From assembly GCA_025617745.1 (NCBI GenBank), contig CM046868.1, forward strand, positions 17,674,615-17,738,614: DNA of 64,000 nt. The letters are read 5' to 3'. Of this stretch, positions 1 through 64,000 are shown one piece after another. The position numbers and the translations under genes were made by a program. Origin of the DNA: Heliocidaris erythrogramma (Eukaryota; Echinodermata; Echinoidea; Camarodonta; Echinometridae). Every line of letters begins with the position of its first letter. Within the stretch, counting starts at the first letter, position 1. The notes under the pieces were generated by a model. That model had not been told where the DNA came from and ran no database searches. It worked only from the letters and a program-made list of their open reading frames with translations.

Positions 1-13
1 TTTACAGTGTACA

Positions 14-168
14 AGACGTAGAGATGACGTCAAAACAAGACGTCCTCTTGACGTCTTGCGTTGGTGCAAGTTTTCGTCTTATTGACGAATGAAGACGTGG
101 AGATGACGTTAAAATAAGACGTCCTCTTGACGTCTTGCGTTGGTGCAAGTTGTCGTCTTATTGACGTA
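14..168. repeat. Two tandem 79 bp units rich in GACGTC
   Basis: Two direct copies (start 14 and start 93) share the run GACGTC...TTGGTGCAAGTT and a closing TCTTATTGACG. They differ at only a few bases. The short palindrome GACGTC recurs several times in each unit. The array is probably truncated by the window edge. No coding signal is seen. Confidence 0.8.
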
Positions 169-250
169 ATTACAGGACGTAAAAAAGACGAAAACCACGA
201 CGTAAATATCACGTCATTTTTTAACACTTTCTGCTATCAGGGATGGTATA

Positions 251-253
<3 letters not shown>

Positions 254-299
<46 letters not shown>

Positions 300-360
300 C
301 TTTAAGGGAAAGGGGGGACGTCCCCCCCCCCGTCCCCCCGCCCCCCCCCCCCCCCCCCCG
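254..360. repeat. (TA)n microsatellite and poly-C tract
   Basis: An uninterrupted AT/TA run of about 42 bp is followed, after a short G tract, by C runs to about 359. It separates the GACGTC repeats from the first LINE fragment. Confidence 0.9.
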
Positions 361-402
361 CTTCCGCCGCCTATGGGACTGACGATTGAATTTTAGCAGA
401 CG

Positions 403-798
403 TTCTGGAATCAGCTAAAAGACGTTCTTGTACAAGCCCTCAACAAATATTATGCGAATGGATTTTTGTCAGATACACAAAGGAAAGGGTTTATTACTCT
501 TTTATTTAAGAAAGGAGATATTCAGCATTTGAAAAATCGGCGACCCATAATACTTTTGAATTGTGATTATAAAATAGCAGCAGCCGTTTTGGCAGCACGT
601 TTACAAAAAGTAATAAGTTCCGTAACGAACTAAAATCAAACAGGCTATATTAAAGGGCGCCTTGCGGCATGTAATGTAAGACTTACGAAAGATATCCTTC
701 ACTATTTTGTAAAACAGAATGCCAATGCAGCATTAATGCTAGTTGATTTCACAAAAGCTTTTGATGTAATTGATATAAATTTCCTTTATCTTTGTTTT
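403..798 (+). pseudogene. Tx1/L1-like LINE reverse transcriptase, 5' part, interrupted
   Basis: Frame 403 translates as a reverse transcriptase palm N-terminal region. It contains GFITLLFKKGD, RRPIILLNCDYKI and NQTGYIKGR, then VDFTKAFDVID, the block holding the first catalytic aspartate. These blocks are typical of Tx1/L1-clade non-LTR elements. One in-frame TAA at 631-633 breaks the frame. The reading stops at about 798, exactly where a TIR element begins, and resumes in the same protein register at about 6232 (EKMNFGESFINWV). This is therefore the upstream half of one split LINE, not a separate element. It is 5' truncated: no endonuclease domain is present. It is dead in this form. Confidence 0.85.
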
Positions 799-1501
799 AC
801 CGTGGGCCAAGCCTCAAATTTCGTCATTTCCCTAATCCCTGGCTGGGGCTACTTTATTTGGTTCTAAATGATCAATGGACACGCATGTAAGACCAATGGT
901 GAATGTTCCCACTTCTGAATTTTGAGCGTTTTTTCAGAATTCTGAAATAAAGTTGCCAAAATTAGTGCATGTAGCAGACCTCATTCCTGCAGTGATGATG
1001 GCATAATTGAGCCTTAGATAACCTATCACAGCTGGGGTATTAGGGAACTTTGTGTGATTGACCAATCACAGTCCCTGTACTCTGAGTCATACTCATAGGC
1101 AGGTTCGTTGTTTCTGTGCATTTGGAGTGCTGCAAAGCCAGCAACATCATCTGGGCCTGGGCCTGGGCCCCTGGGGTTACTGGATATGTTATTGTATTTC
1201 ACCGATGAGAGGGCCAGGATAATCAAGATATAAAGGTAATATATTCTTCCACTTTATTTTGTTTCAATATTAATGTTATTATGACCTATGAAGCTGTTTT
1301 TGGCTTTTGATGGCACGAGAGTTGTTAGGTCATTTTTTCAAAGTACAATCCCATGCATTAGTATTTGTGTTGTGATTTGGTTCTTGTAAAATTCGAATGG
1401 GCTTTTTTTCTCAGATTAATGATGTAATAAATATTGAAATAAAATTTCTTTTGTTTTAAAACAATTTAAATGTCAAGGTGTACATTTTGAGTAAATTCCA
1501 G

Positions 1502-1580
1502 TGAATTCATTCACTTCTCACTCACACACCTGATTACGTGACTGACTTCCAGTCACGTCAGATGTGGTGAGTCTGACTGA
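1502..1580. repeat. Imperfect inverted repeat, 20 bp arms
   Basis: CACACCTGATTACGTGACTG and, after five bases, CAGTCACGTCAGATGTGGTG can pair with a few mismatches and form a hairpin inside the 5.4 kb element. It may be a subterminal structure or a decayed MITE. Confidence 0.5.
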
Positions 1581-1989
1581 GTGTTAAAATTTTGAGATTA
1601 AATGTTCTCAAGCTCATTAATAAAAAAAAATCAACAGATCAGGATATTCTTTAATTTGAAAATCGCCTGCAAACAGGAATCTAGTATTGCAGACATGGAT
1701 TTATGTTCATGACATGTCATTAGCATTAGCAAGAAGAGGTTTGATTGACCGAGCTAATACCAATCCCTATTCCACGATGACTGACACTCTGACTTTCCGC
1801 GAGAAAACATTGTACTATAAAATTTTAGGATTGGGATTAGTTTGGATCAGTGAGTTTATTTTCAATATGAATCCAAAATATATTAATCCCTACTAAAGGA
1901 AAAAGTGAAAACCCTGATACATTGTTTTATTGTGGTTAATCTTTTCAATTTTGTTTTACATTTTGTAATATGATACAGGTATCAACGTT

Positions 1990-2281
1990 TTGAGTCTCCG
2001 CAATGCTCCTTTGAAGACCAAGCACAGGACACCGACAATGAGTTGTTGTATGCACATTACTGGTGTTCATCAGTGCAAATTTACACACTCCAGAGAAGCC
2101 GAACTTGCACAAGATGCTATCAAAACTTTTGGATTGCAGCTGGTTAGATCGCAAGAAAGGCTCGACAAATATCCCTATGAAGCTGGGTCCCATCGCAAGT
2201 GCTACATGCGATACACAGACAAGTGTAAGATTGAGAGAGCAAGGAAGAAGAGTGCACTGGAGAAAGCAATAACCAATTTTT
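1990..2281 (+). pseudogene. Cys/His-rich exon-like ORF in the 5.4 kb TIR element
   Basis: The open frame has an internal ATG at 2038. It reads CCMHITGVHQCKFTH, then a basic/amphipathic stretch, then AGSHRKCYMRYTDKCK and a basic tail. The C..H...C..H and H..C..Y layout looks like a small zinc-binding N-terminal domain of the sort seen in invertebrate transposon-encoded proteins. I cannot name the family. After about 2281 the frame runs into low-complexity G tracts and is unlikely to be real. An upstream (T)n then CAG at about 1978 could be a splice acceptor. I infer a 5' exon of a former transposon gene; function unknown. Confidence 0.4.
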
Positions 2282-2369
2282 TTCACATACACTCAACAGG
2301 CGTGGATCCAGGACGCTACATGTATCATAACGGGGGCTTTTACGATTTTCTTTCCTTACTATCAAGCCT

Positions 2370-2760
2370 GTGTACCCGTCTATCTCCCGAAATAGTTGAC
2401 GACCGGGGGGGGGGGGTGGGGTTGGGGGACTCCGATAATTGTTCAGCCGGGCCAGCAGGTCGTGGTTACCGACCTGCATACACCGTCTATTTCCCGAAAA
2501 TGCTGATGAGCGGGGGCACTCCAACACTTTTTGTCGTCTACCCGTGCAACTCCCGAACAAGCTGACGACCGGGGGGGGGGGGGGGGTGCGTTGTCAATTT
2601 TGTTTTTCACAGCGCCACTACGTCTGGTGTCGTCTAGTGTCCTGTGGTTTATCACTTCCTTCCATTCTCTTCCTTTTATTTCCTTTCTTTTTTTATTTTT
2701 CCCTTTTCCCTCTGCCAACCCCCCCCCCCCTGGATCCGCGCCTGTTAAAACAAAAAGTAA
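2370..2760. repeat. Three ~75-120 bp spaced copies of a CCCGAA..GACGACCGGGG motif with poly-G/C
   Basis: CCCGTCTATCTCCCGAAA, CACCGTCTATTTCCCGAAAA and CCGTGCAACTCCCGAACAA are each followed by a TGA-CGA-CCGGGG-type G run. A CCCCTGGATCCGCGCCTG end near 2727 matches the TIR style of the CAGTGGCGGAT element family. It is a composite of decayed short repeats. Confidence 0.55.
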
Positions 2761-3239
2761 CTACCCCCGAGTCAAATTATTCGCTAATAAGTGCAGGGAA
2801 CTGTTGCATAGTTGCATTTTTATTGATGATGACCTAACACAAAAAAATGTTTTGTATGGTAATTAAATACAACTACTGCATTGCTTTCAGTGGAACCATA
2901 TTTCAAGAGCATATGTTTAAAATTTTTTTAAAGCCTGTCAATATTCTTTTATACTTATTCATGACTGTTACCCCAGAGATTTCCCTTGCAAAATTCTAGG
3001 TGCAGCATGAGCTAAAACAGAGGTTCAACCACGACCCTGAGGACTAAAGCAGGACAATACGGCCACTCTTATCTCTAAGAATTTCATATTGAAAAGCCTA
3101 TTTTTTCAGAAAATGCATGATTTTGAAAAAAAAAAATGGTTGCACTAAGAACAATGCAGCACTTGTATTAAATAATTTATGTCGGGACATTGCCCATGCA
3201 GATGCTTACCATGTACATGATATGCAAGGCTCAACACTG

Positions 3240-3872
3240 GCGCTTGCCGCTTGCCCGGGGCAATTAAAAAGTGTTGTCGGGCAAGTAAACTTGAGAAAAG
3301 AAACAGTGTACTTGCCCGATCGGAAATAATGATCACTTTCTCAGTTGCAAGCATGTGCCTGCTCATGTTTCATGACAGCGACAGAGCACTAACTAGTTGC
3401 CAGTCACACCTCTCTGCCTCAGTCGTCCGTTGGCCGTCATGCATCGTGCACAAACTTTTTTTTTTAATTTTCATCTTCTTCTTGAAACCCCATGGGTGAA
3501 TTTTGACCAAACTAGGGTGATGTGATGTCAATGTGTTAAAATGGGCACCATGCCTGTCAGGTCTGGTGGGGTCAAAATGACCGAACAGTAGTTAATTTTC
3601 AAAAATCTTCTCTAGAAGCAGAAATAACAGAGCCAAGATTTTGGAACAGATAAATACCTTGAACAGTGAAGAATCGAGTTTGTTCATAGGGTGCCCCAGG
3701 GTGGTATAATCAGATTTTAAAACAGATGAAGGCCTGACCCGAGGGTCTCTTGTCTCTCTTAGTCTCTTTCTCATGAGTATAATCATTATATTTGAAGGAT
3801 ATCAGAAATCATTGTTTCCAAGAGTCTACATTTTATTCCCCCCCCCCCAAAAAATAAAAAATAAATAAAAAA

Positions 3873-3904
<32 letters not shown>

Positions 3905-4170
3905 AATAATAATGACGTTTACTGTCCCCAAACACCAATCCAGCTATTTACTCATCACTATCCTTTCTTGGTGGCGAAGGAGGTTTGACACATTCCCACA
4001 TAGATGCGATTCCAATTTTTATCATTCAATATTTACCAAACTGTCACTTATGATTTATGTGCCAGTTTTCTTGATGTCAGATTTTTAATGGTTCCTGTTG
4101 TTTTTATTTTCTGACAAGTAAAGTTTGCATTCGGGCAAGTAATATCTTCAAAAAATGCCCTTTGCAAATC
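3240..4170. repeat. Dispersed TTGCCCGNNAAGTAA motifs and A/T simple repeats
   Basis: Several copies of a cttgcccg/cgggcaagtaa core occur at about 3247, 3281, 3309 and 4130. An (AAAT)n(AAT)n microsatellite lies at 3850-3912. No gene is seen from 2900 to 4800; the stretch is AT-rich spacer inside the TIR element. Confidence 0.45.
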
Positions 4171-4805
4171 AAAATCGGCTAAATATTTTTTAGAGTTATA
4201 TGAAATAATGTTGAGGGGGGATATATACTGACTTTTTGGTTGCGTGTATTATTTTTAATTTTATTTTCACTTCATTGTTTTTCATTTCATCCATTGACTG
4301 GTAATAATAATTGTTAAGCGCTTTGAGAAGTTATAGACTGTATATTGCAATTTAATTTAAAAAAACTTTTATTATTGTTACTATTGTTATTATTATTATC
4401 AATGTCTGGTATGTGTAAAAATTCATACCCCCAAAGTGATATTTATAATTAACAAGTTCATTCATGTAATGTATAAACTTGTTATTTATTAGTAGCAGTC
4501 ATATGTATATTCATTATTTAGAAGGGCATGCAAAGTTGTAATATATTTTTCTCTCTACCTGTCCCCTTTCGTTAATGCAGCTGATGTGTCTCCTGATATT
4601 TATTGTATAACAAATGTACTTATTCCTCAACAAATAATTCTTTTCATGAAAGAATTCATAATGATGTGTACGAAAGATGATTAGATGATACATTCAAAAG
4701 TTGATTGACATACATGGTAGTCATCTTTTTAGCCACAAACATTCAGTCACATACCACTTGTTGACACTACCAGTATGTGAAAATGTTTGTTTATGTTTTG
4801 TGGAT

Positions 4806-5207
4806 ACAGTATATGAAGGTCTTGAATTTGTTGAGAGCTGATACATAATGCAATATCATACAGAAATTGTTGGCTGTGTATCAGTGTCAGTAGATGAACT
4901 CGAACAACACAAAGCAGAAGATCCTGACTCAGAGGATGAGATAGATGTTTAGTACGTATCTTTCATTTGTCTGTATTATCCTTTATCAGGCGATGTTATC
5001 GTTATTATATAGATTTTTTTTGTGTGTGTGTATGTGAGGTTAAAGAATTATTAAAGGAAAGAAACTAATTTAGCAAATACCCATGTACACATTGAGTTCA
5101 TTTGTTTTATAACAAGGTGTTTGAGACCAAGGAGACAACAGTATATGAAGGTCTTGAATTTTCTGAGAGGTGATACATAATGCAATACCATACAAAAATT
5201 GTTGGCT
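4806..5207. repeat. Direct duplication of a ~70 bp segment
   Basis: ACAGTATATGAAGGTCTTGA at 4806 recurs at 5138. Both copies continue through gagagNtgatacataatgcaata to ttgttggct (ends about 4875 and 5207). The spacing is 332 bp. The first copy runs into the acidic ORF tail at 4848-4952, the second does not. It is a partial duplication inside the 5.4 kb element. Confidence 0.75.
4848..4952 (+). pseudogene. Short acidic ORF tail
   Basis: Thirty-four codons end in HKAEDPDSEDEIDV and a stop. An acidic C-terminal tail like this is plausible for a transposase 3' exon. The same frame continues upstream past a single TGA at 4839-4841 (VDTVYEGLEFVES), so the exon may be longer but broken. There is no homolog I can name. 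It could be chance; the upstream neighbour is the Cys/His exon on the same strand. Confidence 0.25.
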
Positions 5208-6347
5208 TTAAAATAATACATGGTATATTGTGATACGATGTGATAATGTAGATCAGATAGAGATATAGAAAATTTATTGAGACATCTGCTTGGTGACCCA
5301 CACGTCGAATTGCACAGATTTACAATTTTAAAAGACATTAAAAACTATTTCATGTACACTGTATATGGATAAAAAAGAATATCAAAGAGATTATTTTGTA
5401 AAATAAACTTGTAAATACAATATAACTGTGATTACACCAACAACGCGGCAGTCGAGATACCCAAATATTAAAAAAAAAGGAAATGTATGCATCACTGAAT
5501 GACATTATCATGAATAGGATACTTTATCAATGTCCTCAAGTTGTATTAAAAGACAGCAGTGAAGAAACATGTACTAATTCCACAATACAGTGTATTCCAT
5601 TTGTAGTGTTGCATGAAAGCTTTCATATGAGAGGAAAGTGACACAAGTAGAAGATGAAAGATCAAGAAATGAAAAGAAAGAGAGAGAGAGGGAGGGGTGG
5701 GTGTGTGTGAGAGAAAGGGGTGAGAGAGATGGATATATAGATTAGATAGCATTTTTAAAGTTTTGGTGAAAAGATGATTGAAGAAATATTATTCCAAATT
5801 ACATGAAGGTTAGTACCTACTGAGAACTGTGTTACATGTACATTGAGCATTTGTACACGTGTATCTCTTGTAATTCATTGTAACAAAAGACTACTAAATA
5901 AGTCATCTTATCAGCATTTAACAAGGCAGTAGGGTGTGTTGAGATGCAAGGAGTCTTTTAAAAGTGTTTTTCTGCCGATTTGATATACATCTGTGCTCAA
6001 AACCACATAAAATATATATATCTCCGTTGCTAGGGTAAAAGCTATCATAGCAACCCATTTCTATGTATTTCTTTGTTTTTTGTAAAATTCTCATTAACAC
6101 TCAATTTTCAGACGTGGGAACAATTGACGTTTTGTTTAGAAACATATAACAGAAGTTTCGGGTAGCCCCCAAACGAGGACTACGGATATCAAAAACTAAG
6201 CAGAAAAATTGGGTGCGGCCCACGGTCTATTTAGAAAAAATGAATTTTGGAGAGTCTTTTATCAACTGGGTAAAAGTTTTATATACAAACATCATAAGCT
6301 CTGTCTTAGTTAATGGCTGGACCTCAATTTTTGGTTGAAATAGGAAT

Positions 6348-6534
6348 TAGTGTCCCTGTATTAAAGAGTTGCGACAAGGACGTCCCACTTTTCTGGAAAC
6401 AAAATGGCATTCGAATTCTTTCTATTGAGAACACCCAGGTGCTCATCGGAATTGAATAGAAATGTTACGTAATAGTGGAACCAATATGGCGTTCAAATCC
6501 CCAGTTGTCGTAACTCTCTAATACAGGGACACTA
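6348..6534. mobile_element. hAT-like MITE with exact 8 bp target duplication
   Basis: Terminal inverted repeats of about 28 bp begin TAGTGTCCCTGTATTA at the left and end TAATACAGGGACACTA at the right. They are flanked by ATAGGAAT at 6340-6347 and 6535-6542. That duplication fits the hAT pattern nTnnnnAn. Removing element and one duplication restores the LINE frame EIGIRQG. The 187 bp element is non-coding. Confidence 0.92.
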
Positions 6535-6586
6535 ATAGGAATTAGACAAGGCCGCCCTCTGTCGTCGTTACTGTTTGTATTAGCAA

Positions 6587-6776
6587 CTGGGCGTTGTGGC
6601 GTGCGCCTGTAATCCAGCTACCAGTGGAAGTTACAAACTGATTCAGCGGACCCAGGTTCGAGGCTGAGTCACGTCTTTCGGATGGTGACGTTAAAGGTCG
6701 GTCCCAGACCTAAATAATCATATCTGATTGATACACGTCTGTAAAAACCCAATTACACACACACACACACACAGCC
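6587..6776 (+). mobile_element. SINE with 7SL RNA-like head, (CA)n tail
   Basis: The head GGGCGTTGTGGCGTGCGCCT continues GTAATCCAGCTAC, closely resembling the 5' Alu domain of 7SL RNA as I remember it. A B-box-like GGTTCGAGGC and GGCTGAG follow. The body includes GGTGACGTTAAAGGTCGGTC and the element ends in (CA)n. It sits inside the LINE between FVLA and AEFMGN codons. No clean target duplication is visible. A tRNA-derived origin cannot be excluded. Confidence 0.65.
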
Positions 6777-8689
6777 GAATTCATGGGAAACAGTGTAAGA
6801 AAAAACAATAAAAATATAGCTTTTGAGTTACCAAAATCAAGTACCGGTATTCATTTAAAACTTTTGCAATATGCTGATGACACTTTGTTTTTTGTTAAAA
6901 ATCAACAATCTTTCAAAGAAATATTGTGTGAGTTAGAATTATTTGGAAAAGTCCCCGGTCCAAAACTGAACACAAATAAGACTGTTATGATATCGACCGG
7001 GGAACCAAGTAAACGATGGGCCATACTTACCTGGACTGAAAAACCAGTTAGATATTTAGGACACCTTATTAGTATAGACAATTAATTAGCCATGAATAGA
7101 GAATGGATAAACAAACTGATGAAACTGGAAAATATTTTAAATTGCTGGAAGATAAGAAATCTAACGCTCTTTGGAAAAGTGGTCATACTAAAGTCTTTAG
7201 CTTTAAGTCGGATTGTACATCTAATTATGATTGACTCTATTCCTTACATTTTCTTAAAGAGATTAAACCGAATAATGTATCAGTTTATTTGGAACTCAAA
7301 GGCTGAACGAGTAAAAAAGGTTATCGTTAGTAGAAGATTATTGCAATGGAGGAATAAAAATGGTTGACATACAGTCACAGTTATTTAGCTTCAGGTTGAA
7401 ATGTTTAAGTAATCTTTTAAACCAAAATACAGGAATGTGGAAAAATATGAGTCATTATTGGTTTGATAAGTTAGGTGGTATCAGTTTGTTATTAAATTGT
7501 AATTACAATGAAAACATACTAAAACTAATGTATAGTAAACGAATACCAATTTTTTTTCAAGAAATCTTGGTGGCATGGAATTCACTAAGATCTTTCATTT
7601 TCAGAGAAAATTATTCTGAAGGAAAAACAATATCCCAACAGATTTTATGGTACAATCAATATATTACGGCCAATAATGAATATTTTATTATGATGAATGT
7701 TATCAGTGAGGCATTATTTATTTTAAAGATATTATAAAAGCTGGAAAATTCAAAACACATACAGAAATAAGATCAGGTAGCCTATAAAGAAAAGTAAATG
7801 TCCATTTTTGTTTGACTATGAAAAATTAAAATTTGAAATTCCGAAATTATGGTTAAGTCCAGGAATAAACATAGAATCGACAAATAATGATCACTATGAA
7901 CGTTTAAAGGTACCAACTTTACTAATCGGAAAACAATAAAAATCAATTATTGGTTGACTTGTTTTACGTATTGGAATGATAAGCTAGACATAAACATTGA
8001 CTGGAAAAATGTGTTTTTAAGAAATTTAGTTAAAATTAAAGAAAATAGATTACGAGAATTTAATTTCAAAATGCTTTATAACTTGTTGCCTGTTCAAAAA
8101 AGTTTAAATAGATGGGAATAATAGTTAGTGATAGTAATTTTAAACACTCTCACACGGAGGAAGATGTCTTGCATGCGTTTTTGTTTTGTGACTTAAATTA
8201 TCCGTTTTTACAATATGTCAAAGATCTCCTCTTTCAAACCGTTTCTGTACAAATTGACATAAGTACTACGGACTTGTTAAAATTAAATAATGCGAAGTAT
8301 GATTTAATATTGACGTTAGCCTTTTGGTGTATACATAAACATTTTGATTATTGAACGAAATAGAACTGGAGTAGACAGAAGATTTCAATTTAAGGCATGT
8401 ATTCAAAAGAGAAATTGAAAAGAGAATGTATATAAGTGAGACTCGAAAAAAGAAATATGGATTACCCTCTTTCTCCGCATAAAGGCCTTTCATTCCACCA
8501 GGGAAACGAAAATAAAATACATGAGTAAAAAAGATCGAAAAAGTGAAACTCTCGTCTGCATGTTGTCAAAATCTCAGTCTTCACGATGCGTTGGAACGCA
8601 TAAAACAACAATATAAGAATGGGGCACTAGCGTCCCATAACATGGTCAAACCAACCCTGTATAACGGAACCATGCACATCCTGTATGCT

Positions 8690-8935
8690 CAGATACAGGA
8701 GGGGGGGGGGGGGGGGCTCGTAACCACGTGCCCCATCTGGAAAAGAAACAAAGAGGGAGGGAGGAAAAGACAGGGAGGGAGAGAGAGATAGAGAGAGGGA
8801 GAGATTTGGAGAGAGATGGATGAAGAGAGAGAGAGAGGGGGGAGTAGGAGAGAGATGGAGGGAGAGAGGGAGAGAGAGTTGGAGATAGATGGATGAAGAG
8901 AGAGAGAGAATGAGAAATAAAGGAAGAGGAGGATG
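8690..8935. repeat. G tract and (GA)n/(GGGA)n microsatellite
   Basis: A run of about 18 G at 8699-8716 is followed by about 180 bp of GAGA-rich purine repeat. Long serine/leucine/proline ORFs on the minus strand here are translations of the repeat and not genes. Confidence 0.9.
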
Positions 8936-9429
8936 CAACGTGAAAAGATGATACTACACTCTCCCATACCATCCTCCCACAATCCTCCAACACACTCACT
9001 TCATCGCCTCGTTCCTTCGCATTCCGGTGCCCTCCCAATAACACCAGTGCCCCAACAGTGGCAATACTCATGCTACGCCACTGTCTGTAACGACATGTAG
9101 TCTGGCTATCAATTTATTTTCATCTCCTTGCTTAACGGCGTGGAAATCCTGTTGTTTACACCTCAACAGAGGAAAATTTTACCACCCTACTTCCTTTTTC
9201 TTGTGAAATTTCCCCCTTTTATGATAGTAATCAAAATCCTGGAGAGTGGTTTTTCTTCGAAAGAGTAAAGATCAATGTATTTTTAATTGAGCGTCAGTGT
9301 CAAAGTACTTTGCAAAATGCAAGCATCCCTCAATTTATGAAAAAACAATTTTAACTCCTACTCTAGGGCAGTTGTTATTTTTACTAAGGGAAAAGTAGAA
9401 AAACCAAGGCATTGGAAAGTCTGGCGCAT

Positions 9430-9960
9430 GGATGGGAGGCAATGCTTCATTAGATCCATGGTTTCACTATAAGCAAACATTATGCCAACTGTATCTATTC
9501 ATCCGTTATTGTGCTCCATAAATAACAATAATAAAGGTGAAATGGGAGGAAAAATGAAGAAGTTAAGAAGTATCTTTTTGTAAAACATCCAAGCAAATTC
9601 TAAAAAGAATGAAGAAAAAGAATAATGCATTTCTAATTACCCCTCCCCCTAAGTATCAATGTACATGTATTTTGCCAAATTTGAGCACCCCTTTCATGAA
9701 ATATGCATCATACGTCTTACATGAGGGGTAGATGTACATGTATTTTTTTTAGTTGGGATGATTAGGCGGTGGAAAGAGAGGTGGATGGGTGGGATCTAAA
9801 AGGTCCATTAGTTTCATGGTTTCATTTAAGCAAACATTGTGTCAATTATGTCTATTCATCCGTTTTTGTACCCTCTCAAAACAATAATAAAGGTAGAATG
9901 AGAGAAAAAATAGAGATGCTGGGAAGTGCCTTTTCGTAAAAGATCGTTTTTCTTTCTATC
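9430..9960. repeat. Diverged ~360 bp direct duplication
   Basis: The segment with taagcaaacattatg, tctattcatccgtt and aacaataataaaggt at 9470-9600 recurs at 9820-9950 with about 80% similarity by eye. No ORF is seen. From 8960 to 10480 nothing else could be supported. Confidence 0.65.
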
Positions 9961-10479
9961 AAGATACTGCACTACAGTGTCCATATCTTTGATGAATGCA
10001 CCGACGCGACGGTTAATGGTGCTTGAAATTTAAATTCAATGGATGGAATAAGATGAATTGATCACAGATCTTGGCGATTGACCATCCTATTATAGGTTCT
10101 CCTATTAACTATTCATACCATCGGTATATTGACCAATCAGAAATCTTTGGATTACGAGGGTTGGTAACGGACATGGTAAGGTACCGTATGCTTACGAGTT
10201 TATTCGCTCCTTTACTCGTATGCGCAAATTCACACTAAGCTGTTAGTCTATTTGCCGACTGAGGACATTTTTTAAAAGGATTGTTGTAAATTTTAGGTGT
10301 AATACAAAACGAGCATTACATTATGTTCAATGTCTTACTATCAAACTTTAAAGCGGAATAGCATGGATACAAGAGTGTCAGAAATGAAACGGCCGATTTT
10401 TCTTTAACACGAAGGCCACGATTGAAATGGGCGTATTTTTGTTGTCGTTTTTTGTTTGTGGGGCATTCGTTTTGTAGAA

Positions 10480-10650
10480 GGTTCGTAATTCCTACGGTTC
10501 ATAATTCCGAAACACAAAATTCTCATACCTGAGGTTCATAATTCCCAAAATGAAATAGGGTTCATTGTTCAGAACATTTTTTTGCGTACTCCGAAGGTTC
10601 GTAATTCCGAAAAATGATGTTTGGGATCTCTTATATTTTTGGGAATTATG
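10480..10650. repeat. Short interspersed GGTTCRTAATTCC repeats
   Basis: GGTTCGTAATTCC, GGTTCATAATTCC and GGTTCATTGTTC occur repeatedly at about 30-60 bp spacing. One copy is inverted (GGGAATTATGAACCCT at about 10639). It is a degenerate minisatellite. Confidence 0.7.
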
Positions 10651-10909
10651 AACCCTCGAATAAACGAAATGTAACAGATTTTCCCTATTATGGATATGCG
10701 CATGCACATGACCGGTTCGAACATTTTTAAGTAATTATAATTTACACTGCATGACAAATTTTAATATTTATCCCCTTTTTTATGAAACACATTCGAAAAG
10801 TATAATATTTGTAATATAAAAGATTTCTTCTAAGAGATAAAGTTACCCCTTTTCTCCAAGCTTTCAAAAGAAGCAAATTAATGATGAACAGTATATACAT
10901 TTAGGTGAA

Positions 10910-11930
10910 CCTTCGAACAGAACCAAAATCAACGAACTGAGGCCTCCATTTTCGAATATAAAATTGGTCTGTAAATATATTTATTTACAGACCAATTTTA
11001 CATATTACAACACGCATCTCCGCTACCAAAAGAAGATTGACTATCTTATAGGATGTAAAATATATGCATACATACACATGAAGCCTTCCAGGTTCTTTTT
11101 TGTTTAATTATAAAAAAAAACAACGAAATACTGCCCTTATTAAAAAAAATAAACTGAAGGTTGTGGTAGGATATTGGAAAATCCTATAATCTCGCCTACC
11201 ATAAACAGCAAGTTATTACGTGTACATTTACTATGTAAAACTTGTTACATAAAGCCTTCCGCGTGAAAGTAATACATGAACTAGCGCCTCATTTACTGAA
11301 ATATCATGTTTGCAAGCTGAATTTTCCGACATGCAAGAAATGATAACCCTGACCATGCATAGCTTGCCAAAATAAATAAGATGAAGGGGGAGCATGTAAC
11401 GTGCGGGTTTTCACCCCTGGCTGAAATAAAAAGCAGGAATAACGCTTCCATTTTTGAGAAATTCTTTGTTTCAATGTAGCTAAATGTTCTTTTGAATAAG
11501 CAGTTGAACATTCCATCTTCTTAGCCAAATAAGAAAAAAAGATAAAAATGTAGAATGTTTTTAAATACATACATTTATATACCTTAAGCCTTCTGGCTGA
11601 AAGAAAATGTGACAAGAATTACCATGATTACCGCCTCCATTTTCAAGAGAAATTCTGTTTGTTAGCTGAATGTTTTTGTATGACACTGGACAATCCACTT
11701 CTCCTGGCTGCCATAGCAGATAAGGACAGAGGGTGTATACTGTAGATGAAGCTTTTCGGCTGGATAAACAAGAAAACACGAATTATGGCCTCCACAATTT
11801 TGAGACAGAAAAACGAATCGAGGAGAAAGAAGATGTTAAGTTTGACATTTCGATGAAACCTTCCGGCTGGAAAAATGCCAATTTAGGCGTCCCAATCGAA
11901 ACGGTTATCTTCAAGTTCATGCTTGATTTG
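10910..11930. repeat. Degenerate ~165 bp tandem array
   Basis: A pair of motifs recurs in register: ATGAAGCCTTCCGGCTGAAA-like followed by ACGCCTCCATTTTCGAGA-like. Copies begin near 10914, 11078, 11249, 11400, 11583, 11746 and 11852. Most spacings are 150-183 bp, the last about 106. Identity is low, so it is an old satellite. It also holds a perfect 18 bp-arm hairpin at 10960-10999. No function can be inferred. Confidence 0.65.
10960..10999. repeat. Perfect hairpin, 18 bp arms
   Basis: AAAATTGGTCTGTAAATA and its exact reverse complement are separated by four bases. Confidence 0.85.
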
Positions 11931-12680
11931 TCTTCGAGATTGAAAGGGGGAATGTTTGAGACATGTCGCACGTGGGAAGTATCATCCAGAGGCACAACTG
12001 CGAGGCTGTATCTTGAGTGATCGGTCGGTTGGATTGTCCATCCGCCGCCTACAAATTACATCGCAACAAAACACAATTAAAAAAAATAAGTAGGCCAGCA
12101 GTGACGGGAAAATCAAGTTTAGACGTGGCAGACTTAGCGTGCTATCTCGTGTTAACGGTTACGACTATCGCAAATTATGCAAGAAGTTGCATCTTCAGGT
12201 GAAGCCAGGGGTGAAGTTGAGAAAATGGTACAGCCGAGGCTTAGAATTTAGCTTACAATAATTGCTAACATCTTGTAATCTATCACATAAAATGAAATAT
12301 TCTCAATGAAGAAACAAGATATTTTTTATGTTCAAGTGATTAGCGTAAAACAACCTGCAGACGCCGTACCCCAACATTCAAAAAATTCAAAAATGGTCTT
12401 TATTAACATACAAACATGAAGTACATGAAAAGCAGCCTCAGCTGGAATATTCATGTTTACATGTTCGTAGGCACAACATTTTTAAAAGACTAAACATGTA
12501 AAAAAGGTTACTATGCATTGCACAGGTTTTCATAAAATATGGTGACATGTAAAATTCGTTATTAATTGCATGTAAAAAGATTGAAATATATACATTCATA
12601 ACAGTCGACTTGGGGGAGGAGACTAGCACTTAGTGCATATACCTGTGATAAAAGTGATAAGAGAGAAAAATTAAGAATTT

Positions 12681-13532
12681 TCAACATTTGTTGAGTAAAT
12701 CAACTAAAAAGGGCAATGGACTATTTTTAAACCGTTTTGTTCTAGCTTGAAATTGCTGATAAGTGTGCATACGGCGAAGGGATATGTTAGTGTGTTTTTT
12801 CTGAGGTAACCATGTCTGACAAAAAGGGTGATTTGAAAATGATTTGGCAAATTTTATACACAGTGCTAGTCTCCTCTCCTCAAGAGTTGGTAAGTTACAT
12901 ACTTGACATGAATTTGTATATGAGATGTAATTATGCCCTAAAATGATCTTACATACTCTTCGTTGTATTTTTTCAAGATTATTACTTTGCTGTACGGTAA
13001 GACTACTATGGAAAGCTGGAGCACAATATTCTAAAATTGGTCTAATATAACCTGCATATATTGTCACTAGATCCTTCAAAGGCAAATTGAATTTCTTAAG
13101 TTCCCTCAACATATATAGTTTTCTATTGCACCTTTTGACCAAGTCATCAATATGTAAATTCCATTTTAAATTGGATTGTATAATCACTCCAAGAATTGTA
13201 ATACTTTGTACATTGCATAAAACAGAGTTATTAATGGAAAGAACTTCAGGAGGAGGAGGATTTTTCATAAAAGTAACATGCAAAGTAAAACACTTTGAAG
13301 GATTGAGTGACATATTATTTGATTTTGACCAGTATTGCACAGAATTTAGTATGGGTTGTAGTTGTGAGACATCAGTTGATTTACGACATTGTACTAAGGA
13401 CAAATCATCAACATATTTGAAATAATGTATAGGAATATTTTTACATAAATCATTAACCATAATTAAAAAGAGAATGGGGCCAAGGCGTGTCCCTTGAGGG
13501 ACACCGGCATGATTAACTTTAATATCAGACAT
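12681..13532 (-). CDS. LINE ORF2, RT catalytic and C-terminal part
   Basis: Open 283-residue frame starting upstream of GVPQGTRLGPILFLIMVND. It contains the active-site box FKYVDDLSLV (YVDD rather than the common YADD), then the SKCFTLHV and ITILGVIIQ blocks, and the thumb with RPILEYCAPAFHSSL and LEKIQRRVCKIILG, as expected for the CR1/L2/Crack/Daphne group. The stop lies at 12681-12683. It gives the reverse transcriptase of this element, and all key RT residues appear kept. Confidence 0.87.
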   Translation of the reverse strand: MSDIKVNHAGVPQGTRLGPILFLIMVNDLCKNIPIHYFKYVDDLSLVQCRKSTDVSQLQPILNSVQYWSKSNNMSLNPSKCFTLHVTFMKNPPPPEVLSINNSVLCNVQSITILGVIIQSNLKWNLHIDDLVKRCNRKLYMLRELKKFNLPLKDLVTIYAGYIRPILEYCAPAFHSSLTVQQSNNLEKIQRRVCKIILGHNYISYTNSCQVCNLPTLEERRLALCIKFAKSFSNHPFCQTWLPQKKHTNISLRRMHTYQQFQARTKRFKNSPLPFLVDLLNKC

Positions 13533-13557
13533 AGTTCCATGATATAAAGTACTTTGT

Positions 13558-14580
13558 TTACGACATTCTAAAAAAACTAATTATCCAATTTATTATCCAA
13601 GGTTTTATATGCATATTTATCATTTTTTCAATTAGAATACTGTGATCCAAGCGATCAAATGCCTTCCTAAAATCTGTACATACAACAGTAGACAATGACT
13701 TATTATTTTCTGCCTGTTGATAAAGATAATGTAAAAGACCAACAAGGTAATGTGATGTAGATAATCCTGGTCTGTTACCAAACTGGTGTACATCAATCTG
13801 TTTCTCAATGTCTTTCAATAACCACTGAGCTATAAAAGATTCAGCCAACTTAGAGAAATGTGAAGTCAAAGCTATATGAGGCAAATTATTTATACAAGGT
13901 GGGTGAGATTTTGGAATAGGGGTTACTTGACCGAATCTCCACTGTGAAGGTATAACACTTTGTCTGAAAGAAATATTAAGAATCCTAGTAATCGGTAAAC
14001 TCAATTCACAGGCAAATTCCCTAATAATGCGAACTGGAAGATCATCTTTAACAGATGCTTTACGTAACTGTAATTTCCGTAATCTACAATAGACGTCCCA
14101 ACAACTAATCTCTGGACTTTCAAATTGAGAAGGTAAAAAGGCTGGTAATGATTTTCTATTTAAAGGAGAAAGATCAGCAGCAATAGACACAAAGAAATCA
14201 TTTATTGCATTAGCTGCTTGTTTAGAATAGTGATTGTTCTGAATCTCAATACCAGGAATCATTATTGGGATATGGTCCTGATTACCGTTTGTAAGTATTT
14301 TTATATGTCTATACCAGGCTGATGGATTATTCAACTTTTCCCTTTTAATACGGGTGTTATAATAATTTTTTTTTGCAACAGAAATGGCTTGAGCAACTTT
14401 ATTTCTTAAGTGTCTCCAAACAGTGTCATTTCGTTTTTTAAAAGCTTTTTGTCGGTCACGTATGAGCGATTTAATAAAAGGAGTTACCCAAGGTTTATCA
14501 GTTTGGCTAACTTTCACTTCATGCGAAGGTAAGTATAAATCAAGTTTAGTTTTAATGCTATCAATCAACCTTGTATACAT
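13558..14580 (-). CDS. LINE ORF2, linker and reverse transcriptase fingers/palm
   Basis: Open 340-residue frame. A basic linker (KPWVTPFIKSLIRDRQKAFKKRN, a block that precedes RT in CR1-group elements) is followed by RT blocks: VTPIPK, LTSHFSKLAESFI, FGNRPGLSTSHYLVGLLH and CTDFRKAFDRLDH, which holds the first catalytic aspartate. It ends after INWIISFF at a T7 run. Removing one T restores the frame into LECRKQS of the next piece. It belongs to the same ORF as the flanking segments. Confidence 0.85.
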   Translation of the reverse strand: MYTRLIDSIKTKLDLYLPSHEVKVSQTDKPWVTPFIKSLIRDRQKAFKKRNDTVWRHLRNKVAQAISVAKKNYYNTRIKREKLNNPSAWYRHIKILTNGNQDHIPIMIPGIEIQNNHYSKQAANAINDFFVSIAADLSPLNRKSLPAFLPSQFESPEISCWDVYCRLRKLQLRKASVKDDLPVRIIREFACELSLPITRILNISFRQSVIPSQWRFGQVTPIPKSHPPCINNLPHIALTSHFSKLAESFIAQWLLKDIEKQIDVHQFGNRPGLSTSHYLVGLLHYLYQQAENNKSLSTVVCTDFRKAFDRLDHSILIEKMINMHIKPWIINWIISFFRMS

Positions 14581-14599
14581 TAATGATAAGTCAGAACTA

Positions 14600-15967
14600 T
14601 TAAAAAACTTCTTCCCACGTTTGTGCTGTTAACCATTGACCAAACAACCGCAATCCACTGTCCTTCAAAGGACGCACAATTCTAGTTTTTTTATCAACAA
14701 TTTCTTTAGAAACATTAGAAGAATACCAAATAATAAGGTTATGATCACTTCTGCCGACTGGAGGGAGAATTAAAATATTTTCATAAAATTCATAAAAGTT
14801 TGTAAAAATCTTATCGAGTATATTGTGCCCTCTTGTTGGTTTATTGACCACTTGTTTGAACTTGTCATCTCTCAAAATTTCATCAAAATTTAAATCATTA
14901 AAATCGCCGAGTACCGCTATCCCTGCGTCAGGGTATTTAACAAGTAGAGAATCGATTGTTGAAATAACATGATCTGCATAATCAGCCTCATTAGGACTTC
15001 TTGGAGGAAAGTACAGTAAACACAAAATAATACAAGAAATTCTCCTTGGTAAATGTGGGGGTCTTAACATGACCCAAATTGCTTCAATATCATCTGGTAC
15101 TTTGATATCAGTTAAAAGGCGAGGATGATATATATGCTTGGCGAGGAGCGCTACCCCACCTCCCTGTCGATATTTTCGAGGTCTGGAAAAGGTGGCAAAA
15201 CCATCTAAACACAACAACTCAAGAGGTGAGTCTTCAACTTCCCAGGTTTCCGTCAACGCTATTATATCAACAGTGTTGTCTTTCACAATGATTTCAAGCT
15301 CATCCAATTTATTATTAATTGATCTTGGATTAGTCAAAAAAAATTTAGGTAAATAAGATCCTATGATTTCACGCCGATACTTTTTTATTTGACAAAGATT
15401 GGATAAATTAATCTGTACTTTATTTGTATATCGGCATTTATTTCTAGGACGAATAAGGACTGGTATTGCATATTGACAATCATTACAAGCAATCTTTGGT
15501 GTTGTTAAAGAAGATAAATGAATCGAGTCCCGCCTTTTTGCAATCGGGACTTTCCTCCTTCCCGCTCGTTTGCCGCGATGGTGGATGGGTTTCCGTTGAA
15601 TACCGAGATCTTTGATGATTTTCCATGTTGCATGTGGTAGGTGTGTTGTTGGTTTATGTGAGTTTTCTAAGTCATATAATTCAGATACAGGATAAAGATG
15701 ATGATCGTTCTTAGTAGTAATAACTCGACCTGGGTTTGGGTTTATGTCTCCACATAATAAGAGCTCAATTTGGAAGGATGAGTTGCTGTTACTGTAATAC
15801 GGAATACGTGCAGATAGGTACTTATGATGAAAAAGTTTAGAAGTTAAAACCAAACTGGTATTATAAGTTTGTAAAGAGCGAACAGGTAGGTAACGGTAAT
15901 GATTTCTGCACACACATAGTAACATACACACAAGTGAAATGCTCACCACAAGCTTCATGCTGCACAA
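14600..15967 (-). CDS. LINE ORF2, N-terminal and APE endonuclease part
   Basis: A 455-residue frame. Residues 1-20 are a hydrophobic, cysteine-rich leader. At about 70-81 lies LLLCGDINPNPGR, a degenerate 2A-like ribosome-skipping motif (consensus DxExNPG then P; here E is N and the last P is R). A basic linker follows. The APE-type endonuclease then runs from about 210 to 430, with PRSINNKLDEL, ALTETW, RQGGGVALL, LGDFNDL and GRSDHNLI. The endonuclease nicks target DNA for target-primed reverse transcription. The frame ends at TAA just after a T6 run. Dropping one T continues directly into the next piece (residues NSSDLSLMYTR), so this is a one-base frameshift, biological or from sequencing. 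Confidence 0.82.
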   Translation of the reverse strand: MCSMKLVVSISLVCMLLCVCRNHYRYLPVRSLQTYNTSLVLTSKLFHHKYLSARIPYYSNSNSSFQIELLLCGDINPNPGRVITTKNDHHLYPVSELYDLENSHKPTTHLPHATWKIIKDLGIQRKPIHHRGKRAGRRKVPIAKRRDSIHLSSLTTPKIACNDCQYAIPVLIRPRNKCRYTNKVQINLSNLCQIKKYRREIIGSYLPKFFLTNPRSINNKLDELEIIVKDNTVDIIALTETWEVEDSPLELLCLDGFATFSRPRKYRQGGGVALLAKHIYHPRLLTDIKVPDDIEAIWVMLRPPHLPRRISCIILCLLYFPPRSPNEADYADHVISTIDSLLVKYPDAGIAVLGDFNDLNFDEILRDDKFKQVVNKPTRGHNILDKIFTNFYEFYENILILPPVGRSDHNLIIWYSSNVSKEIVDKKTRIVRPLKDSGLRLFGQWLTAQTWEEVF

Positions 15968-16433
15968 AACACAATGCCACTGGTCTGTTCATTTTGAACC
16001 AGTCAGATATGCAGTTCATTGTCTTTATGGCTGAGTGGATATGCTGAAAGGTGCTATGCTGGGCAAGACTGTGCAATGGGTACACGAAGATGGCTGTCTT
16101 ACCATACCACTGTAGAGTGCAAGAAGAAATGATCCTTCTACAACATATAAAACGTCGACAAAATCCACAGATGCATCAAGAAGAAGCTATATCCTACTAA
16201 GTATTCAATCAACTATTTCATTCCAAATGAAGAATGGTATTTCAAGTCAAAATGTCACAGATACTGGGAGCAATAATCAGAGTCAGCTGCCTGCCAGGCG
16301 CTCTACGTATTTGGATCTTATGCTGCGTTTACATCATGTTCCCGGCAGCCCCGGCAGCCCCGTTTCAGACTGCCACGGACAAAACGGGGTGGACGTAAGA
16401 CAATGCGGATCAACGGGATGGACAAAGTTGACA

Positions 16434-16503
16434 CGCCGTGATTGCCGTGGATGCCGGGCCAGATTTTTTAACTGTCAAAAAATTTGCCACGGCAATCACG
16501 GCG
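16434..16503. repeat. 17 bp-arm hairpin in the outer shell's left arm
   Basis: CGCCGTGATTGCCGTGG at 16434 pairs exactly with CCACGGCAATCACGGCG at 16487. It is probably subterminal structure. Confidence 0.8.
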
Positions 16504-17639
16504 CAAATGGGAACTTAGTGAGCCGCAGAAAATCGGGATAAACGCAACTCAACGTTTACAGCCCGTAACAGGCCGTAAGAAAACTTGGGGGCCGTCCGTA
16601 ATGGAACGTCGGAAATGTGAATTCCCGGCACCGGACGGTCACTTTAATAAAGGTCTGGTACGTTCTGCTGCGTTTTGTCAAGGTTCTTAACATAATCCGG
16701 GTTGTATGGTACCGTTTCGTTGCGTTCAACCACGACGCCCAACGGCGCCTGACGGCTTACAGGCCCTGCGCGATACGGCGCATTACGTTCTATAACGGCC
16801 TGGAACGGTTAGCGCGGTCTGAGAGGACGAAAAAATGCCGGGCACGGCAGGGGAACAATAGACGACACATTTCATCTACAACAAATTGTTGAGGTAAGAA
16901 TAAAATCAAACCTCTTTAATCTTTACAAGTATACAGCTCGGTGGACTATATTAGCTGATCAGGTATTGTTTACTAAAATTGTTTACTAAAAAAGTGTTTA
17001 CTATAAGAAAAGAGAAGCTTTTAGTCTTAAGGCAGATTCACACCGAACACGACAAACGACAAACGACACGACAGCACGACATGAACGACTTTCTGAAAAA
17101 TCGCTCTAATGCAAACCATATGGCACCGTGCACACTGCCACGACGTTTTCCGAAACGTCGTGCACGACGTTTTTAGGGGTTTTTAGTCGTTTCAGAAAAT
17201 CGCTCAGCGAGCGATTTTCCCAGCACGACAGAACGACATTTTGGCCACCAACCAATTAGCGTGGAGGATTTGCAGTGACGTCATATTTATCCAAGGCTGC
17301 TAATTGATGGCAGAAACTTTGCATTTCTCCTGCTCATATCTCTATGGGATTTTACGTGTAAATTATTTTATCGCACCGCACAAAAAGTACCATAGAGCTA
17401 TACACAAAAACACACCACTGGTTATGTTTTCGTCGAGTCCAACCAAAACAGATTTCCAAGTTACATGTACATACTTGTCTGATTGATCCTTTGGTTGAAA
17501 GGTTGCTGAAAATTTATCTTCGGTAAGTAAAACTAAGCCTAATTTGATGAGAGGTCTATATATTTAATGTTTGACCAACTTATCAAAGGCCAATGTTTGA
17601 CCAAATTGACAAAGAGGAAAAAGAACTTGGAACTGAATA

Positions 17640-18500
17640 TAGAGGCGTAGTGCCTGCGTTCAGTATCTTCCCTAGGTATCCCTAGGTAAAGACCAAAACC
17701 AACGTTAACGTACAATACAGTATAGACCTAAACTGCAGACTGAACAAATGGTGGCTAAACCAAACTTTACTTAGCCCTAGCCTAGGCTAGGTTATGAGCA
17801 AATTCAATGAGTAGATCTAGATCTAGATCCCTGGCTCCAGATCTCACTTAGAATAGATCCAGCTGTCTAGATATAATTCCTAACATTAACATATAGGCTA
17901 GGCCTAAACCAAACTAAACTAGGCCTAGGCCTAAACTAACTAAAGCTAAATTCAAGCCCAGTTCCAGGACCATTCCAGGTCCAGGAGTCCAGGCAGTGTA
18001 TCTGGCCTGACAAGCGGAGGGGGCATGTGGACTATGGCTGGGCATGCATGGTATGGCCATCAATCCGTTTAAAGTCAGAGCTAACTATGGTCTGGAACTC
18101 TGGATTAACTATACACAGCGCTGTCGCCTAGGTCTGGATATGACTATCATGGTCTAGCCTAGTGTCTGTAAAATCTACAGAGAGAGAGAGAGACCCAAAC
18201 AACCCAAAATCCCAAAATGAAACAAAACAAAAACACTGGCTGCAAATTTCGAACCTGTCGCTGACTTTTAACGTTACTAGACCATCAAATTGACTGGTAT
18301 TAGGTCCAGATCAAGAGCCTAGGCCAAATAATATTGGTCTAGATTCTAAGTTAGGCAAACGTCTAGTCTCTATAGTTTTACTCTGAATTTAAAATATTTG
18401 TATCTAGGCCTATTATCAATTTACATGTCCCTGACTAACATTAGATCTAGAGTCTATGTCGATCTAACTTAGATTTAAGTCAGAGACCCTTTATAGATAT
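17640..18500. repeat. TAGGCCTA / TCTAGATC-rich low-complexity stretch
   Basis: Short palindromes CCTAGG, TAGGCCTA and AGATCT recur very often over about 850 bp. There is no clear period and no ORF. It lies inside the inner Harbinger-like element. Confidence 0.55.
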
Positions 18501-18854
18501 AGGCCTAGTGTTTCTTTTTCTTTGTCATTGTTGAGTATAAAAAGAATGATGTGTACAGTGTAGAGTCTAGAGTTTGACTTCATTTTTTTAGGCTTCATTT
18601 TTTAGTCTAACTGTTAGACTCCATATCTTTTTTGTTTTGTTATTTGTTTGTTTTAGGTAGTTTTGTTTATTTTTGTTTTAATCAAAGCATTTTCAGTAGA
18701 TCTAGAAGCAGTCTAAGTTACAGGCCAATAACAATAAAAAGGAGGAAGAAAATAATCATTAGATCAATTTTACATAAGGCAATAAAACTTAAATTTTTAG
18801 AGAGATTTTTTCCAGTAGGGCTACAAATCTTCAATAGGGATGTCAAAGATCTAG

Positions 18855-19030
18855 CAGTGGCAGATTTAGGGGGGCATCCCCTTTTTGCTTGTCAGAGAAT
18901 TTGAAGGGAAACTGGATCAACAAAATCTGATAACCTTTTTTTTTTTACTTCTTTGCTTGTCAGAAAGTTTTCTGAGATATCCCCCCCCCCCCCCCCTTTG
19001 ACAAAATCCTGATTCCTGGATCTACCCCTG
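18855..19030. mobile_element. 176 bp hAT-like MITE (CAGTGGCAGAT family)
   Basis: The left end CAGTGGCAGATTTAGG and right end CCTGGATCTACCCCTG are inverted. GATCTAG flanks both sides (18848-18854, 19031-19037). The inside has a G/C tract and gcttgtcagagaattt. Related fragments occur near 2727, 21803, 28408 and 32769. Confidence 0.75.
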
Positions 19031-20352
19031 GATCTAGAGTTGATTTAGATCTACAATGTATATGTATTATGTACATTCTACTTGCAAGTTGCTGTTCATA
19101 AACCCGTAAGTCTACATTGAGAAAAAGGGACGAATCCCATCACTTGTTTGAGTGGGAGCATAGCAAGTTATGAATCAAATTATATATCACTAGTGTCTTT
19201 ATTATGATTTATCTTTTGCCATATCACTAAATAAACTATCAGGGGAAATTTTATGTTTCACTTTTTTTTCAAGTTGAATAATTACATAAATTTACATCAC
19301 AAGACCACCCATTCTATATGGTATACCATTCCATGAAGAAACATTAAAGAACCTTACATATTTATGAACCCGCTTATTTGTAGTCTTATTTTTTGTTATT
19401 TTCTTCCTCTATTTTTTGCAGCATAAAAGAATGGGCCATGATGAACTTTTGGAAACCCATGCAAATCGCTGTGCAAAGATGAGGATATTAAAGGCGAGAC
19501 ACATTTGCTGAAAGATTGCCAGCAAGCTTGAAAGATCTGGTAATTATTTTGTTTCATTCAACTCTAAAATGAAGTTAAAGATTCGTTTGGAGATGGAAAC
19601 TGCTAATTCGTTTTTAAATCTAGATACTTTACATACAGTACATCCCCCATCAATTATGTTATTATAAATAAAACATAAAGCTCGTGGGAATTCACCTGGT
19701 CAAATGATTTCTTTACTGTTTTAATTTTTTAAATCATTATTGTCTGTATTTTTTGTCTTTTAAAGAAAATTATTATTATTTTCATTTTGCTTTGTTATTT
19801 CTTATTGTGGCAAAAATACAATAATGATCGATCTAATTTCCTTTCTCACTAAATTTACAGGAGAAAGTGCTGAATGTAGTTTGGTCAACATACATGTACA
19901 GGCTTGTTTCATGCAGTACAAGAACTTGAGGAAGAATAAGGGAATAACTGGTGCATCATCATTTCAGGTCATCACACTCCCGTTTCCCGTCATCAAGGGA
20001 AAACACTAACGTACTAGTATTGTTGATTTCACATCCTTACCTAGAGAGTAAGTACAATTTTATAATATAGTACAGTACATGTAACAATCCAATTGTTTCC
20101 CAATGCATGAATTCATGGAAATTGGGGATGGGTGTTCATTGAAAGTCGTGTCAAATAGTTGATCTGCTTCGTTTTCATAGGGAAACAATTTATACCCTGA
20201 TCTTCTATTTACTAACATATAAGCTTTGTCATGGTCCTACACAGCCATAACATTTAATACATAAACACTGATCATGCATACTTGTGTTATAGTTCTGTTC
20301 ATTCAAGTAAATGTTTAGTTACTTTGATGTATGTGTTTTGTGAAGAAAAATG

Positions 20353-20690
20353 TTATACAATTGTACTAGTCACTTTGTAGCTATGATGTAATGATGTTAG
20401 GAAGGCTATATCATTTTTTAATTCCTTTTTCATTTTGTAGGGCACACATCTACAAGAGATTGTACCTGGTAGCTGATGCAAAAGGATGCTCTCAAGGACA
20501 AGAGGGGGTCGAAGGGAATGAACTTGAAGCCATTCATCATTCTCAAATATCAGTGTCTCCCCCAGTCCATCTGCTGCTAATATCAATACTCCCTGTGTCA
20601 CCACACCCTTCCTTGTATTTCCTTGTATCCCAGTACCCCCTGCCCCCCCCCCCCCGATCTCAATCATCAAATGATCTCACAATGGAGTGA
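20353..20690. other. Exon-like patch without support for a gene
   Basis: A TTTTGTAG acceptor-like site at about 20440 precedes an open stretch (RAHIYKRLYLVADAKGCSQG). Both strands have ORFs near 100 codons, and a poly-C run ends them. I see no family match. Reported only because it sits in the interior of the inner TIR element and could be a remnant of its gene. Confidence 0.2.
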
Positions 20691-21302
20691 GCAAGGACAC
20701 ACCAAAGGCATAACAAAATGAAGTTGACAGAATCCATTCATTTCAGTATTCTGAATAACAGTCTTACTCCCATGAAGAATTTCATTTTACAGCCCCTACA
20801 ACTACATTAATGTTACTTCTCTTCCTTAATTTGCTACATGTTATGCATTACCACCGGTTAGATTGTTATTAGTCTGCCGTAAGTAATTTCTTTAGTGGGG
20901 ACATTTAAACTTTTGCCAGATGTCTATTTCAAAATCTAACTGTGGTTAATGTCGTTGAATATCAAGTTACGTCCGCCCCTCCCCCCTTACATAATCACTA
21001 GGCCATTGCAGATTTAATCTCGGGACTGAGGTGCATTTTACAGCACGTCCCAAGTATTTTAGAGGGGGGTTTGTCAGAGCTAATTGTATTTGCTTACTAC
21101 TTCATACATGGGGGATGAATTTAATTTGCACTCTAATGGAGCTTGAGCTTGAAAATCCATATTTGAATTAAAGATTTGAATTACAGTATTGAATCCCTTT
21201 TTTTAGTCTTTTAAATATTGGTTTTTGTATTGTTTGTATTGTCCAATTACATTTTTTTCAGCTCTCAAACAGAATACAATAGGCACTGAACTTGTTACAA
21301 AT

Positions 21303-21380
21303 TTTGACAGAGAGAGGGGGATGGGCATGGAGAGAGAGAGAGAGAGAGGGGGTGGGGGTAGAGAGAAAGAGAGAGGGAGA
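21303..21380. repeat. (GA)n microsatellite
   Basis: GAGAGAGG purine repeats of about 80 bp. Confidence 0.85.
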
Positions 21381-21802
21381 AGAAATGGGGAATTACATTT
21401 AAAAGTATGTTGTGTTTTTTTCAACTCTGAAAATGGGTTCTTTTGAGTCATTTTAAGATGTACCGTAATATGGGGTAAAGAATTGCTTTTGCTTTGTTGA
21501 CAAAATATCAGCAGATTTTTTTGTATCAACCATGAGTTTGTTTTGAGATAACTTAGAAAATTTCCGTTACTCCACCAAGAAATTCAAGTACTTTCCTAAT
21601 GTCTGGAGGTACCCAAAATCCATATAAAATATATAAGCGTGCACAACTATTTTCAATTTATATATTTTTTCTGGTCATTTTGTCTATAAAATATGGTAAA
21701 GAGTGAATGTATAAGACAAAACTGCCCCCTCCCCATATAGTGTGCGGTGGGTGTGTGCCGCGGAGAATACCACCATTTTCACACCAAATTTCTGTTCCAA
21801 AG

Positions 21803-22060
21803 CAGTGGCGGATTTAGGGGGAAGGGCACATTCGGCCCGTGCCCCCCCCCCCCCTTTGAAAGAAAAATATGCATTGTGCCCCCTCCCTTTTTCCGATTGT
21901 GCCCCCCCCCCCCCCATTTTAGAACGAAAACCTTTTTATTTTTGCTTGTCAGAGAATTATGGAGGGGAACTGGACCCCCTTCCCCGCCCCCCACTGAGCG
22001 AATTTTGGAGTTCTGGCAACTTTTTTTTTTTTAGTTCCCCCCCCCCCGGAAAACTGCTTG
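21803..22060. mobile_element. CAGTGGCGGATTTAG element fragment with poly-C tracts
   Basis: It begins CAGTGGCGGATTTAGGGGG, contains three C runs of 10-15 and the core CTTGTCAGAGAATTATGGAG shared with 18890 and (inverted) 28610. No right terminus is found. The ORFs on both strands are proline/glycine-rich translations of the tracts. Confidence 0.6.
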
Positions 22061-23108
22061 AATTATTCCGAATAGACAACAAAGATCATCAATTTCTATG
22101 TAGGCCTATTTCTTCAATAATATAATTGCCCGACCACAATAATGAAGATAGAAAACCTAGCCTTGATTATTCCGAATAAACAACAGCAAATATCACTTTT
22201 GTAATTCTTCAACATAGTCACACGACAAATTTATCAACTTTTAGAAAATCCAAAGAAAGAATAAATGATTTCAAGATTTAAAAATATAAAACTTCCGTCT
22301 TATCTTTACAATTATTTTGATGACTATAATGATGAATTTGAAATGAATTCTATCACGACATTCTCATCATCAAAGACGACATCACCCTCTCTCCAGCACG
22401 ACTTTTTAGCGAATGTCGTGAGTGGTGTGCACTGTTTTTTGCCGTTTATCGTGTAGCATGTCGTGCTGTCGTGTCGTTTGTCGTGTGTCGTGTTTGGTGT
22501 GAATCCGCCTTTACAAGTAACAGGATTGAATTTACTGATATTCTCGGTCAAAAGATGGGCATTGGGGTTTAAGCACCTGTTTTGAATCTTAAACAGATAT
22601 AGTGATAACTTCATAAAGTAAACCGGGTTGCATACAATTTTGATTGTTTTTTGTTTGTATATGCAAGGAGTATCATGAGACAATGTGCTTATATTGTTTG
22701 ATAGGCCTTCCTATTATACCCCCACGAGCACAAAACTTCGCTTTAGCTCACCGGCATCCACGTTTCATCCGTAGAAAGCCTTGGGAGAACGTATAAAACG
22801 TGTTAGACCTTGAACAGAACGTGGTAAACGTAAGGGACCCCATCAAAACTTGACAGAACGAGAGGGAAGGTACTGGCGTCCGTGGCAGACCTCGGGCCAT
22901 ACCGTACCACTCCTTTCAACCTCCGGGACTCAGCAGGCCCGTCCACCTACGCCCCGTCAAGGATACCTTGATAGACCTTGAGAAAACATAGCACGACCCA
23001 ACAAAGCGTGAATATGGAGGAAAAACTTGCCAAAATCCCAAGTCCCGCTACGTTTCAGGCAAACGGGGCTGCCGGGGCTGCCGGGAACATGATGTAAACG
23101 CAGCATTA

Positions 23109-25682
23109 GGTTTGGACATACCTTCTAGTGATCTCATAATTTGTCCGAAGTATCTTTTTTTATATAGAACCTCACTTGAGCTTTCTTCGTGTTATTGGTT
23201 ATTGATTATTGATAACTAACATATGGACGATGACACGAGCCTGTTGCCAGAAGTGGGAGACTCATTTTGAACAGACAACGTTATAGGTTATATATAACAT
23301 GTTAACGCGATCAGGAAAACAGTTGAATTTAAATCGGGCTTTGAATCTAAAAAAGACAACATCGCATGCCAGAGGAAATACCTTTCTTTTCAGTAGGGGA
23401 ACAGGTGAGGTTAATATTAGCTGAAAATAATTTTCATTTCATTTCATTGGTACGAAAAGTTAACAACTCCACAAGTTAAGATCATTTGCCACATAATGCC
23501 TAATTGAAATGCGAGCTATAAGTGAAGCCTGTTGGTACCAACTTTGAAGCTCGGAGCTCAAATGGATCTGAGATAAAGAGAAAAAAGGTAAAGAGATGGA
23601 CGGACAACCCGAAAACAGTGTGCCTCTGGTACCATAATCGATGGCGGGGCTTACTAATAATACTAATACAATTGACATACCGCCAAACCGACCCCTTACC
23701 AACTCCGCACTAACCGATTCTTGTCCATTGATGGCAATGTAATTTTTTCTTCAGTCTGTTGTCGGTATTGTTGGTGTGACTGTGGTATTATTGAGTATAA
23801 TGAAAAAAAGCAATTATTTGGTAATCTGAAATTTCATCAGGGGACATTTACTTTATCGTCAAAGACTTAATGGGAGGGTTTGGGTTTGGGTTGCGATTTG
23901 GTTTTAGGTTTATGAGTAGGCATATATTTGGTCCATTGTTGTGTGCGTAGGTGTGTGTGTGTATGTGGTGGGTGCACAGGGAGTACTTGGATCTCCCTGT
24001 TTGTGTATTTTTCTAGAATACGTGACAAAAATGCCAAAGATAGAATAAGAAAACCGAAACATTTAAGGAAAAGATGCCAGGAAAGGGTACATGTCATATA
24101 GCATATTTTGATTTCTGCTGTAAACATTAATAATCAGTTGACGCAAATGGAAATCTGTGAATTCGTCAGGATAGTCAAAAAAGGATACGGCAAAGTGAAG
24201 TTTTCAATACTTCCTCTACTTATTAGTAGTATTCAATGTCAGTAACCAAATGATGAGATGACCTCCAGCAATAGCATATTCAAATGTATTTTTTCTTCTT
24301 TCAAAATGTTAATGTATTATTGCTTTTTGTATCGAAAGCACAGTCAGACAGCTTTATACATTCTGTTCACGCGTTGATGAAAATCGATTGAGGTAGCCCA
24401 ATTTCACAGACCGCTGGCAACTTCGGGTCAATATTATCATCACACGTCTCCTATGGTCATCCAGCAATAGCCTTTATTCAGTAGGGGAAAATTTAAAGAA
24501 AACAAAGTTAATCAATATGTATTATGACTGGTAATGTTGTATGCTTTTTGAAGTCTTGAAGTCGGAGCTCGCTTTAAAAAGAGATATAATTATATTGTTT
24601 TGTCATCACTGAGTTATACGAATAAATCTTATTTTTCATTTCAGCGAGAGGAAAATATTTTTGTTTGTCTTGAAATGAAACTATATTGTGCATGGTTCAT
24701 TCACACTTGTCTGGTGTCAAAGATATTTGGTTAGGTTATGGGATGCCTAAGGGTTCTAAGTTTAAGGTTAGGATTCGGGTTCAGGTCAAGGGTTGACATT
24801 TGAAATTCGGTTAGTGGAGAAAATACTTATTCTACTTTCCTGATTCTGCCTTGCAATATTTCATTTCTTGCCTAGAATGTTGACAGGCAGCACATTATGC
24901 TGGTCTAATACCATTTCCATATTCATTTTGTGTTGTAAAGAAGAACAGAAAATTTTCTAGTGTTATGTTATGTACTCAGCGTTTGTTCTCTATGTTTATG
25001 TAGGCTACGTGTATGTATAATTTATACAGGGCATCTTAGAAGATAATGTAACTCAAAGAGTTACCCTGTTTAAACAAAACAAATAAATAAAAATAAATGA
25101 ATAAATAAATAAACAAGGAAGAAATTGTTGGCGAAATACGTGTCCCAGAACCTCGGATTAAATGTTATGTTCTATTCGTCGCAATTATCTCATAATTATA
25201 ACTTTGGAAGTAAGGAGCATCCAAGCTCCAATGTATTGTGTGTAAGTGCATATTTTTAATGCTTGATCCATAAGGGCAACCATGAATATAAATAATATCA
25301 AGGTTTTAAAGAAAGATATTCATGGTGTATTTGAAAACCAAAGAAAATTCTTATACCTCAACCAGAATTCGAATGTAATTTTGTTAAAATGTATGAGTGC
25401 TCTCGCCTACATCATTATACTGTTTCTCTGAATGTCTTGTTAAATTCCTATCACTCATTACTATTAAAATTAAACAAATGAAGCAGCTTCAGTTTGTAAT
25501 GAAAAGTAACAGGCCGCATTACAGTGCTTCTAGGCTAAACATGCAAGACCAATGTTCCATTGTTTCCATCTTCAGGGGTGCCAACGCGCAACTTTGAAGT
25601 ATTATGGCATCCTACAGCAAATACATGTCATTCAAGAATAGAAATTCAACGATCAGTTATCTAGGGAAGCGTTAGAGTGCCA
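23109..25682. other. No supported gene; AT-rich spacer
   Basis: Only short ORFs are present. An (AAAT)n-rich tail at about 25075-25115, following a GTTACCCTGTTTAAACAAAA sequence, looks like the 3' end of an old LINE, but no protein remains. Confidence 0.5.
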
Positions 25683-26410
25683 TTCGACTTGTCGAAATAT
25701 TTTATCTTGACAAGTCGACTTAATATCCATATTTTGTCGACTTGTAAAGATATTTATCTAACCATGTCGACTTAACAACTTTTATAAGTCGACATGGCGA
25801 TATAAATTATCTTGCCAAGTCGAATTCCCAAAAATTATAAGTCGACATGGCGACATAAATTATCTTACAAAGTCGACTTCACAAAAATACATGTCGTCAT
25901 GGCGAGATATATTATCTTGCCAAGTCGACTTCCCAAATATGTTGTGATTTTTTGTTTTGCTAGACGCGACGATCTTGGAAGTTAGGGCTATACCATAGCC
26001 ATAGGCCTATGGTACGAGCTGCTCGTTAACGCGTTATCTGTCTTACATACAGATTCTACAGACTACATCAATCATGACGTCTGACAGTGACGCTAATAGT
26101 GCGAGTGAACTTGTTGCGATACTCTTCAAGTATGCTAAAAAGAAATTTATGGCAAAAGGGGCAACGAAGGCTGCACTCGTAGCCACCTGTGAAGAGGTAC
26201 GTAATGCCGCAGTCTGAGTCATCTACTTTTTAACGTTAGATAGCTAACTTTTAACTTAGACTAAAAAATTAAAGTAACATCTATATTTATATATTGTAAC
26301 TAGGACTTCTAACAACAGTAACGAGTTCGTTAGGTTAGAGCTGGACTAGACCGATAGAATCTGTCTCTGCCTAGGCCCTGGCCTCGGGGGCAAGCTTCTC
26401 ATTTATGGTT
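25683..26410 (+). mobile_element. TCGAC-array element, copy 1 (one end only)
   Basis: It starts near GAGTGCCATTCGACTTGTCGA and carries about five ~53 bp subterminal units, each built from TTATCTTGCCAAGTCGACTT and ATAAGTCGACATGGCGA. Then come a spacer and an exon. The same order is found inverted at 51955 down to about 45258, with identical end sequence TGCCATTCGACTTG. Similarity between the copies ends near GGCCTCGGGGGCAA (26385-26398), where the other copy is broken by a LINE. The opposite terminus was not found. Confidence 0.75.
26074..26196 (+). CDS. 5' exon of the TCGAC-array element's gene
   Basis: ATG at 26074 opens 41 codons (MTSDSDANSASELVAIL...VATCEE) that end exactly at a strong splice donor, GAG|GTACGT, in phase 0. 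The N-terminus is acidic/serine-rich, followed by a lysine-rich helix-like stretch (KYAKKKFMAKGATKAALVA). The homologous exon in the inverted copy (49461 to 45427) has a one-base insertion after codon 3 and is split by a transposon, so the copies confirm each other as a mobile gene. Downstream exons are missing here. Protein family not recognised; a transposase or accessory protein is likely by context. Confidence 0.5.
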
Positions 26411-26519
26411 GACCTAGACTATTGGGGCGCTAGCGTTTACTATTAATAATAATAATAATAATAATAATTGAATTTATATAGCGCTTTTTACAATGGTTTC
26501 AAAGCGCTTTGGTTTGGGA

Positions 26520-26643
26520 GTGCGTTGGTGTGATCTGGCAACACAAAGGTTTTTATCCTGGTGTACTCTACGCACGAGACGCAAGCCGAGTTTGTTGGAC
26601 ACCACGATAAAAACCTGCGTGTTGCCGGATCGCCCTAACGCAC
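26520..26643. repeat. Inverted repeat, 45 bp arms
   Basis: The left arm starts GTGCGTTGGTGTGATCTGGC and the right arm ends GCCGGATCGCCCTAACGCAC. About nine mismatches lie in 45 bp, with a loop of about 34 bp. It is CpG-rich against AT-rich surroundings. Likely a foldback or MITE. Confidence 0.65.
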
Positions 26644-26672
26644 GAACTCACAACCATGTAATAATAGTTTTA

Positions 26673-27024
26673 TAAAACGGGTCGGCAATATGATTATGAA
26701 GTCTATAAAAATGGTTACGAACCCCATAGAAACGCCACGAGTCGCACAGTCATGGAGGCTGCCATTTGCTTTCCTGGATGACACCACATAAGCGCAGCCA
26801 ACAAAAGTCATGCGCGTTCCAGTGCGCGCATGTAATCTTTGCGCAAAAATGACAATTAAACTACCCGATTTCATTGCGTTTTAAGTTTACACGCACCAGA
26901 GGTACGCGTACGCGCAGCTCAGTCGTGCGTTAGTACCTTTTTGCCGTGCGTTAGTACTTTTTTTTGCACAGTCATGTGGTGCTATTTGACCAGTCAGGAT
27001 GGTTACATTCTTGAACCCGTTTTA
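26673..27024. mobile_element. TA-flanked MITE, TIR TAAAACGGGT
   Basis: TA|TAAAACGGGT at the left and ACCCGTTTTA|TA at the right. The inside is CpG-rich with duplicated GTGCGTTAGTACTTTTT-like units. It resembles a mariner-type MITE, but the TIR is only 10 bp. Confidence 0.45.
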
Positions 27025-27084
27025 TAATGTGCTTTCGCACAGGTCGAGACGTGCCTGAGGGAATAAAGCACTATTCGACGGTAC

Positions 27085-28240
27085 GGTACACTGTCACTTG
27101 ATCTACCACCACTTGGTCTAATTATCAGTTCGTCGAACTCCACGTGGTCTAACTTCATTTTGTCTACAACCAGTTTGTCTACTTACCATTTCGTCTAATT
27201 TCCAATTGGCCTAATAACTGATTCATCTAATACCCAGTTTGGCTAACCCATTTAGACTAAAACCCATATCAAACGTGGCTCATGTATGCATATGGGAGGG
27301 ATGATGATTCCAGTTGATTTTTTTTTGGGGGGGGGGGGTCAAAAGGTCAAAGGTCAAAGGTCGCATGGGTCACATTTTATATATGAAAATGGCTTGTTTT
27401 CGCGATAACTTCAAAAAATTTGGCAGATCAACTTTAAACTTGGTTCATGTATGCAAATGGGAATGATGATGATCCGAGTTCGAAGGTCAAAGGTAACAGG
27501 GGTCATTTTATATATAAAAATGGCTTGTTTTCGCTACAAATTAAGAACCATTTGGAAGATCAACTTCAAATTTGGTGCATGTATGCATATGGGAGTGCTG
27601 ATGATCCATGTTGACTTTGGGGTCACGAAGTCAAAGGTTAAAGGTCACAGGGGTCATTTTATATATGAAAATGGCTTGTTTTCGCGATAACATCAGAATC
27701 ATTTGCAGATCAACTTCAAACTTGGCTTATGTATGCGGCTTATGCATGCTTTGGCTAAAACCACTTGGTCTAATTTCCAGATTGGCTACCTTCATTCGAG
27801 CTAAACCCTTTTGGTCCACTCTTCATTTGGTCTAATTTGCCAGAATTGGTCTAATTAACCAGAAGGTCTAATGACCACTTGGGCTAATTATCACTTGGTC
27901 TAATTACCATTTGGTCTAATTACCATTTGGTCTACTTTAATTTGTTGTCACTTGGTCTACTACCAGTTCGTCTAATGTCAGTTTGTCTAATCCCCAGTCA
28001 GTCTAAAACTAGTTGGTCTACAGGCATTTCGTCTAGAATCCACTTGGTCTAGTATCCATTTGGTCTACATGGCATTTATATGGTCTAATGTGCAGTTGGT
28101 CTAACTTTCATTTAGTCCTTTTTTATTTAGACTTAATTGTCAGTTGGTCTTAATGTCAATTTGTCTGAACTTCACTTTGTCTAATTATCACTAAGGCTTA
28201 TTGCCTGTAGGGCTATTTCCTTTTCGTCTACGCACCTACC
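27085..28240. repeat. GGTCTAAT minisatellite with nested ~115 bp units
   Basis: Dozens of imperfect ~16 bp units of the form CA(C/G)TTGGTCTAATTNC fill 27100-27270 and 27750-28240. Between them lie three to four ~115 bp units containing AAAGGTCACAGGGGTCATTT, ATATGAAAATGGCTTGTTTT and a CATGTATGCATATGGGA core. It is not coding; the ORFs of 75-79 codons are repeat translations. Confidence 0.85.
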
Positions 28241-28399
28241 AACAATTAACACTATGCGTTGTTGGTCATCCATGTTTCTGAGAGTCTATGTTCTCTTTGC
28301 CTGTTTTGTACGTAATATATTATTGTACACAACGTATATTTTGTCAAACTATCCAATACACCGATGTGCGGCTGAATATTTTGCTATATTATGGTATAC

Positions 28400-29015
28400 T
28401 CTATCAGGGCGGATCCAGGATTTGGTATAAGGGAGGGGGGCACACAAATGCAGGTTTGTCAACATTTGAAATGGTAGACCCGTACTTGCCAGCTTCTCGA
28501 AAAGTCACTCAATTGGGGGTGGGGGGGGGGGGGGGGGGCTGGTGACAATTTTTTTTCGCCAGACCACCAAAATTCGCTCAGTGGGGGGGAGGGGGGTCCA
28601 GTCTCCCTCCATAATTCTCTGACAATGTACTCTATTGTTTAAGTATTTACATGACAAATGGGGGAAAAACATGTACATATGAACGATCTTTTGTAAAAAT
28701 TGTTATGTTGATGATGAATAAAGGAACCCCGTGGAAGGGTAAAAAATAACATAATTCGACTGGGGGAGGGGGGGGGGGGGCAAAATTCACTGTTTGCCCA
28801 GTGCGTCATAATACCTAGATATGGTACGCCACTACCTAAAAGAAGGCAGTATAAAAAGCGGCATTTGTTAAGTGAGCAGGAGACACTTTTTGGGTGCTTG
28901 GAAAGGTGGGGGGGGGGGGGGTATTGTGCCCCCCTGCCAACGAGAGAGTTAATTTACGTTTTAGATGAACAAATAATAATAATAATAATAATAATAATTG
29001 TAATAATTATAATAG

Positions 29016-29052
<37 letters not shown>

Positions 29053-29060
29053 GTCACTTG
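28400..29060. repeat. G-tract element fragments and microsatellites
   Basis: A GGCGGATCCAGGATTTGG start at about 28409, several G runs of 8-18, and an inverted copy of the tcagagaatta core near 28610 mark decayed members of the CAGTGGCGGAT family. (AAT)n at 28974-29000 and (CT)n at 29019-29050 follow. Confidence 0.65.
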
Positions 29061-29870
29061 AAAAATCATAGGGGCAGCAAGGTGAATAACTCTTATGCAC
29101 ATTTACGTAGATAGTAGACCAGCCAAGAAGATTTTTTTTTTACTTTGGACGGCATTTTGGGGTAATGCTCGGCTTCCATGCTAAAAACTCTTGCAAAAAT
29201 ACTGACGAATAACGTACGGGCGGATGCCACGCGCATTTTTGCCTAAAAATGTCATTTTTGGCTCAAAATTTGAAAGAATGTCAAAAATCATGATTTTTAA
29301 TTTTTTGACCTAATATGTAATACCTGATTAAGACTTTTCAAGTGATATAAGATTTATTTTGAGTTTCAAGTGATAAATCTGATTAATACACAATTAAAAG
29401 CTGGATATTACACACACATATATGGCGTAATGAAACATAAAACTGTGATTTACTCAAAATAATGGGTTGTGAAAACTACCAATATTTCAAAGTTGTTTAC
29501 CCAACGTACATTTGTCATTTTAAACGCTTTTTCTTGATTAAACATATCATGTATATTGTCATGTCACACACAGAAAAAAATTATCCGATAAGGTGATAGA
29601 TAACTCATTTTATGTTATCCCAAATGGAACGATGTATTTTTACTGGATGCGCATTTTGACTGAAAAACACTATTTGAAGGTACATCTAGAGTGTATATGT
29701 ACATAAGGTAATTATCTCATGTTTATCAGTATAGTTTATTGGCCAAAAACTGAAATGTCTGCACCCCCTTAGAAATAATCTTAAATTATCTTTTTTTCTG
29801 TTAGATGGGACCATTAACTATCAGAATATGCTTCTTTGCCCTAAATTAAGAGGCGGACGTGGCCACAAGG
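29061..29870. other. No supported feature
   Basis: AT-rich, without ORF, TIR or tandem structure that I can support. Confidence 0.5.
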
Positions 29871-29872
29871 GC

Positions 29873-30403
29873 TATTACCATGGCAACGGATCAAGAACAG
29901 TAGAATTTAAGAAAATGTCATGTATTCATGATTAAGAAAGGACAAAAACACATTGTAACATTTTAAAATAATGTATCAAAAGTTTCTCACTTGATAAAAA
30001 CTCAATAAGAGTTATAAAAGGTGTCCATCTTGTTTGAAATTGGATGTTGCTATGGAAACAGTAAGAAAACCCCCATATATAAGCCAAACAACCCCACGAT
30101 GCTACAGAAAAAGTATTAGTACATTTATATTGTACATGATAATCTTCTCTTTTACAGGACACTCACTTATCAAAATTTGTTTGAGTAAAGGGATGATGGA
30201 GGAGACCACAAAATGTGTAGGCCGTTACCATGGTAACAAATAAATTTATTGCATTTCTAATGAAATGCAGAAATAAATTTGTTTTCAACATGAAATAATG
30301 GTAAACATCTAATATGTTTTACTGCCTGTTTGATAATATTCAAAAGTTTAGTTTGGAATAGAGCTAAATTTGATATATAAAAAACAACTGTTGCCATGGA
30401 AAC
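29873..30403. repeat. Array of X-box-like palindromes at ~175 bp spacing
   Basis: ATTACCATGGCAAC (29873), GTTGCTATGGAAAC (30046), GTTACCATGGTAAC (30224) and GTTGCCATGGAAAC (30390) are spaced 173, 178 and 166 bp. The flanks are only loosely similar. These match the RFX X-box consensus GTNRCC...RGYAAC, but their regular spacing says they belong to a degenerate tandem repeat. Confidence 0.65.
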
Positions 30404-30470
30404 AGAATTAATGAAGATGACATCTTTCAACTAAAGAAGGAAATATAACTAACCAATATAAAATATATAG
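30085..30470 (+). repeat. Left arm of a 6.5 kb-spaced inverted repeat
   Basis: From CGATGCTAC through TTCTCTTTTACAGGACACTC, GGCCGTTACCATGGTAAC and CATGAAATAATGGTAAACATC, the sequence is repeated in reverse at 36620 down to 36240, by eye at about 70-80% identity. Confidence 0.7.
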
Positions 30471-31722
30471 CAATTAGATTAACAAACACCGTCAGCGATT
30501 AGAATCTGCTCGTTGGCTGTGAATGTGACCACTATCATAATAGCTGTTACCAAAATTTGGTAGCTACATGTAATACAAAAAGCGGTGTTGTCTTTCTACC
30601 TGAATTTCTGTTTACTTGATTCCAATCTAGATCCAGAAGATTTGTGTCCCATATATAATGGGTGATACCAAAATTTTCATAATGAACATGATGACAAGAC
30701 CTAAATTTTATTTATATACAGTGCGTATGAGAAAAAAGTATACCCAACTTAAGTAGCTTCTAATTAAAAAGTTATCACCTCTATGAGCTTGAAATTTATT
30801 TCATAGTAAACAATAACCTATATTCTGTGCAATGATACCTTATTCATAACTTTGCTGCCATGGATGACTCAGCAGCAGGTTTTTCAAACAGTATTGTCAA
30901 ACTCCTGTTTTACCAAGTTTGGGCTGAAGTAACGAGTGTGGGTCAAACCAACTATGCATTAGTTACTTCAGTTGGAAAACAATTGCTGAGTTATTTTCAA
31001 TTGATTTTGTGCATTTGAACAGAAAAGGTATTAAAGTCAACTCAAACTCAAGAAAGGGCTCATTACAAGCTAAATTTAAGATTTCTTTGCCATTTGTAAC
31101 ACAATGTTGGCTTCATCTGCATCCTTTTTTAAGGAAAGCCTTTTTACTGAGTCATTAAAAATGGACATTGTTAATTCTCAACGCGTATCCTTCCTATTCT
31201 TCTTTTTAGTCTTTAAGGTCAGTAAACCTTTCAGTCCATGTGTTATTCGCAAAAAACAACGTGTGCACCGTATGCAGGTGAAATGGTGCTATTGACGAAT
31301 GAGCAGACAGTTTTTAGTTATCACGGGACAAGAAGTTAGAAGGCTATTGAAAGAAATTAAATATTGTCATGTGGACTGAAACAAGGTCATGGAAGCTTAG
31401 ATCACTTTACACAATGAATCATTGAAGCACAAAGGAGGATTTAACTTTTTAAAATTATTTTAGACTAAAGTAGCACATTCATATGGCTTGACTCACATTC
31501 GTTGCATCAGCGTCAGCCCACACTTGGAACAAGGAGATTTTGATTTTTTGACTCTTTTTAAAAACCCTGGTGCTCAGTCATCCATGGCAGAAATGTCATG
31601 ACCAATAGACAGACAATAAACTATTCTTCACCATGAAATAAATTTCAAAGTCACATCGATTACAACATTTTAATTAGAAGCTATCAAATTTGTGTATACT
31701 TTTTTTTCGATACTGTATTTAT

Positions 31723-31909
31723 AACACGATAAGAACTACTTTCGAAAAATAAACTCAAGGGCAATTTCAAAGGCCTATTGTACTGCCCATAGAAATCACG
31801 TTCGGATTATGTAATACACCATTGTAATGTTCGCACATTTCTAAAGGTGATAGACAGGGCTATTGAAATTGTCTTGAGTTTATTTTTCGAAAGTAGTTTT
31901 TATCGTGTT
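31723..31909. mobile_element. 187 bp MITE, ~47 bp TIRs
   Basis: AACACGATAAGAACTACTTT continues through CGAAAAATAAACTCAAG. It is inverted at 31862-31909 with two or three differences. Four bases TTAT flank both sides. No coding. Confidence 0.8.
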
Positions 31910-33255
31910 TTATGTATCCATTTATTTATTTATTTGAATTTATTCATACAGGATAAAAGCATGATCAGTATAAAACTGTTTTTCATCATGTTCCTGATGC
32001 AGCAGGAATAAACAATAAGGTATAGAATAAATTGGTAACAATTTTATATGAAAATACAAGTAATATAGTTACATAATGAAAAAAAAAATAACTCAGCAAG
32101 TAAACACAACAATAGTGAACGGCTATGAATATTTCAAACTAACCATTTGAGTATATTATGTTATGTTAAGACTAATGTGGAATGTGGATAACATCCATGT
32201 ACTAATGAGACTACAGGATTACAAAAACAAAAACATAACCCGGATTTAATAAATATCCCATACATAGTTCCTGTAACTTTGTGGATTGGCATCTAAAATA
32301 AAAGCCGTAAAAATTGAAATTTATTTTGGAAAGTCACACAAAGATCATATACATGCATATAATAACGATGATATTCATTAAGGTTAGCTGGCAACTAAAT
32401 ATGGTATAATCACAAATTTAGTGTTGATGTAGAGTGTAGCGACTTGAAATCACGAGCTGGCAACTACTCAATATGATGGGGGCGGGGGTAAAGTAGACAC
32501 CAGCAGAAAAAGAACTTCTGGGGGAAAGGGGGCATGCATAAGGGGGGATTAACAGAAAAGGGCACTTTTTAGGGAAAAGGAAAGGCATGAATGGAAACGT
32601 TAAAGTGAATACATTAGTTTTAGACATTATATACCGTACATTTTGAAGCCATCTCGGAAAAGATTCAATAATCCTATTTGTTTCTCTCTTTACATCACAG
32701 TGTGCAGTTGAGTGTGAGGGTCTGTATATTCCTTTAATTTCCAATCGAGCATAGCGCGCTGTGACACCCAGTGGTGGATCGGGGGGGGGGGGGGGCTTTT
32801 GGCGGAGCTTTTTAAAATTATCCCTGATTGACATCTAGGACTTTGGCCCCCTATTTTGGTGGCAGAAGCCTTTCCTTTTTTCTTTCGTTTTTTTTCGCGT
32901 ATCTCTCTTTCACATCGAGACTCCCCCCACTTAGAAAAATCCTGGTGACATCAGATTCTTATGAAGAGGAAAAAGGTCATCCTAGTGGGGTTCAAAGTAC
33001 AATGTTATCATGAAAGACTGGGTGTCGCTAGGACTTCATGAGTTGGAGGTGGGGGGGTGTCGAGACCACTAATTTACCGACGAACCTGAGTCTGTGTGCC
33101 ACCGATAACCGATAAACCTTTGTTTGTGAACAATAACATTATTGTTTGGTTTGTTTGTTGTTGGTTTTTTTTTTTGGGGGGGGGGCATGTACAGAAGCAA
33201 GTAGTAGAATAATTTGTTCTCAACCTATATCAACCGTGTGTTTATTTTCATTTAA
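31910..33255. other. No supported gene
   Basis: (ATTT)n at 31919-31945 followed by a TTCATACAGGATAAAAGC sequence may be a minus-strand LINE 3' end. A CAGTGGTGGATCGGGG fragment lies at 32769. Nothing else is seen. Confidence 0.45.
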
Positions 33256-33260
33256 TGATG

Positions 33261-33533
33261 AATAACATTTATATTGCCCTGAATACATATGTTTCTAAGC
33301 GCCGAAGTAGTATTATTACCCTGGCTTCAGCCCAGCTGCCCTATAAGGCGCTGAAAGCAGTCAACGAATGAATTCCTACCATATACCCATTTACTACACC
33401 TGGGTGGAGAGTGGCGATTGTACATGAATGTCTTGCCAAAGGACATTCGTGCCGTGGCGGGACTCGAACCGTGAAACATGAGATCCACCATGAGATCCAC
33501 AGTCCGCTGACGTATCCACTAGACCACGACACC
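33261..33533 (-). mobile_element. tRNA-derived SINE, copy 1
   Basis: Read on the minus strand it starts AGGTGTCGTGGTCTAGTGGA (A box) and has the B box GGTTCGAGTCCCGCC about 50 bases later. A body follows with GGCAAGACATTCATG, CCACCCAGGTGTAGTAAATG and TAATAATACTACTTCGGCGC, ending in an AATATAAATGTTATT tail. A second copy lies at 58159-58408 in the same orientation. Confidence 0.85.
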
Positions 33534-33539
33534 TCTATT

Positions 33540-35387
33540 TGATAAATCTAATTCGAATAATTTTGTTTTTCCTTGCCAATGTCTAATTAAAGCACCACCT
33601 ACAATCACTTGTTCCACATCAAATGAGTGTTAATTTCATATTCGCGAGCGAATATATTTCCCCTGAAATTTGAGGGGGGGGTGGCCTGTATAATTCCCCC
33701 AATATTTTTGGATGTGAGAATTACGATACCTTAACTTAAAAATAATTATCCAAATTCATTATTTAACAACATTTAATCATACAGAAAACCATTTCGGGAT
33801 GCTCTAAAATGCAAGTTTTATTGACAGATATTTGAAAAGTCCCTGATGTGGGAGGGGATACCCCCCCCCCCCCCTCCCTCACCTTCCTCTCGCCGGTCAT
33901 CCCCCAATCATGAACACAGATCGACACCCCTGTTCCCAAGGAAAGTTACAATAAATGACCTTAAATTAAAATTCCATGTATACAAATAAGGATATATTAT
34001 ATAATAGATACAATCTATTACAAGATAAAATCATCTCTGCCTTTCATTATGAAAACATAAAATCATATCCCAACAAAGATTAAATATGCTGACTGTGTGG
34101 TAATTTTTTGTGCACAGATTTGCACATTCATTGACTTGCCTATTAGGATAAATGTATACTCCACTCGAGTCCTGGTAGTGTTACTGTATTTACATAATAA
34201 AATACACAATATCATGCAGAGTATTGTCTTCACAATAACCCTCTGCTCTTCCCAAGAGTATAATTCCATTATCTCTATATGGATACATGACACATCGTCA
34301 CTGAATATTGCTGTTTATTTCTCTCACTTTCTGATATGATGTCCCACCTCCTGGAGATTGACCCATTGCATTCACATGACTTCATAATTTTTTTTAAAGG
34401 AAAATCCTATGTAGACGGCACAGTGAATTTATAATGAAACATAATGATATGTATTAATGTTATAATGTTCATATAACATATATCATTTTTCCAGTTAGTT
34501 AACGATAACTTATATTATAAAAATGAAATAAAGTTTTGCTTTTGCACAAAAAAAATAAAAGAAAAACCAAGATATCAAAGAATATTTCAACCATTGATTA
34601 AGTATGCACTATCGCAAATTGTAACTTACAATTAAATATGATTCAGCATTATTTAAATAATTACAAGTATAATGTTAAAAGCTGATGGCTAATCCTTGAA
34701 TAATTTTGCATAATGAGTATAATCATATCATTTGTAGACTTTAATTTATTATTCATTATTTATCATTTATTTTTGAACTTGATGTATTAGTGTACTTCGA
34801 TAGTATTTTGTTGCTCTGATAATAAGCTTCACATTAGCATCAACCTGTATACATAACATGTTAAAGCAGAGGGGTTTTAATCATCCATAAGTTCTGTGTC
34901 TCTGATATAAAGGCCCGATAAGACTTCACCGATTTTCACTACAATAAACTAGTTGGACACTGTCAGGGGCAGATTTGGGACTGCAATTCGGTTATAGGGA
35001 ACTGCTATGTGACCGGCCCATCCATCCTACAACGTAAATGTAGGCAGGTTTTCTTACATATTCAATATGATTTTGATACATTATCAATATACCTTGGTGA
35101 GACCGACTTCCGAGTGGTCGACCAAATGATGAAAGCCATGCAGACGTAATTTTGATGGGGTGGGTGCTAATATTCTGTATAGCTCAAAATCAGCTTTACA
35201 GCTTTTGAAGTTTGTGAGCGAGCAACACTTTTGGCACTGTTTAGTCAAAACACTTCTTTCTAATATCTAGAAAGATTTGAATTGAAAGAATATATATATT
35301 AAGAATGGACATTTGCTTGCATGTTGTTCAATTAGGAATGTGTGGTAATTTTCCAATTCCAATAGTTTCGTGATGTGCAACTCATTA
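33540..35387. other. No supported gene
   Basis: AT-rich spacer with G/C runs at 33673 and 33861. The ORFs of 76-80 codons overlap on both strands and show no family features. Confidence 0.5.
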
Positions 35388-35667
35388 TTAAAGGGATACG
35401 CCACCGGGCGGCCGTGGGGAAAGTCAGGATTGCGTAAGCCCCATTCACTCGTACACAAAGTTTGTGCGTCGAACGCGTGGGATTACATTTCGACTGCACG
35501 AAGCCGACCGAATCTCGCACGAGAGCTCGAGCTCAGACGGAGCGTGCATGTTTGTGCGGCGACCAGTCTATCCGAGGTTTGCCCCCCGCGGGGCAACGGC
35601 ATGATCAGGTAACGATCACGGTGCCCTCTCGCGGCATTAAAACGTCCACAATCTGCGGTTGAGTATC
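35388..35667. mobile_element. GC-rich ~280 bp element with AAAGGGATAC ends
   Basis: AAAGGGATACGCCACC at the left and GAGTATCCCTTT at the right are inverted. The interior is far richer in G+C and CpG than the flanks. TTAA at 35388 precedes the left end. It abuts a separate MITE whose left end is missing, suggesting insertion or recombination between related TTAA elements. Confidence 0.55.
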
Positions 35668-35676
35668 CCTTTGCAT

Positions 35677-36148
35677 TGTTTCATGAAACAATGATATGAA
35701 TAACATGGGCTATATGCAAATTACTGAGCCGATGATGCCATAAGCTCACTTTTCCTTTTGTATTTTATTATATGAAATTTCAAATATTTCAGCTTTCTTC
35801 TCCAAGAATGTTTGACTCCTCGCAGAATGTGTACGATCATCATTATTATAAGTTATTGTGATAAAATGAAGAGAATCTTTATAAACATCTATGAAAAAAA
35901 TGAAATATTTGAAATTTCATATAATTAAATACAAAAGGAAAAGTGAGCTCATGACATCATCGGATCACTAATTTGCATTCAGCCTGCCCATGTTATGCAT
36001 ATCACTGTTTTACGAAACAATCCAAAAATTCAAAATGCCGTAAATTTCTTATTTTTATCCGATTTTGATATTTTTTTACTGTTTCGTTTATTTAATTTAA
36101 CTCTACTGATTGAACTCAACTCATTATTGCGGTGGACTTGGCCTTTAA
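35677..36148. mobile_element. TTAA MITE with long inverted arms, left end lost
   Basis: The arms at 35677-35816 and 35893-36028 are inverted copies (TTTTCCTTTTGTATTTTATT, CATATCACTG..., GCATAACATGGGC). The right terminus GGTGGACTTGGCCT is followed by TTAA (36145-36148). The matching left terminus is replaced by the GC-rich element. Confidence 0.7.
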
Positions 36149-36239
36149 GACAAACAAGCTGATTCTGATAGCTTCAGTGAAAAATAATATAAGATTCATT
36201 TGATATTGTTCAAATTCTGTTTGTTTAACATTTATTTTG

Positions 36240-36620
36240 TATTGGTAGGTCACATTTCTTTCTTTGAAAGATTTCATCTTCATTAACATTCAGTTTCCAT
36301 TTCCTTGGCAACAGTTTTTTATAAATCAAATCTAGCTCTACTCCAATTAACTAAAATTTTTAATATAATCAAACAGACGGCAAAAGTTATTAGATGTTTA
36401 CCATTATTTCATGTTGAAAACAACCATTATCTAATAATAGTATTTTGTTAGAAATAAAGCAATAATATAATTGTTACCATGGTAACGGCCTACACATGTA
36501 GTAGTCACATCTATCACCCCTTTACTAAAATAAGTTATCAGTGAGTGTCCTGTAAAAGAGAAAATAATAATGGTCAATATCAATACTTACCTCTTTTTTT
36601 AGGTAGCATCAAGGGATTTT
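36240..36620 (-). repeat. Right arm of the 6.5 kb-spaced inverted repeat
   Basis: Reverse-complement relative of 30085-30470. It includes GTTACCATGGTAAC at 36473-36486 and a CTTGGCAAC half-site at about 36303, again about 174 bp apart. Confidence 0.7.
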
Positions 36621-36639
36621 GCTCAAATATCATTTTTGT

Positions 36640-37200
36640 TAACGGGATAAAGGGATAACCCTTTATCCCATTATACCGCGTTTTACCGTGGTATAATGCG
36701 GTTGAACACAGTATAAGGCGGTATGATGCGTTAAACATGGTATACACGTACGTGTTATGCCAATAAAGCGTTATGGCGTGTTGAAACGCGGTTAAACACA
36801 GTATAAGACGTTTAACATGGTATACACAGCATGGACGCGGTTTAACATGTATAACAAGGTATAACAAAGTATAAAAGGGTATGACGTGGTAAAACGCGGT
36901 ATAACGCTGGTGAACACAGTAAAAAAGACGGTATGACGCGCTTGAAGATATTATAACGCGATAAAACTTGGTATGATGCGGTACAACTTGTATATCAAGG
37001 TACAACTCAGGTTAAAGCGTTATTGGGTGTTGAAACGCTGTATGACGAGTTATACAGAGTATTACGCGGTATACCAAGGTAAAACGAGGTATGACGCAAT
37101 TAAACGCAGTATAACGCGATATATCGCGGTATAAAGAGCTATCATACGTGGTATACACAAAATGATGCTATATACACCTGTAATACCTCATAAACATGTA
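36640..37200. repeat. Degenerate GGTATAACGCGGT array, part 1
   Basis: Short units of about 10-22 bp (GGTATGACGCGG, AACACAGTATAAGACG, TATACACG) are repeated without strict period. The array continues at 39715-40105 and 44100-44612, with a TIR element and a CR1 LINE inserted between. Minus-strand ORFs rich in Y, R, V, I and P are its translation. Confidence 0.85.
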
Positions 37201-37529
37201 TACTCTCTAAATGTAAGAGAGTGAAAAAGCACTCAAAAGAGAGTGAAATGAGTTAAATGAGGGACAACCCTTTTTCGAGTGCAAATGAGTGGTCACTATT
37301 TCACTCAGGAAAGTTCCAACTGTTTTTCTTTTTGTTAAGGAAAAATAAACAGTTGGATACATATGGCGACCCACTTGATTGTTTTCAAGTTCTTTCTTCT
37401 TCTTCTTGTTCTTATTATCCAACACCTGGAACTTTTTAATATGGATATATATATATATATATAAAATAAGTGTCCTGCGACGGTTAATGAAAAATACACA
37501 AAAGTCAATGATGAATAAGACAACCGTTA

Positions 37530-37586
37530 AGAGATGAAAGAATTCAAATTTTCATCATGGGCGAAAATTTGAATTCTTTCATCTCT
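37530..37586. repeat. Perfect hairpin, 24 bp arms
   Basis: AGAGATGAAAGAATTCAAAT plus TTTC, a nine-base loop (37554-37562), then the exact reverse complement. Confidence 0.9.
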
Positions 37587-37733
37587 GAACGTAGTCGGTG
37601 TCTCATGATGTGTATAATATAAGCGTGAGAGATATAAATGAGACGGGACGTAGCTCTCGGTTAACCTCGATTTTAATTCCAAGCTTTCGGCCTCATTTGG
37701 CCTTCTTCAGGGTCTACCAAGACAAGTCAAAAT

Positions 37734-37809
37734 TAAATGAAAAAGGATTGAACTCAGGACCTCACGTATGAAAGTCAAATGCATTCACGAGTATACCACA
37801 GTGCTCCCA

Positions 37810-37811
<2 letters not shown>
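37734..37811 (-). mobile_element. tRNA-like SINE fragment
   Basis: Minus-strand copy of the head found at 39231 (AGTGGGAGCACTGTGGTATA, B box GAGTTCAATCC). It abuts a (TA)n run. Confidence 0.65.
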
Positions 37812-37849
<38 letters not shown>

Positions 37850-37958
37850 TGTAAGGAAATAACATATACAAAAAAAATATGCAAAAATTTCAAAAAGGGA
37901 GGACAGCTCTGGGGAACTTTGATTGAGCTACGCAACGTTATTCTCGCATTTCTTTCAC

Positions 37959-37999
<41 letters not shown>

Positions 38000-38220
38000 G
38001 AGAGTTGCCAAAGCTGTTGTATATGTTATTTCCTCACGATATTGTTACTAATTATTCTAATGTATACATGTATCTCAAAGCATTCGCTTGGATCCAGCTG
38101 AGGCACGCGGCTTGTCTTTGTTCAAACTCACCTGCCCCCGACAACGGAATAAATTAATAAGGTTGAAGATTTGTCAATCTGTCGGTCAATTGAATCTGGT
38201 GTCGCCGAAACCACTGACCC

Positions 38221-38291
38221 GTCTCCGTGGTCTAGTGGTTAAGGCATTGGCGTTCTAAGCCAACGACCCGGGTTCGATTCCCGGCGGAGAC
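38221..38291 (+). tRNA. tRNA with anticodon UCU (Arg by codon), copy 1
   Basis: 71 nt cloverleaf. The 7 bp acceptor stem GTCTCCG/CGGAGAC is perfect. D arm GTC..GGC, anticodon stem TTGGC/GCCAA with loop GTTCTAA (anticodon TCT), T stem CCGGG/CCCGG with loop TTCGATT. A box TGGTCTAGTGG and B box GGTTCGATTCC are intact, and a T6 Pol III terminator follows at 38293. No intron. The body resembles animal tRNA-Glu while the anticodon reads AGA (Arg); see finding. It lies in a 407 bp tandem unit. Confidence 0.9.
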
Positions 38292-38627
38292 ATTTTTTCA
38301 GCCTTTGCAAAAATTTCAAAACGGGAGGACAGCTCTGGGGAACTCTGATTTAAGTTACGCAACCATTATTCTCTCATTTCCTTTCGCATTGTATATATAT
38401 TTCCACGAGAGTTGCCAAAGCTGTTGTATATGTTATTTCCTCACGATATTGTTACTAATTATTCTAATGTATACATGTATCTCAAAGCATTCGCTTGGAT
38501 CCAGCTGAGGCACGCGGCTTGTCTTTGTTCAAACTCACCTGCCCCCGACAACGGAATAAATTAATAAGGTTGAAGATTTGTCAATCTGTCGGTCAATTGA
38601 ATCTGGTGTCGCCGAAACCACTGACCC

Positions 38628-38698
38628 GTCTCCGTGGTCTAGTGGTTAAGGCATTGGCGTTCTAAGCCAACGACCCGGGTTCGATTCCCGGCGGAGAC
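38628..38698 (+). tRNA. tRNA with anticodon UCU, copy 2
   Basis: Identical to the copy at 38221, 407 bp downstream, with the same T6 terminator and flanks. Confidence 0.9.
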
Positions 38699-39034
38699 AT
38701 TTTTTCAGCCTTTGCAAAAATTTCAAAACGGGAGGACAGCTCTGGGGAACTCTGATTTAAGTTACGCAACCATTATTCTCTCATTTCCTTTCGCATTGTA
38801 TATATATTTCCACGAGAGTTGCCAAAGCTGTTGTATATGTTATTTCCTCACGATATTGTTACTAATTATTCTAATGTATACATGTATCTCAAAGCATTCG
38901 CTTGGATCCAGCTGAGGCACGCGGCTTGTCTTTGTTCAAACTCACCTGCCCCCGACAACGGAATAAATTAATAAGGTTGAAGATTTGTCAATCTGTCGGT
39001 CAATTGAATCTGGTGTCGCCGAAACCACTGACCC

Positions 39035-39105
39035 GTCTCCGTGGTCTAGTGGTTAAGGCATTGGCGTTCTAAGCCAACGACCCGGGTTCGATTCCCGGCG
39101 GAGAC
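39035..39105 (+). tRNA. tRNA with anticodon UCU, copy 3
   Basis: Identical again, 407 bp further. The unit ends in a (TA)n run at about 39207. Confidence 0.9.
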
Positions 39106-39199
39106 ATTTTTTCAGCCTTTGCAAAAATTTCAAAACGGGAGGACAGCTCTGGGGAACTCTGATTTAAGTTACGCAACCATTATTCTCTCATTTCCTTTC

Positions 39200-39230
<31 letters not shown>

Positions 39231-39236
<6 letters not shown>

Positions 39237-39480
39237 GTGGGAGCACTGTGGTATACTCGTGAATGCATTTGACATTCATACGTGTGGTCCTGAGTTCAAT
39301 CCTTGGTCGATGCGTACATCCTTGGACAAGGTGTTTTACCCAAATTTATCCCTCTTGACACAAATGTCAAGGTAACTTGCAAATTCCACGGTGATAATCA
39401 TTTGGACTCAGATTCATATGCAGATTCAAAGCACACGATTTCCTTCTAATAATCTAATAAATACAAAAATGAAATGTACA
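39231..39480 (+). mobile_element. tRNA-like SINE fragment
   Basis: AGTGGGAGCACTGTGGTATA (A-box-like), B box GAGTTCAATCC about 50 bases on, then a body with CTTGGACAAGGTGTTTTACC. An inverted partner lies at 37734-37811, so the tRNA array sits between two opposed copies. Confidence 0.65.
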
Positions 39481-39509
39481 TTCACATAAACATATATGTT
39501 TATGTGAAT
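39480..39509. repeat. 30 bp perfect palindrome
   Basis: ATTCACATAAACATA immediately followed by its reverse complement. Confidence 0.9.
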
Positions 39510-39530
39510 TTTTGCAAGGGTTGAAAAATT

Positions 39531-39576
39531 GTCTCCGCCGGAAATCAAACCCGGGTCTTTGGCTTAGAACGCCAAT
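39531..39576 (-). pseudogene. Truncated tRNA (3' half), reverse
   Basis: Covers acceptor 3' strand, T arm and anticodon arm of the UCU tRNA with a few changes (for example AAATCAAACCCGGG). It ends where the right TIR arm begins. Not functional. Confidence 0.8.
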
Positions 39577-39714
39577 TGGTGTTTCACTCTTTCCTGAGTG
39601 AAATAGTGACCACTCATTTGCACTCGAAAATGGGTTGTCCCTCATTTAACTCCTTTCACTCTCTTTTGAGTGCTTTTTCACTCTTTTACATTTAGAGAGT
39701 AACAATACCTTGTT

Positions 39715-40105
39715 ATTCACGCAGTTACACGACGCGGTATAAAGCGGCAAAAGGCGGTATAACGCGATATAACACGTATATAGCTCGGTAAAAAGCGGTA
39801 TGACGCAGTAAAACACGGTAAAATGCTGTATAACGTGGGATGAGCGGTATAACATGTATATAACAAGCTACAACGTGGGGAAAACATGATATGACGCGGT
39901 TAAACGCACTATAACTCGCTACACCGCGGTAAGACGTGGTATAAAGAGCTATAATACGTGGTATACACAAAATGATGGTATATATATACACATGTGATAC
40001 TTAAACATGTAAACATGTATAACAATACCTTGTTAATACACGCAGTAAAACGACGCGGCAAAAGGCGGTATAAAGCGATATAACATGTATAATACGTATG
40101 ACTCG
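39715..40105. repeat. GGTATAACGCGGT array, part 2
   Basis: Same unit family as 36640-37200. The run ATACGTGGTATACACAAAAT occurs in both parts (about 37145 and 39954), showing direct-repeat order. Confidence 0.8.
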
Positions 40106-40521
40106 GTATGATTTGATTTGATTTGATTTGATTTGATTTTATTCGTCAGGTATATTGCAATACAAACATAACCAGGTACCATGACAGGATAGCCCATGAA
40201 AGCCGAAATGGCTTATTTCCAATGGGGTCCTTATACCTAAATAACTGATTAAAAAATACACTAAGAAAACACATTAGTACGGCTACAAGACTATCGTACA
40301 CGTACGACAGGTAATAAGAATGTACTAAAGTAGCAAAATAAAACATAACATTTTTATAAAGTAGGCGAAGATTACATAAATGTGAAAACAAGACTTACTC
40401 AACGGAAAAAAACTATATACAGAAAATCATAATGAAACTATCGATAATAAACGTTGGTTACATAAGTCATATGATATAGGAAAAAACCATCTGAGCTACA
40501 AAAAGGAGAGGAGAAATATAG

Positions 40522-40782
40522 TTATGGAGTAGACACATTTTTCAGATGATGCTTCAACACCCTTTTAAAATGTAAAAAATTCTTAACTGACTTAACATGA
40601 TTTGGGAGGGAATTCCAGAAAAGAATACCGTTAAAATAAAAGGAATTTCCAATTTTACCTTTCCGCTTAGGCACTACGAAATTAAATTGACTATTTCTAG
40701 TGTCATGCCCATGAACACTTGAAGAGCGAGTAAAATTATTTGAAATATAGTGATCTGCATTAGAGTAAAAAATCTTATACAT
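40522..40782 (-). CDS. CR1 LINE ORF: C-terminal domain
   Basis: 86 residues from MYKIFY. Contains GHDTRNS and NSFYFNGILFWNSLPNHVKS, the conserved CR1 C-terminal block, and ends HLKNVSTP. It overlaps the thumb ORF by 8 bp in another frame, so the parts once formed one ORF. Confidence 0.87.
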   Translation of the reverse strand: MYKIFYSNADHYISNNFTRSSSVHGHDTRNSQFNFVVPKRKGKIGNSFYFNGILFWNSLPNHVKSVKNFLHFKRVLKHHLKNVSTP

Positions 40783-41269
40783 GGTGAATTAAAAGTTGTT
40801 GTGATCTAAGGTTTACATGAAGAAGACCAGCTGTTTCAAGTTCACTCTTCCCAATGTGTGTTCTTGGTGGTAAGTGATTGATAAATCTTACAATCTTATT
40901 TTGAATTATTTTTAACTTGTTTTGATCCACCTTGCCTAGACTGCAGTACCATGCCGTATTAGCATAATCAAATAAACATTGTATTAAGGAAAAACTTAAA
41001 ATGCGTCTTGATTTTAAGTTCATGCAATTTTGATAACGATACAAGAATTTTAGACGAGCATTAGCTTTTTTGACAATACTGTCAACCAAACTTGAGCAAG
41101 AAAGATCACTAGCTATATTTAGTCCTAAATACTTCACAGAATCCTGTCTCTTAATGAGTTGATTGTTATAACTTATATTGAAATCATCAGTATACTTCAG
41201 CCTACCCCGCGAACAAAACAAAATACTTTCGGTTTTACCAATATGTAAGCTAAGCTTATTTGCTGTCAT
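40775..41269 (-). CDS. CR1 LINE ORF: RT thumb
   Basis: 164 residues: KTESILFCSRG, DSVKYLGLNI, IQCLFDYANTAWYCSLGK, LKIIQNKIVRFI. These match the post-YADD and thumb regions of CR1. The frame ends one base out of register with the following C-terminal piece. Confidence 0.88.
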   Translation of the reverse strand: MTANKLSLHIGKTESILFCSRGRLKYTDDFNISYNNQLIKRQDSVKYLGLNIASDLSCSSLVDSIVKKANARLKFLYRYQNCMNLKSRRILSFSLIQCLFDYANTAWYCSLGKVDQNKLKIIQNKIVRFINHLPPRTHIGKSELETAGLLHVNLRSQQLLIHHV

Positions 41270-41292
41270 CCAATTAACACAGTTTGATAATT

Positions 41293-42093
41293 CTAAGCTA
41301 AGTTTTCCCCGATCAGCTTAGGATCAGTACCAGAATATAGTAACACACTATCATCCGCATATAAAAGTAATTTACTGTCGTTGACACAAACACACATATC
41401 ATAAATGTAGCACATGAAAAGAATGGGACCTAATATGCTCCCCTGGGGAACTCCGCATCTTATGGGCATAGAATCGGAGAGTACATTTTGCAACGAGACA
41501 ACTTGATGACGATTGGTCAAGTAAGACCTAAACCATTGCACACATGCAGAATTTAAACCCATTACTTCTAATTTACTTAACATTATATTATGGTTAACGG
41601 TATCGAAGGCTTTTTGCAAGTCAAGAAGAACCATCCCGACAAAACGTCCTTGGGAAATTTCGTTCCTGACAAAATCTAACAGGTGAATAAGACAAGTTTC
41701 AGTGGAATAACCATTTCTAAAACCAGATTGAAATTCGTATATTATTTTGTTTTCTTGAAAGTAGTTCTCTAATTGGGCATACACACATTTCTCTAGGACC
41801 TTCGAGACTATACTTAAAACGCTAATCGGTCTATAATTGCTAACATTAGTTTTATCTTTCTTTTTATAAAGGGGTGTTACTTTTGCAATTTTCATTTCAT
41901 CAGGGAAGGTGGAAGTTGAGATAGATAAGTTAATAATGTAAGTTAAAGGTTTATACAAATATTTAGCTCCATCCTTCAAAAATCTGGCAGGTACCAAGTC
42001 AAGCCCGGTACTTTTTGATATTTTCAACTTATTTAATTCATCTAAAACAAACTTTTCTTTGACAGGAGAAAAAAGAAAACAACCTTTCGACAC
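41293..42093 (-). CDS. CR1 LINE ORF: reverse transcriptase core
   Basis: 266 residues with VTPLYKKKDKTNVSNYRPIS, LEKCVYAQLENYF, QSGFRNGYSTETCL, LLDLQKAFDTVNH, CGVPQGSILGPILF and the active site LLLYADDSVLL. This is the order of RT blocks 1-5 in CR1. The frame breaks after IGENLA by a one-base deletion; the other frame continues SLELSNCVNWM. Catalytic aspartates are present. Confidence 0.9.
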   Translation of the reverse strand: MSKGCFLFSPVKEKFVLDELNKLKISKSTGLDLVPARFLKDGAKYLYKPLTYIINLSISTSTFPDEMKIAKVTPLYKKKDKTNVSNYRPISVLSIVSKVLEKCVYAQLENYFQENKIIYEFQSGFRNGYSTETCLIHLLDFVRNEISQGRFVGMVLLDLQKAFDTVNHNIMLSKLEVMGLNSACVQWFRSYLTNRHQVVSLQNVLSDSMPIRCGVPQGSILGPILFMCYIYDMCVCVNDSKLLLYADDSVLLYSGTDPKLIGENLA

Positions 42094-42173
42094 ACCCTTA
42101 GTGTCGTATAATTTTTGTAATTTAACACTGTCCGTTCCAAATTCATTTGCGTTGCTATCTGGCAGATTACTAG

Positions 42174-43940
42174 CTAATTTTCTGCCACAGTTGTGAAATA
42201 ATTGTTCAATTCGTTCGCTATCCTCATATCATCATGACATAACTCCCCTTGGATATTAATAACATTCTCTTTAACATTCTTTTGTTTGTTTTTACAACCT
42301 AAATCTTTCAGATTCTTCCACAACTTTGTAGAATCATTTTTATGCTCCTCAATTTGATTTTGGAAGTATTCATCTTTAGCCTGTCTCACTTTTCTTTGCA
42401 CCAAATTACGTAAAAGTTTATATTTCTTTTCTAATTCTAAATTACCACAATCCTTTTTCATTCTTTTAAAAGCTATATTTCTTTGTCTTATCAACAAAAT
42501 AATTTCAGCATTCATCCACTTATCGGTTCTTTGCTTAATTCTTACTTGTTTTAATGGAGCACATTTATCAACTATAGACATGAAAATATTTTTGAAAATT
42601 GACCACGCAGTATTTACTTCTTTACATTCTAATATGTCAGACCAATTGACTCGAGATAAAACATTATTAAAATCATCTATACAATAGTTTCTCATACACC
42701 GAATATTTATATTTCTATGCTGTTTGAATACAGGTCTTATTAGCTTCCTAGAGCAGTAGGTTAAAATATGATCACTTAGGCCAATTTCAATAACACCACT
42801 TTGACAAATATTTTCTTCTTTACTGCTGATTACATGGTCTATTAATGATGAAGTGACCGATGTTGTTCGAGTGGGTTTAGTTATAAGTTGACTGAAACCA
42901 TTTAAATTCAAAATATTCTTGTATTTTTTTGATAATGAAGACTGCTGCAAAAGGCAGATATTCATGTCCCCTAAAATTATAACCTCATCATCTTTTGTTA
43001 ATTTATCCAAGGTGTCAGTGAGATGTTCAATAAAAAAATGATATGTAGGGGGTCTGTACACAACACCTAGAGTAATGGGTTTTGTATGGGGTAATAGAAT
43101 GTCAATCCATAACGATTCAATATCATTTTGTGTAAGATCTTCTCGTACGTTAAATGCAATATCATTTCTAATATAAAGACAGACTCCACCACCATGTTCT
43201 CGTACACGGTCTCGTCTTAAAATACAATATCCATCGATACAAACGTCTTCATCGTTCACGGAAGAGTTTAACCACGTTTCAGTGATTGCAATTACAGAGA
43301 TTCTATTTTGGGAGAAAATGAGTCGTAGTTCAGGTATTTTAAACAGAATTGATCTAACATTCAAATGAACAAGATGCAACCCTTTACCATTAAAAGTATC
43401 ATTAAATGATTCATATAAAGCGCTTTCATCAACAGTATTCTGTATTCTAACTTCAGGGATAGGAGGTAAAATTGGTTGAGAGGGTTGAATATCTTGACAG
43501 GATTGAGTAAAAAGGGAGTCACAAAAAGGTGGTAATGAGCACGTCAAACAGACCCAATTTTCATTGGGGTTATGATATAACCTGGTATACTCAGAGAGAG
43601 AGATTTCAAGACATTTAGTATGGTACCACTTTTGGCAGGTGGAACACAATAGGCCATGTTGGTTGTTTTTTACGGGTTTATCACATTTACCGCAAGGAAA
43701 TTTGTAGTTTGGACCGGGATTAGTTTCTACGTCACCAGATAGGAAAAGACGATAAAATATTTGATTATTTGTCTGAAATAACGTAGTTTGAAAGGTGGCA
43801 ACAGAGTTCTGATAATACAAAATTCGGGAGTGAAAGTATTTTAAGCGTTTAAATGATTTTAGCGTAACATATTCAAAACTAGACGCAACCCCGCAAGAAC
43901 ATAAACACGAAATTAAAAGATAAAATACAAGAAAGTTCAT
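42174..43940 (-). CDS. CR1 LINE ORF: leader, 2A-like peptide, PHD finger, APE endonuclease
   Basis: 588-residue frame from ATG at 43940. Residues 1-20 form a signal-peptide-like hydrophobic stretch. At 67-77 is LSGDVETNPGP, a full 2A-like consensus (DxExNPG then P) at which ribosomes can skip a peptide bond. A C4HC3 PHD finger follows (Cys 83, 86, 99, 102, His 107, Cys 110, 131, 134). The APE endonuclease runs from about 190 to 420, with LNVRSI, ITETWLN, GGGVCLYI, VYRPP, GDMN and SDHILTY. A basic linker leads to RT. The frame stops after TTVAEN at an A run; one extra A would continue into LASNLPD of the next segment. 2A-like peptides are known in APE-type LINEs of sea urchins and other invertebrates, where the upstream leader can act as a targeting signal. 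Confidence 0.9.
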   Translation of the reverse strand: MNFLVFYLLISCLCSCGVASSFEYVTLKSFKRLKYFHSRILYYQNSVATFQTTLFQTNNQIFYRLFLSGDVETNPGPNYKFPCGKCDKPVKNNQHGLLCSTCQKWYHTKCLEISLSEYTRLYHNPNENWVCLTCSLPPFCDSLFTQSCQDIQPSQPILPPIPEVRIQNTVDESALYESFNDTFNGKGLHLVHLNVRSILFKIPELRLIFSQNRISVIAITETWLNSSVNDEDVCIDGYCILRRDRVREHGGGVCLYIRNDIAFNVREDLTQNDIESLWIDILLPHTKPITLGVVYRPPTYHFFIEHLTDTLDKLTKDDEVIILGDMNICLLQQSSLSKKYKNILNLNGFSQLITKPTRTTSVTSSLIDHVISSKEENICQSGVIEIGLSDHILTYCSRKLIRPVFKQHRNINIRCMRNYCIDDFNNVLSRVNWSDILECKEVNTAWSIFKNIFMSIVDKCAPLKQVRIKQRTDKWMNAEIILLIRQRNIAFKRMKKDCGNLELEKKYKLLRNLVQRKVRQAKDEYFQNQIEEHKNDSTKLWKNLKDLGCKNKQKNVKENVINIQGELCHDDMRIANELNNYFTTVAEN

Positions 43941-44099
43941 GACACCTTAAATACACACAGACACACACGCCTGCACCCTTATGAACTAAAAAAAGACAAA
44001 AATGAGTCAGTGTCTATATCCCGCCATTATCCTCAAGCTCCATCTTCGAGACACTGGAAACACCGCTTCCTGGGCGACATAATACACGATGCTCGTGAG

Positions 44100-44612
44100 C
44101 TCCAGAATGTTTGTATAAAGCGGTATGACGCGGGAAAATGCGGAATGACGCGGTTAAAGACAGTAAACACATGTATAACATGGTATACACGGGATGGGCG
44201 CGGTATAGCATATATAACAACGTATAACACGGTATAAAAGCGGTATGTCGCAGTGAAATTTACCACGATAAAACACGGTATAAACTGGTGTTACACATAG
44301 ACATGGTATACTTTTCATAACATGTATAACAATACCTTGTTATACGTGTTATAACATGCTTCATGACGCGGTAAAACGCGGTATAACGCGTTTGAACACA
44401 GTAGTATAACGCAATATGACGTATTTAAATGCAGTATAACACGCAACGTATACACGGGATGGACGCGGTATAACATGCATAACAAGGTATAACGTGATAT
44501 AAAAGCGGTATGACGCTGTAAAATGCGGTATGACGTTGTTGAACACACAGTATAAGGCGCTATTAAGCGACATAACACGTATAACACTGTATAGAGCTGA
44601 TGGCATAATAAC
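44100..44612. repeat. GGTATAACGCGGT array, part 3
   Basis: Same degenerate units, interrupted upstream by the CR1 LINE. It includes the uninterrupted site AACATGTATAACAATACC near 44325. Confidence 0.8.
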
Positions 44613-44734
44613 GCCCTACATTTATATCACAATATTACGCAATAATACGGCGTGGTGCTTACCCTACATTACCCTTCATGTAGGGTAAGCACCACGCCGT
44701 ATTATTGCGTAATATTCTGGTATAAATGTAGGGC
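44613..44734. repeat. 57 bp-arm near-perfect hairpin
   Basis: The left arm starts GCCCTACATTTATA and the right arm ends TATAAATGTAGGGC, with two mismatches over 57 bp and an 8-base loop (44670-44677). The central CTTACCCTACAT stems are perfect. Confidence 0.92.
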
Positions 44735-44769
44735 ATTATAACTCCCTACATGACGGCTTTATAACGAAA

Positions 44770-45255
44770 TATTACGGCCTAATAACGCCCTAATACGGCG
44801 TTAAAATGCTCTATTACAGTTGGGTCACTTTTCTTGAACTCACACAGTAAACTATAAAAATGTTTTGATTTCATTGTTGACAATCTAATGGCATCGCCTG
44901 TTTTGATTTCATGAAACTCATCATAACTGTGCATAATACCTGTATCGTTATCATGCCGATTGACTTCATGGATTCGTTTGATGCAGACTTTGGGGATCGC
45001 CTTCTTGAGCTTCGCATACTTCAAGTCAACCAACAAGGAGTTCGAACCAAGAACATTACAAATATTATCTCGTGATTTAAAATGTCCATTTTCTACAATA
45101 TCATTAATCTTTAAGAGTCCCTTTGAAAACCATTCTTTAAAGAATAAGGTTTTACTACGAAATTTTATATTGCTATTGTACCATAATAATTCATTTCAAA
45201 CATTTTCGACATGCAGAAAATCAACGTACCTAAGTTCACTCCAAAATATAAGACA
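44770..45255 (-). pseudogene. Tx1-like LINE ORF2 fragment
   Basis: The minus frame reads LWYNSNIKFRSKTLFFKEWF, then GLLKINDIVENGHF and LVDLKYAKLKKAIPKV, the region after the RT thumb in Tx1/L1 elements. The C-terminal part is an open 85-codon stretch from 45036 to 44779. It is truncated at both ends. It is inserted in the TCGAC-array element, right after GCCTCGGGGGCAA. Confidence 0.75.
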
Positions 45256-45539
45256 GTTGCCCCCGAGGCAGAGACAGATCATATCGGTCTAGTGTCGTTA
45301 GAGGTCCTAGAATAGATGTTACTTTAATTTTGTTTTAGTCTAAGTTAAAAGTTAGCTATTTAACGTTAAAAAGTAGATCTAAGTTAGATTGAGATAGATG
45401 ACATAGATTACGGAAGAGTCACAGGTGGCTACGAGTGCAGCCTTAGTTGCCCCTTTTGCCATAAATTTCTTTTTAGCATGAGTCTGATACTTGAAGTACG
45501 GAGCCCCTAAGAGGACATTTATAATGACAATTTTTTTTT

Positions 45540-45926
45540 TATTTCGTTCCCTCGAAATATTATTTCGTTCCCTCGAAATGATTTCGTTCCCTCGAAATAA
45601 TATTTCGTTCCCTCGAAATAATATTTCGTTCCCTCGAAATATTATTTCGTTCCCTCGAAATGATTTCGTTCCCTCGAAATATTATTTCGTTCCCTCGAAA
45701 TATTATTTCGTTCCCTCGAAATATTATTTCGTTCCCTCGAAATATTATTTCGTTCCCTCGAAATATATGATTTCGTTCCCTCGAAATATACCATTTCGTT
45801 CCCTCGAAATATACCATTTCGTTCCCTCGAAATATATGATTTCGTTCCCTCGAAATATATGATTTCGTTCCCTCGAAATATACCATTTCGTTCCCTCGAA
45901 ATATATTATTTCGTTCCCTCGAAATA
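45540..45926. repeat. Array of ~18 units ATTTCGTTCCCTCGAAAT, left arm
   Basis: Each unit is itself a hairpin (ATTTCG, six-base loop, CGAAAT), separated by 2-4 variable bases (AT, ATT, G, ATATGA, ATACC). It is open in all frames, giving false ORFs rich in SFPRN or ISRERN. The inverse array lies at 48936-49364. Confidence 0.95.
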
Positions 45927-46079
45927 TTTGCACCATGCGACAGTTTAGTGAAAACAACGTAACGGTACATTAAGGAATGACGATCCTATACATAGCAGGA
46001 AAAAGGGGTATACATCACAGGTTGATTCCTACTTCTCTACCTTATACATGTAGTTCATTTGACAGAAAATCTGTTTTCC

Positions 46080-46460
46080 CTGATGATTCCCTCTCTCTCT
46101 TTCACCATTTCTTCTCTTGTGCTTTCCCTCCCTTTCTCCCTCTTTATGCCCAAAATTCTCCACTTACACACATCTTCCCTCAACTTTTTATCTCCTTTTC
46201 CCCCCAATGATTCCCTCTCTCTCTATTTCTCCCCTTGTGCTTTCCCTCCATTTCTCCCTTTTTATGCCCAAAAATTCTCCACTTTCACACATCTTCCCTC
46301 AACTTTTTTATCTCTCCCTTTTTCCCCCAGTGATTCCCTCTCTTTTTCACTATTTCTTCTCTTGTGCTTTCTGTCTCCCTTTCTCCTTCTTTTTGCCCAA
46401 TATTCTCCAATTACACACATCTCCTCTCAACTTTTTATCCCTCTTTTTTTTTTCTTTTTC
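46080..46460. repeat. ~125 bp pyrimidine-rich tandem repeat, three copies
   Basis: Each copy runs TGATTCCCTCTCTCT, CTTGTGCTTTCCCTCC, TATGCCCAAAATTCTCC, CACACATCTTCCCTCAAC. The long ORFs here are repeat translations. Confidence 0.85.
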
Positions 46461-46469
46461 CATTCTGCC

Positions 46470-48320
46470 AATTGTTGGTTTTGATCTCAGTCCCGCACTC
46501 ATACCTTTCTTTTCAATTGTTAGTTTCATTCACGACAAGCCTTGCATAGTAAATGTGTTTGAGCTCTTCCAGAGATGACAAAAATATTCAATTGATTTGA
46601 AATATATTATTACTTCTGGAAAAATGTAGATATAGATGTTGTATCCAGGAAATGGTTGTCTTACAATTGAACATCAAAAATTCAATGGAATGCCCACCCC
46701 CCCCCCCCAAAAAAAAATAACAAAACAAAACAAACAAAACTAATTAGCTTCCAAAGTGTGTTTCATTAACAAATTAAACAACAAATGCCATAAAAAATAA
46801 CAGTCCTCATATGCCATTAACAATAGAGTTATCATTCTTGACTGAGATACATGCATCTTTACAACATCAATTACAAAAAATGCTCTGGGCAAATACTTAG
46901 ATGTGAACTCAGTTACCCAATTCCAATTTTATTTCTGACAGTGAAAATGAATATTCAAAATAAGCCTCCTAGACTCCTCTTCTCCTCTGATACTTGAAGC
47001 AAAAACAGCAATAAAATTTTTACCACATTGTCACAGTGTAGCACACCCTCATGTAATAAACCCAACTTTCAGGGAAACTGATATCCATGTATAGGAATTA
47101 AATATCATGAAAAGACTGAACAATGACGTACTAGCATTTTTAACATTTCTTATAAACAGTTATATACATGATAAATGTATATGCTATCTAAGCGTTATCA
47201 AGTTAACAACTAGTACATAATAATAAATACAACAATAAATCAAATGAAAGAAGAAAAAAAAAATCTGTAGAAAAAATAATGTCAATTTGAAAAGAAATAT
47301 GATGTGAAGCAACAATAATGATGATCACATGAATGACCCGATTAAATAAAAGATGTTTGCCAGTCATTAGTACTGAATATTTTTTTCTTTCAAATAATGA
47401 CTTTGTGTAAATGTTTACACTGATGGAACAACAGTTCTGATACATAAATATTTTTAAAATGTTCAATTTTACTATCACCTTTGCATAATGTTGAGATTTG
47501 TGCATGTCACACCAAGCCCCAATAAAAAAAAATGAGAATAATGGTTGCATAGCTTAAATTAAAGTTCCACAGAGCTGCCCTCCCTTTTGATTTTTTTTGC
47601 AAAGGTTAAAAATATATATATACATACAGTAAACTTTGAAAAGAAAATACCCTAAAGAGGTAAAATGCAGGGAATATTTCCAATTTAAAAAAAATATCTT
47701 TGAAAATCTATCTTAGAACAGTAATAAAAATCTCAGTGATAAGGTGGAAGTAAAACATATATTTTTCTGTAAACATAGATCTTGACAAGGTGGGGGAAAA
47801 GATAACAGCAAAATTGTATGTAGGTCTACGCCTCTTCAAAGCCTGCCTTGCCTGTCCGCCATACTGCTGTCGATACAAATACTATAGTAAGCAGTTTCCA
47901 TCACATACCACTCCATGCAGACACACTGGATGAAACCCTGGGTGGAGAAGAAGAAGAAGAAGAAGATCATATCTATTGTCAACTATAACGGTACCTACAC
48001 TTACTTAGTGTAGCAGCACAAAGAAAACAAGCAAGATAACAGGAGAGCTAAGAGTTTTCTGGATATCAATGTTAGAATTTACTAGAATCAAACGCTACCA
48101 CCCCATGCACCAGTAAAACTGCCCAAGCGCAAGCCCAGGCAGGGTCAGCAGGCGAACAACCAAACGGTGCGGCGTGTACCCCGGCCGCACATCGAGCTCA
48201 CTGCCTCGATCAGCGAAGTATCAGCTCAGCCTCTCGGGCAATTTGCAAGCGTAAACAAGATTCATAATACGTGGATATGCGTGAATTAAACTTTAATCGG
48301 TAATTTATTATCAAAAAATA
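46470..48320. other. AT-rich interior of the 3.9 kb element
   Basis: No protein family is visible. A fragment of the tRNA-unit 3' flank lies at about 47553-47612 (minus), and (GAA)n at 47947-47970. Confidence 0.5.
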
Positions 48321-48325
48321 ATTAC

Positions 48326-48560
48326 CAGTTGTTATTCCCAAGTCTCCCGTCGATATCCTCTCCGTTATTAAAATCAGGGACGTCTCTGTCATCATCAGAA
48401 TCTTGCCTAGAATCCGACATGTCTGGCTCAAACATAGTAAAAAGTATACGGCCGGGCCCCTAATTCCTCTTCAATTTCTTCTGGGACTTGATGCTCCAAA
48501 TCAGATATATCTGATCCTGAATAAGTGTCCTGGCTGAAGAAGATGATGCCATCGTTGATG
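48326..48560 (-). pseudogene. Acidic exon-like stretch with ARPY...RLGN pattern
   Basis: The minus strand reads SQDTYSGSDISDLEHQVPEE IEEELGARPYTF in one frame to about 48440, then (one frame over, MFEP at 48435) DSDDDRDVPDFNNGEDIDGR and LGNNNW, ending at a splice donor CTG|GTAATT at 48326. The order acidic stretch, ARPY, EP, acidic stretch, RLGNxxW resembles the start of the P2RX7-C-terminal-like domain found in many invertebrate repeat-encoded proteins. The following CxCG zinc-binding part would lie in the next exon, which I did not find. Broken by a frameshift. Confidence 0.35.
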
Positions 48561-48935
48561 TAGGATTTTGTCTTTAAAAAGCTAAAATGAAGTGCTGAAA
48601 TGGCACGAAGTCGAAGGGATCTACACGAAGCTCAATAGCCATAACACACACACATCGATACTCGATCCAGCTTGTGTGAGTCGAGCGTTCTGTGGGTGAC
48701 GTCACATGACGTCATCGATCGCTGGACCGATTTTCCAAAATTTTTAGGGGCGTTCCCAGTTATTTTTTTATTTTCAAGGTTACAGATTAATGAATGGAAT
48801 TCAGGTGATATGATTGACAGATCTGGATTCACAGTAGAAAAGTCTATTAAATGAAGTTCCTTTGTAATTCCATAAAAGGGGACCTTTAATGTACCGTTAC
48901 GTTGTTTTCACTAAACTGTCACATGGTGCAAATAT

Positions 48936-49364
48936 TTTGAGGGAACGAAATAGTATATTTCGAGGGAACGAAATGGTATATTTCGAGGGAACGAAATGGT
49001 ATATTTCGAGGGAACGAAATGGTATATTTCGAGGGAACGAAATGGTATATTTCGAGGGAACGAAATCATATATTTCGAGGGAACGAAATAATATTTCGAG
49101 GGAACGAAATCATATATTTCGAGGGAACGAAATAATATTTCGAGGGAACGAAATAATATTTCGAGGGAACGAAATCATTTCGAGGGAACGAAATAATATT
49201 TCGAGGGAACGAAATAATATTTCGAGGGAACGAAATATTATTTCGAGGGAACGAAATATTATTTCGAGGGAACGAAATATTATTTCGAGGGAACGAAATC
49301 ATTTCGAGGGAACGAAATAATATTTCGAGGGAACGAAATATTATTTCGAGGGAACGAAATAAAA
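48936..49364. repeat. Array of ~20 units ATTTCGAGGGAACGAAAT, right arm
   Basis: Inverted counterpart of 45540-45926, with the same unit and the same spacer types. The inner junction (GTGCAAATATTT) and outer junction (A10 then TTGTCATTATAAATG) match the left arm. Confidence 0.95.
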
Positions 49365-49676
49365 AAAAAATTGTCATTATAAATGTCCTCTTAGGGGCTC
49401 CGTATTGAAGAGTATCGCAACAGGTTCACTCGCACTATCAGCGTCACTGTCCAGACGCCATGATTGGTGTTGTCTGTAGAGTCTGTATGTAAGACAGATA
49501 ACGCGTTAACGGCGGAGCTTGTACCGCAGGCCCATGGCTATGTTAAAGCCCTAACTTCCGAGATCGTCGCGTCTGGCAAAAAAAAAGATCACAACATAAT
49601 TTTTTTAAAGTCGACTTGGTCAGCTAATTTATGTCGCCATGTCGACTTTTTGAGAAGTCGACTTGGCAAGATAATA

Positions 49677-51543
49677 AACTCCTAAAAAAAAGTTTGGAAA
49701 TCTGACTTTGATCGATCATTTCTCCCGAGTCTCAGTGAATATTGATGTTTGATTGATACCACTGAAAAGATCATCTAATTCTCTTTAAAATGATACCCTA
49801 CATGATATGATTATCGTTCACATGGAGGTGCAGTGCCTTGAAATGTGGGGCAAGGTCAAAATTCAAAAGTTGCAAAATGACACAATATTGAAAGTCACTG
49901 TTCTTTTTTACCGTGCTGATGAGTGAGTTTCCCAGTTGTTTCTTTTGTTTTCATGCATCTTAACATCAACATTAACATGGAATCAAACAAACCTCTGCAC
50001 AAGTAAACACATAACAAACAAACAAACATGCATGCATGGGTATTTCAAAACACGACTCAAACCATGTTATCTCACTACAAAAACCACAACAAAACATCAA
50101 AAATGAAGAGGTAGGGGCTCGATTTAATGGATTTTCATATTTATTGTCACATACAGAGATCTTTGATTTCATCAATTAACATGATCAAGGCTCAGTAACG
50201 GGTGGACGACCCAAGTGCTTGCACCACCGCCTGGCACCGCCTCCTCATGCTGCTGATGAGCTTCGTGATTCGTTGCTGTGGAACGGCATTCCATTCTTCA
50301 ATCAGAATCTGACGCAGTCCTGCCAGTGTCGTTTCATAGGTGACTCTCTTCCGTACAGACTGGCCGAGTTGATCCCAGAGATGCTCGATGGGGTTTAGGT
50401 CTGGGCTGCATGCAGGCCACTCCATTCTCGTGATATCCTCTCTTTCGAGAAAATTGCGGACCAGTCTCGCTCTGTGGGGTCTCGCGTTGTCGTCTTGCAG
50501 GATTGCGTCGTTCCCCATATTCCTTAAATACGGGACAGCTGTTGGTTGGAGGATCTCGTCTCTATACCTCTGAGCAGTGAGGTTACCGTCAATGACAACA
50601 AGTTCTGTTTTTCCTGCAGTCGAGATGCCTCCCCACACCATCATGCTTCCTCCACCGAATGGTGTAACGCGGTCGATGCAGCTATCGTCGAAACGTTCAC
50701 CCCGCCTACGCCACACCTTCACTCGCCCATCAACTTTCCGCAGGCAGAAACGCGGAGATGATCGCAGCACCAACGAAGGCGCTCCTGCTTCTGTCGAACA
50801 GTCATTGCTGGTTTCTTTGCCGTCTTTCGTGCTCGGAGATTGGCAGCATGGAGGCGGTTTCTCACTGTTTGGTCAGATACCCTGGTGTTGAACCTCCTAA
50901 CAACGCTTCGTTGAATACTCTGTGACGATCGTCTACGATCAAGTACCCTGATATAACGGTCTTGCTGTTCCGTCGTGATCTTCGGACGTCCACTCCTGGG
51001 CCGATCCTTGACATCACCCGTTGCTCGGAATTTCTGTTTCCATTTAGTGATGGTCCCAGGGCTTACACCAAGTCTCTCTGCTACATCTTTTTGAAGCATC
51101 CCAGCTTCGATTTGCCCAATGGCGCGGGCCTTTTGAACATTACTTACACGTGGCATAATGAACAACCAACCTAACAGACTGAGCCATTAACACTGCCTGA
51201 CATGGCACCACCAAAAGCTTGAATATGAAATTCAAACTTCTATTGAATTTGACATTCATGGTTGACCAGTTGATAACAAAAGACATCACTCCGGACAAAA
51301 GAATCATGTTCTTTATTGACCCTTCATGACCATTTCTGCTCGTTTTGCAGCTTTTCAGGTCAGACCTTATCCAACACTTTTGAATCCTGCTCTTTTCCTG
51401 ATGGCATGATCATAACAAGCAGGGTATCATCTTAAAGAGAATTAAATGATCGTTTGAATTATATCAAACATGCATTGGGTAAAATTGGGAGATGGGAGAA
51501 ATTAGTGGCCAAAGTCAGATTTCCAAACTTTTTTTGAGGAGTT
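49677..51543 (-). mobile_element. Tc1/mariner-type transposon
   Basis: TIRs start AACTCCTAAAAAAAAGTTTG and are inverted at the right end. TA duplications lie at 49675-49676 and 51544-51545. Inverted similarity extends about 140 bp inward (TTCTCTTTAAAATGATACCC). It encodes a broken Tc1 transposase on the minus strand and is inserted in the TCGAC array. Confidence 0.92.
50192..51165 (-). pseudogene. Tc1-like DD34E transposase, broken
   Basis: Two overlapping frames. The N-terminal part (51165-50719) has a paired-like helix-turn-helix region (QKDVAERLGVSPGTITKWKQ), the RPRSGRPK linker, and a second HTH (DQTVRNRLHAANLRARK). The C-terminal part (50773-50192) has GGGSMMVWGGIS, DDNARPHRARL and SPDLNPIEHLWDQL. 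The spacing of the second Asp and the Glu is 34, as in DD34E. The normal VLFxDESRF block with the first Asp reads VLRSSPRFCL here. Together with the frame change after RLRWCCDH it points to a small deletion plus frameshift at about 50770. The protein cuts and pastes the element in related active copies; this copy is inactive. The start at 51165 is one of two close Met codons (MFIMPRVS). Confidence 0.92.
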
Positions 51544-51544
51544 T

Positions 51545-51955
51545 ATATCTCGCCATGACGACATAGTTTTTTTTGTTAAGTCGACTTGGCAAGATAATTA
51601 ATGTCGCCATGTCGACTTATAATTTTTGGGAAGTCGACTTGGCAAGATAATATATCTCGCCATGACGACATAATATTTTGGGATATCCACTTGTGAAGAT
51701 AACATATCTCGCCTTGACGACATGTATTTTTGTTAAGTCGACTTGTCAAGATAATATATGTCGCCATGACGACATGATTTTTTTTCTTAAGTCGACTTGG
51801 CAAGATAATTTATATCGCCATGTCGACTTATAAAAGTTTTTAATTCGACATGGTTAGATAAATATCTTTACAAGTCGACAAATATTGATATTAAGTCGAC
51901 TTGTCGAGATAAAATATCTCGACACGTCGTCAAGTCGAATGGCATTTTAACGTTT
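51545..51955. repeat. TCGAC palindrome array, terminal part of copy 2
   Basis: About seven ~55 bp units alternate TTAAGTCGACTTGGCAAGAT and ATNTCGCCATGWCGACATA. The last units match the end of copy 1 in reverse. Confidence 0.85.
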
Positions 51956-53267
51956 CCGTAGTTATCCTATAATAGCCAATTGATCTGTCCAAGTTGGATC
52001 CGCGGAAAGGATAATGTAAAATAACAATTAGAACACATTTCCTGCAATAATCGTGAGTCTTAATAGATTTTAATGCAATAATGTAATGCCATGTTCATAT
52101 TGGCAAGGTAAAAAAAAACCTCAGAACACTTCAATTTCAAGTCTTTGTGATCTTAAAATAAACGCGGGCAATTTATGACATATTGCTAAAAATATTATTT
52201 AAAAGGATCGTTTTCTCTGTATCGCATTTATTATATCATGTATATAGTATATACGAGGCGTTGGAACAATGTATAGGCGCATTGTTTCTCTAAGCAGTTA
52301 CGGATGGATGTTTAGATTATATTATAGTAACAAACCATTATAAGTACATTCGCAATATCGGAAAATAATACCAGTAACATGATTATCATGACTGGAAGAT
52401 GAGAAAAATCGGGTTGATTTATTAACAAAGAAGTGATAAGCCTAAACGGAATTAGAAAGCTTTCCAGGTATAGATTCTATTTTCTCTTTTTAATATTGTT
52501 TTATACAAGAAAGTGGCAAGGACGATTATTACCTCCGTAAACTTTGGCAGTTTATGATAATTGCCTAATATGATAGCCAGGAAAATATCTGATCACATTT
52601 GTATTGGCAGGCTGACAATTATAACACTACTACCATGACTACCTGAAGCTAACCTGCAGCTATTATGTCGCCTGACACTGATGTGATTGCCTGGTCCCCT
52701 CAAAGAAATGGGGTGGGGATTGTTGACACGCTGGTCTTCCGATCGTTATCAAATTGGCGGGAAAATGAGACGTTCGAAAGGTTAATAACCATCTAGAATG
52801 CCTTCCACAAGAGCACAGTTAGATAATTTTCACATCCTCCTGCAACTAGGGACGCCTAGGGGTGAGAAGTCCAAGCTTATTTATAATCGGTACTGGCAAC
52901 ATCTTGTCACTTTGCAATTAAATTCAGCTTCTGTCGAACGTTGGTCAGCCCACAAACGCTTGTTTTATTTACTTTTCAAGTGATAATAAGAAACATAATT
53001 TGGTTTGCTAGTTTGGTATGAAGGTGAATTCTATCTATTAATTACTCATTGATTAATCATCCATTAGCATTGTGATATCTTAACGAGGACAAGTCATTAA
53101 TCTTAGAAAAGATGGTTGAATATTACTCAGGGTGACACAGGGCGAGTTGTAAAAAAGAACCGTCCCGAACACCACTCAGCCATATCAAATTATTTCGTTC
53201 CTTCTTCATTATATATATTTATATATACACATATTGAATAGAAAGTCCACGTGTTGGAGTAATATCA
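51956..53267. other. No supported feature
   Basis: AT-rich; no TIR, SINE box or protein family was recognised. A 61-codon ORF at 52798 has no support. Confidence 0.5.
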
Positions 53268-53445
53268 AAGAAAAAGACCAGTAGACATTTCATGCTTTTT
53301 TCTCCAACTATTTTATTTTCTCACGAATTTTCGACGATCCTCTCACCGTTTCACTTGACAAAGACGGTGAGAGGATCGTCGAAAATTCGTGAGAAAATAA
53401 AATAGTTGGAGAAAAAAGCATGAAATGTCTACTGGTCTTTTTCTT
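53268..53445. repeat. Perfect 82 bp-arm snap-back palindrome
   Basis: AAGAAAAAGACCAGTAGACA through CTCTCACCGT, a 14-base spacer (53350-53363), then the exact reverse complement to 53445. I found no mismatch over 82 bp. Confidence 0.95.
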
Positions 53446-53630
53446 ATATATACACATATATATATATATATAATTGTAACGAAATAAATAACAAATACAA
53501 CAGCTTTGGCAACTCTCGTGGAAATAAATACAATGTGCAAGGAAATGAGACAATAATGGTTGCGTTACTTAAATCAAAGTTCCCCAGAACTGTCCTCCCT
53601 TTTTGAAATTTTTGCAAAGGTTGAAAAAAT

Positions 53631-54641
53631 GTCTCCGCCGGGAATCGAACCCGGGTCGTTGGCTTAGAACGCCAATGCCTTAAAGTAGAACACTCAAGAA
53701 AATCACAAATATGGCAATTAATGTATCACTAGAAATTGGGAAGCTTACAGATGGCAATCGTATAAGTTTTATGTCAACTGCGTATATGATGATTATAAAA
53801 ACAACATAAATAAAAGCTCTTCTCAGCATCTGGAATATCCGAGGATTCGCCAGAAATATAGCGATGTTTTGATGTCGTCATACGAGGGATCGATCCTGCT
53901 TAAGCAGACGACGTCCTATAATGAATGAACGTAATTGCAATGCAATTATTTATCAAATTATAAAGAGTTTGGTACATTTAAACATGACCTTATTTCACAC
54001 CATTCTAAAAGGGAAAGTGAACTGATTCTGATAACTAAAACCGTTTGATTGTAAATACACAGGAGAAGGGTCAATGATCAATGAAATAAACCCCATTTTC
54101 AAATTGAAAAGCCCTGCGAATAATAGCTGGATGGTATTCGTTCCCTCTTGAAACGCCGAACATGCCGCGGTGCAAGCAGCTGAAAATACAATGGCGTCTT
54201 ATTTTGTTTACAAGTGACTGATTCCTTTATTTTTTTAACGCTGCATTTTTCATCAAAATAATACCATACACGAAGTTAAGAGTGAGGCAACAGACTAACA
54301 TTAAGACTGACGCTAGTCAAGTAAGAGAAATAAGTGAAGAGGAGATGACAAAACAGGCACTGAAAAATGTGTAAATGTTATGGGACATCGTCTGCTTAGA
54401 CAGGACTCGCCCCTCTTGTGTCGTCACACATCTCAGCAGCGTTCAAGGAGCTTTTCAGCTGCTATATCGGGGGCTGTATTTTACCGTTTTATAATTGATA
54501 ATAATCATTAATTCAAATGTTTCCAAGCTTTAAATTTGGATAACCTTGTTTAATTTATGCCATCTATGCAATAATAAGTATTAAGCCAATATTTAAAATC
54601 ATCAGTGTTCTACTTTAACCACTCCACTAGCCCACGGAGAC
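53631..54641 (-). pseudogene. tRNA(UCU) gene split by a TTAA transposon
   Basis: 53631-53683 holds the 3' half (acceptor, T arm, anticodon arm) and 54619-54641 the 5' end of the same tRNA family on the minus strand. The reading is cut at CCTTAA in the D arm. The 5' part also has a small duplication (CCACTCCACTAG) and a mismatch in the acceptor region. The flanks are the 407 bp unit in reverse. Confidence 0.9.
53684..54614. mobile_element. 931 bp TTAA element, TIR AGTAGAACACT
   Basis: The 11 bp TIR AGTAGAACACT / AGTGTTCTACT is flanked by TTAA at 53680-53683 and 54615-54618. The intact tRNA copies supply the empty site. Subterminal inverted repeats lie at about 53889-53921 and 54378-54411 (AAGCAGACGACGTCCTATAA style). 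TTAA duplication is used by piggyBac and Kolobok; no transposase ORF is present. Confidence 0.9.
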
Positions 54642-54919
54642 GGGTCAGTGGTTTCGGCGACACCAGATTCGATTGACCGACAGATTGACAAATCTTCAAC
54701 CTTATTAATTAATTCTTTTGTTGGGGGCAGGTGAGTTTTGAACAAAGACAAGCCGCGTGCCTCAGCTGGATCCAAGCGAATGCTTCGAGATACATGTATA
54801 CATTTAGTTTAATTCTAAACAATTGTAAGGAAATAACAGCTTTGGCAATTAATTAATAAAGTTGAAGATTTGTCAATCTGTCGGTCAATCGAATCTGGTG
54901 TCGCCAAAACCACTGTCCC

Positions 54920-54990
54920 GTCTCCGTGGTCTAGTGGTTAAGGCATTGGCGTTCTAAGCCAACGACCCGGGTTCGATTCCCGGCGGAGAC
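54920..54990 (+). tRNA. tRNA with anticodon UCU, copy 4
   Basis: Sequence identical to the three tandem copies, with T7 after it. It is in a diverged single copy of the 407 bp unit, next to the reversed unit (53460-54835), forming an inverted pair. Confidence 0.9.
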
Positions 54991-55089
54991 ATTTTTTTCA
55001 ACCTTTGCAAAAATTTCAAAAAGGGAGGACAGCTCTAGGGAACTTTGAGTTAAGTAACGCAACCATTATTCTCTCATTTCCTTTCACAT

Positions 55090-56500
55090 TCATATATATA
55101 TATATATATATATGTGTATAAGTTACAAGTTATACATTATGTATAAGTTACAAGCAGATATCTAGCCCGAAATTTTAATGTCTCCATTGCGAATGTCATT
55201 TAACGGGATACCTCCCAAATCTGCATCTTCAAAGATATATTGAGTGCTGACATGTGTTGATCAAGGGCTTCAAAAGCACAAACTTGTTTACTGACTCTTC
55301 CTGATGATGATGGAATTAGTAAGTGTACATGTCTTCAAACACCTAGAGAACACGATGTCGTTAGAAATACAACATGGTTTGAAACACTGGGTGGTTAGAA
55401 GGAAGGCATGGTTAGAAGAACAAGCATTTTATTTATAAACATGGGGTACTTTCGATCGCGGCTTGCTAAAAGAAAAAAAATATAAGAAACATGGCGCGAA
55501 TAAAAACTTGGCATAGTTTGAAATAGTGCGTGATTGAAAGAGCTGTTTAGTTAATGTTTAGAAAAAAGGGATGGTTAGAAACCGAAAGAAGCTTCAAATC
55601 GCAGACATTTTCTAGATACACACAGCCGCAGAGAGACAGTGACCAATATGTAGAGTGAGACAATGACATTTGAGAAGAAGGGAAAAAATGAATGTTGGAA
55701 TAAATCTTTCTCGTCAAAACAGTTTCACTTACCTATTCCATTTGAAATGAAAGAGTGTGAATCAGATCAGCACAAAATATGCTATGATTTAAATTTAGAG
55801 CGAAGGTCATCCAAATATTCCTTTCAAATTATCAAAGGCTTTAGCATCCATCACTCCTTCGAACATTCCTCCTGGATACTGAATAAGAAGAAAAGAGAAT
55901 AAAAAGAAAACAATCAGAATAAAAATCATTTAACCTGTTGCCCATATTGCCTCTTGGTAAGAAAAGGAAATGAAAAACACGTCTCATTTTACATTTTGTT
56001 TTTATGTCTTTTGTTTAAATGAAGAAAATCTTTCTCGATGGATATATATAAACACGCTAAATATGTTTTGTCGCCACCTAAAGAAGAAACACGTATTCAC
56101 AGTCATGTTCCCCTCCTCTTCGGGTGAACAATATATACCGATAAAAATTAGCTTGCATGTCTTTTCTGAAATGCATTAAAAAGGAGTTGGTTTCCAAGCA
56201 TGCGCGACCTGAAAGGAAGGGCATTATTGCAGCAGCTCAAAACAGGTAATGTAAAGAAAGAACTACTTCTAAACGTTAGGCCATACTTGTCACAAGATCC
56301 GCAAAATTAGTAAAGAATTGCGGCGATTCTTAGTAGAATATCTACGATATTCAAATATCCTTGGTGTTTTTCATAGGAGTAAATATTTCTTTAAAGACAA
56401 ACAGAAATGACTATTAAGTGTGTACGAAAGCAAAAGAAAAGGAATCATATGGTTGCCAGTTGTTTAATAATATCATTATCCTTACTGCAGTTTCTCGTTT
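55090..56500. other. No supported gene
   Basis: (TA)n at 55093-55115 and short repeats of atggttagaa. The ORFs of 69-79 codons lack recognisable motifs. Confidence 0.5.
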
Positions 56501-56506
56501 CTTTAA

Positions 56507-56790
56507 AGGGAGTGTTGCGTGGCAAATACTGGTTAACGCCATCTACGTCTTTTTTTTGACAACTGCACGTAAACAAATAGACCTCAGCTAACGGTCGTCA
56601 GCGACTTAATCTCTACATGGTCAGCGTTTGCGAAACAGACCGAAGTTACCCTTACTCTTTGGTTTCGCGTATGTTGCACGTACGTACGTGAGGGAATAGC
56701 ATCGCATGTCCCGGAATAGTTGAGGATAAACCCGATTTGTCCCGAGTGAGGCCACAGGAAAGACACAGTATTTGCCATGCAACACTCCCT
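56507..56790. mobile_element. 284 bp TTAA MITE, TIR AGGGAGTGTTGC
   Basis: AGGGAGTGTTGCGTGGCAAA at the left and TTTGCCATGCAACACTCCCT at the right differ at one base. TTAA is at 56503-56506 and 56791-56794. Non-coding, with a CGTACGTACGT stretch inside. Confidence 0.9.
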
Positions 56791-56794
56791 TTAA

Positions 56795-58150
56795 TGAGCC
56801 CCTTTTCTCATTTTCTTCTACAATTCAAATGATTTTGCTATCAGAAAATAAGCTTCTCTTTTACATCTTTATTACATTTTTATCCTTAAATACGTCTCTT
56901 TTCTTTGCATGTAAACGCACTCTTATGCCTTATCTAATCTACACAGATATTGAGCACCGGGGACTGTTGAATAAATCTGGATCTTGAGATTTGTAATGAC
57001 GTCACAACTAGGCCTATTTATCTATTGAAGACGGCTTTTGGAGGTTAAGCCTTAACAATTTGATTATATGGTTGTTTTTATTACTTCCAATGAGCTCAAA
57101 CAGAAATGCATAAAACACATTATTCAGTGGGTTCATCACCCAATTTTGTATAGACATTTTTAGTCTCCATATATATTTTACAAGACACAGCTATTATACA
57201 AATACGCCATTGATCAGAATCTTCTCTGAAAGTAGTTTCAGTACTTTTTGAGAATGTGTTCAAACAAATATAATGCAACTCGTTGTGAAATATCCGGGAG
57301 TATTGGTACATTTGAGTCAGGAAAAACAGACCCACATTTCAGTGTCAAAACTAACATCAAAACCCTTGATAAATTTGTCTATCCCAACAGCAATCCAAAC
57401 TAGCATTAGTGATGGAAATGCTGTTTAGAATAGAACAATGCCTAACTCCATGCATGTAAGCCGGGTAATGTTGGGTGTGGGGCTTATCTGTTGAAATAAT
57501 TATAAAACAAGGAGTTACATGCTAAGCCTTCTGACAACCAATTTGCATTTAAATGAGAAACATTCCTGAAGTCAATTTCCTAAGCTGTCCTTGAGGACAT
57601 CTCAGGTCCACATACAAATTAGTTTCCTTCTAATTTGACAAGTCTGGATTAATATCCGGTGGTGTTACATAATGTCAATATGGTCTAAAAAAATCACATC
57701 AATAATACAATTTTATTCAATTCAATTTAGTTCAATTCATTGTGGAGTTCTCCTGCGGGCGTAAATGGTTGTTTCAAAGTATAAGTTTTGATAGGAAGGT
57801 GGTAAGATATTAAGTATGATGGGGGTTGTGTGTCCGGACACTGAACATGAATTAATCTGTCAATTTTGGCGTCGGATTTTAGGAACAGTATGCATCAAGT
57901 AACACTACAATCAGTGAATATTTGTAATTCGTACTTTTCGTCTTGTGAAAAATTTATGACAATTTGTATGAAAAATTATTTGATTTACTGTTTACAAGTG
58001 ATCTGTCCGAATAACCAACCTGTCCGAACACATGACGTGTGGGTAATAATAATAATAATACATAACAAAATAAATAAGTGCTTGGTACTGCAAAATCGGA
58101 AGGCTTTAGTATTTTAGTACATAAATTATGTCCGTGTTTAACGCTATTTT
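56795..58150. other. No supported gene
   Basis: AT-rich spacer. The ORF at 57866-58117 has no motif and ends in an (ATA)n run. Confidence 0.5.
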
Positions 58151-58158
58151 CTAATACA

Positions 58159-58408
58159 TAACATTTATATTGCGCTTAATACAATGTTTCTAAGCGCCGA
58201 AGTAGTATTATTACCCTGGCTTTAGCCCAGCTGCCCTATAAGTCGGTGAAAGCATTCAAGGAATAAATTCCTACCAGGTACCCATGTACTACAGTGGCAA
58301 ATGTAGATTAATGTCTTGCCAAAGGACATTAGTGCCGCGGCGGGACTCTATAAACCGCGAACCATGAGATCCACAGTCCGGTGACATATCCACTAAACCA
58401 CGACACCT
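58159..58408 (-). mobile_element. tRNA-derived SINE, copy 2
   Basis: Same SINE as 33261-33533 with A box GTCGTGGTTTAGTGGATATG. The B box is disturbed by an ATA-containing insertion (GGTTTATAGAGTCCCGCC). The tail is ATATAAATGT. Confidence 0.85.
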
Positions 58409-59329
58409 ATAAGTAGACTTTCGAAATTAACCTGCTCGCGAGGAAGCAAACTAATCGAGGGGCTGTCTGGGAAGACGTTTCTTCCTTTATAGTAACCCTT
58501 GCAAATTTGACCTTTCTTAAACTAAATAAAATATGTCCCGAAAATAAGCATTCTCTTTCATTTTTATACCATCGCCCCTCCAAGTCCAGGAAATCTGAAC
58601 ATCTTTAAACTTGAAAAATGATTTTAGTCTGCTCATTGAAATGTCACTGATAAAGCTTTAAAGTATGATGCGGGGACCTATAAAGTTACGCACTTTGTTT
58701 CCAGCGGCTAAAAAAAAAGAAAATAATAATAATAATTTTTCCAATGATTTATGCGAATTTCTTTATACCTCTTGGTTCTACATCCTATGAAATTAAATTA
58801 ATGAGAAAATTTACGACGGACAAATGTCAATAACATCCGTTTTCATGTCGATGTCGATGCCGTTGTCAAATTTCGGTCGACAAAATTGTCCTAAAGCTAC
58901 GCACACGTAATAATGAATGCAAATCTTGAATTTGATGGTGACTGATGTGAATTTCACCCCGAATTCCAGATGGTGATAATATCACAAAAATAAAGGAAAA
59001 TTAGTCATTCTTTTTGACAAAAGTAAATGATAATCTCGTTGTTCAGTCACACCAAACTTTTAGCGCATTGAACGCGCTACATTGCGTATATTTGCAGGGT
59101 GCATAGCTTTAGGACCCTTTATCATACCCCGTATCTCCTCATCATACATCAAATTTAAAAGCTAGTATTTTAACAGCAAAGCTACGCTAAGATGTATTCT
59201 TGTCTTATCAAGTTTATCCCTTTGTTTGGAAAGTGGTCCAGTGACTCAAGGGATATGATTTAGTGGTTAGTAAGTTATTCAGTTGTAAGAGTCTCTCTAA
59301 ATTTTCTTATTCAATATTCAATATACAAC

Positions 59330-59765
59330 CCCCAAAAATATGAAATAAATGGAAGTATACAACGCAAAATGTTTTTTTATCGTTTGGAAATTCATTTGGC
59401 GCGTATCTAAGGGATAATATTCAAACCAAATAAAACATGAAATGGGTGAAGTATACAACGCAAAATGTTTATATCGAATAGAAAATTGGTTCGGTGCATA
59501 AATTACAAGGAATTCTACAGACCAAATGAAACAAAAAAAATAAATTAGAAAAAATACATATCTATCAAATCGAAAATTGATTTGGCGCTTAACCTGGGGA
59601 TAATTATGCAACCCAAATAAATTATGAAATGAATGAAAATAACGCAAACCGTTTTTATCGAAATGAAAATTCAGTTGGCGCGTAATTTATGGAGAATCTA
59701 CAGCTCAAACAAACCAACAGATGAATCAAGTATTCAACACAAAACTTTTAAATCGATATATCGTT
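59330..59765. repeat. ~100 bp tandem repeat, about five degenerate copies
   Basis: Units contain AAGTATACAACGCAAAATGT, TTTATCG, GAAAATTSATTTGGCGCGTA and CAAACCAAATAAA. Starts are near 59338, 59436, 59545, 59625 and 59720. Confidence 0.7.
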
Positions 59766-59940
59766 AGGTGAGCTATCGTGATCGATCGACTAGTCTTTGC
59801 TGAAGCCTTATTCATATTAATTTTTTGTTTGGTATTTTATTTTCAAAAATCATAACTCCTGTATGCTGTTACCGTTGAATGTCGTGTTAACTTTTCTGGG
59901 GTTGATTTTGTGTAAGCAAACTATACACAAATTATTATTC

Positions 59941-60521
59941 AGGTACCCTTTAAGGACCAACTGTTACCCAAGGATAGAAGCAGAAAGTGGAATTACATTT
60001 TTGGTATAGATTTAAATGATGGAGAATGGACGTTGGTCCACAGGAATAATCTTAAGTGCACAATTGAAACCCAACTATGGTCTTTTTATGTTAAAACTTT
60101 CCATAAGGCTATAGCCACTAATGAATTTCTGCATAAAATTAAGAGGTATGACACTGAATTATGCAGTCTTTGTAATCAATTAAATGACTCTATTCAGCAT
60201 TTTATGGTTGAATGTGTAGTTGTAAATCCTCTTTGGAAATTTTTGGAAAATTTTTTGAGTTCAAAATTAGGGACAAGGGTACAACTCTCACCCTTTCAAA
60301 GACTTTTCTGGTGTAACAAAGACCAACAAAATTATCCATGTATAAACTTCTTTCTTTTGTGCACACGTTTTTATATTTATTGCTGTAAATTCAGAAAGGA
60401 AAAACCGAACTTTCAATCTGCTTTGTCATATTTTAAGATTAAATATAAATCAGAATACATGATAGCTCTCAAGAATAATAAGATGAGACAACATTTTCAA
60501 AAGTTTGTATTTGATATATGA
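59941..60521 (+). pseudogene. LINE ORF2 C-terminal domain
   Basis: Open frame (VPFKDQLLPKDRSRKWNYIF, then KTFHKAIATNEFLHKI, the Cys/His module YDTELCSLCNQLNDSIQHFMVEC and a tail ending FVFDI). The CxxC...H...C knuckle is the usual end of Tx1/L1 ORF2. It is 5' truncated on insertion, so it has no RT and no endonuclease. The frame itself is unbroken, which suggests a fairly young copy. Confidence 0.8.
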
Positions 60522-60626
60522 TGCTTTCCTGTAAGCCATGACCTGAGTACTCATCTTATAATCCTATTTTTATACCCAGTATACCGTGCATACAGCAAAA
60601 GCATTATTCATGTTACATGCACTTAA

Positions 60627-61061
60627 AGACCTCAGCCTGACCCAAAACAACCATATATTGACGTAAAGCTTAGTAAACAAAGAATATAATTACCCTGGGT
60701 ATTCATAAATTTTCGTCTCCGTTTATCCATAAAAAATAAAAAAGATAATTTTTTTTTGGTCCGCCCCCTCCCTATGGCGTAACAACAGAGGAAACTGCAG
60801 GCGACATGTCATGTATACAGCTCCGAGTGCGTCTACACGATATGTCGTCATCAAATTTTCACCCCCCCCCCCCCGCAAAGTAGTGTTCCTCAGAGACGGG
60901 GCCCTCGTCAGAAAAACCACCGGGGCTCAACATTCGGGACGCTGTTACTGATTCCACAGGAAACGGAATCTCATGAAGTTGGTTTCAATTTGTTCAGAAA
61001 ATATATAGCTCCCCGTGGATGAATAAAGGGTATATTTCAAAATTCGGTCAGGCTGAGGTCT
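60627..61061. mobile_element. 435 bp TTAA MITE, TIR AGACCTCAGCCTGACC
   Basis: A 16 bp perfect TIR is flanked by TTAA at 60623-60626 and 61062-61065. Contains a C13 run. Inserted in the LINE 3' UTR. Confidence 0.9.
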
Positions 61062-61289
61062 TTAATACACTGTTGCGATCTGGCCTGCGAGCGATTCCCG
61101 CGGGTCAGGATATAGTGTTGTGATATAGGGCCTTCATGTACATGAACTTTGTTCAGCGACCGTACCTCATATTTTTTTCCCTTTTGTTTTGTTTTTTCTT
61201 TTATTATGCTCGTATTTATTTTTTGTACATATGTTATCCATTGTTTCAATAAAAACATTTAAAAAAAAAAGAAAAAGCTACGCTAAGAT

Positions 61290-62090
61290 CATGTCATGTA
61301 TCACACATATTCTGTACATTGTTAGATCTTAATCTAATAAGTTTCTATGAAAGTACTTTACGTTCTACCACAAATGAGCTCACAATAAAGGTAAATCTTC
61401 AGCTATCCACTGGAAAAAAAAATAAATGCATAAAACCTTGAACTTCAAGATACAGTATCTGTTATTAATTTTGATTTACAAAAACCTTCTTTCTTATAGT
61501 TTATAGACACTTTTTTATTGATTGAAATGACTGGGATTCCAGGTAATTAAAGACTTTTGATATTTGCGCTTGAATCATACTTTGAAAGAAAGCATTGTAA
61601 CAATTCGTAACTTGATCAATTGCTATTGGCGTGATGCTGACTGAGTGAAAATGAAGCTGCAAGTGGCGGGCGAAACAAACAACTTCATGTGCAGTCTTTG
61701 AATGGGCCTTTTCAATGCCTATACTTGAGAAGTCAACATCTGATGACCTTCGATTGAAACGTCACACCTTCAAGGTTAATAAGCGAGACGGTATGGATAA
61801 CCTAGGCAGGCAGACATCAATACCATTGGCAATAAGGATTGTTTTGAGTCCTTCTCTTGACTTCTGAATTGAGATTGGTCCATGCCGGGAAAAATGGGTA
61901 TACAATGCAAGTCATTCGAAGTTGAAGCGTGTAGAAAATATTTCTATTAAAGGGGAAAACTTTTTCGATGCAACTGCCGGTACTTCGCAATACCATGAAG
62001 TGAATGAAGTCTTAATCTGATAACGAGATCTGTTTTGGGTGGGAGGCAAGTTGGAGTTGACCGCATGTTTATATCATGGCAACCCATTGC
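61290..62090. other. No supported gene
   Basis: AT-rich spacer with only short unsupported ORFs. Confidence 0.5.
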
Positions 62091-62095
62091 TAACC

Positions 62096-62235
62096 ATGCG
62101 AGCGTTTCATCAAGCGTTTTGTCAGTGATTTTTACTGAAAACTTGCTCTCAGCCAATCAGATGCAAGGATTTCAGTAGCTTATAACAGTTGTCGGTAAAA
62201 ATCACTGAGAAAACGCTTGATGAAACGCTCCCCAG
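62096..62235. mobile_element. 140 bp MITE, ~38 bp TIRs
   Basis: GAGCGTTTCATCAAGCGTTT and TCAGTGATTTTTAC near the left are inverted near the right with few changes. TAACC flanks both sides (62091-62095, 62236-62240). Confidence 0.75.
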
Positions 62236-62240
62236 TAACC

Positions 62241-64000
62241 ACTATCTGAAAGATAGTAAGCAAATAATTACCGTTGGTGAAGGTGATGGGATAAACTATC
62301 ACTACCCAGGCGATCTGGATGTAGCTATCTGAAACATTTAACTGGTACGAGAAAGACAATTATTGTCTACTTCTCGAAAAAGACGTTAGGCCCGAATAGG
62401 GCGGTTTACGCGATGACGTCATCACCCCTTACTTCTTCTCCAACAAAATGGCAAATTCTGCAAACGTGGTGTAAAATATCTACATACAGTACGGTGTTAA
62501 GGAGTTAGGAATCAATGAGAATGATATACCCCAAGGAGATACTAACGATTTGTTTTGAGGGAAAAAAATCGAACAAAATCACGCAAGGGATGTATGCCGG
62601 ATCTCTTGAGAAGATTTTAGTTTGGTTCTTTCTGGTCCTTGGTGTATTATGTTGCATAACTAACCACGGTAAACCTTACTCCAGCTGAAAGCTGCTTTTC
62701 AGCTCGTAGATCCATGCTTTTAGCACCTATGCTCAGTTAAAAACTACCGTATACGTTTAACCGCATGATATGCAGGAAACGTTTTAATGGGCTGCCCACA
62801 ATTTGTCCGAAAACGTAATGATAACAAGATGTTCAATTATACAAGGTACACCCTACTGTTAGTACTGTATGGTGTGCACATGTCAGTATGCTCGTGTCTG
62901 TTTATAGTACGGCAGCTCAAGGGTGTATCTTTATTGGACAAATGTGACCAAGCCCTAATGCCCCTGTCACACATCGCCGGATCGGTCTAACCAGGGGCGG
63001 AGGGGTGTGGAAAACGACCAAGTACAGTACACATATAGGAGAAAACGCACAACCATCGGACAAGGGCCGGATCTCGCTATCCTTTTCTGGCGAGAAAATT
63101 GTTTATGCATGCACAAAATTTTCTGGCCGCTTTGACAGAAATCACCTGACGATGAACGTCCATCCAAAGGATAAAAAGGACATGAAACGCATTTTAACTG
63201 ATATCAACGGATGCCAAAAATCGACATTCGGTTCTCATGCGTTTGCCTTATCCGGTAAAGCGTTAAAGTACAGCGCCCCGGCAATTGCCAGAAAGAAGTA
63301 TGGAGCACTGGCGTATCTAGAAAGCTCTTATAGTATATAATGAAATCAAGCAGATCGCATGAAGTATGTAAAACTTTAAGAAAAACGACTTGGTTAATAA
63401 ACGAATTAAAAGATCATTCTAAACTTCCCCCTAATTAATTTGCTGTTGCCATTTCATTACATCGCTGCTGTAAATAATGCACAACACAAGGGCTTCAGCA
63501 CTATTAAAAGGTCTGAATTATTTTGCGCTCTTTCTTCGCTCGCTCGCACTTGAATCATTAAACCAAAACACACAACTGTTAATTGGCGAAGCTGAAGCAA
63601 TGTCTAGAACCAAAATAAAAATGAACAAGTTGATGCTTGATAATTTATAGATTTTCCCCAAAAGTGCCCAATCTTGCTGGTGCCCCAACTTTGAAAGACG
63701 CTCCACCGCCCTTGGGGGTGGGGATGGAATCCTCGCTTGACGGGATGGGGCGGATATGATGTATTTGAGTTGTACCGCGTGACACAGAAAATCTGAAAGT
63801 TGTATTGACAGTGATAATACATTTGCTCTGGTGACAGTAGCTCAAGGCTATGATTATTTCGTCATTGTATTGTTAGTGATTATGAGACTTCAAATGACGG
63901 GATGGGGGGGGGGGGGGGAGGAGTGGACATCATCTCCATCATACTCTAGGTCCGCAAAAATGGGAGGACTGTAGGCAGAAAGCATTGGATTATCGAAATT
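62241..64000. other. No supported gene; possible TIR end at ~62964
   Basis: TGCCCCTGTCACACATCGCC at about 62959 looks like a transposon terminus with its partner outside the window. A 111-codon ORF at 63005-63340 (MWKTTKYSTHIG...) follows it but has no motif I recognise. A G14 run occurs at 63904-63918. Confidence 0.35.

Follow-up and report, generated by a model that had tools for sequence, protein, structure and literature searches.

A recently mobile non-autonomous transposon of Heliocidaris erythrogramma with palindrome arrays in its arms and the marks of IS3EU/GingerRoot

The window studied here, a stretch of 64,000 nucleotides from the sea urchin Heliocidaris erythrogramma, contains a young, recently mobile non-autonomous transposon, F1, with arrays of short palindromes in both arms. 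Its membership of IS3EU/GingerRoot is well supported by termini, TSD, TIR and transposase domain. Judging from sequence comparison, we think it rather probable that F1 is a foldback-style, recently mobile, non-autonomous member of this superfamily and that its arrays would act as multi-site docking platforms for a transposase bearing a helix-turn-helix (HTH).

The first-pass annotation had described a transposon at 45497-49404 with a 6-bp TSD, TTGAAG, and arms built of about 18-20 small palindromes. Limits and TSD proved exact, and the arrays hold 18 units on the left and 20 on the right. The parts are as follows.

45497..49404, unstranded: F1 element, non-autonomous IS3EU-type, 3,908 bp
45491..45496, plus strand: left TSD, TTGAAG
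49405..49410, plus strand: right TSD, TTGAAG
45497..45540, plus strand: left tip (44 bp), TACGGAGCCCC...T-run, with the same sequence as the right tip
49361..49404, minus strand: right tip, 44 bp
45541..45925, minus strand: left array of 18 units, all perfect 18-bp dyads, with periods of 19/21/23 bp
48934..49360, plus strand: right array, 20 units, 19 perfect
45926..45973, plus strand: inner part of the left TIR, matching the transposase-side arm of longer copies
48886..48933, minus strand: inner part of the right TIR
45974..48885, unstranded: interior, Pfam-negative in the 7 different open stretches tested

Each TIR (477 bp left, 519 bp right) runs from the tip through the array and on for about 48 bp towards the interior, and the two arms differ by unit gains and losses with few substitutions. 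The array unit, ATTTCGAGGGAACGAAAT, joins the half-sites ATTTCG and CGAAAT through the loop TTCCCT. Allowing up to three mismatches, the window contains 38 units, 37 of them perfect (0.08 expected in shuffles). Units face one way within each arm, and the two arms are mutually inverted. None of 2,000 shuffles matched the spacer order of the two arms as well as the observed one, and 103 of 2,000 did when shuffling was confined to length classes. The array showed little helical phasing (coherence of 0.46 and 0.53 at a period of 10.5 bp, values taken without a control). The tip and the unit have no 5-mer in common, so one domain need not bind both tip and array.

Because its open stretches gave no Pfam match (7 different stretches, E up to 1), we read the insert as non-autonomous. 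A KolX/P2X7-ballast-like first exon, suspected in the interior from a motif at about 48320-48650 on the minus strand, is given no weight here, since two short pieces tried against Pfam gave nothing. The array unit had 0 matches in viral_contigs and the tip 0 in viral_contigs and genome_contigs, results that carry little weight, the contigs there being viral, bacterial or archaeal.

F1 lies in the right arm of a larger element of another family, F2.

25662..51960, unstranded: F2 element, IS3EU-type, 26.3 kb, with several later inserts
25656..25661, plus strand: left TSD, GTTATC
51961..51966, plus strand: right TSD, GTTATC
25684..25940, plus strand: left-arm array, 52/105-bp higher-order period
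51544..51935, minus strand: right-arm array
26118..26132, minus strand: uninterrupted counterpart of the F1 target, TACTTGAAGAGTATC, in the F2 left arm

An uninterrupted exon at 26129-26143 had been put forward as proof of the duplication. The site is present, at 26118-26132 on the minus strand, and belongs to the F2 left arm; since its flanks match those of the insertion at only 82% and 85.5%, it is a diverged paralogous site and not an allele. A 41-codon reading frame followed by GT at this place, also recovered by tblastn, is compatible with a putative exon.

The first-pass annotation had further suggested collecting genomic copies, tabulating duplication length and unit number, and looking for a longer copy with a transposase, and each of these gave a result. 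The 1.06-Gb genome holds 21 complete F1 copies: 16 of the window type (3.7-5.7 kb) and five with rva_4 transposase sequence. Exact 30-bp F1 tips numbered 40 in this genome and 0 in the control; three tips had one mismatch, which in one of them fell at the first base. Mean pairwise divergence among 13 of the 16 window-type copies was 0.65%. The TSD was exactly 6 bp in 11 of the 21 copies and agreed at 5 of 6 bases in three more; lengths of 7, 9 and 14 bp occurred in one copy each, two copies had a 6-bp repeat displaced 4 or 18 bp from the tip, and two had no TSD. When the left flank of one copy was paired with the right flank of another, 6 bp was reached in 1 of 420 pairs. That single pairing may stem from two C8 copies with common flanks.

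The superfamily, which the annotation had been unable to name, can be identified from published marks. As far as the available parts of PMC10045372 and PMC12730594 go, IS3EU/GingerRoot elements have TA..TA or TAYGG..CCRTA termini, TIRs over 30 bp, a 6-bp TSD and an integrase-type DDE transposase (DDD/E, with the first D located 100-300 residues after the N-terminus and HHCC absent). F1 ends in TACGG..CCGTA, its TIRs far exceed 30 bp, and its TSD is mostly 6 bp, as in five of seven copies examined of a sister family, F4 (two of the five were read from separately taken ends). The transposase in longer F1 copies matches Pfam rva_4 at E 2.1e-24 (rve at E 0.0015, under cut-off) and has the triad D-58-D-40-E, i.e. 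D145, D204 and E245 of the exon reading frame; no HHCC was seen by eye in the aligned exon reading frame of the transposases. PF24764 had 116 matches in this genome and none in the 14 genomes used as controls. IS481EU (TNT..AYA or TGT..ACA; TSD about 4, 15 or 25 bp) was rejected on the TACGG termini and the mostly 6-bp TSD; a single copy has a 14-bp repeat. In structure F1 is a foldback element, its long TIRs having tandem short repeats as their outer domain.

An 18.8-kb copy without a TSD has both its first transposase frame and a second frame open. The second frame is 701 codons long, and 518 of them give a weak HECT match; we call it HECT-like only, because the score of 20.3 bits is under the Pfam curated cut-off of 23.9 and the PDB E-value is 0.054. 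The transposase reading frame has the array on its upstream side. Two copies of 10.4-10.5 kb have the transposase region in both arms, which is evidence of arm replacement.

Five further rva_4 families in this genome (F2 to F6) repeat this plan with units of their own: their tips carry TACGG, and their arrays consist of short dyads or half-sites. Their transposases and that of F1 are only 35-73% identical, indicating that the array plan is old. In four families (F1, F5, F6 and F3) the commonest 18-mer is a perfect 6-6-6 dyad whose stems differ by two compensated changes, and three families have the loop TTCCCT in common. With one unit per family, that is four sequences, 24 of 24 stem cells were paired, two pairs carried changes in both partners, each of the six slid versions scored lower, and 17 of 500 shuffles reached the observed score. 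A search that left the outer stem unconstrained found 2,847 neighbouring unit pairs in the genome and 0 in the control; among the matches listed, 81 of 100 had complementary outer stems (1,000 shuffles: mean 30, maximum 48). These matched changes in both palindrome halves suggest paired docking sites for the transposase.

Perfect dyads made up 37/38 units in the F1 window, 30/31 in F6, 17/35 in F5 (L056), 1/3 in L051 and 2/6 in F3. Units of F4 are only loosely dyad (on average 4.7 of 6 stem positions paired), and the F4 consensus dyad was not significant, 2,951 of 5,000 shuffles being as good. None of the 25 stem changes inside the F5 and F6 arrays was compensated. Among other rva_4 loci, L034-L043 yielded no pair of TAYGG ends flanked by a 6-bp TSD, and a search for tandem arrays in L034, L036-L038, L049 and L050 turned up no TACGGAGC tip with an array, in stretches of only 3.3-5 kb; L053-L055 and L057 show pieces of F4- or F2-type arrays.

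The dyads might instead be bound by another protein, either a zinc-finger or chromatin factor of the host or a second protein encoded by the element, such as the HECT-like one, and work as a promoter or insulator rather than as a synapsis platform. We consider this unlikely, though the absence of a common 5-mer in tip and unit, the second frame of the 18.8-kb copy and the upstream position of the array all speak for it. On the other hand, the unit changes between families of one transposase lineage, which suggests an element-borne partner, and non-autonomous copies lacking genes retain their arrays.

It is improbable, too, that the arrays are passive satellite growth by slippage and unequal exchange within the TIR, with no role in transposition. 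Unit number does vary, as the proposed tabulation revealed: 7 to 24 per arm in 18 copies and 2 to 24 in three others, with only 2 units in one arm of copy C12. Between the two arms of an element, units have been gained and lost with little substitution. Stronger conservation of units than of interiors was sought among the F1 copies and was absent (45 changes in 605 units, 0.41%; interiors 0.18-0.72% from consensus). Moreover, the TIR repeats of Tetris can become satellite DNA according to the available text of PMC4079207, and two oyster satellites carry an IS3EU annotation in a published table. Passive growth, however, leaves unexplained a single plan with differing units in families whose transposases have diverged so far, as well as the compensated stem changes and the loop TTCCCT in three families.

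The first-pass annotation had offered binding platforms or cruciforms, and of the two, multi-site binding is the better reading. That the units work as hairpins extruded from DNA, or as structured RNA, is very doubtful. The F1 unit, a perfect dyad, does fold more stably than most of its shuffled versions (z -2.8; z -9.3 for a five-unit stretch), but as single-stranded DNA one hairpin with its 6-nt loop gains no more than -3.2 kcal/mol, F4 half-sites are often unpaired while their sequences persist, and the loop sequence is common to three families. A Mutator-type Foldback element, suggested by long TIRs of tandem short repeats like those reported in the available parts of the papers on Tm1 (13-15 bp units; PMC3169594) and Tetris (PMC4079207), can practically be dismissed, as the F1 TSD is mostly 6 bp and not 8-10 (9 bp in only 1 of 21) and the partner rva_4 transposase is integrase-type.

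Under the docking-platform reading, the TACGG tip and 6-bp stagger would take part in cleavage and strand transfer, and the array would be a platform on which a dyad site recurs about every 21 bp, its two 6-bp half-sites separated by 6 bp. Each dyad is probably bound by a dimer of transposase through its N-terminal HTH. Many protomers loaded per end could help it to find and synapse with its partner, and F1 is presumably mobilised in trans by the rva_4 transposase of longer copies whose tips and arrays match its own. A precedent is the THAP domain of Galileo, which binds sites in tandem repeats of long TIRs in the available text of PMC3688188.

More tentatively, this IS3EU clade may possess a co-evolving address system of dozens of family-specific dyads per end on the common 6-6-6 plan, its arrays also providing homology for rebuilding one arm from the other and so yielding still-mobile elements with the transposase region in both arms. 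Joint changes of the half-sites from family to family could serve to tell the ends of sister families from one another. A literature search on this minor, little-studied superfamily found no biochemistry. Here a single genome combines young and transposase-bearing copies with several sister families that differ in their sites; thus, whether foldback-arm tandem repeats bind transposase, and why so many are present, is directly testable by unit swaps between families. Arm replacement, of which this is a natural example, may explain the origin of foldback ends.

The TU elements of sea urchins resemble F1 in their foldback arms of short tandem repeats and differ in their 8-bp TSD. Sea urchin is listed among foldback hosts in the available part of PMC4079207, in which Tetris/DAIBAM of Drosophila virilis is likewise a foldback element with tandem repeats as outer TIR domain, and those complete copies that were found are non-autonomous; unlike F1, it has 220-bp units and an 8-10 bp TSD. 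Tm1 Mutator/Foldback of Meloidogyne (accessible portion of PMC3169594) has TIRs in which short outer motifs precede tandem units that vary in number, and the same ends on non-autonomous and transposase-bearing classes. It differs in its 9-bp TSD and Mutator-like (Phantom-like) transposase, and that portion does not describe its Motif C as a dyad. Galileo (P superfamily, Drosophila) also has long, internally repetitive TIRs with several sites for the DNA-binding domain of its transposase, which is a different, THAP-bearing enzyme for which three sites were located per end; a 21-bp-period dyad array is not described in the part of PMC3688188 consulted. IS3EU/GingerRoot comes closest, having TACGG..CCGTA termini, the 6-bp TSD, TIRs over 30 bp, integrase-type DDE and non-autonomous derivatives. 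The available parts of PMC10045372 and PMC12730594 report TET/JBP and alpha-kinase genes in fungal TET-bearing IS3EU-type elements, and describe neither palindrome arrays in TIRs nor a HECT-like second gene.

Positions of the F1 element and of the other mobile elements discussed here are listed below.

45497-49404: F1 insert, 3,908 bp, TTGAAG on either flank
25662-51960: F2-type element, 26.3 kb, target-site duplication (TSD) GTTATC directly outside both tips
41296-43946: LINE, later insert in the F2-type element
50195-51186: Tc1/mariner, later insert in the F2-type element

The F1 insert carries the same 44-bp tip at its left and right ends (TACGGAGCCCCTAAGAGGACATTTATAATGACAA plus a T run), followed inwards by an array of ATTTCG-TTCCCT-CGAAAT units (stem, loop, stem) and ~48 bp more of shared sequence. 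The terminal inverted repeats (TIRs) are 477 bp (left) and 519 bp (right) long, with 18 and 20 units, respectively, of which 37/38 are perfect (0.08 expected from shuffles). Spacers of 1, 3 or 5 bp give periods of 19, 21 or 23 bp. The alignment of spacer order between the two arms beat 2,000 of 2,000 free permutations, and 103 of 2,000 permutations within length classes equalled it. None of seven open stretches in the interior matched a Pfam family. The interior also contains a pyrimidine-rich tandem repeat of roughly 125 bp in three imperfect copies (46074-46450) and, at 48320-48740 on the minus strand, a TGACGTCA-containing stretch and then a short frame ending RLGNNNW before GT; it resembles KolX/P2X7-ballast first exons, but Pfam found nothing in the two short pieces tested.

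The first-pass annotation had proposed the 6 bp duplication TTGAAG on the basis of an uninterrupted 'exon' elsewhere in the window. The duplication is unambiguously 6 bp, because the bases adjoining its two copies differ, and the empty-site sequence TACTTGAAGAGTATC is present once (26118-26132, minus strand), in a stretch that matches the F1 insertion flanks by 82% and 85.5%. This uninterrupted counterpart lies in the left arm of an F2-type transposon. F2-type arms run inwards from 25662 and 51960, with tips TAGGGAAGCGTTAGAGTGCC and TACGGAAACGTTAAAATGCC; both hold an array of 52-bp period and a short exon-like frame, which in the right arm is split by the F1 element. The paired arms, the tips and the GTTATC outside both therefore define one element, which spans most of the window's middle, holds later inserts, the LINE and the Tc1/mariner among them, and contains F1 in its right arm and the supposed exon in its left. 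An F2 copy elsewhere in the genome (C2:25400400-25408500; tip TACGGAAGCGTTAAAGTGCC) contains a 417-codon reading frame of the rva_4 (PF24764) transposase type; no F2 transposase was identified within 25662-51960. That the arrays at 25754-25937 and 51544-51921 are unrelated satellites was rejected, since both match the end of the F2 family.

Other features were noted in the window. The LINE encodes an endonuclease, a reverse transcriptase and a PHD finger, and near the start of its frame lies a DVETNPGP stretch, resembling a 2A peptide. A tRNA-Arg(TCT) lies in a three-fold 407-bp tandem repeat (38221-39106), with another single copy at 54920-54991; the 82 bp following each of the three tandem copies are 84% like an F1 interior stretch (47534-47615).

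In the window's own assembly (1.064 Gb, 26 contigs), a 30-bp F1 tip pattern gave 40 exact matches (control: 0) and a 23-bp pattern with up to two mismatches gave 226. Among the first 100 of these 226 were 41 exact F1 tips and three with one mismatch; every two-mismatch sequence in this set was the tip of the sister family F4 (TACGGAGCCCCTAAGGGGACATA). Pairing of tips yielded 21 complete F1 copies, 16 of which have the interior of the window's copy. Thirteen of these 16 differ by a mean of 0.65%, so the family has moved recently.

The first-pass annotation had also called for duplication length and unit number to be tabulated over copies. The TSD was exactly 6 bp in 11/21 copies, matched at 5 of 6 positions in 3/21, and measured 7, 9 and 14 bp in one each; a 6-bp repeat lay 4 or 18 bp off the tip in two, and two had none. 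Unit number was variable: 7-24 per arm in 18 copies (36 arms, 605 units) and 2-24 over the six arms of three copies paired later. Instead of 6 bp, the direct repeats next to the tips measure 14 bp in a C10 copy and 9 bp in C16:23976072-23984959, which sits within the tip of another F1 copy; discrete long TSDs have been reported for IS481EU. Two copies ~205 kb apart (C8:29150430 and C8:29355361) have common flanks, and one of them has 18 bp of filler between TSD and left tip.

Longer copies with a transposase, likewise sought, were found: transposase sequence is present in 5/21 copies, including the following.

C8:29296402-29315208: longest F1 copy, 18,807 bp, a 300-codon frame and a further exon-like frame
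C3:21501905-21512410: 10.5-kb copy (loci L012, L013)
C5:33127773-33138163: 10.4-kb copy (loci L016, L017)

The catalytic triad is D-58-D-40-E. The rva_4 family was scored with hmmscan on the C3 frame and was also found at the C8 place in the genome-wide PF24764 search. On the strand opposite the transposase, the longest copy has a 701-codon frame (element 8753-10855; end of L029 and L030:1-1556), 518 codons of which match weakly to a HECT E3-ligase C-lobe. Compared with this copy, long stretches of the interior are missing from the 8.9- and 7.5-kb ones. The 10.5- and 10.4-kb copies are 99.8-99.9% identical and occupy separate sites with different 6-bp TSDs (AGGTAG, AAAAGC). Both of their 2.65-kb TIRs, which are 96.6% identical, include the transposase region, one inverted to the other; of the four arms, the right one of the C3 copy alone keeps an open exon frame (300 codons), and in the other three it is interrupted. 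The transposase-side arm therefore appears to have replaced the opposite arm, and the product has moved. In the 3.9-kb type, both ends likewise carry the inner arm of the transposase side wherever they could be typed; in 4/13 copies one arm was missed by the motif.

The first-pass annotation could not place the element in a known superfamily. Its termini, its TSD and the rva_4 transposase of the longer copies make assignment to IS3EU/GingerRoot very probable. A PF24764 profile search, in which 150 of 273 candidates were scored, gave at least 116 matches in this genome; the 14 control genomes had none. Units of sister families were read from the upstream ends of several of these loci.

Units of the six families
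F1, commonest: ATTTCG TTCCCT CGAAAT
F5, commonest: ATCTCG TTCCCT CGAGAT (17/35 in locus L056, 1/3 in L051)
F6, commonest: ATTGCG TTCCCT CGCAAT (30/31 in L052)
F3, commonest: ATCTCG TTAAAA CGAGAT (2/6 in L045)
F4, half-sites: AAGTCG, AACTCG, ATCTCG around GGGCCC (112 units)
F2, among others: ATCTCG CCATGA CGACAT; ATCTTG CCAAGT CGACTT

The transposases are 35-73% identical between families, and in all six the core is preceded by an SLRHLKR-like stretch (SLRQLRR in F2), which by eye we take for a helix-turn-helix. The tip start TACGGAGCCC is common to F1, F3, F4, F5 (L051 only) and F6.

In the commonest units of F1, F3, F5 and F6, the varying stem positions 3/16 and 4/15 change on both sides. All 24 cells were paired (slid partners: 8-46%), and the covariation score was reached by 17 of 500 shuffles in this small test of four sequences. 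When only the inner CG-TTCCCT-CG was fixed, with no constraint on the outer four bases, the genome contained 2,847 adjacent pairs (control: 0). Among the 100 listed there were three complementary stem classes and 81 complementary rows, against a mean of 30 and a maximum of 48 in 1,000 shuffles; these rows are non-independent, being grouped by array and setting the 3' half of one unit against the 5' half of the next. Two results speak against a strict dyad rule: F4 units pair at 4.7 of 6 stem positions on average, and 25/25 stem changes within F5 and F6 arrays are uncompensated. F4 half-sites persist without pairing and three families have a common loop, both of which favour recognition of the DNA duplex by a protein over hairpins. 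Units turn over fast, suggesting recombination or slippage in the arrays, and this could also supply homology for arm replacement.

We lean towards reading the window's copy as a non-autonomous, foldback-style IS3EU/GingerRoot element with arrays as transposase docking platforms; our confidence is tempered by the share of perfect dyads among F3 and F5 units. The superfamily, its termini and TSD have been described (PMC10045372, PMC12730594), and foldback elements of other superfamilies are known to have tandem repeats in their TIRs (PMC4079207, PMC3169594, PMC3688188). In an oyster satellite survey, two satellites are annotated as IS3EU in a table and 'foldback' appears in the reference list. 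The literature searched, whose scope excluded Repbase Reports and most subscription journals, yielded no IS3EU element described as having palindrome arrays or a HECT-like gene, and relative to it these two features are new; a Repbase entry for these families may well exist. The F1 tip and the unit have no 5-mer in common, which would fit recognition of tip and array by separate domains. Because of this and of the Galileo precedent, the array is read as repeated dimer sites that the putative helix-turn-helix of the transposase probably binds, whereby many protomers would load onto each element end. Among tested systems the closest parallel is Galileo, in which the THAP domain binds at ~70 bp from the end and also within tandem repeats of the TIR (PMC3688188).
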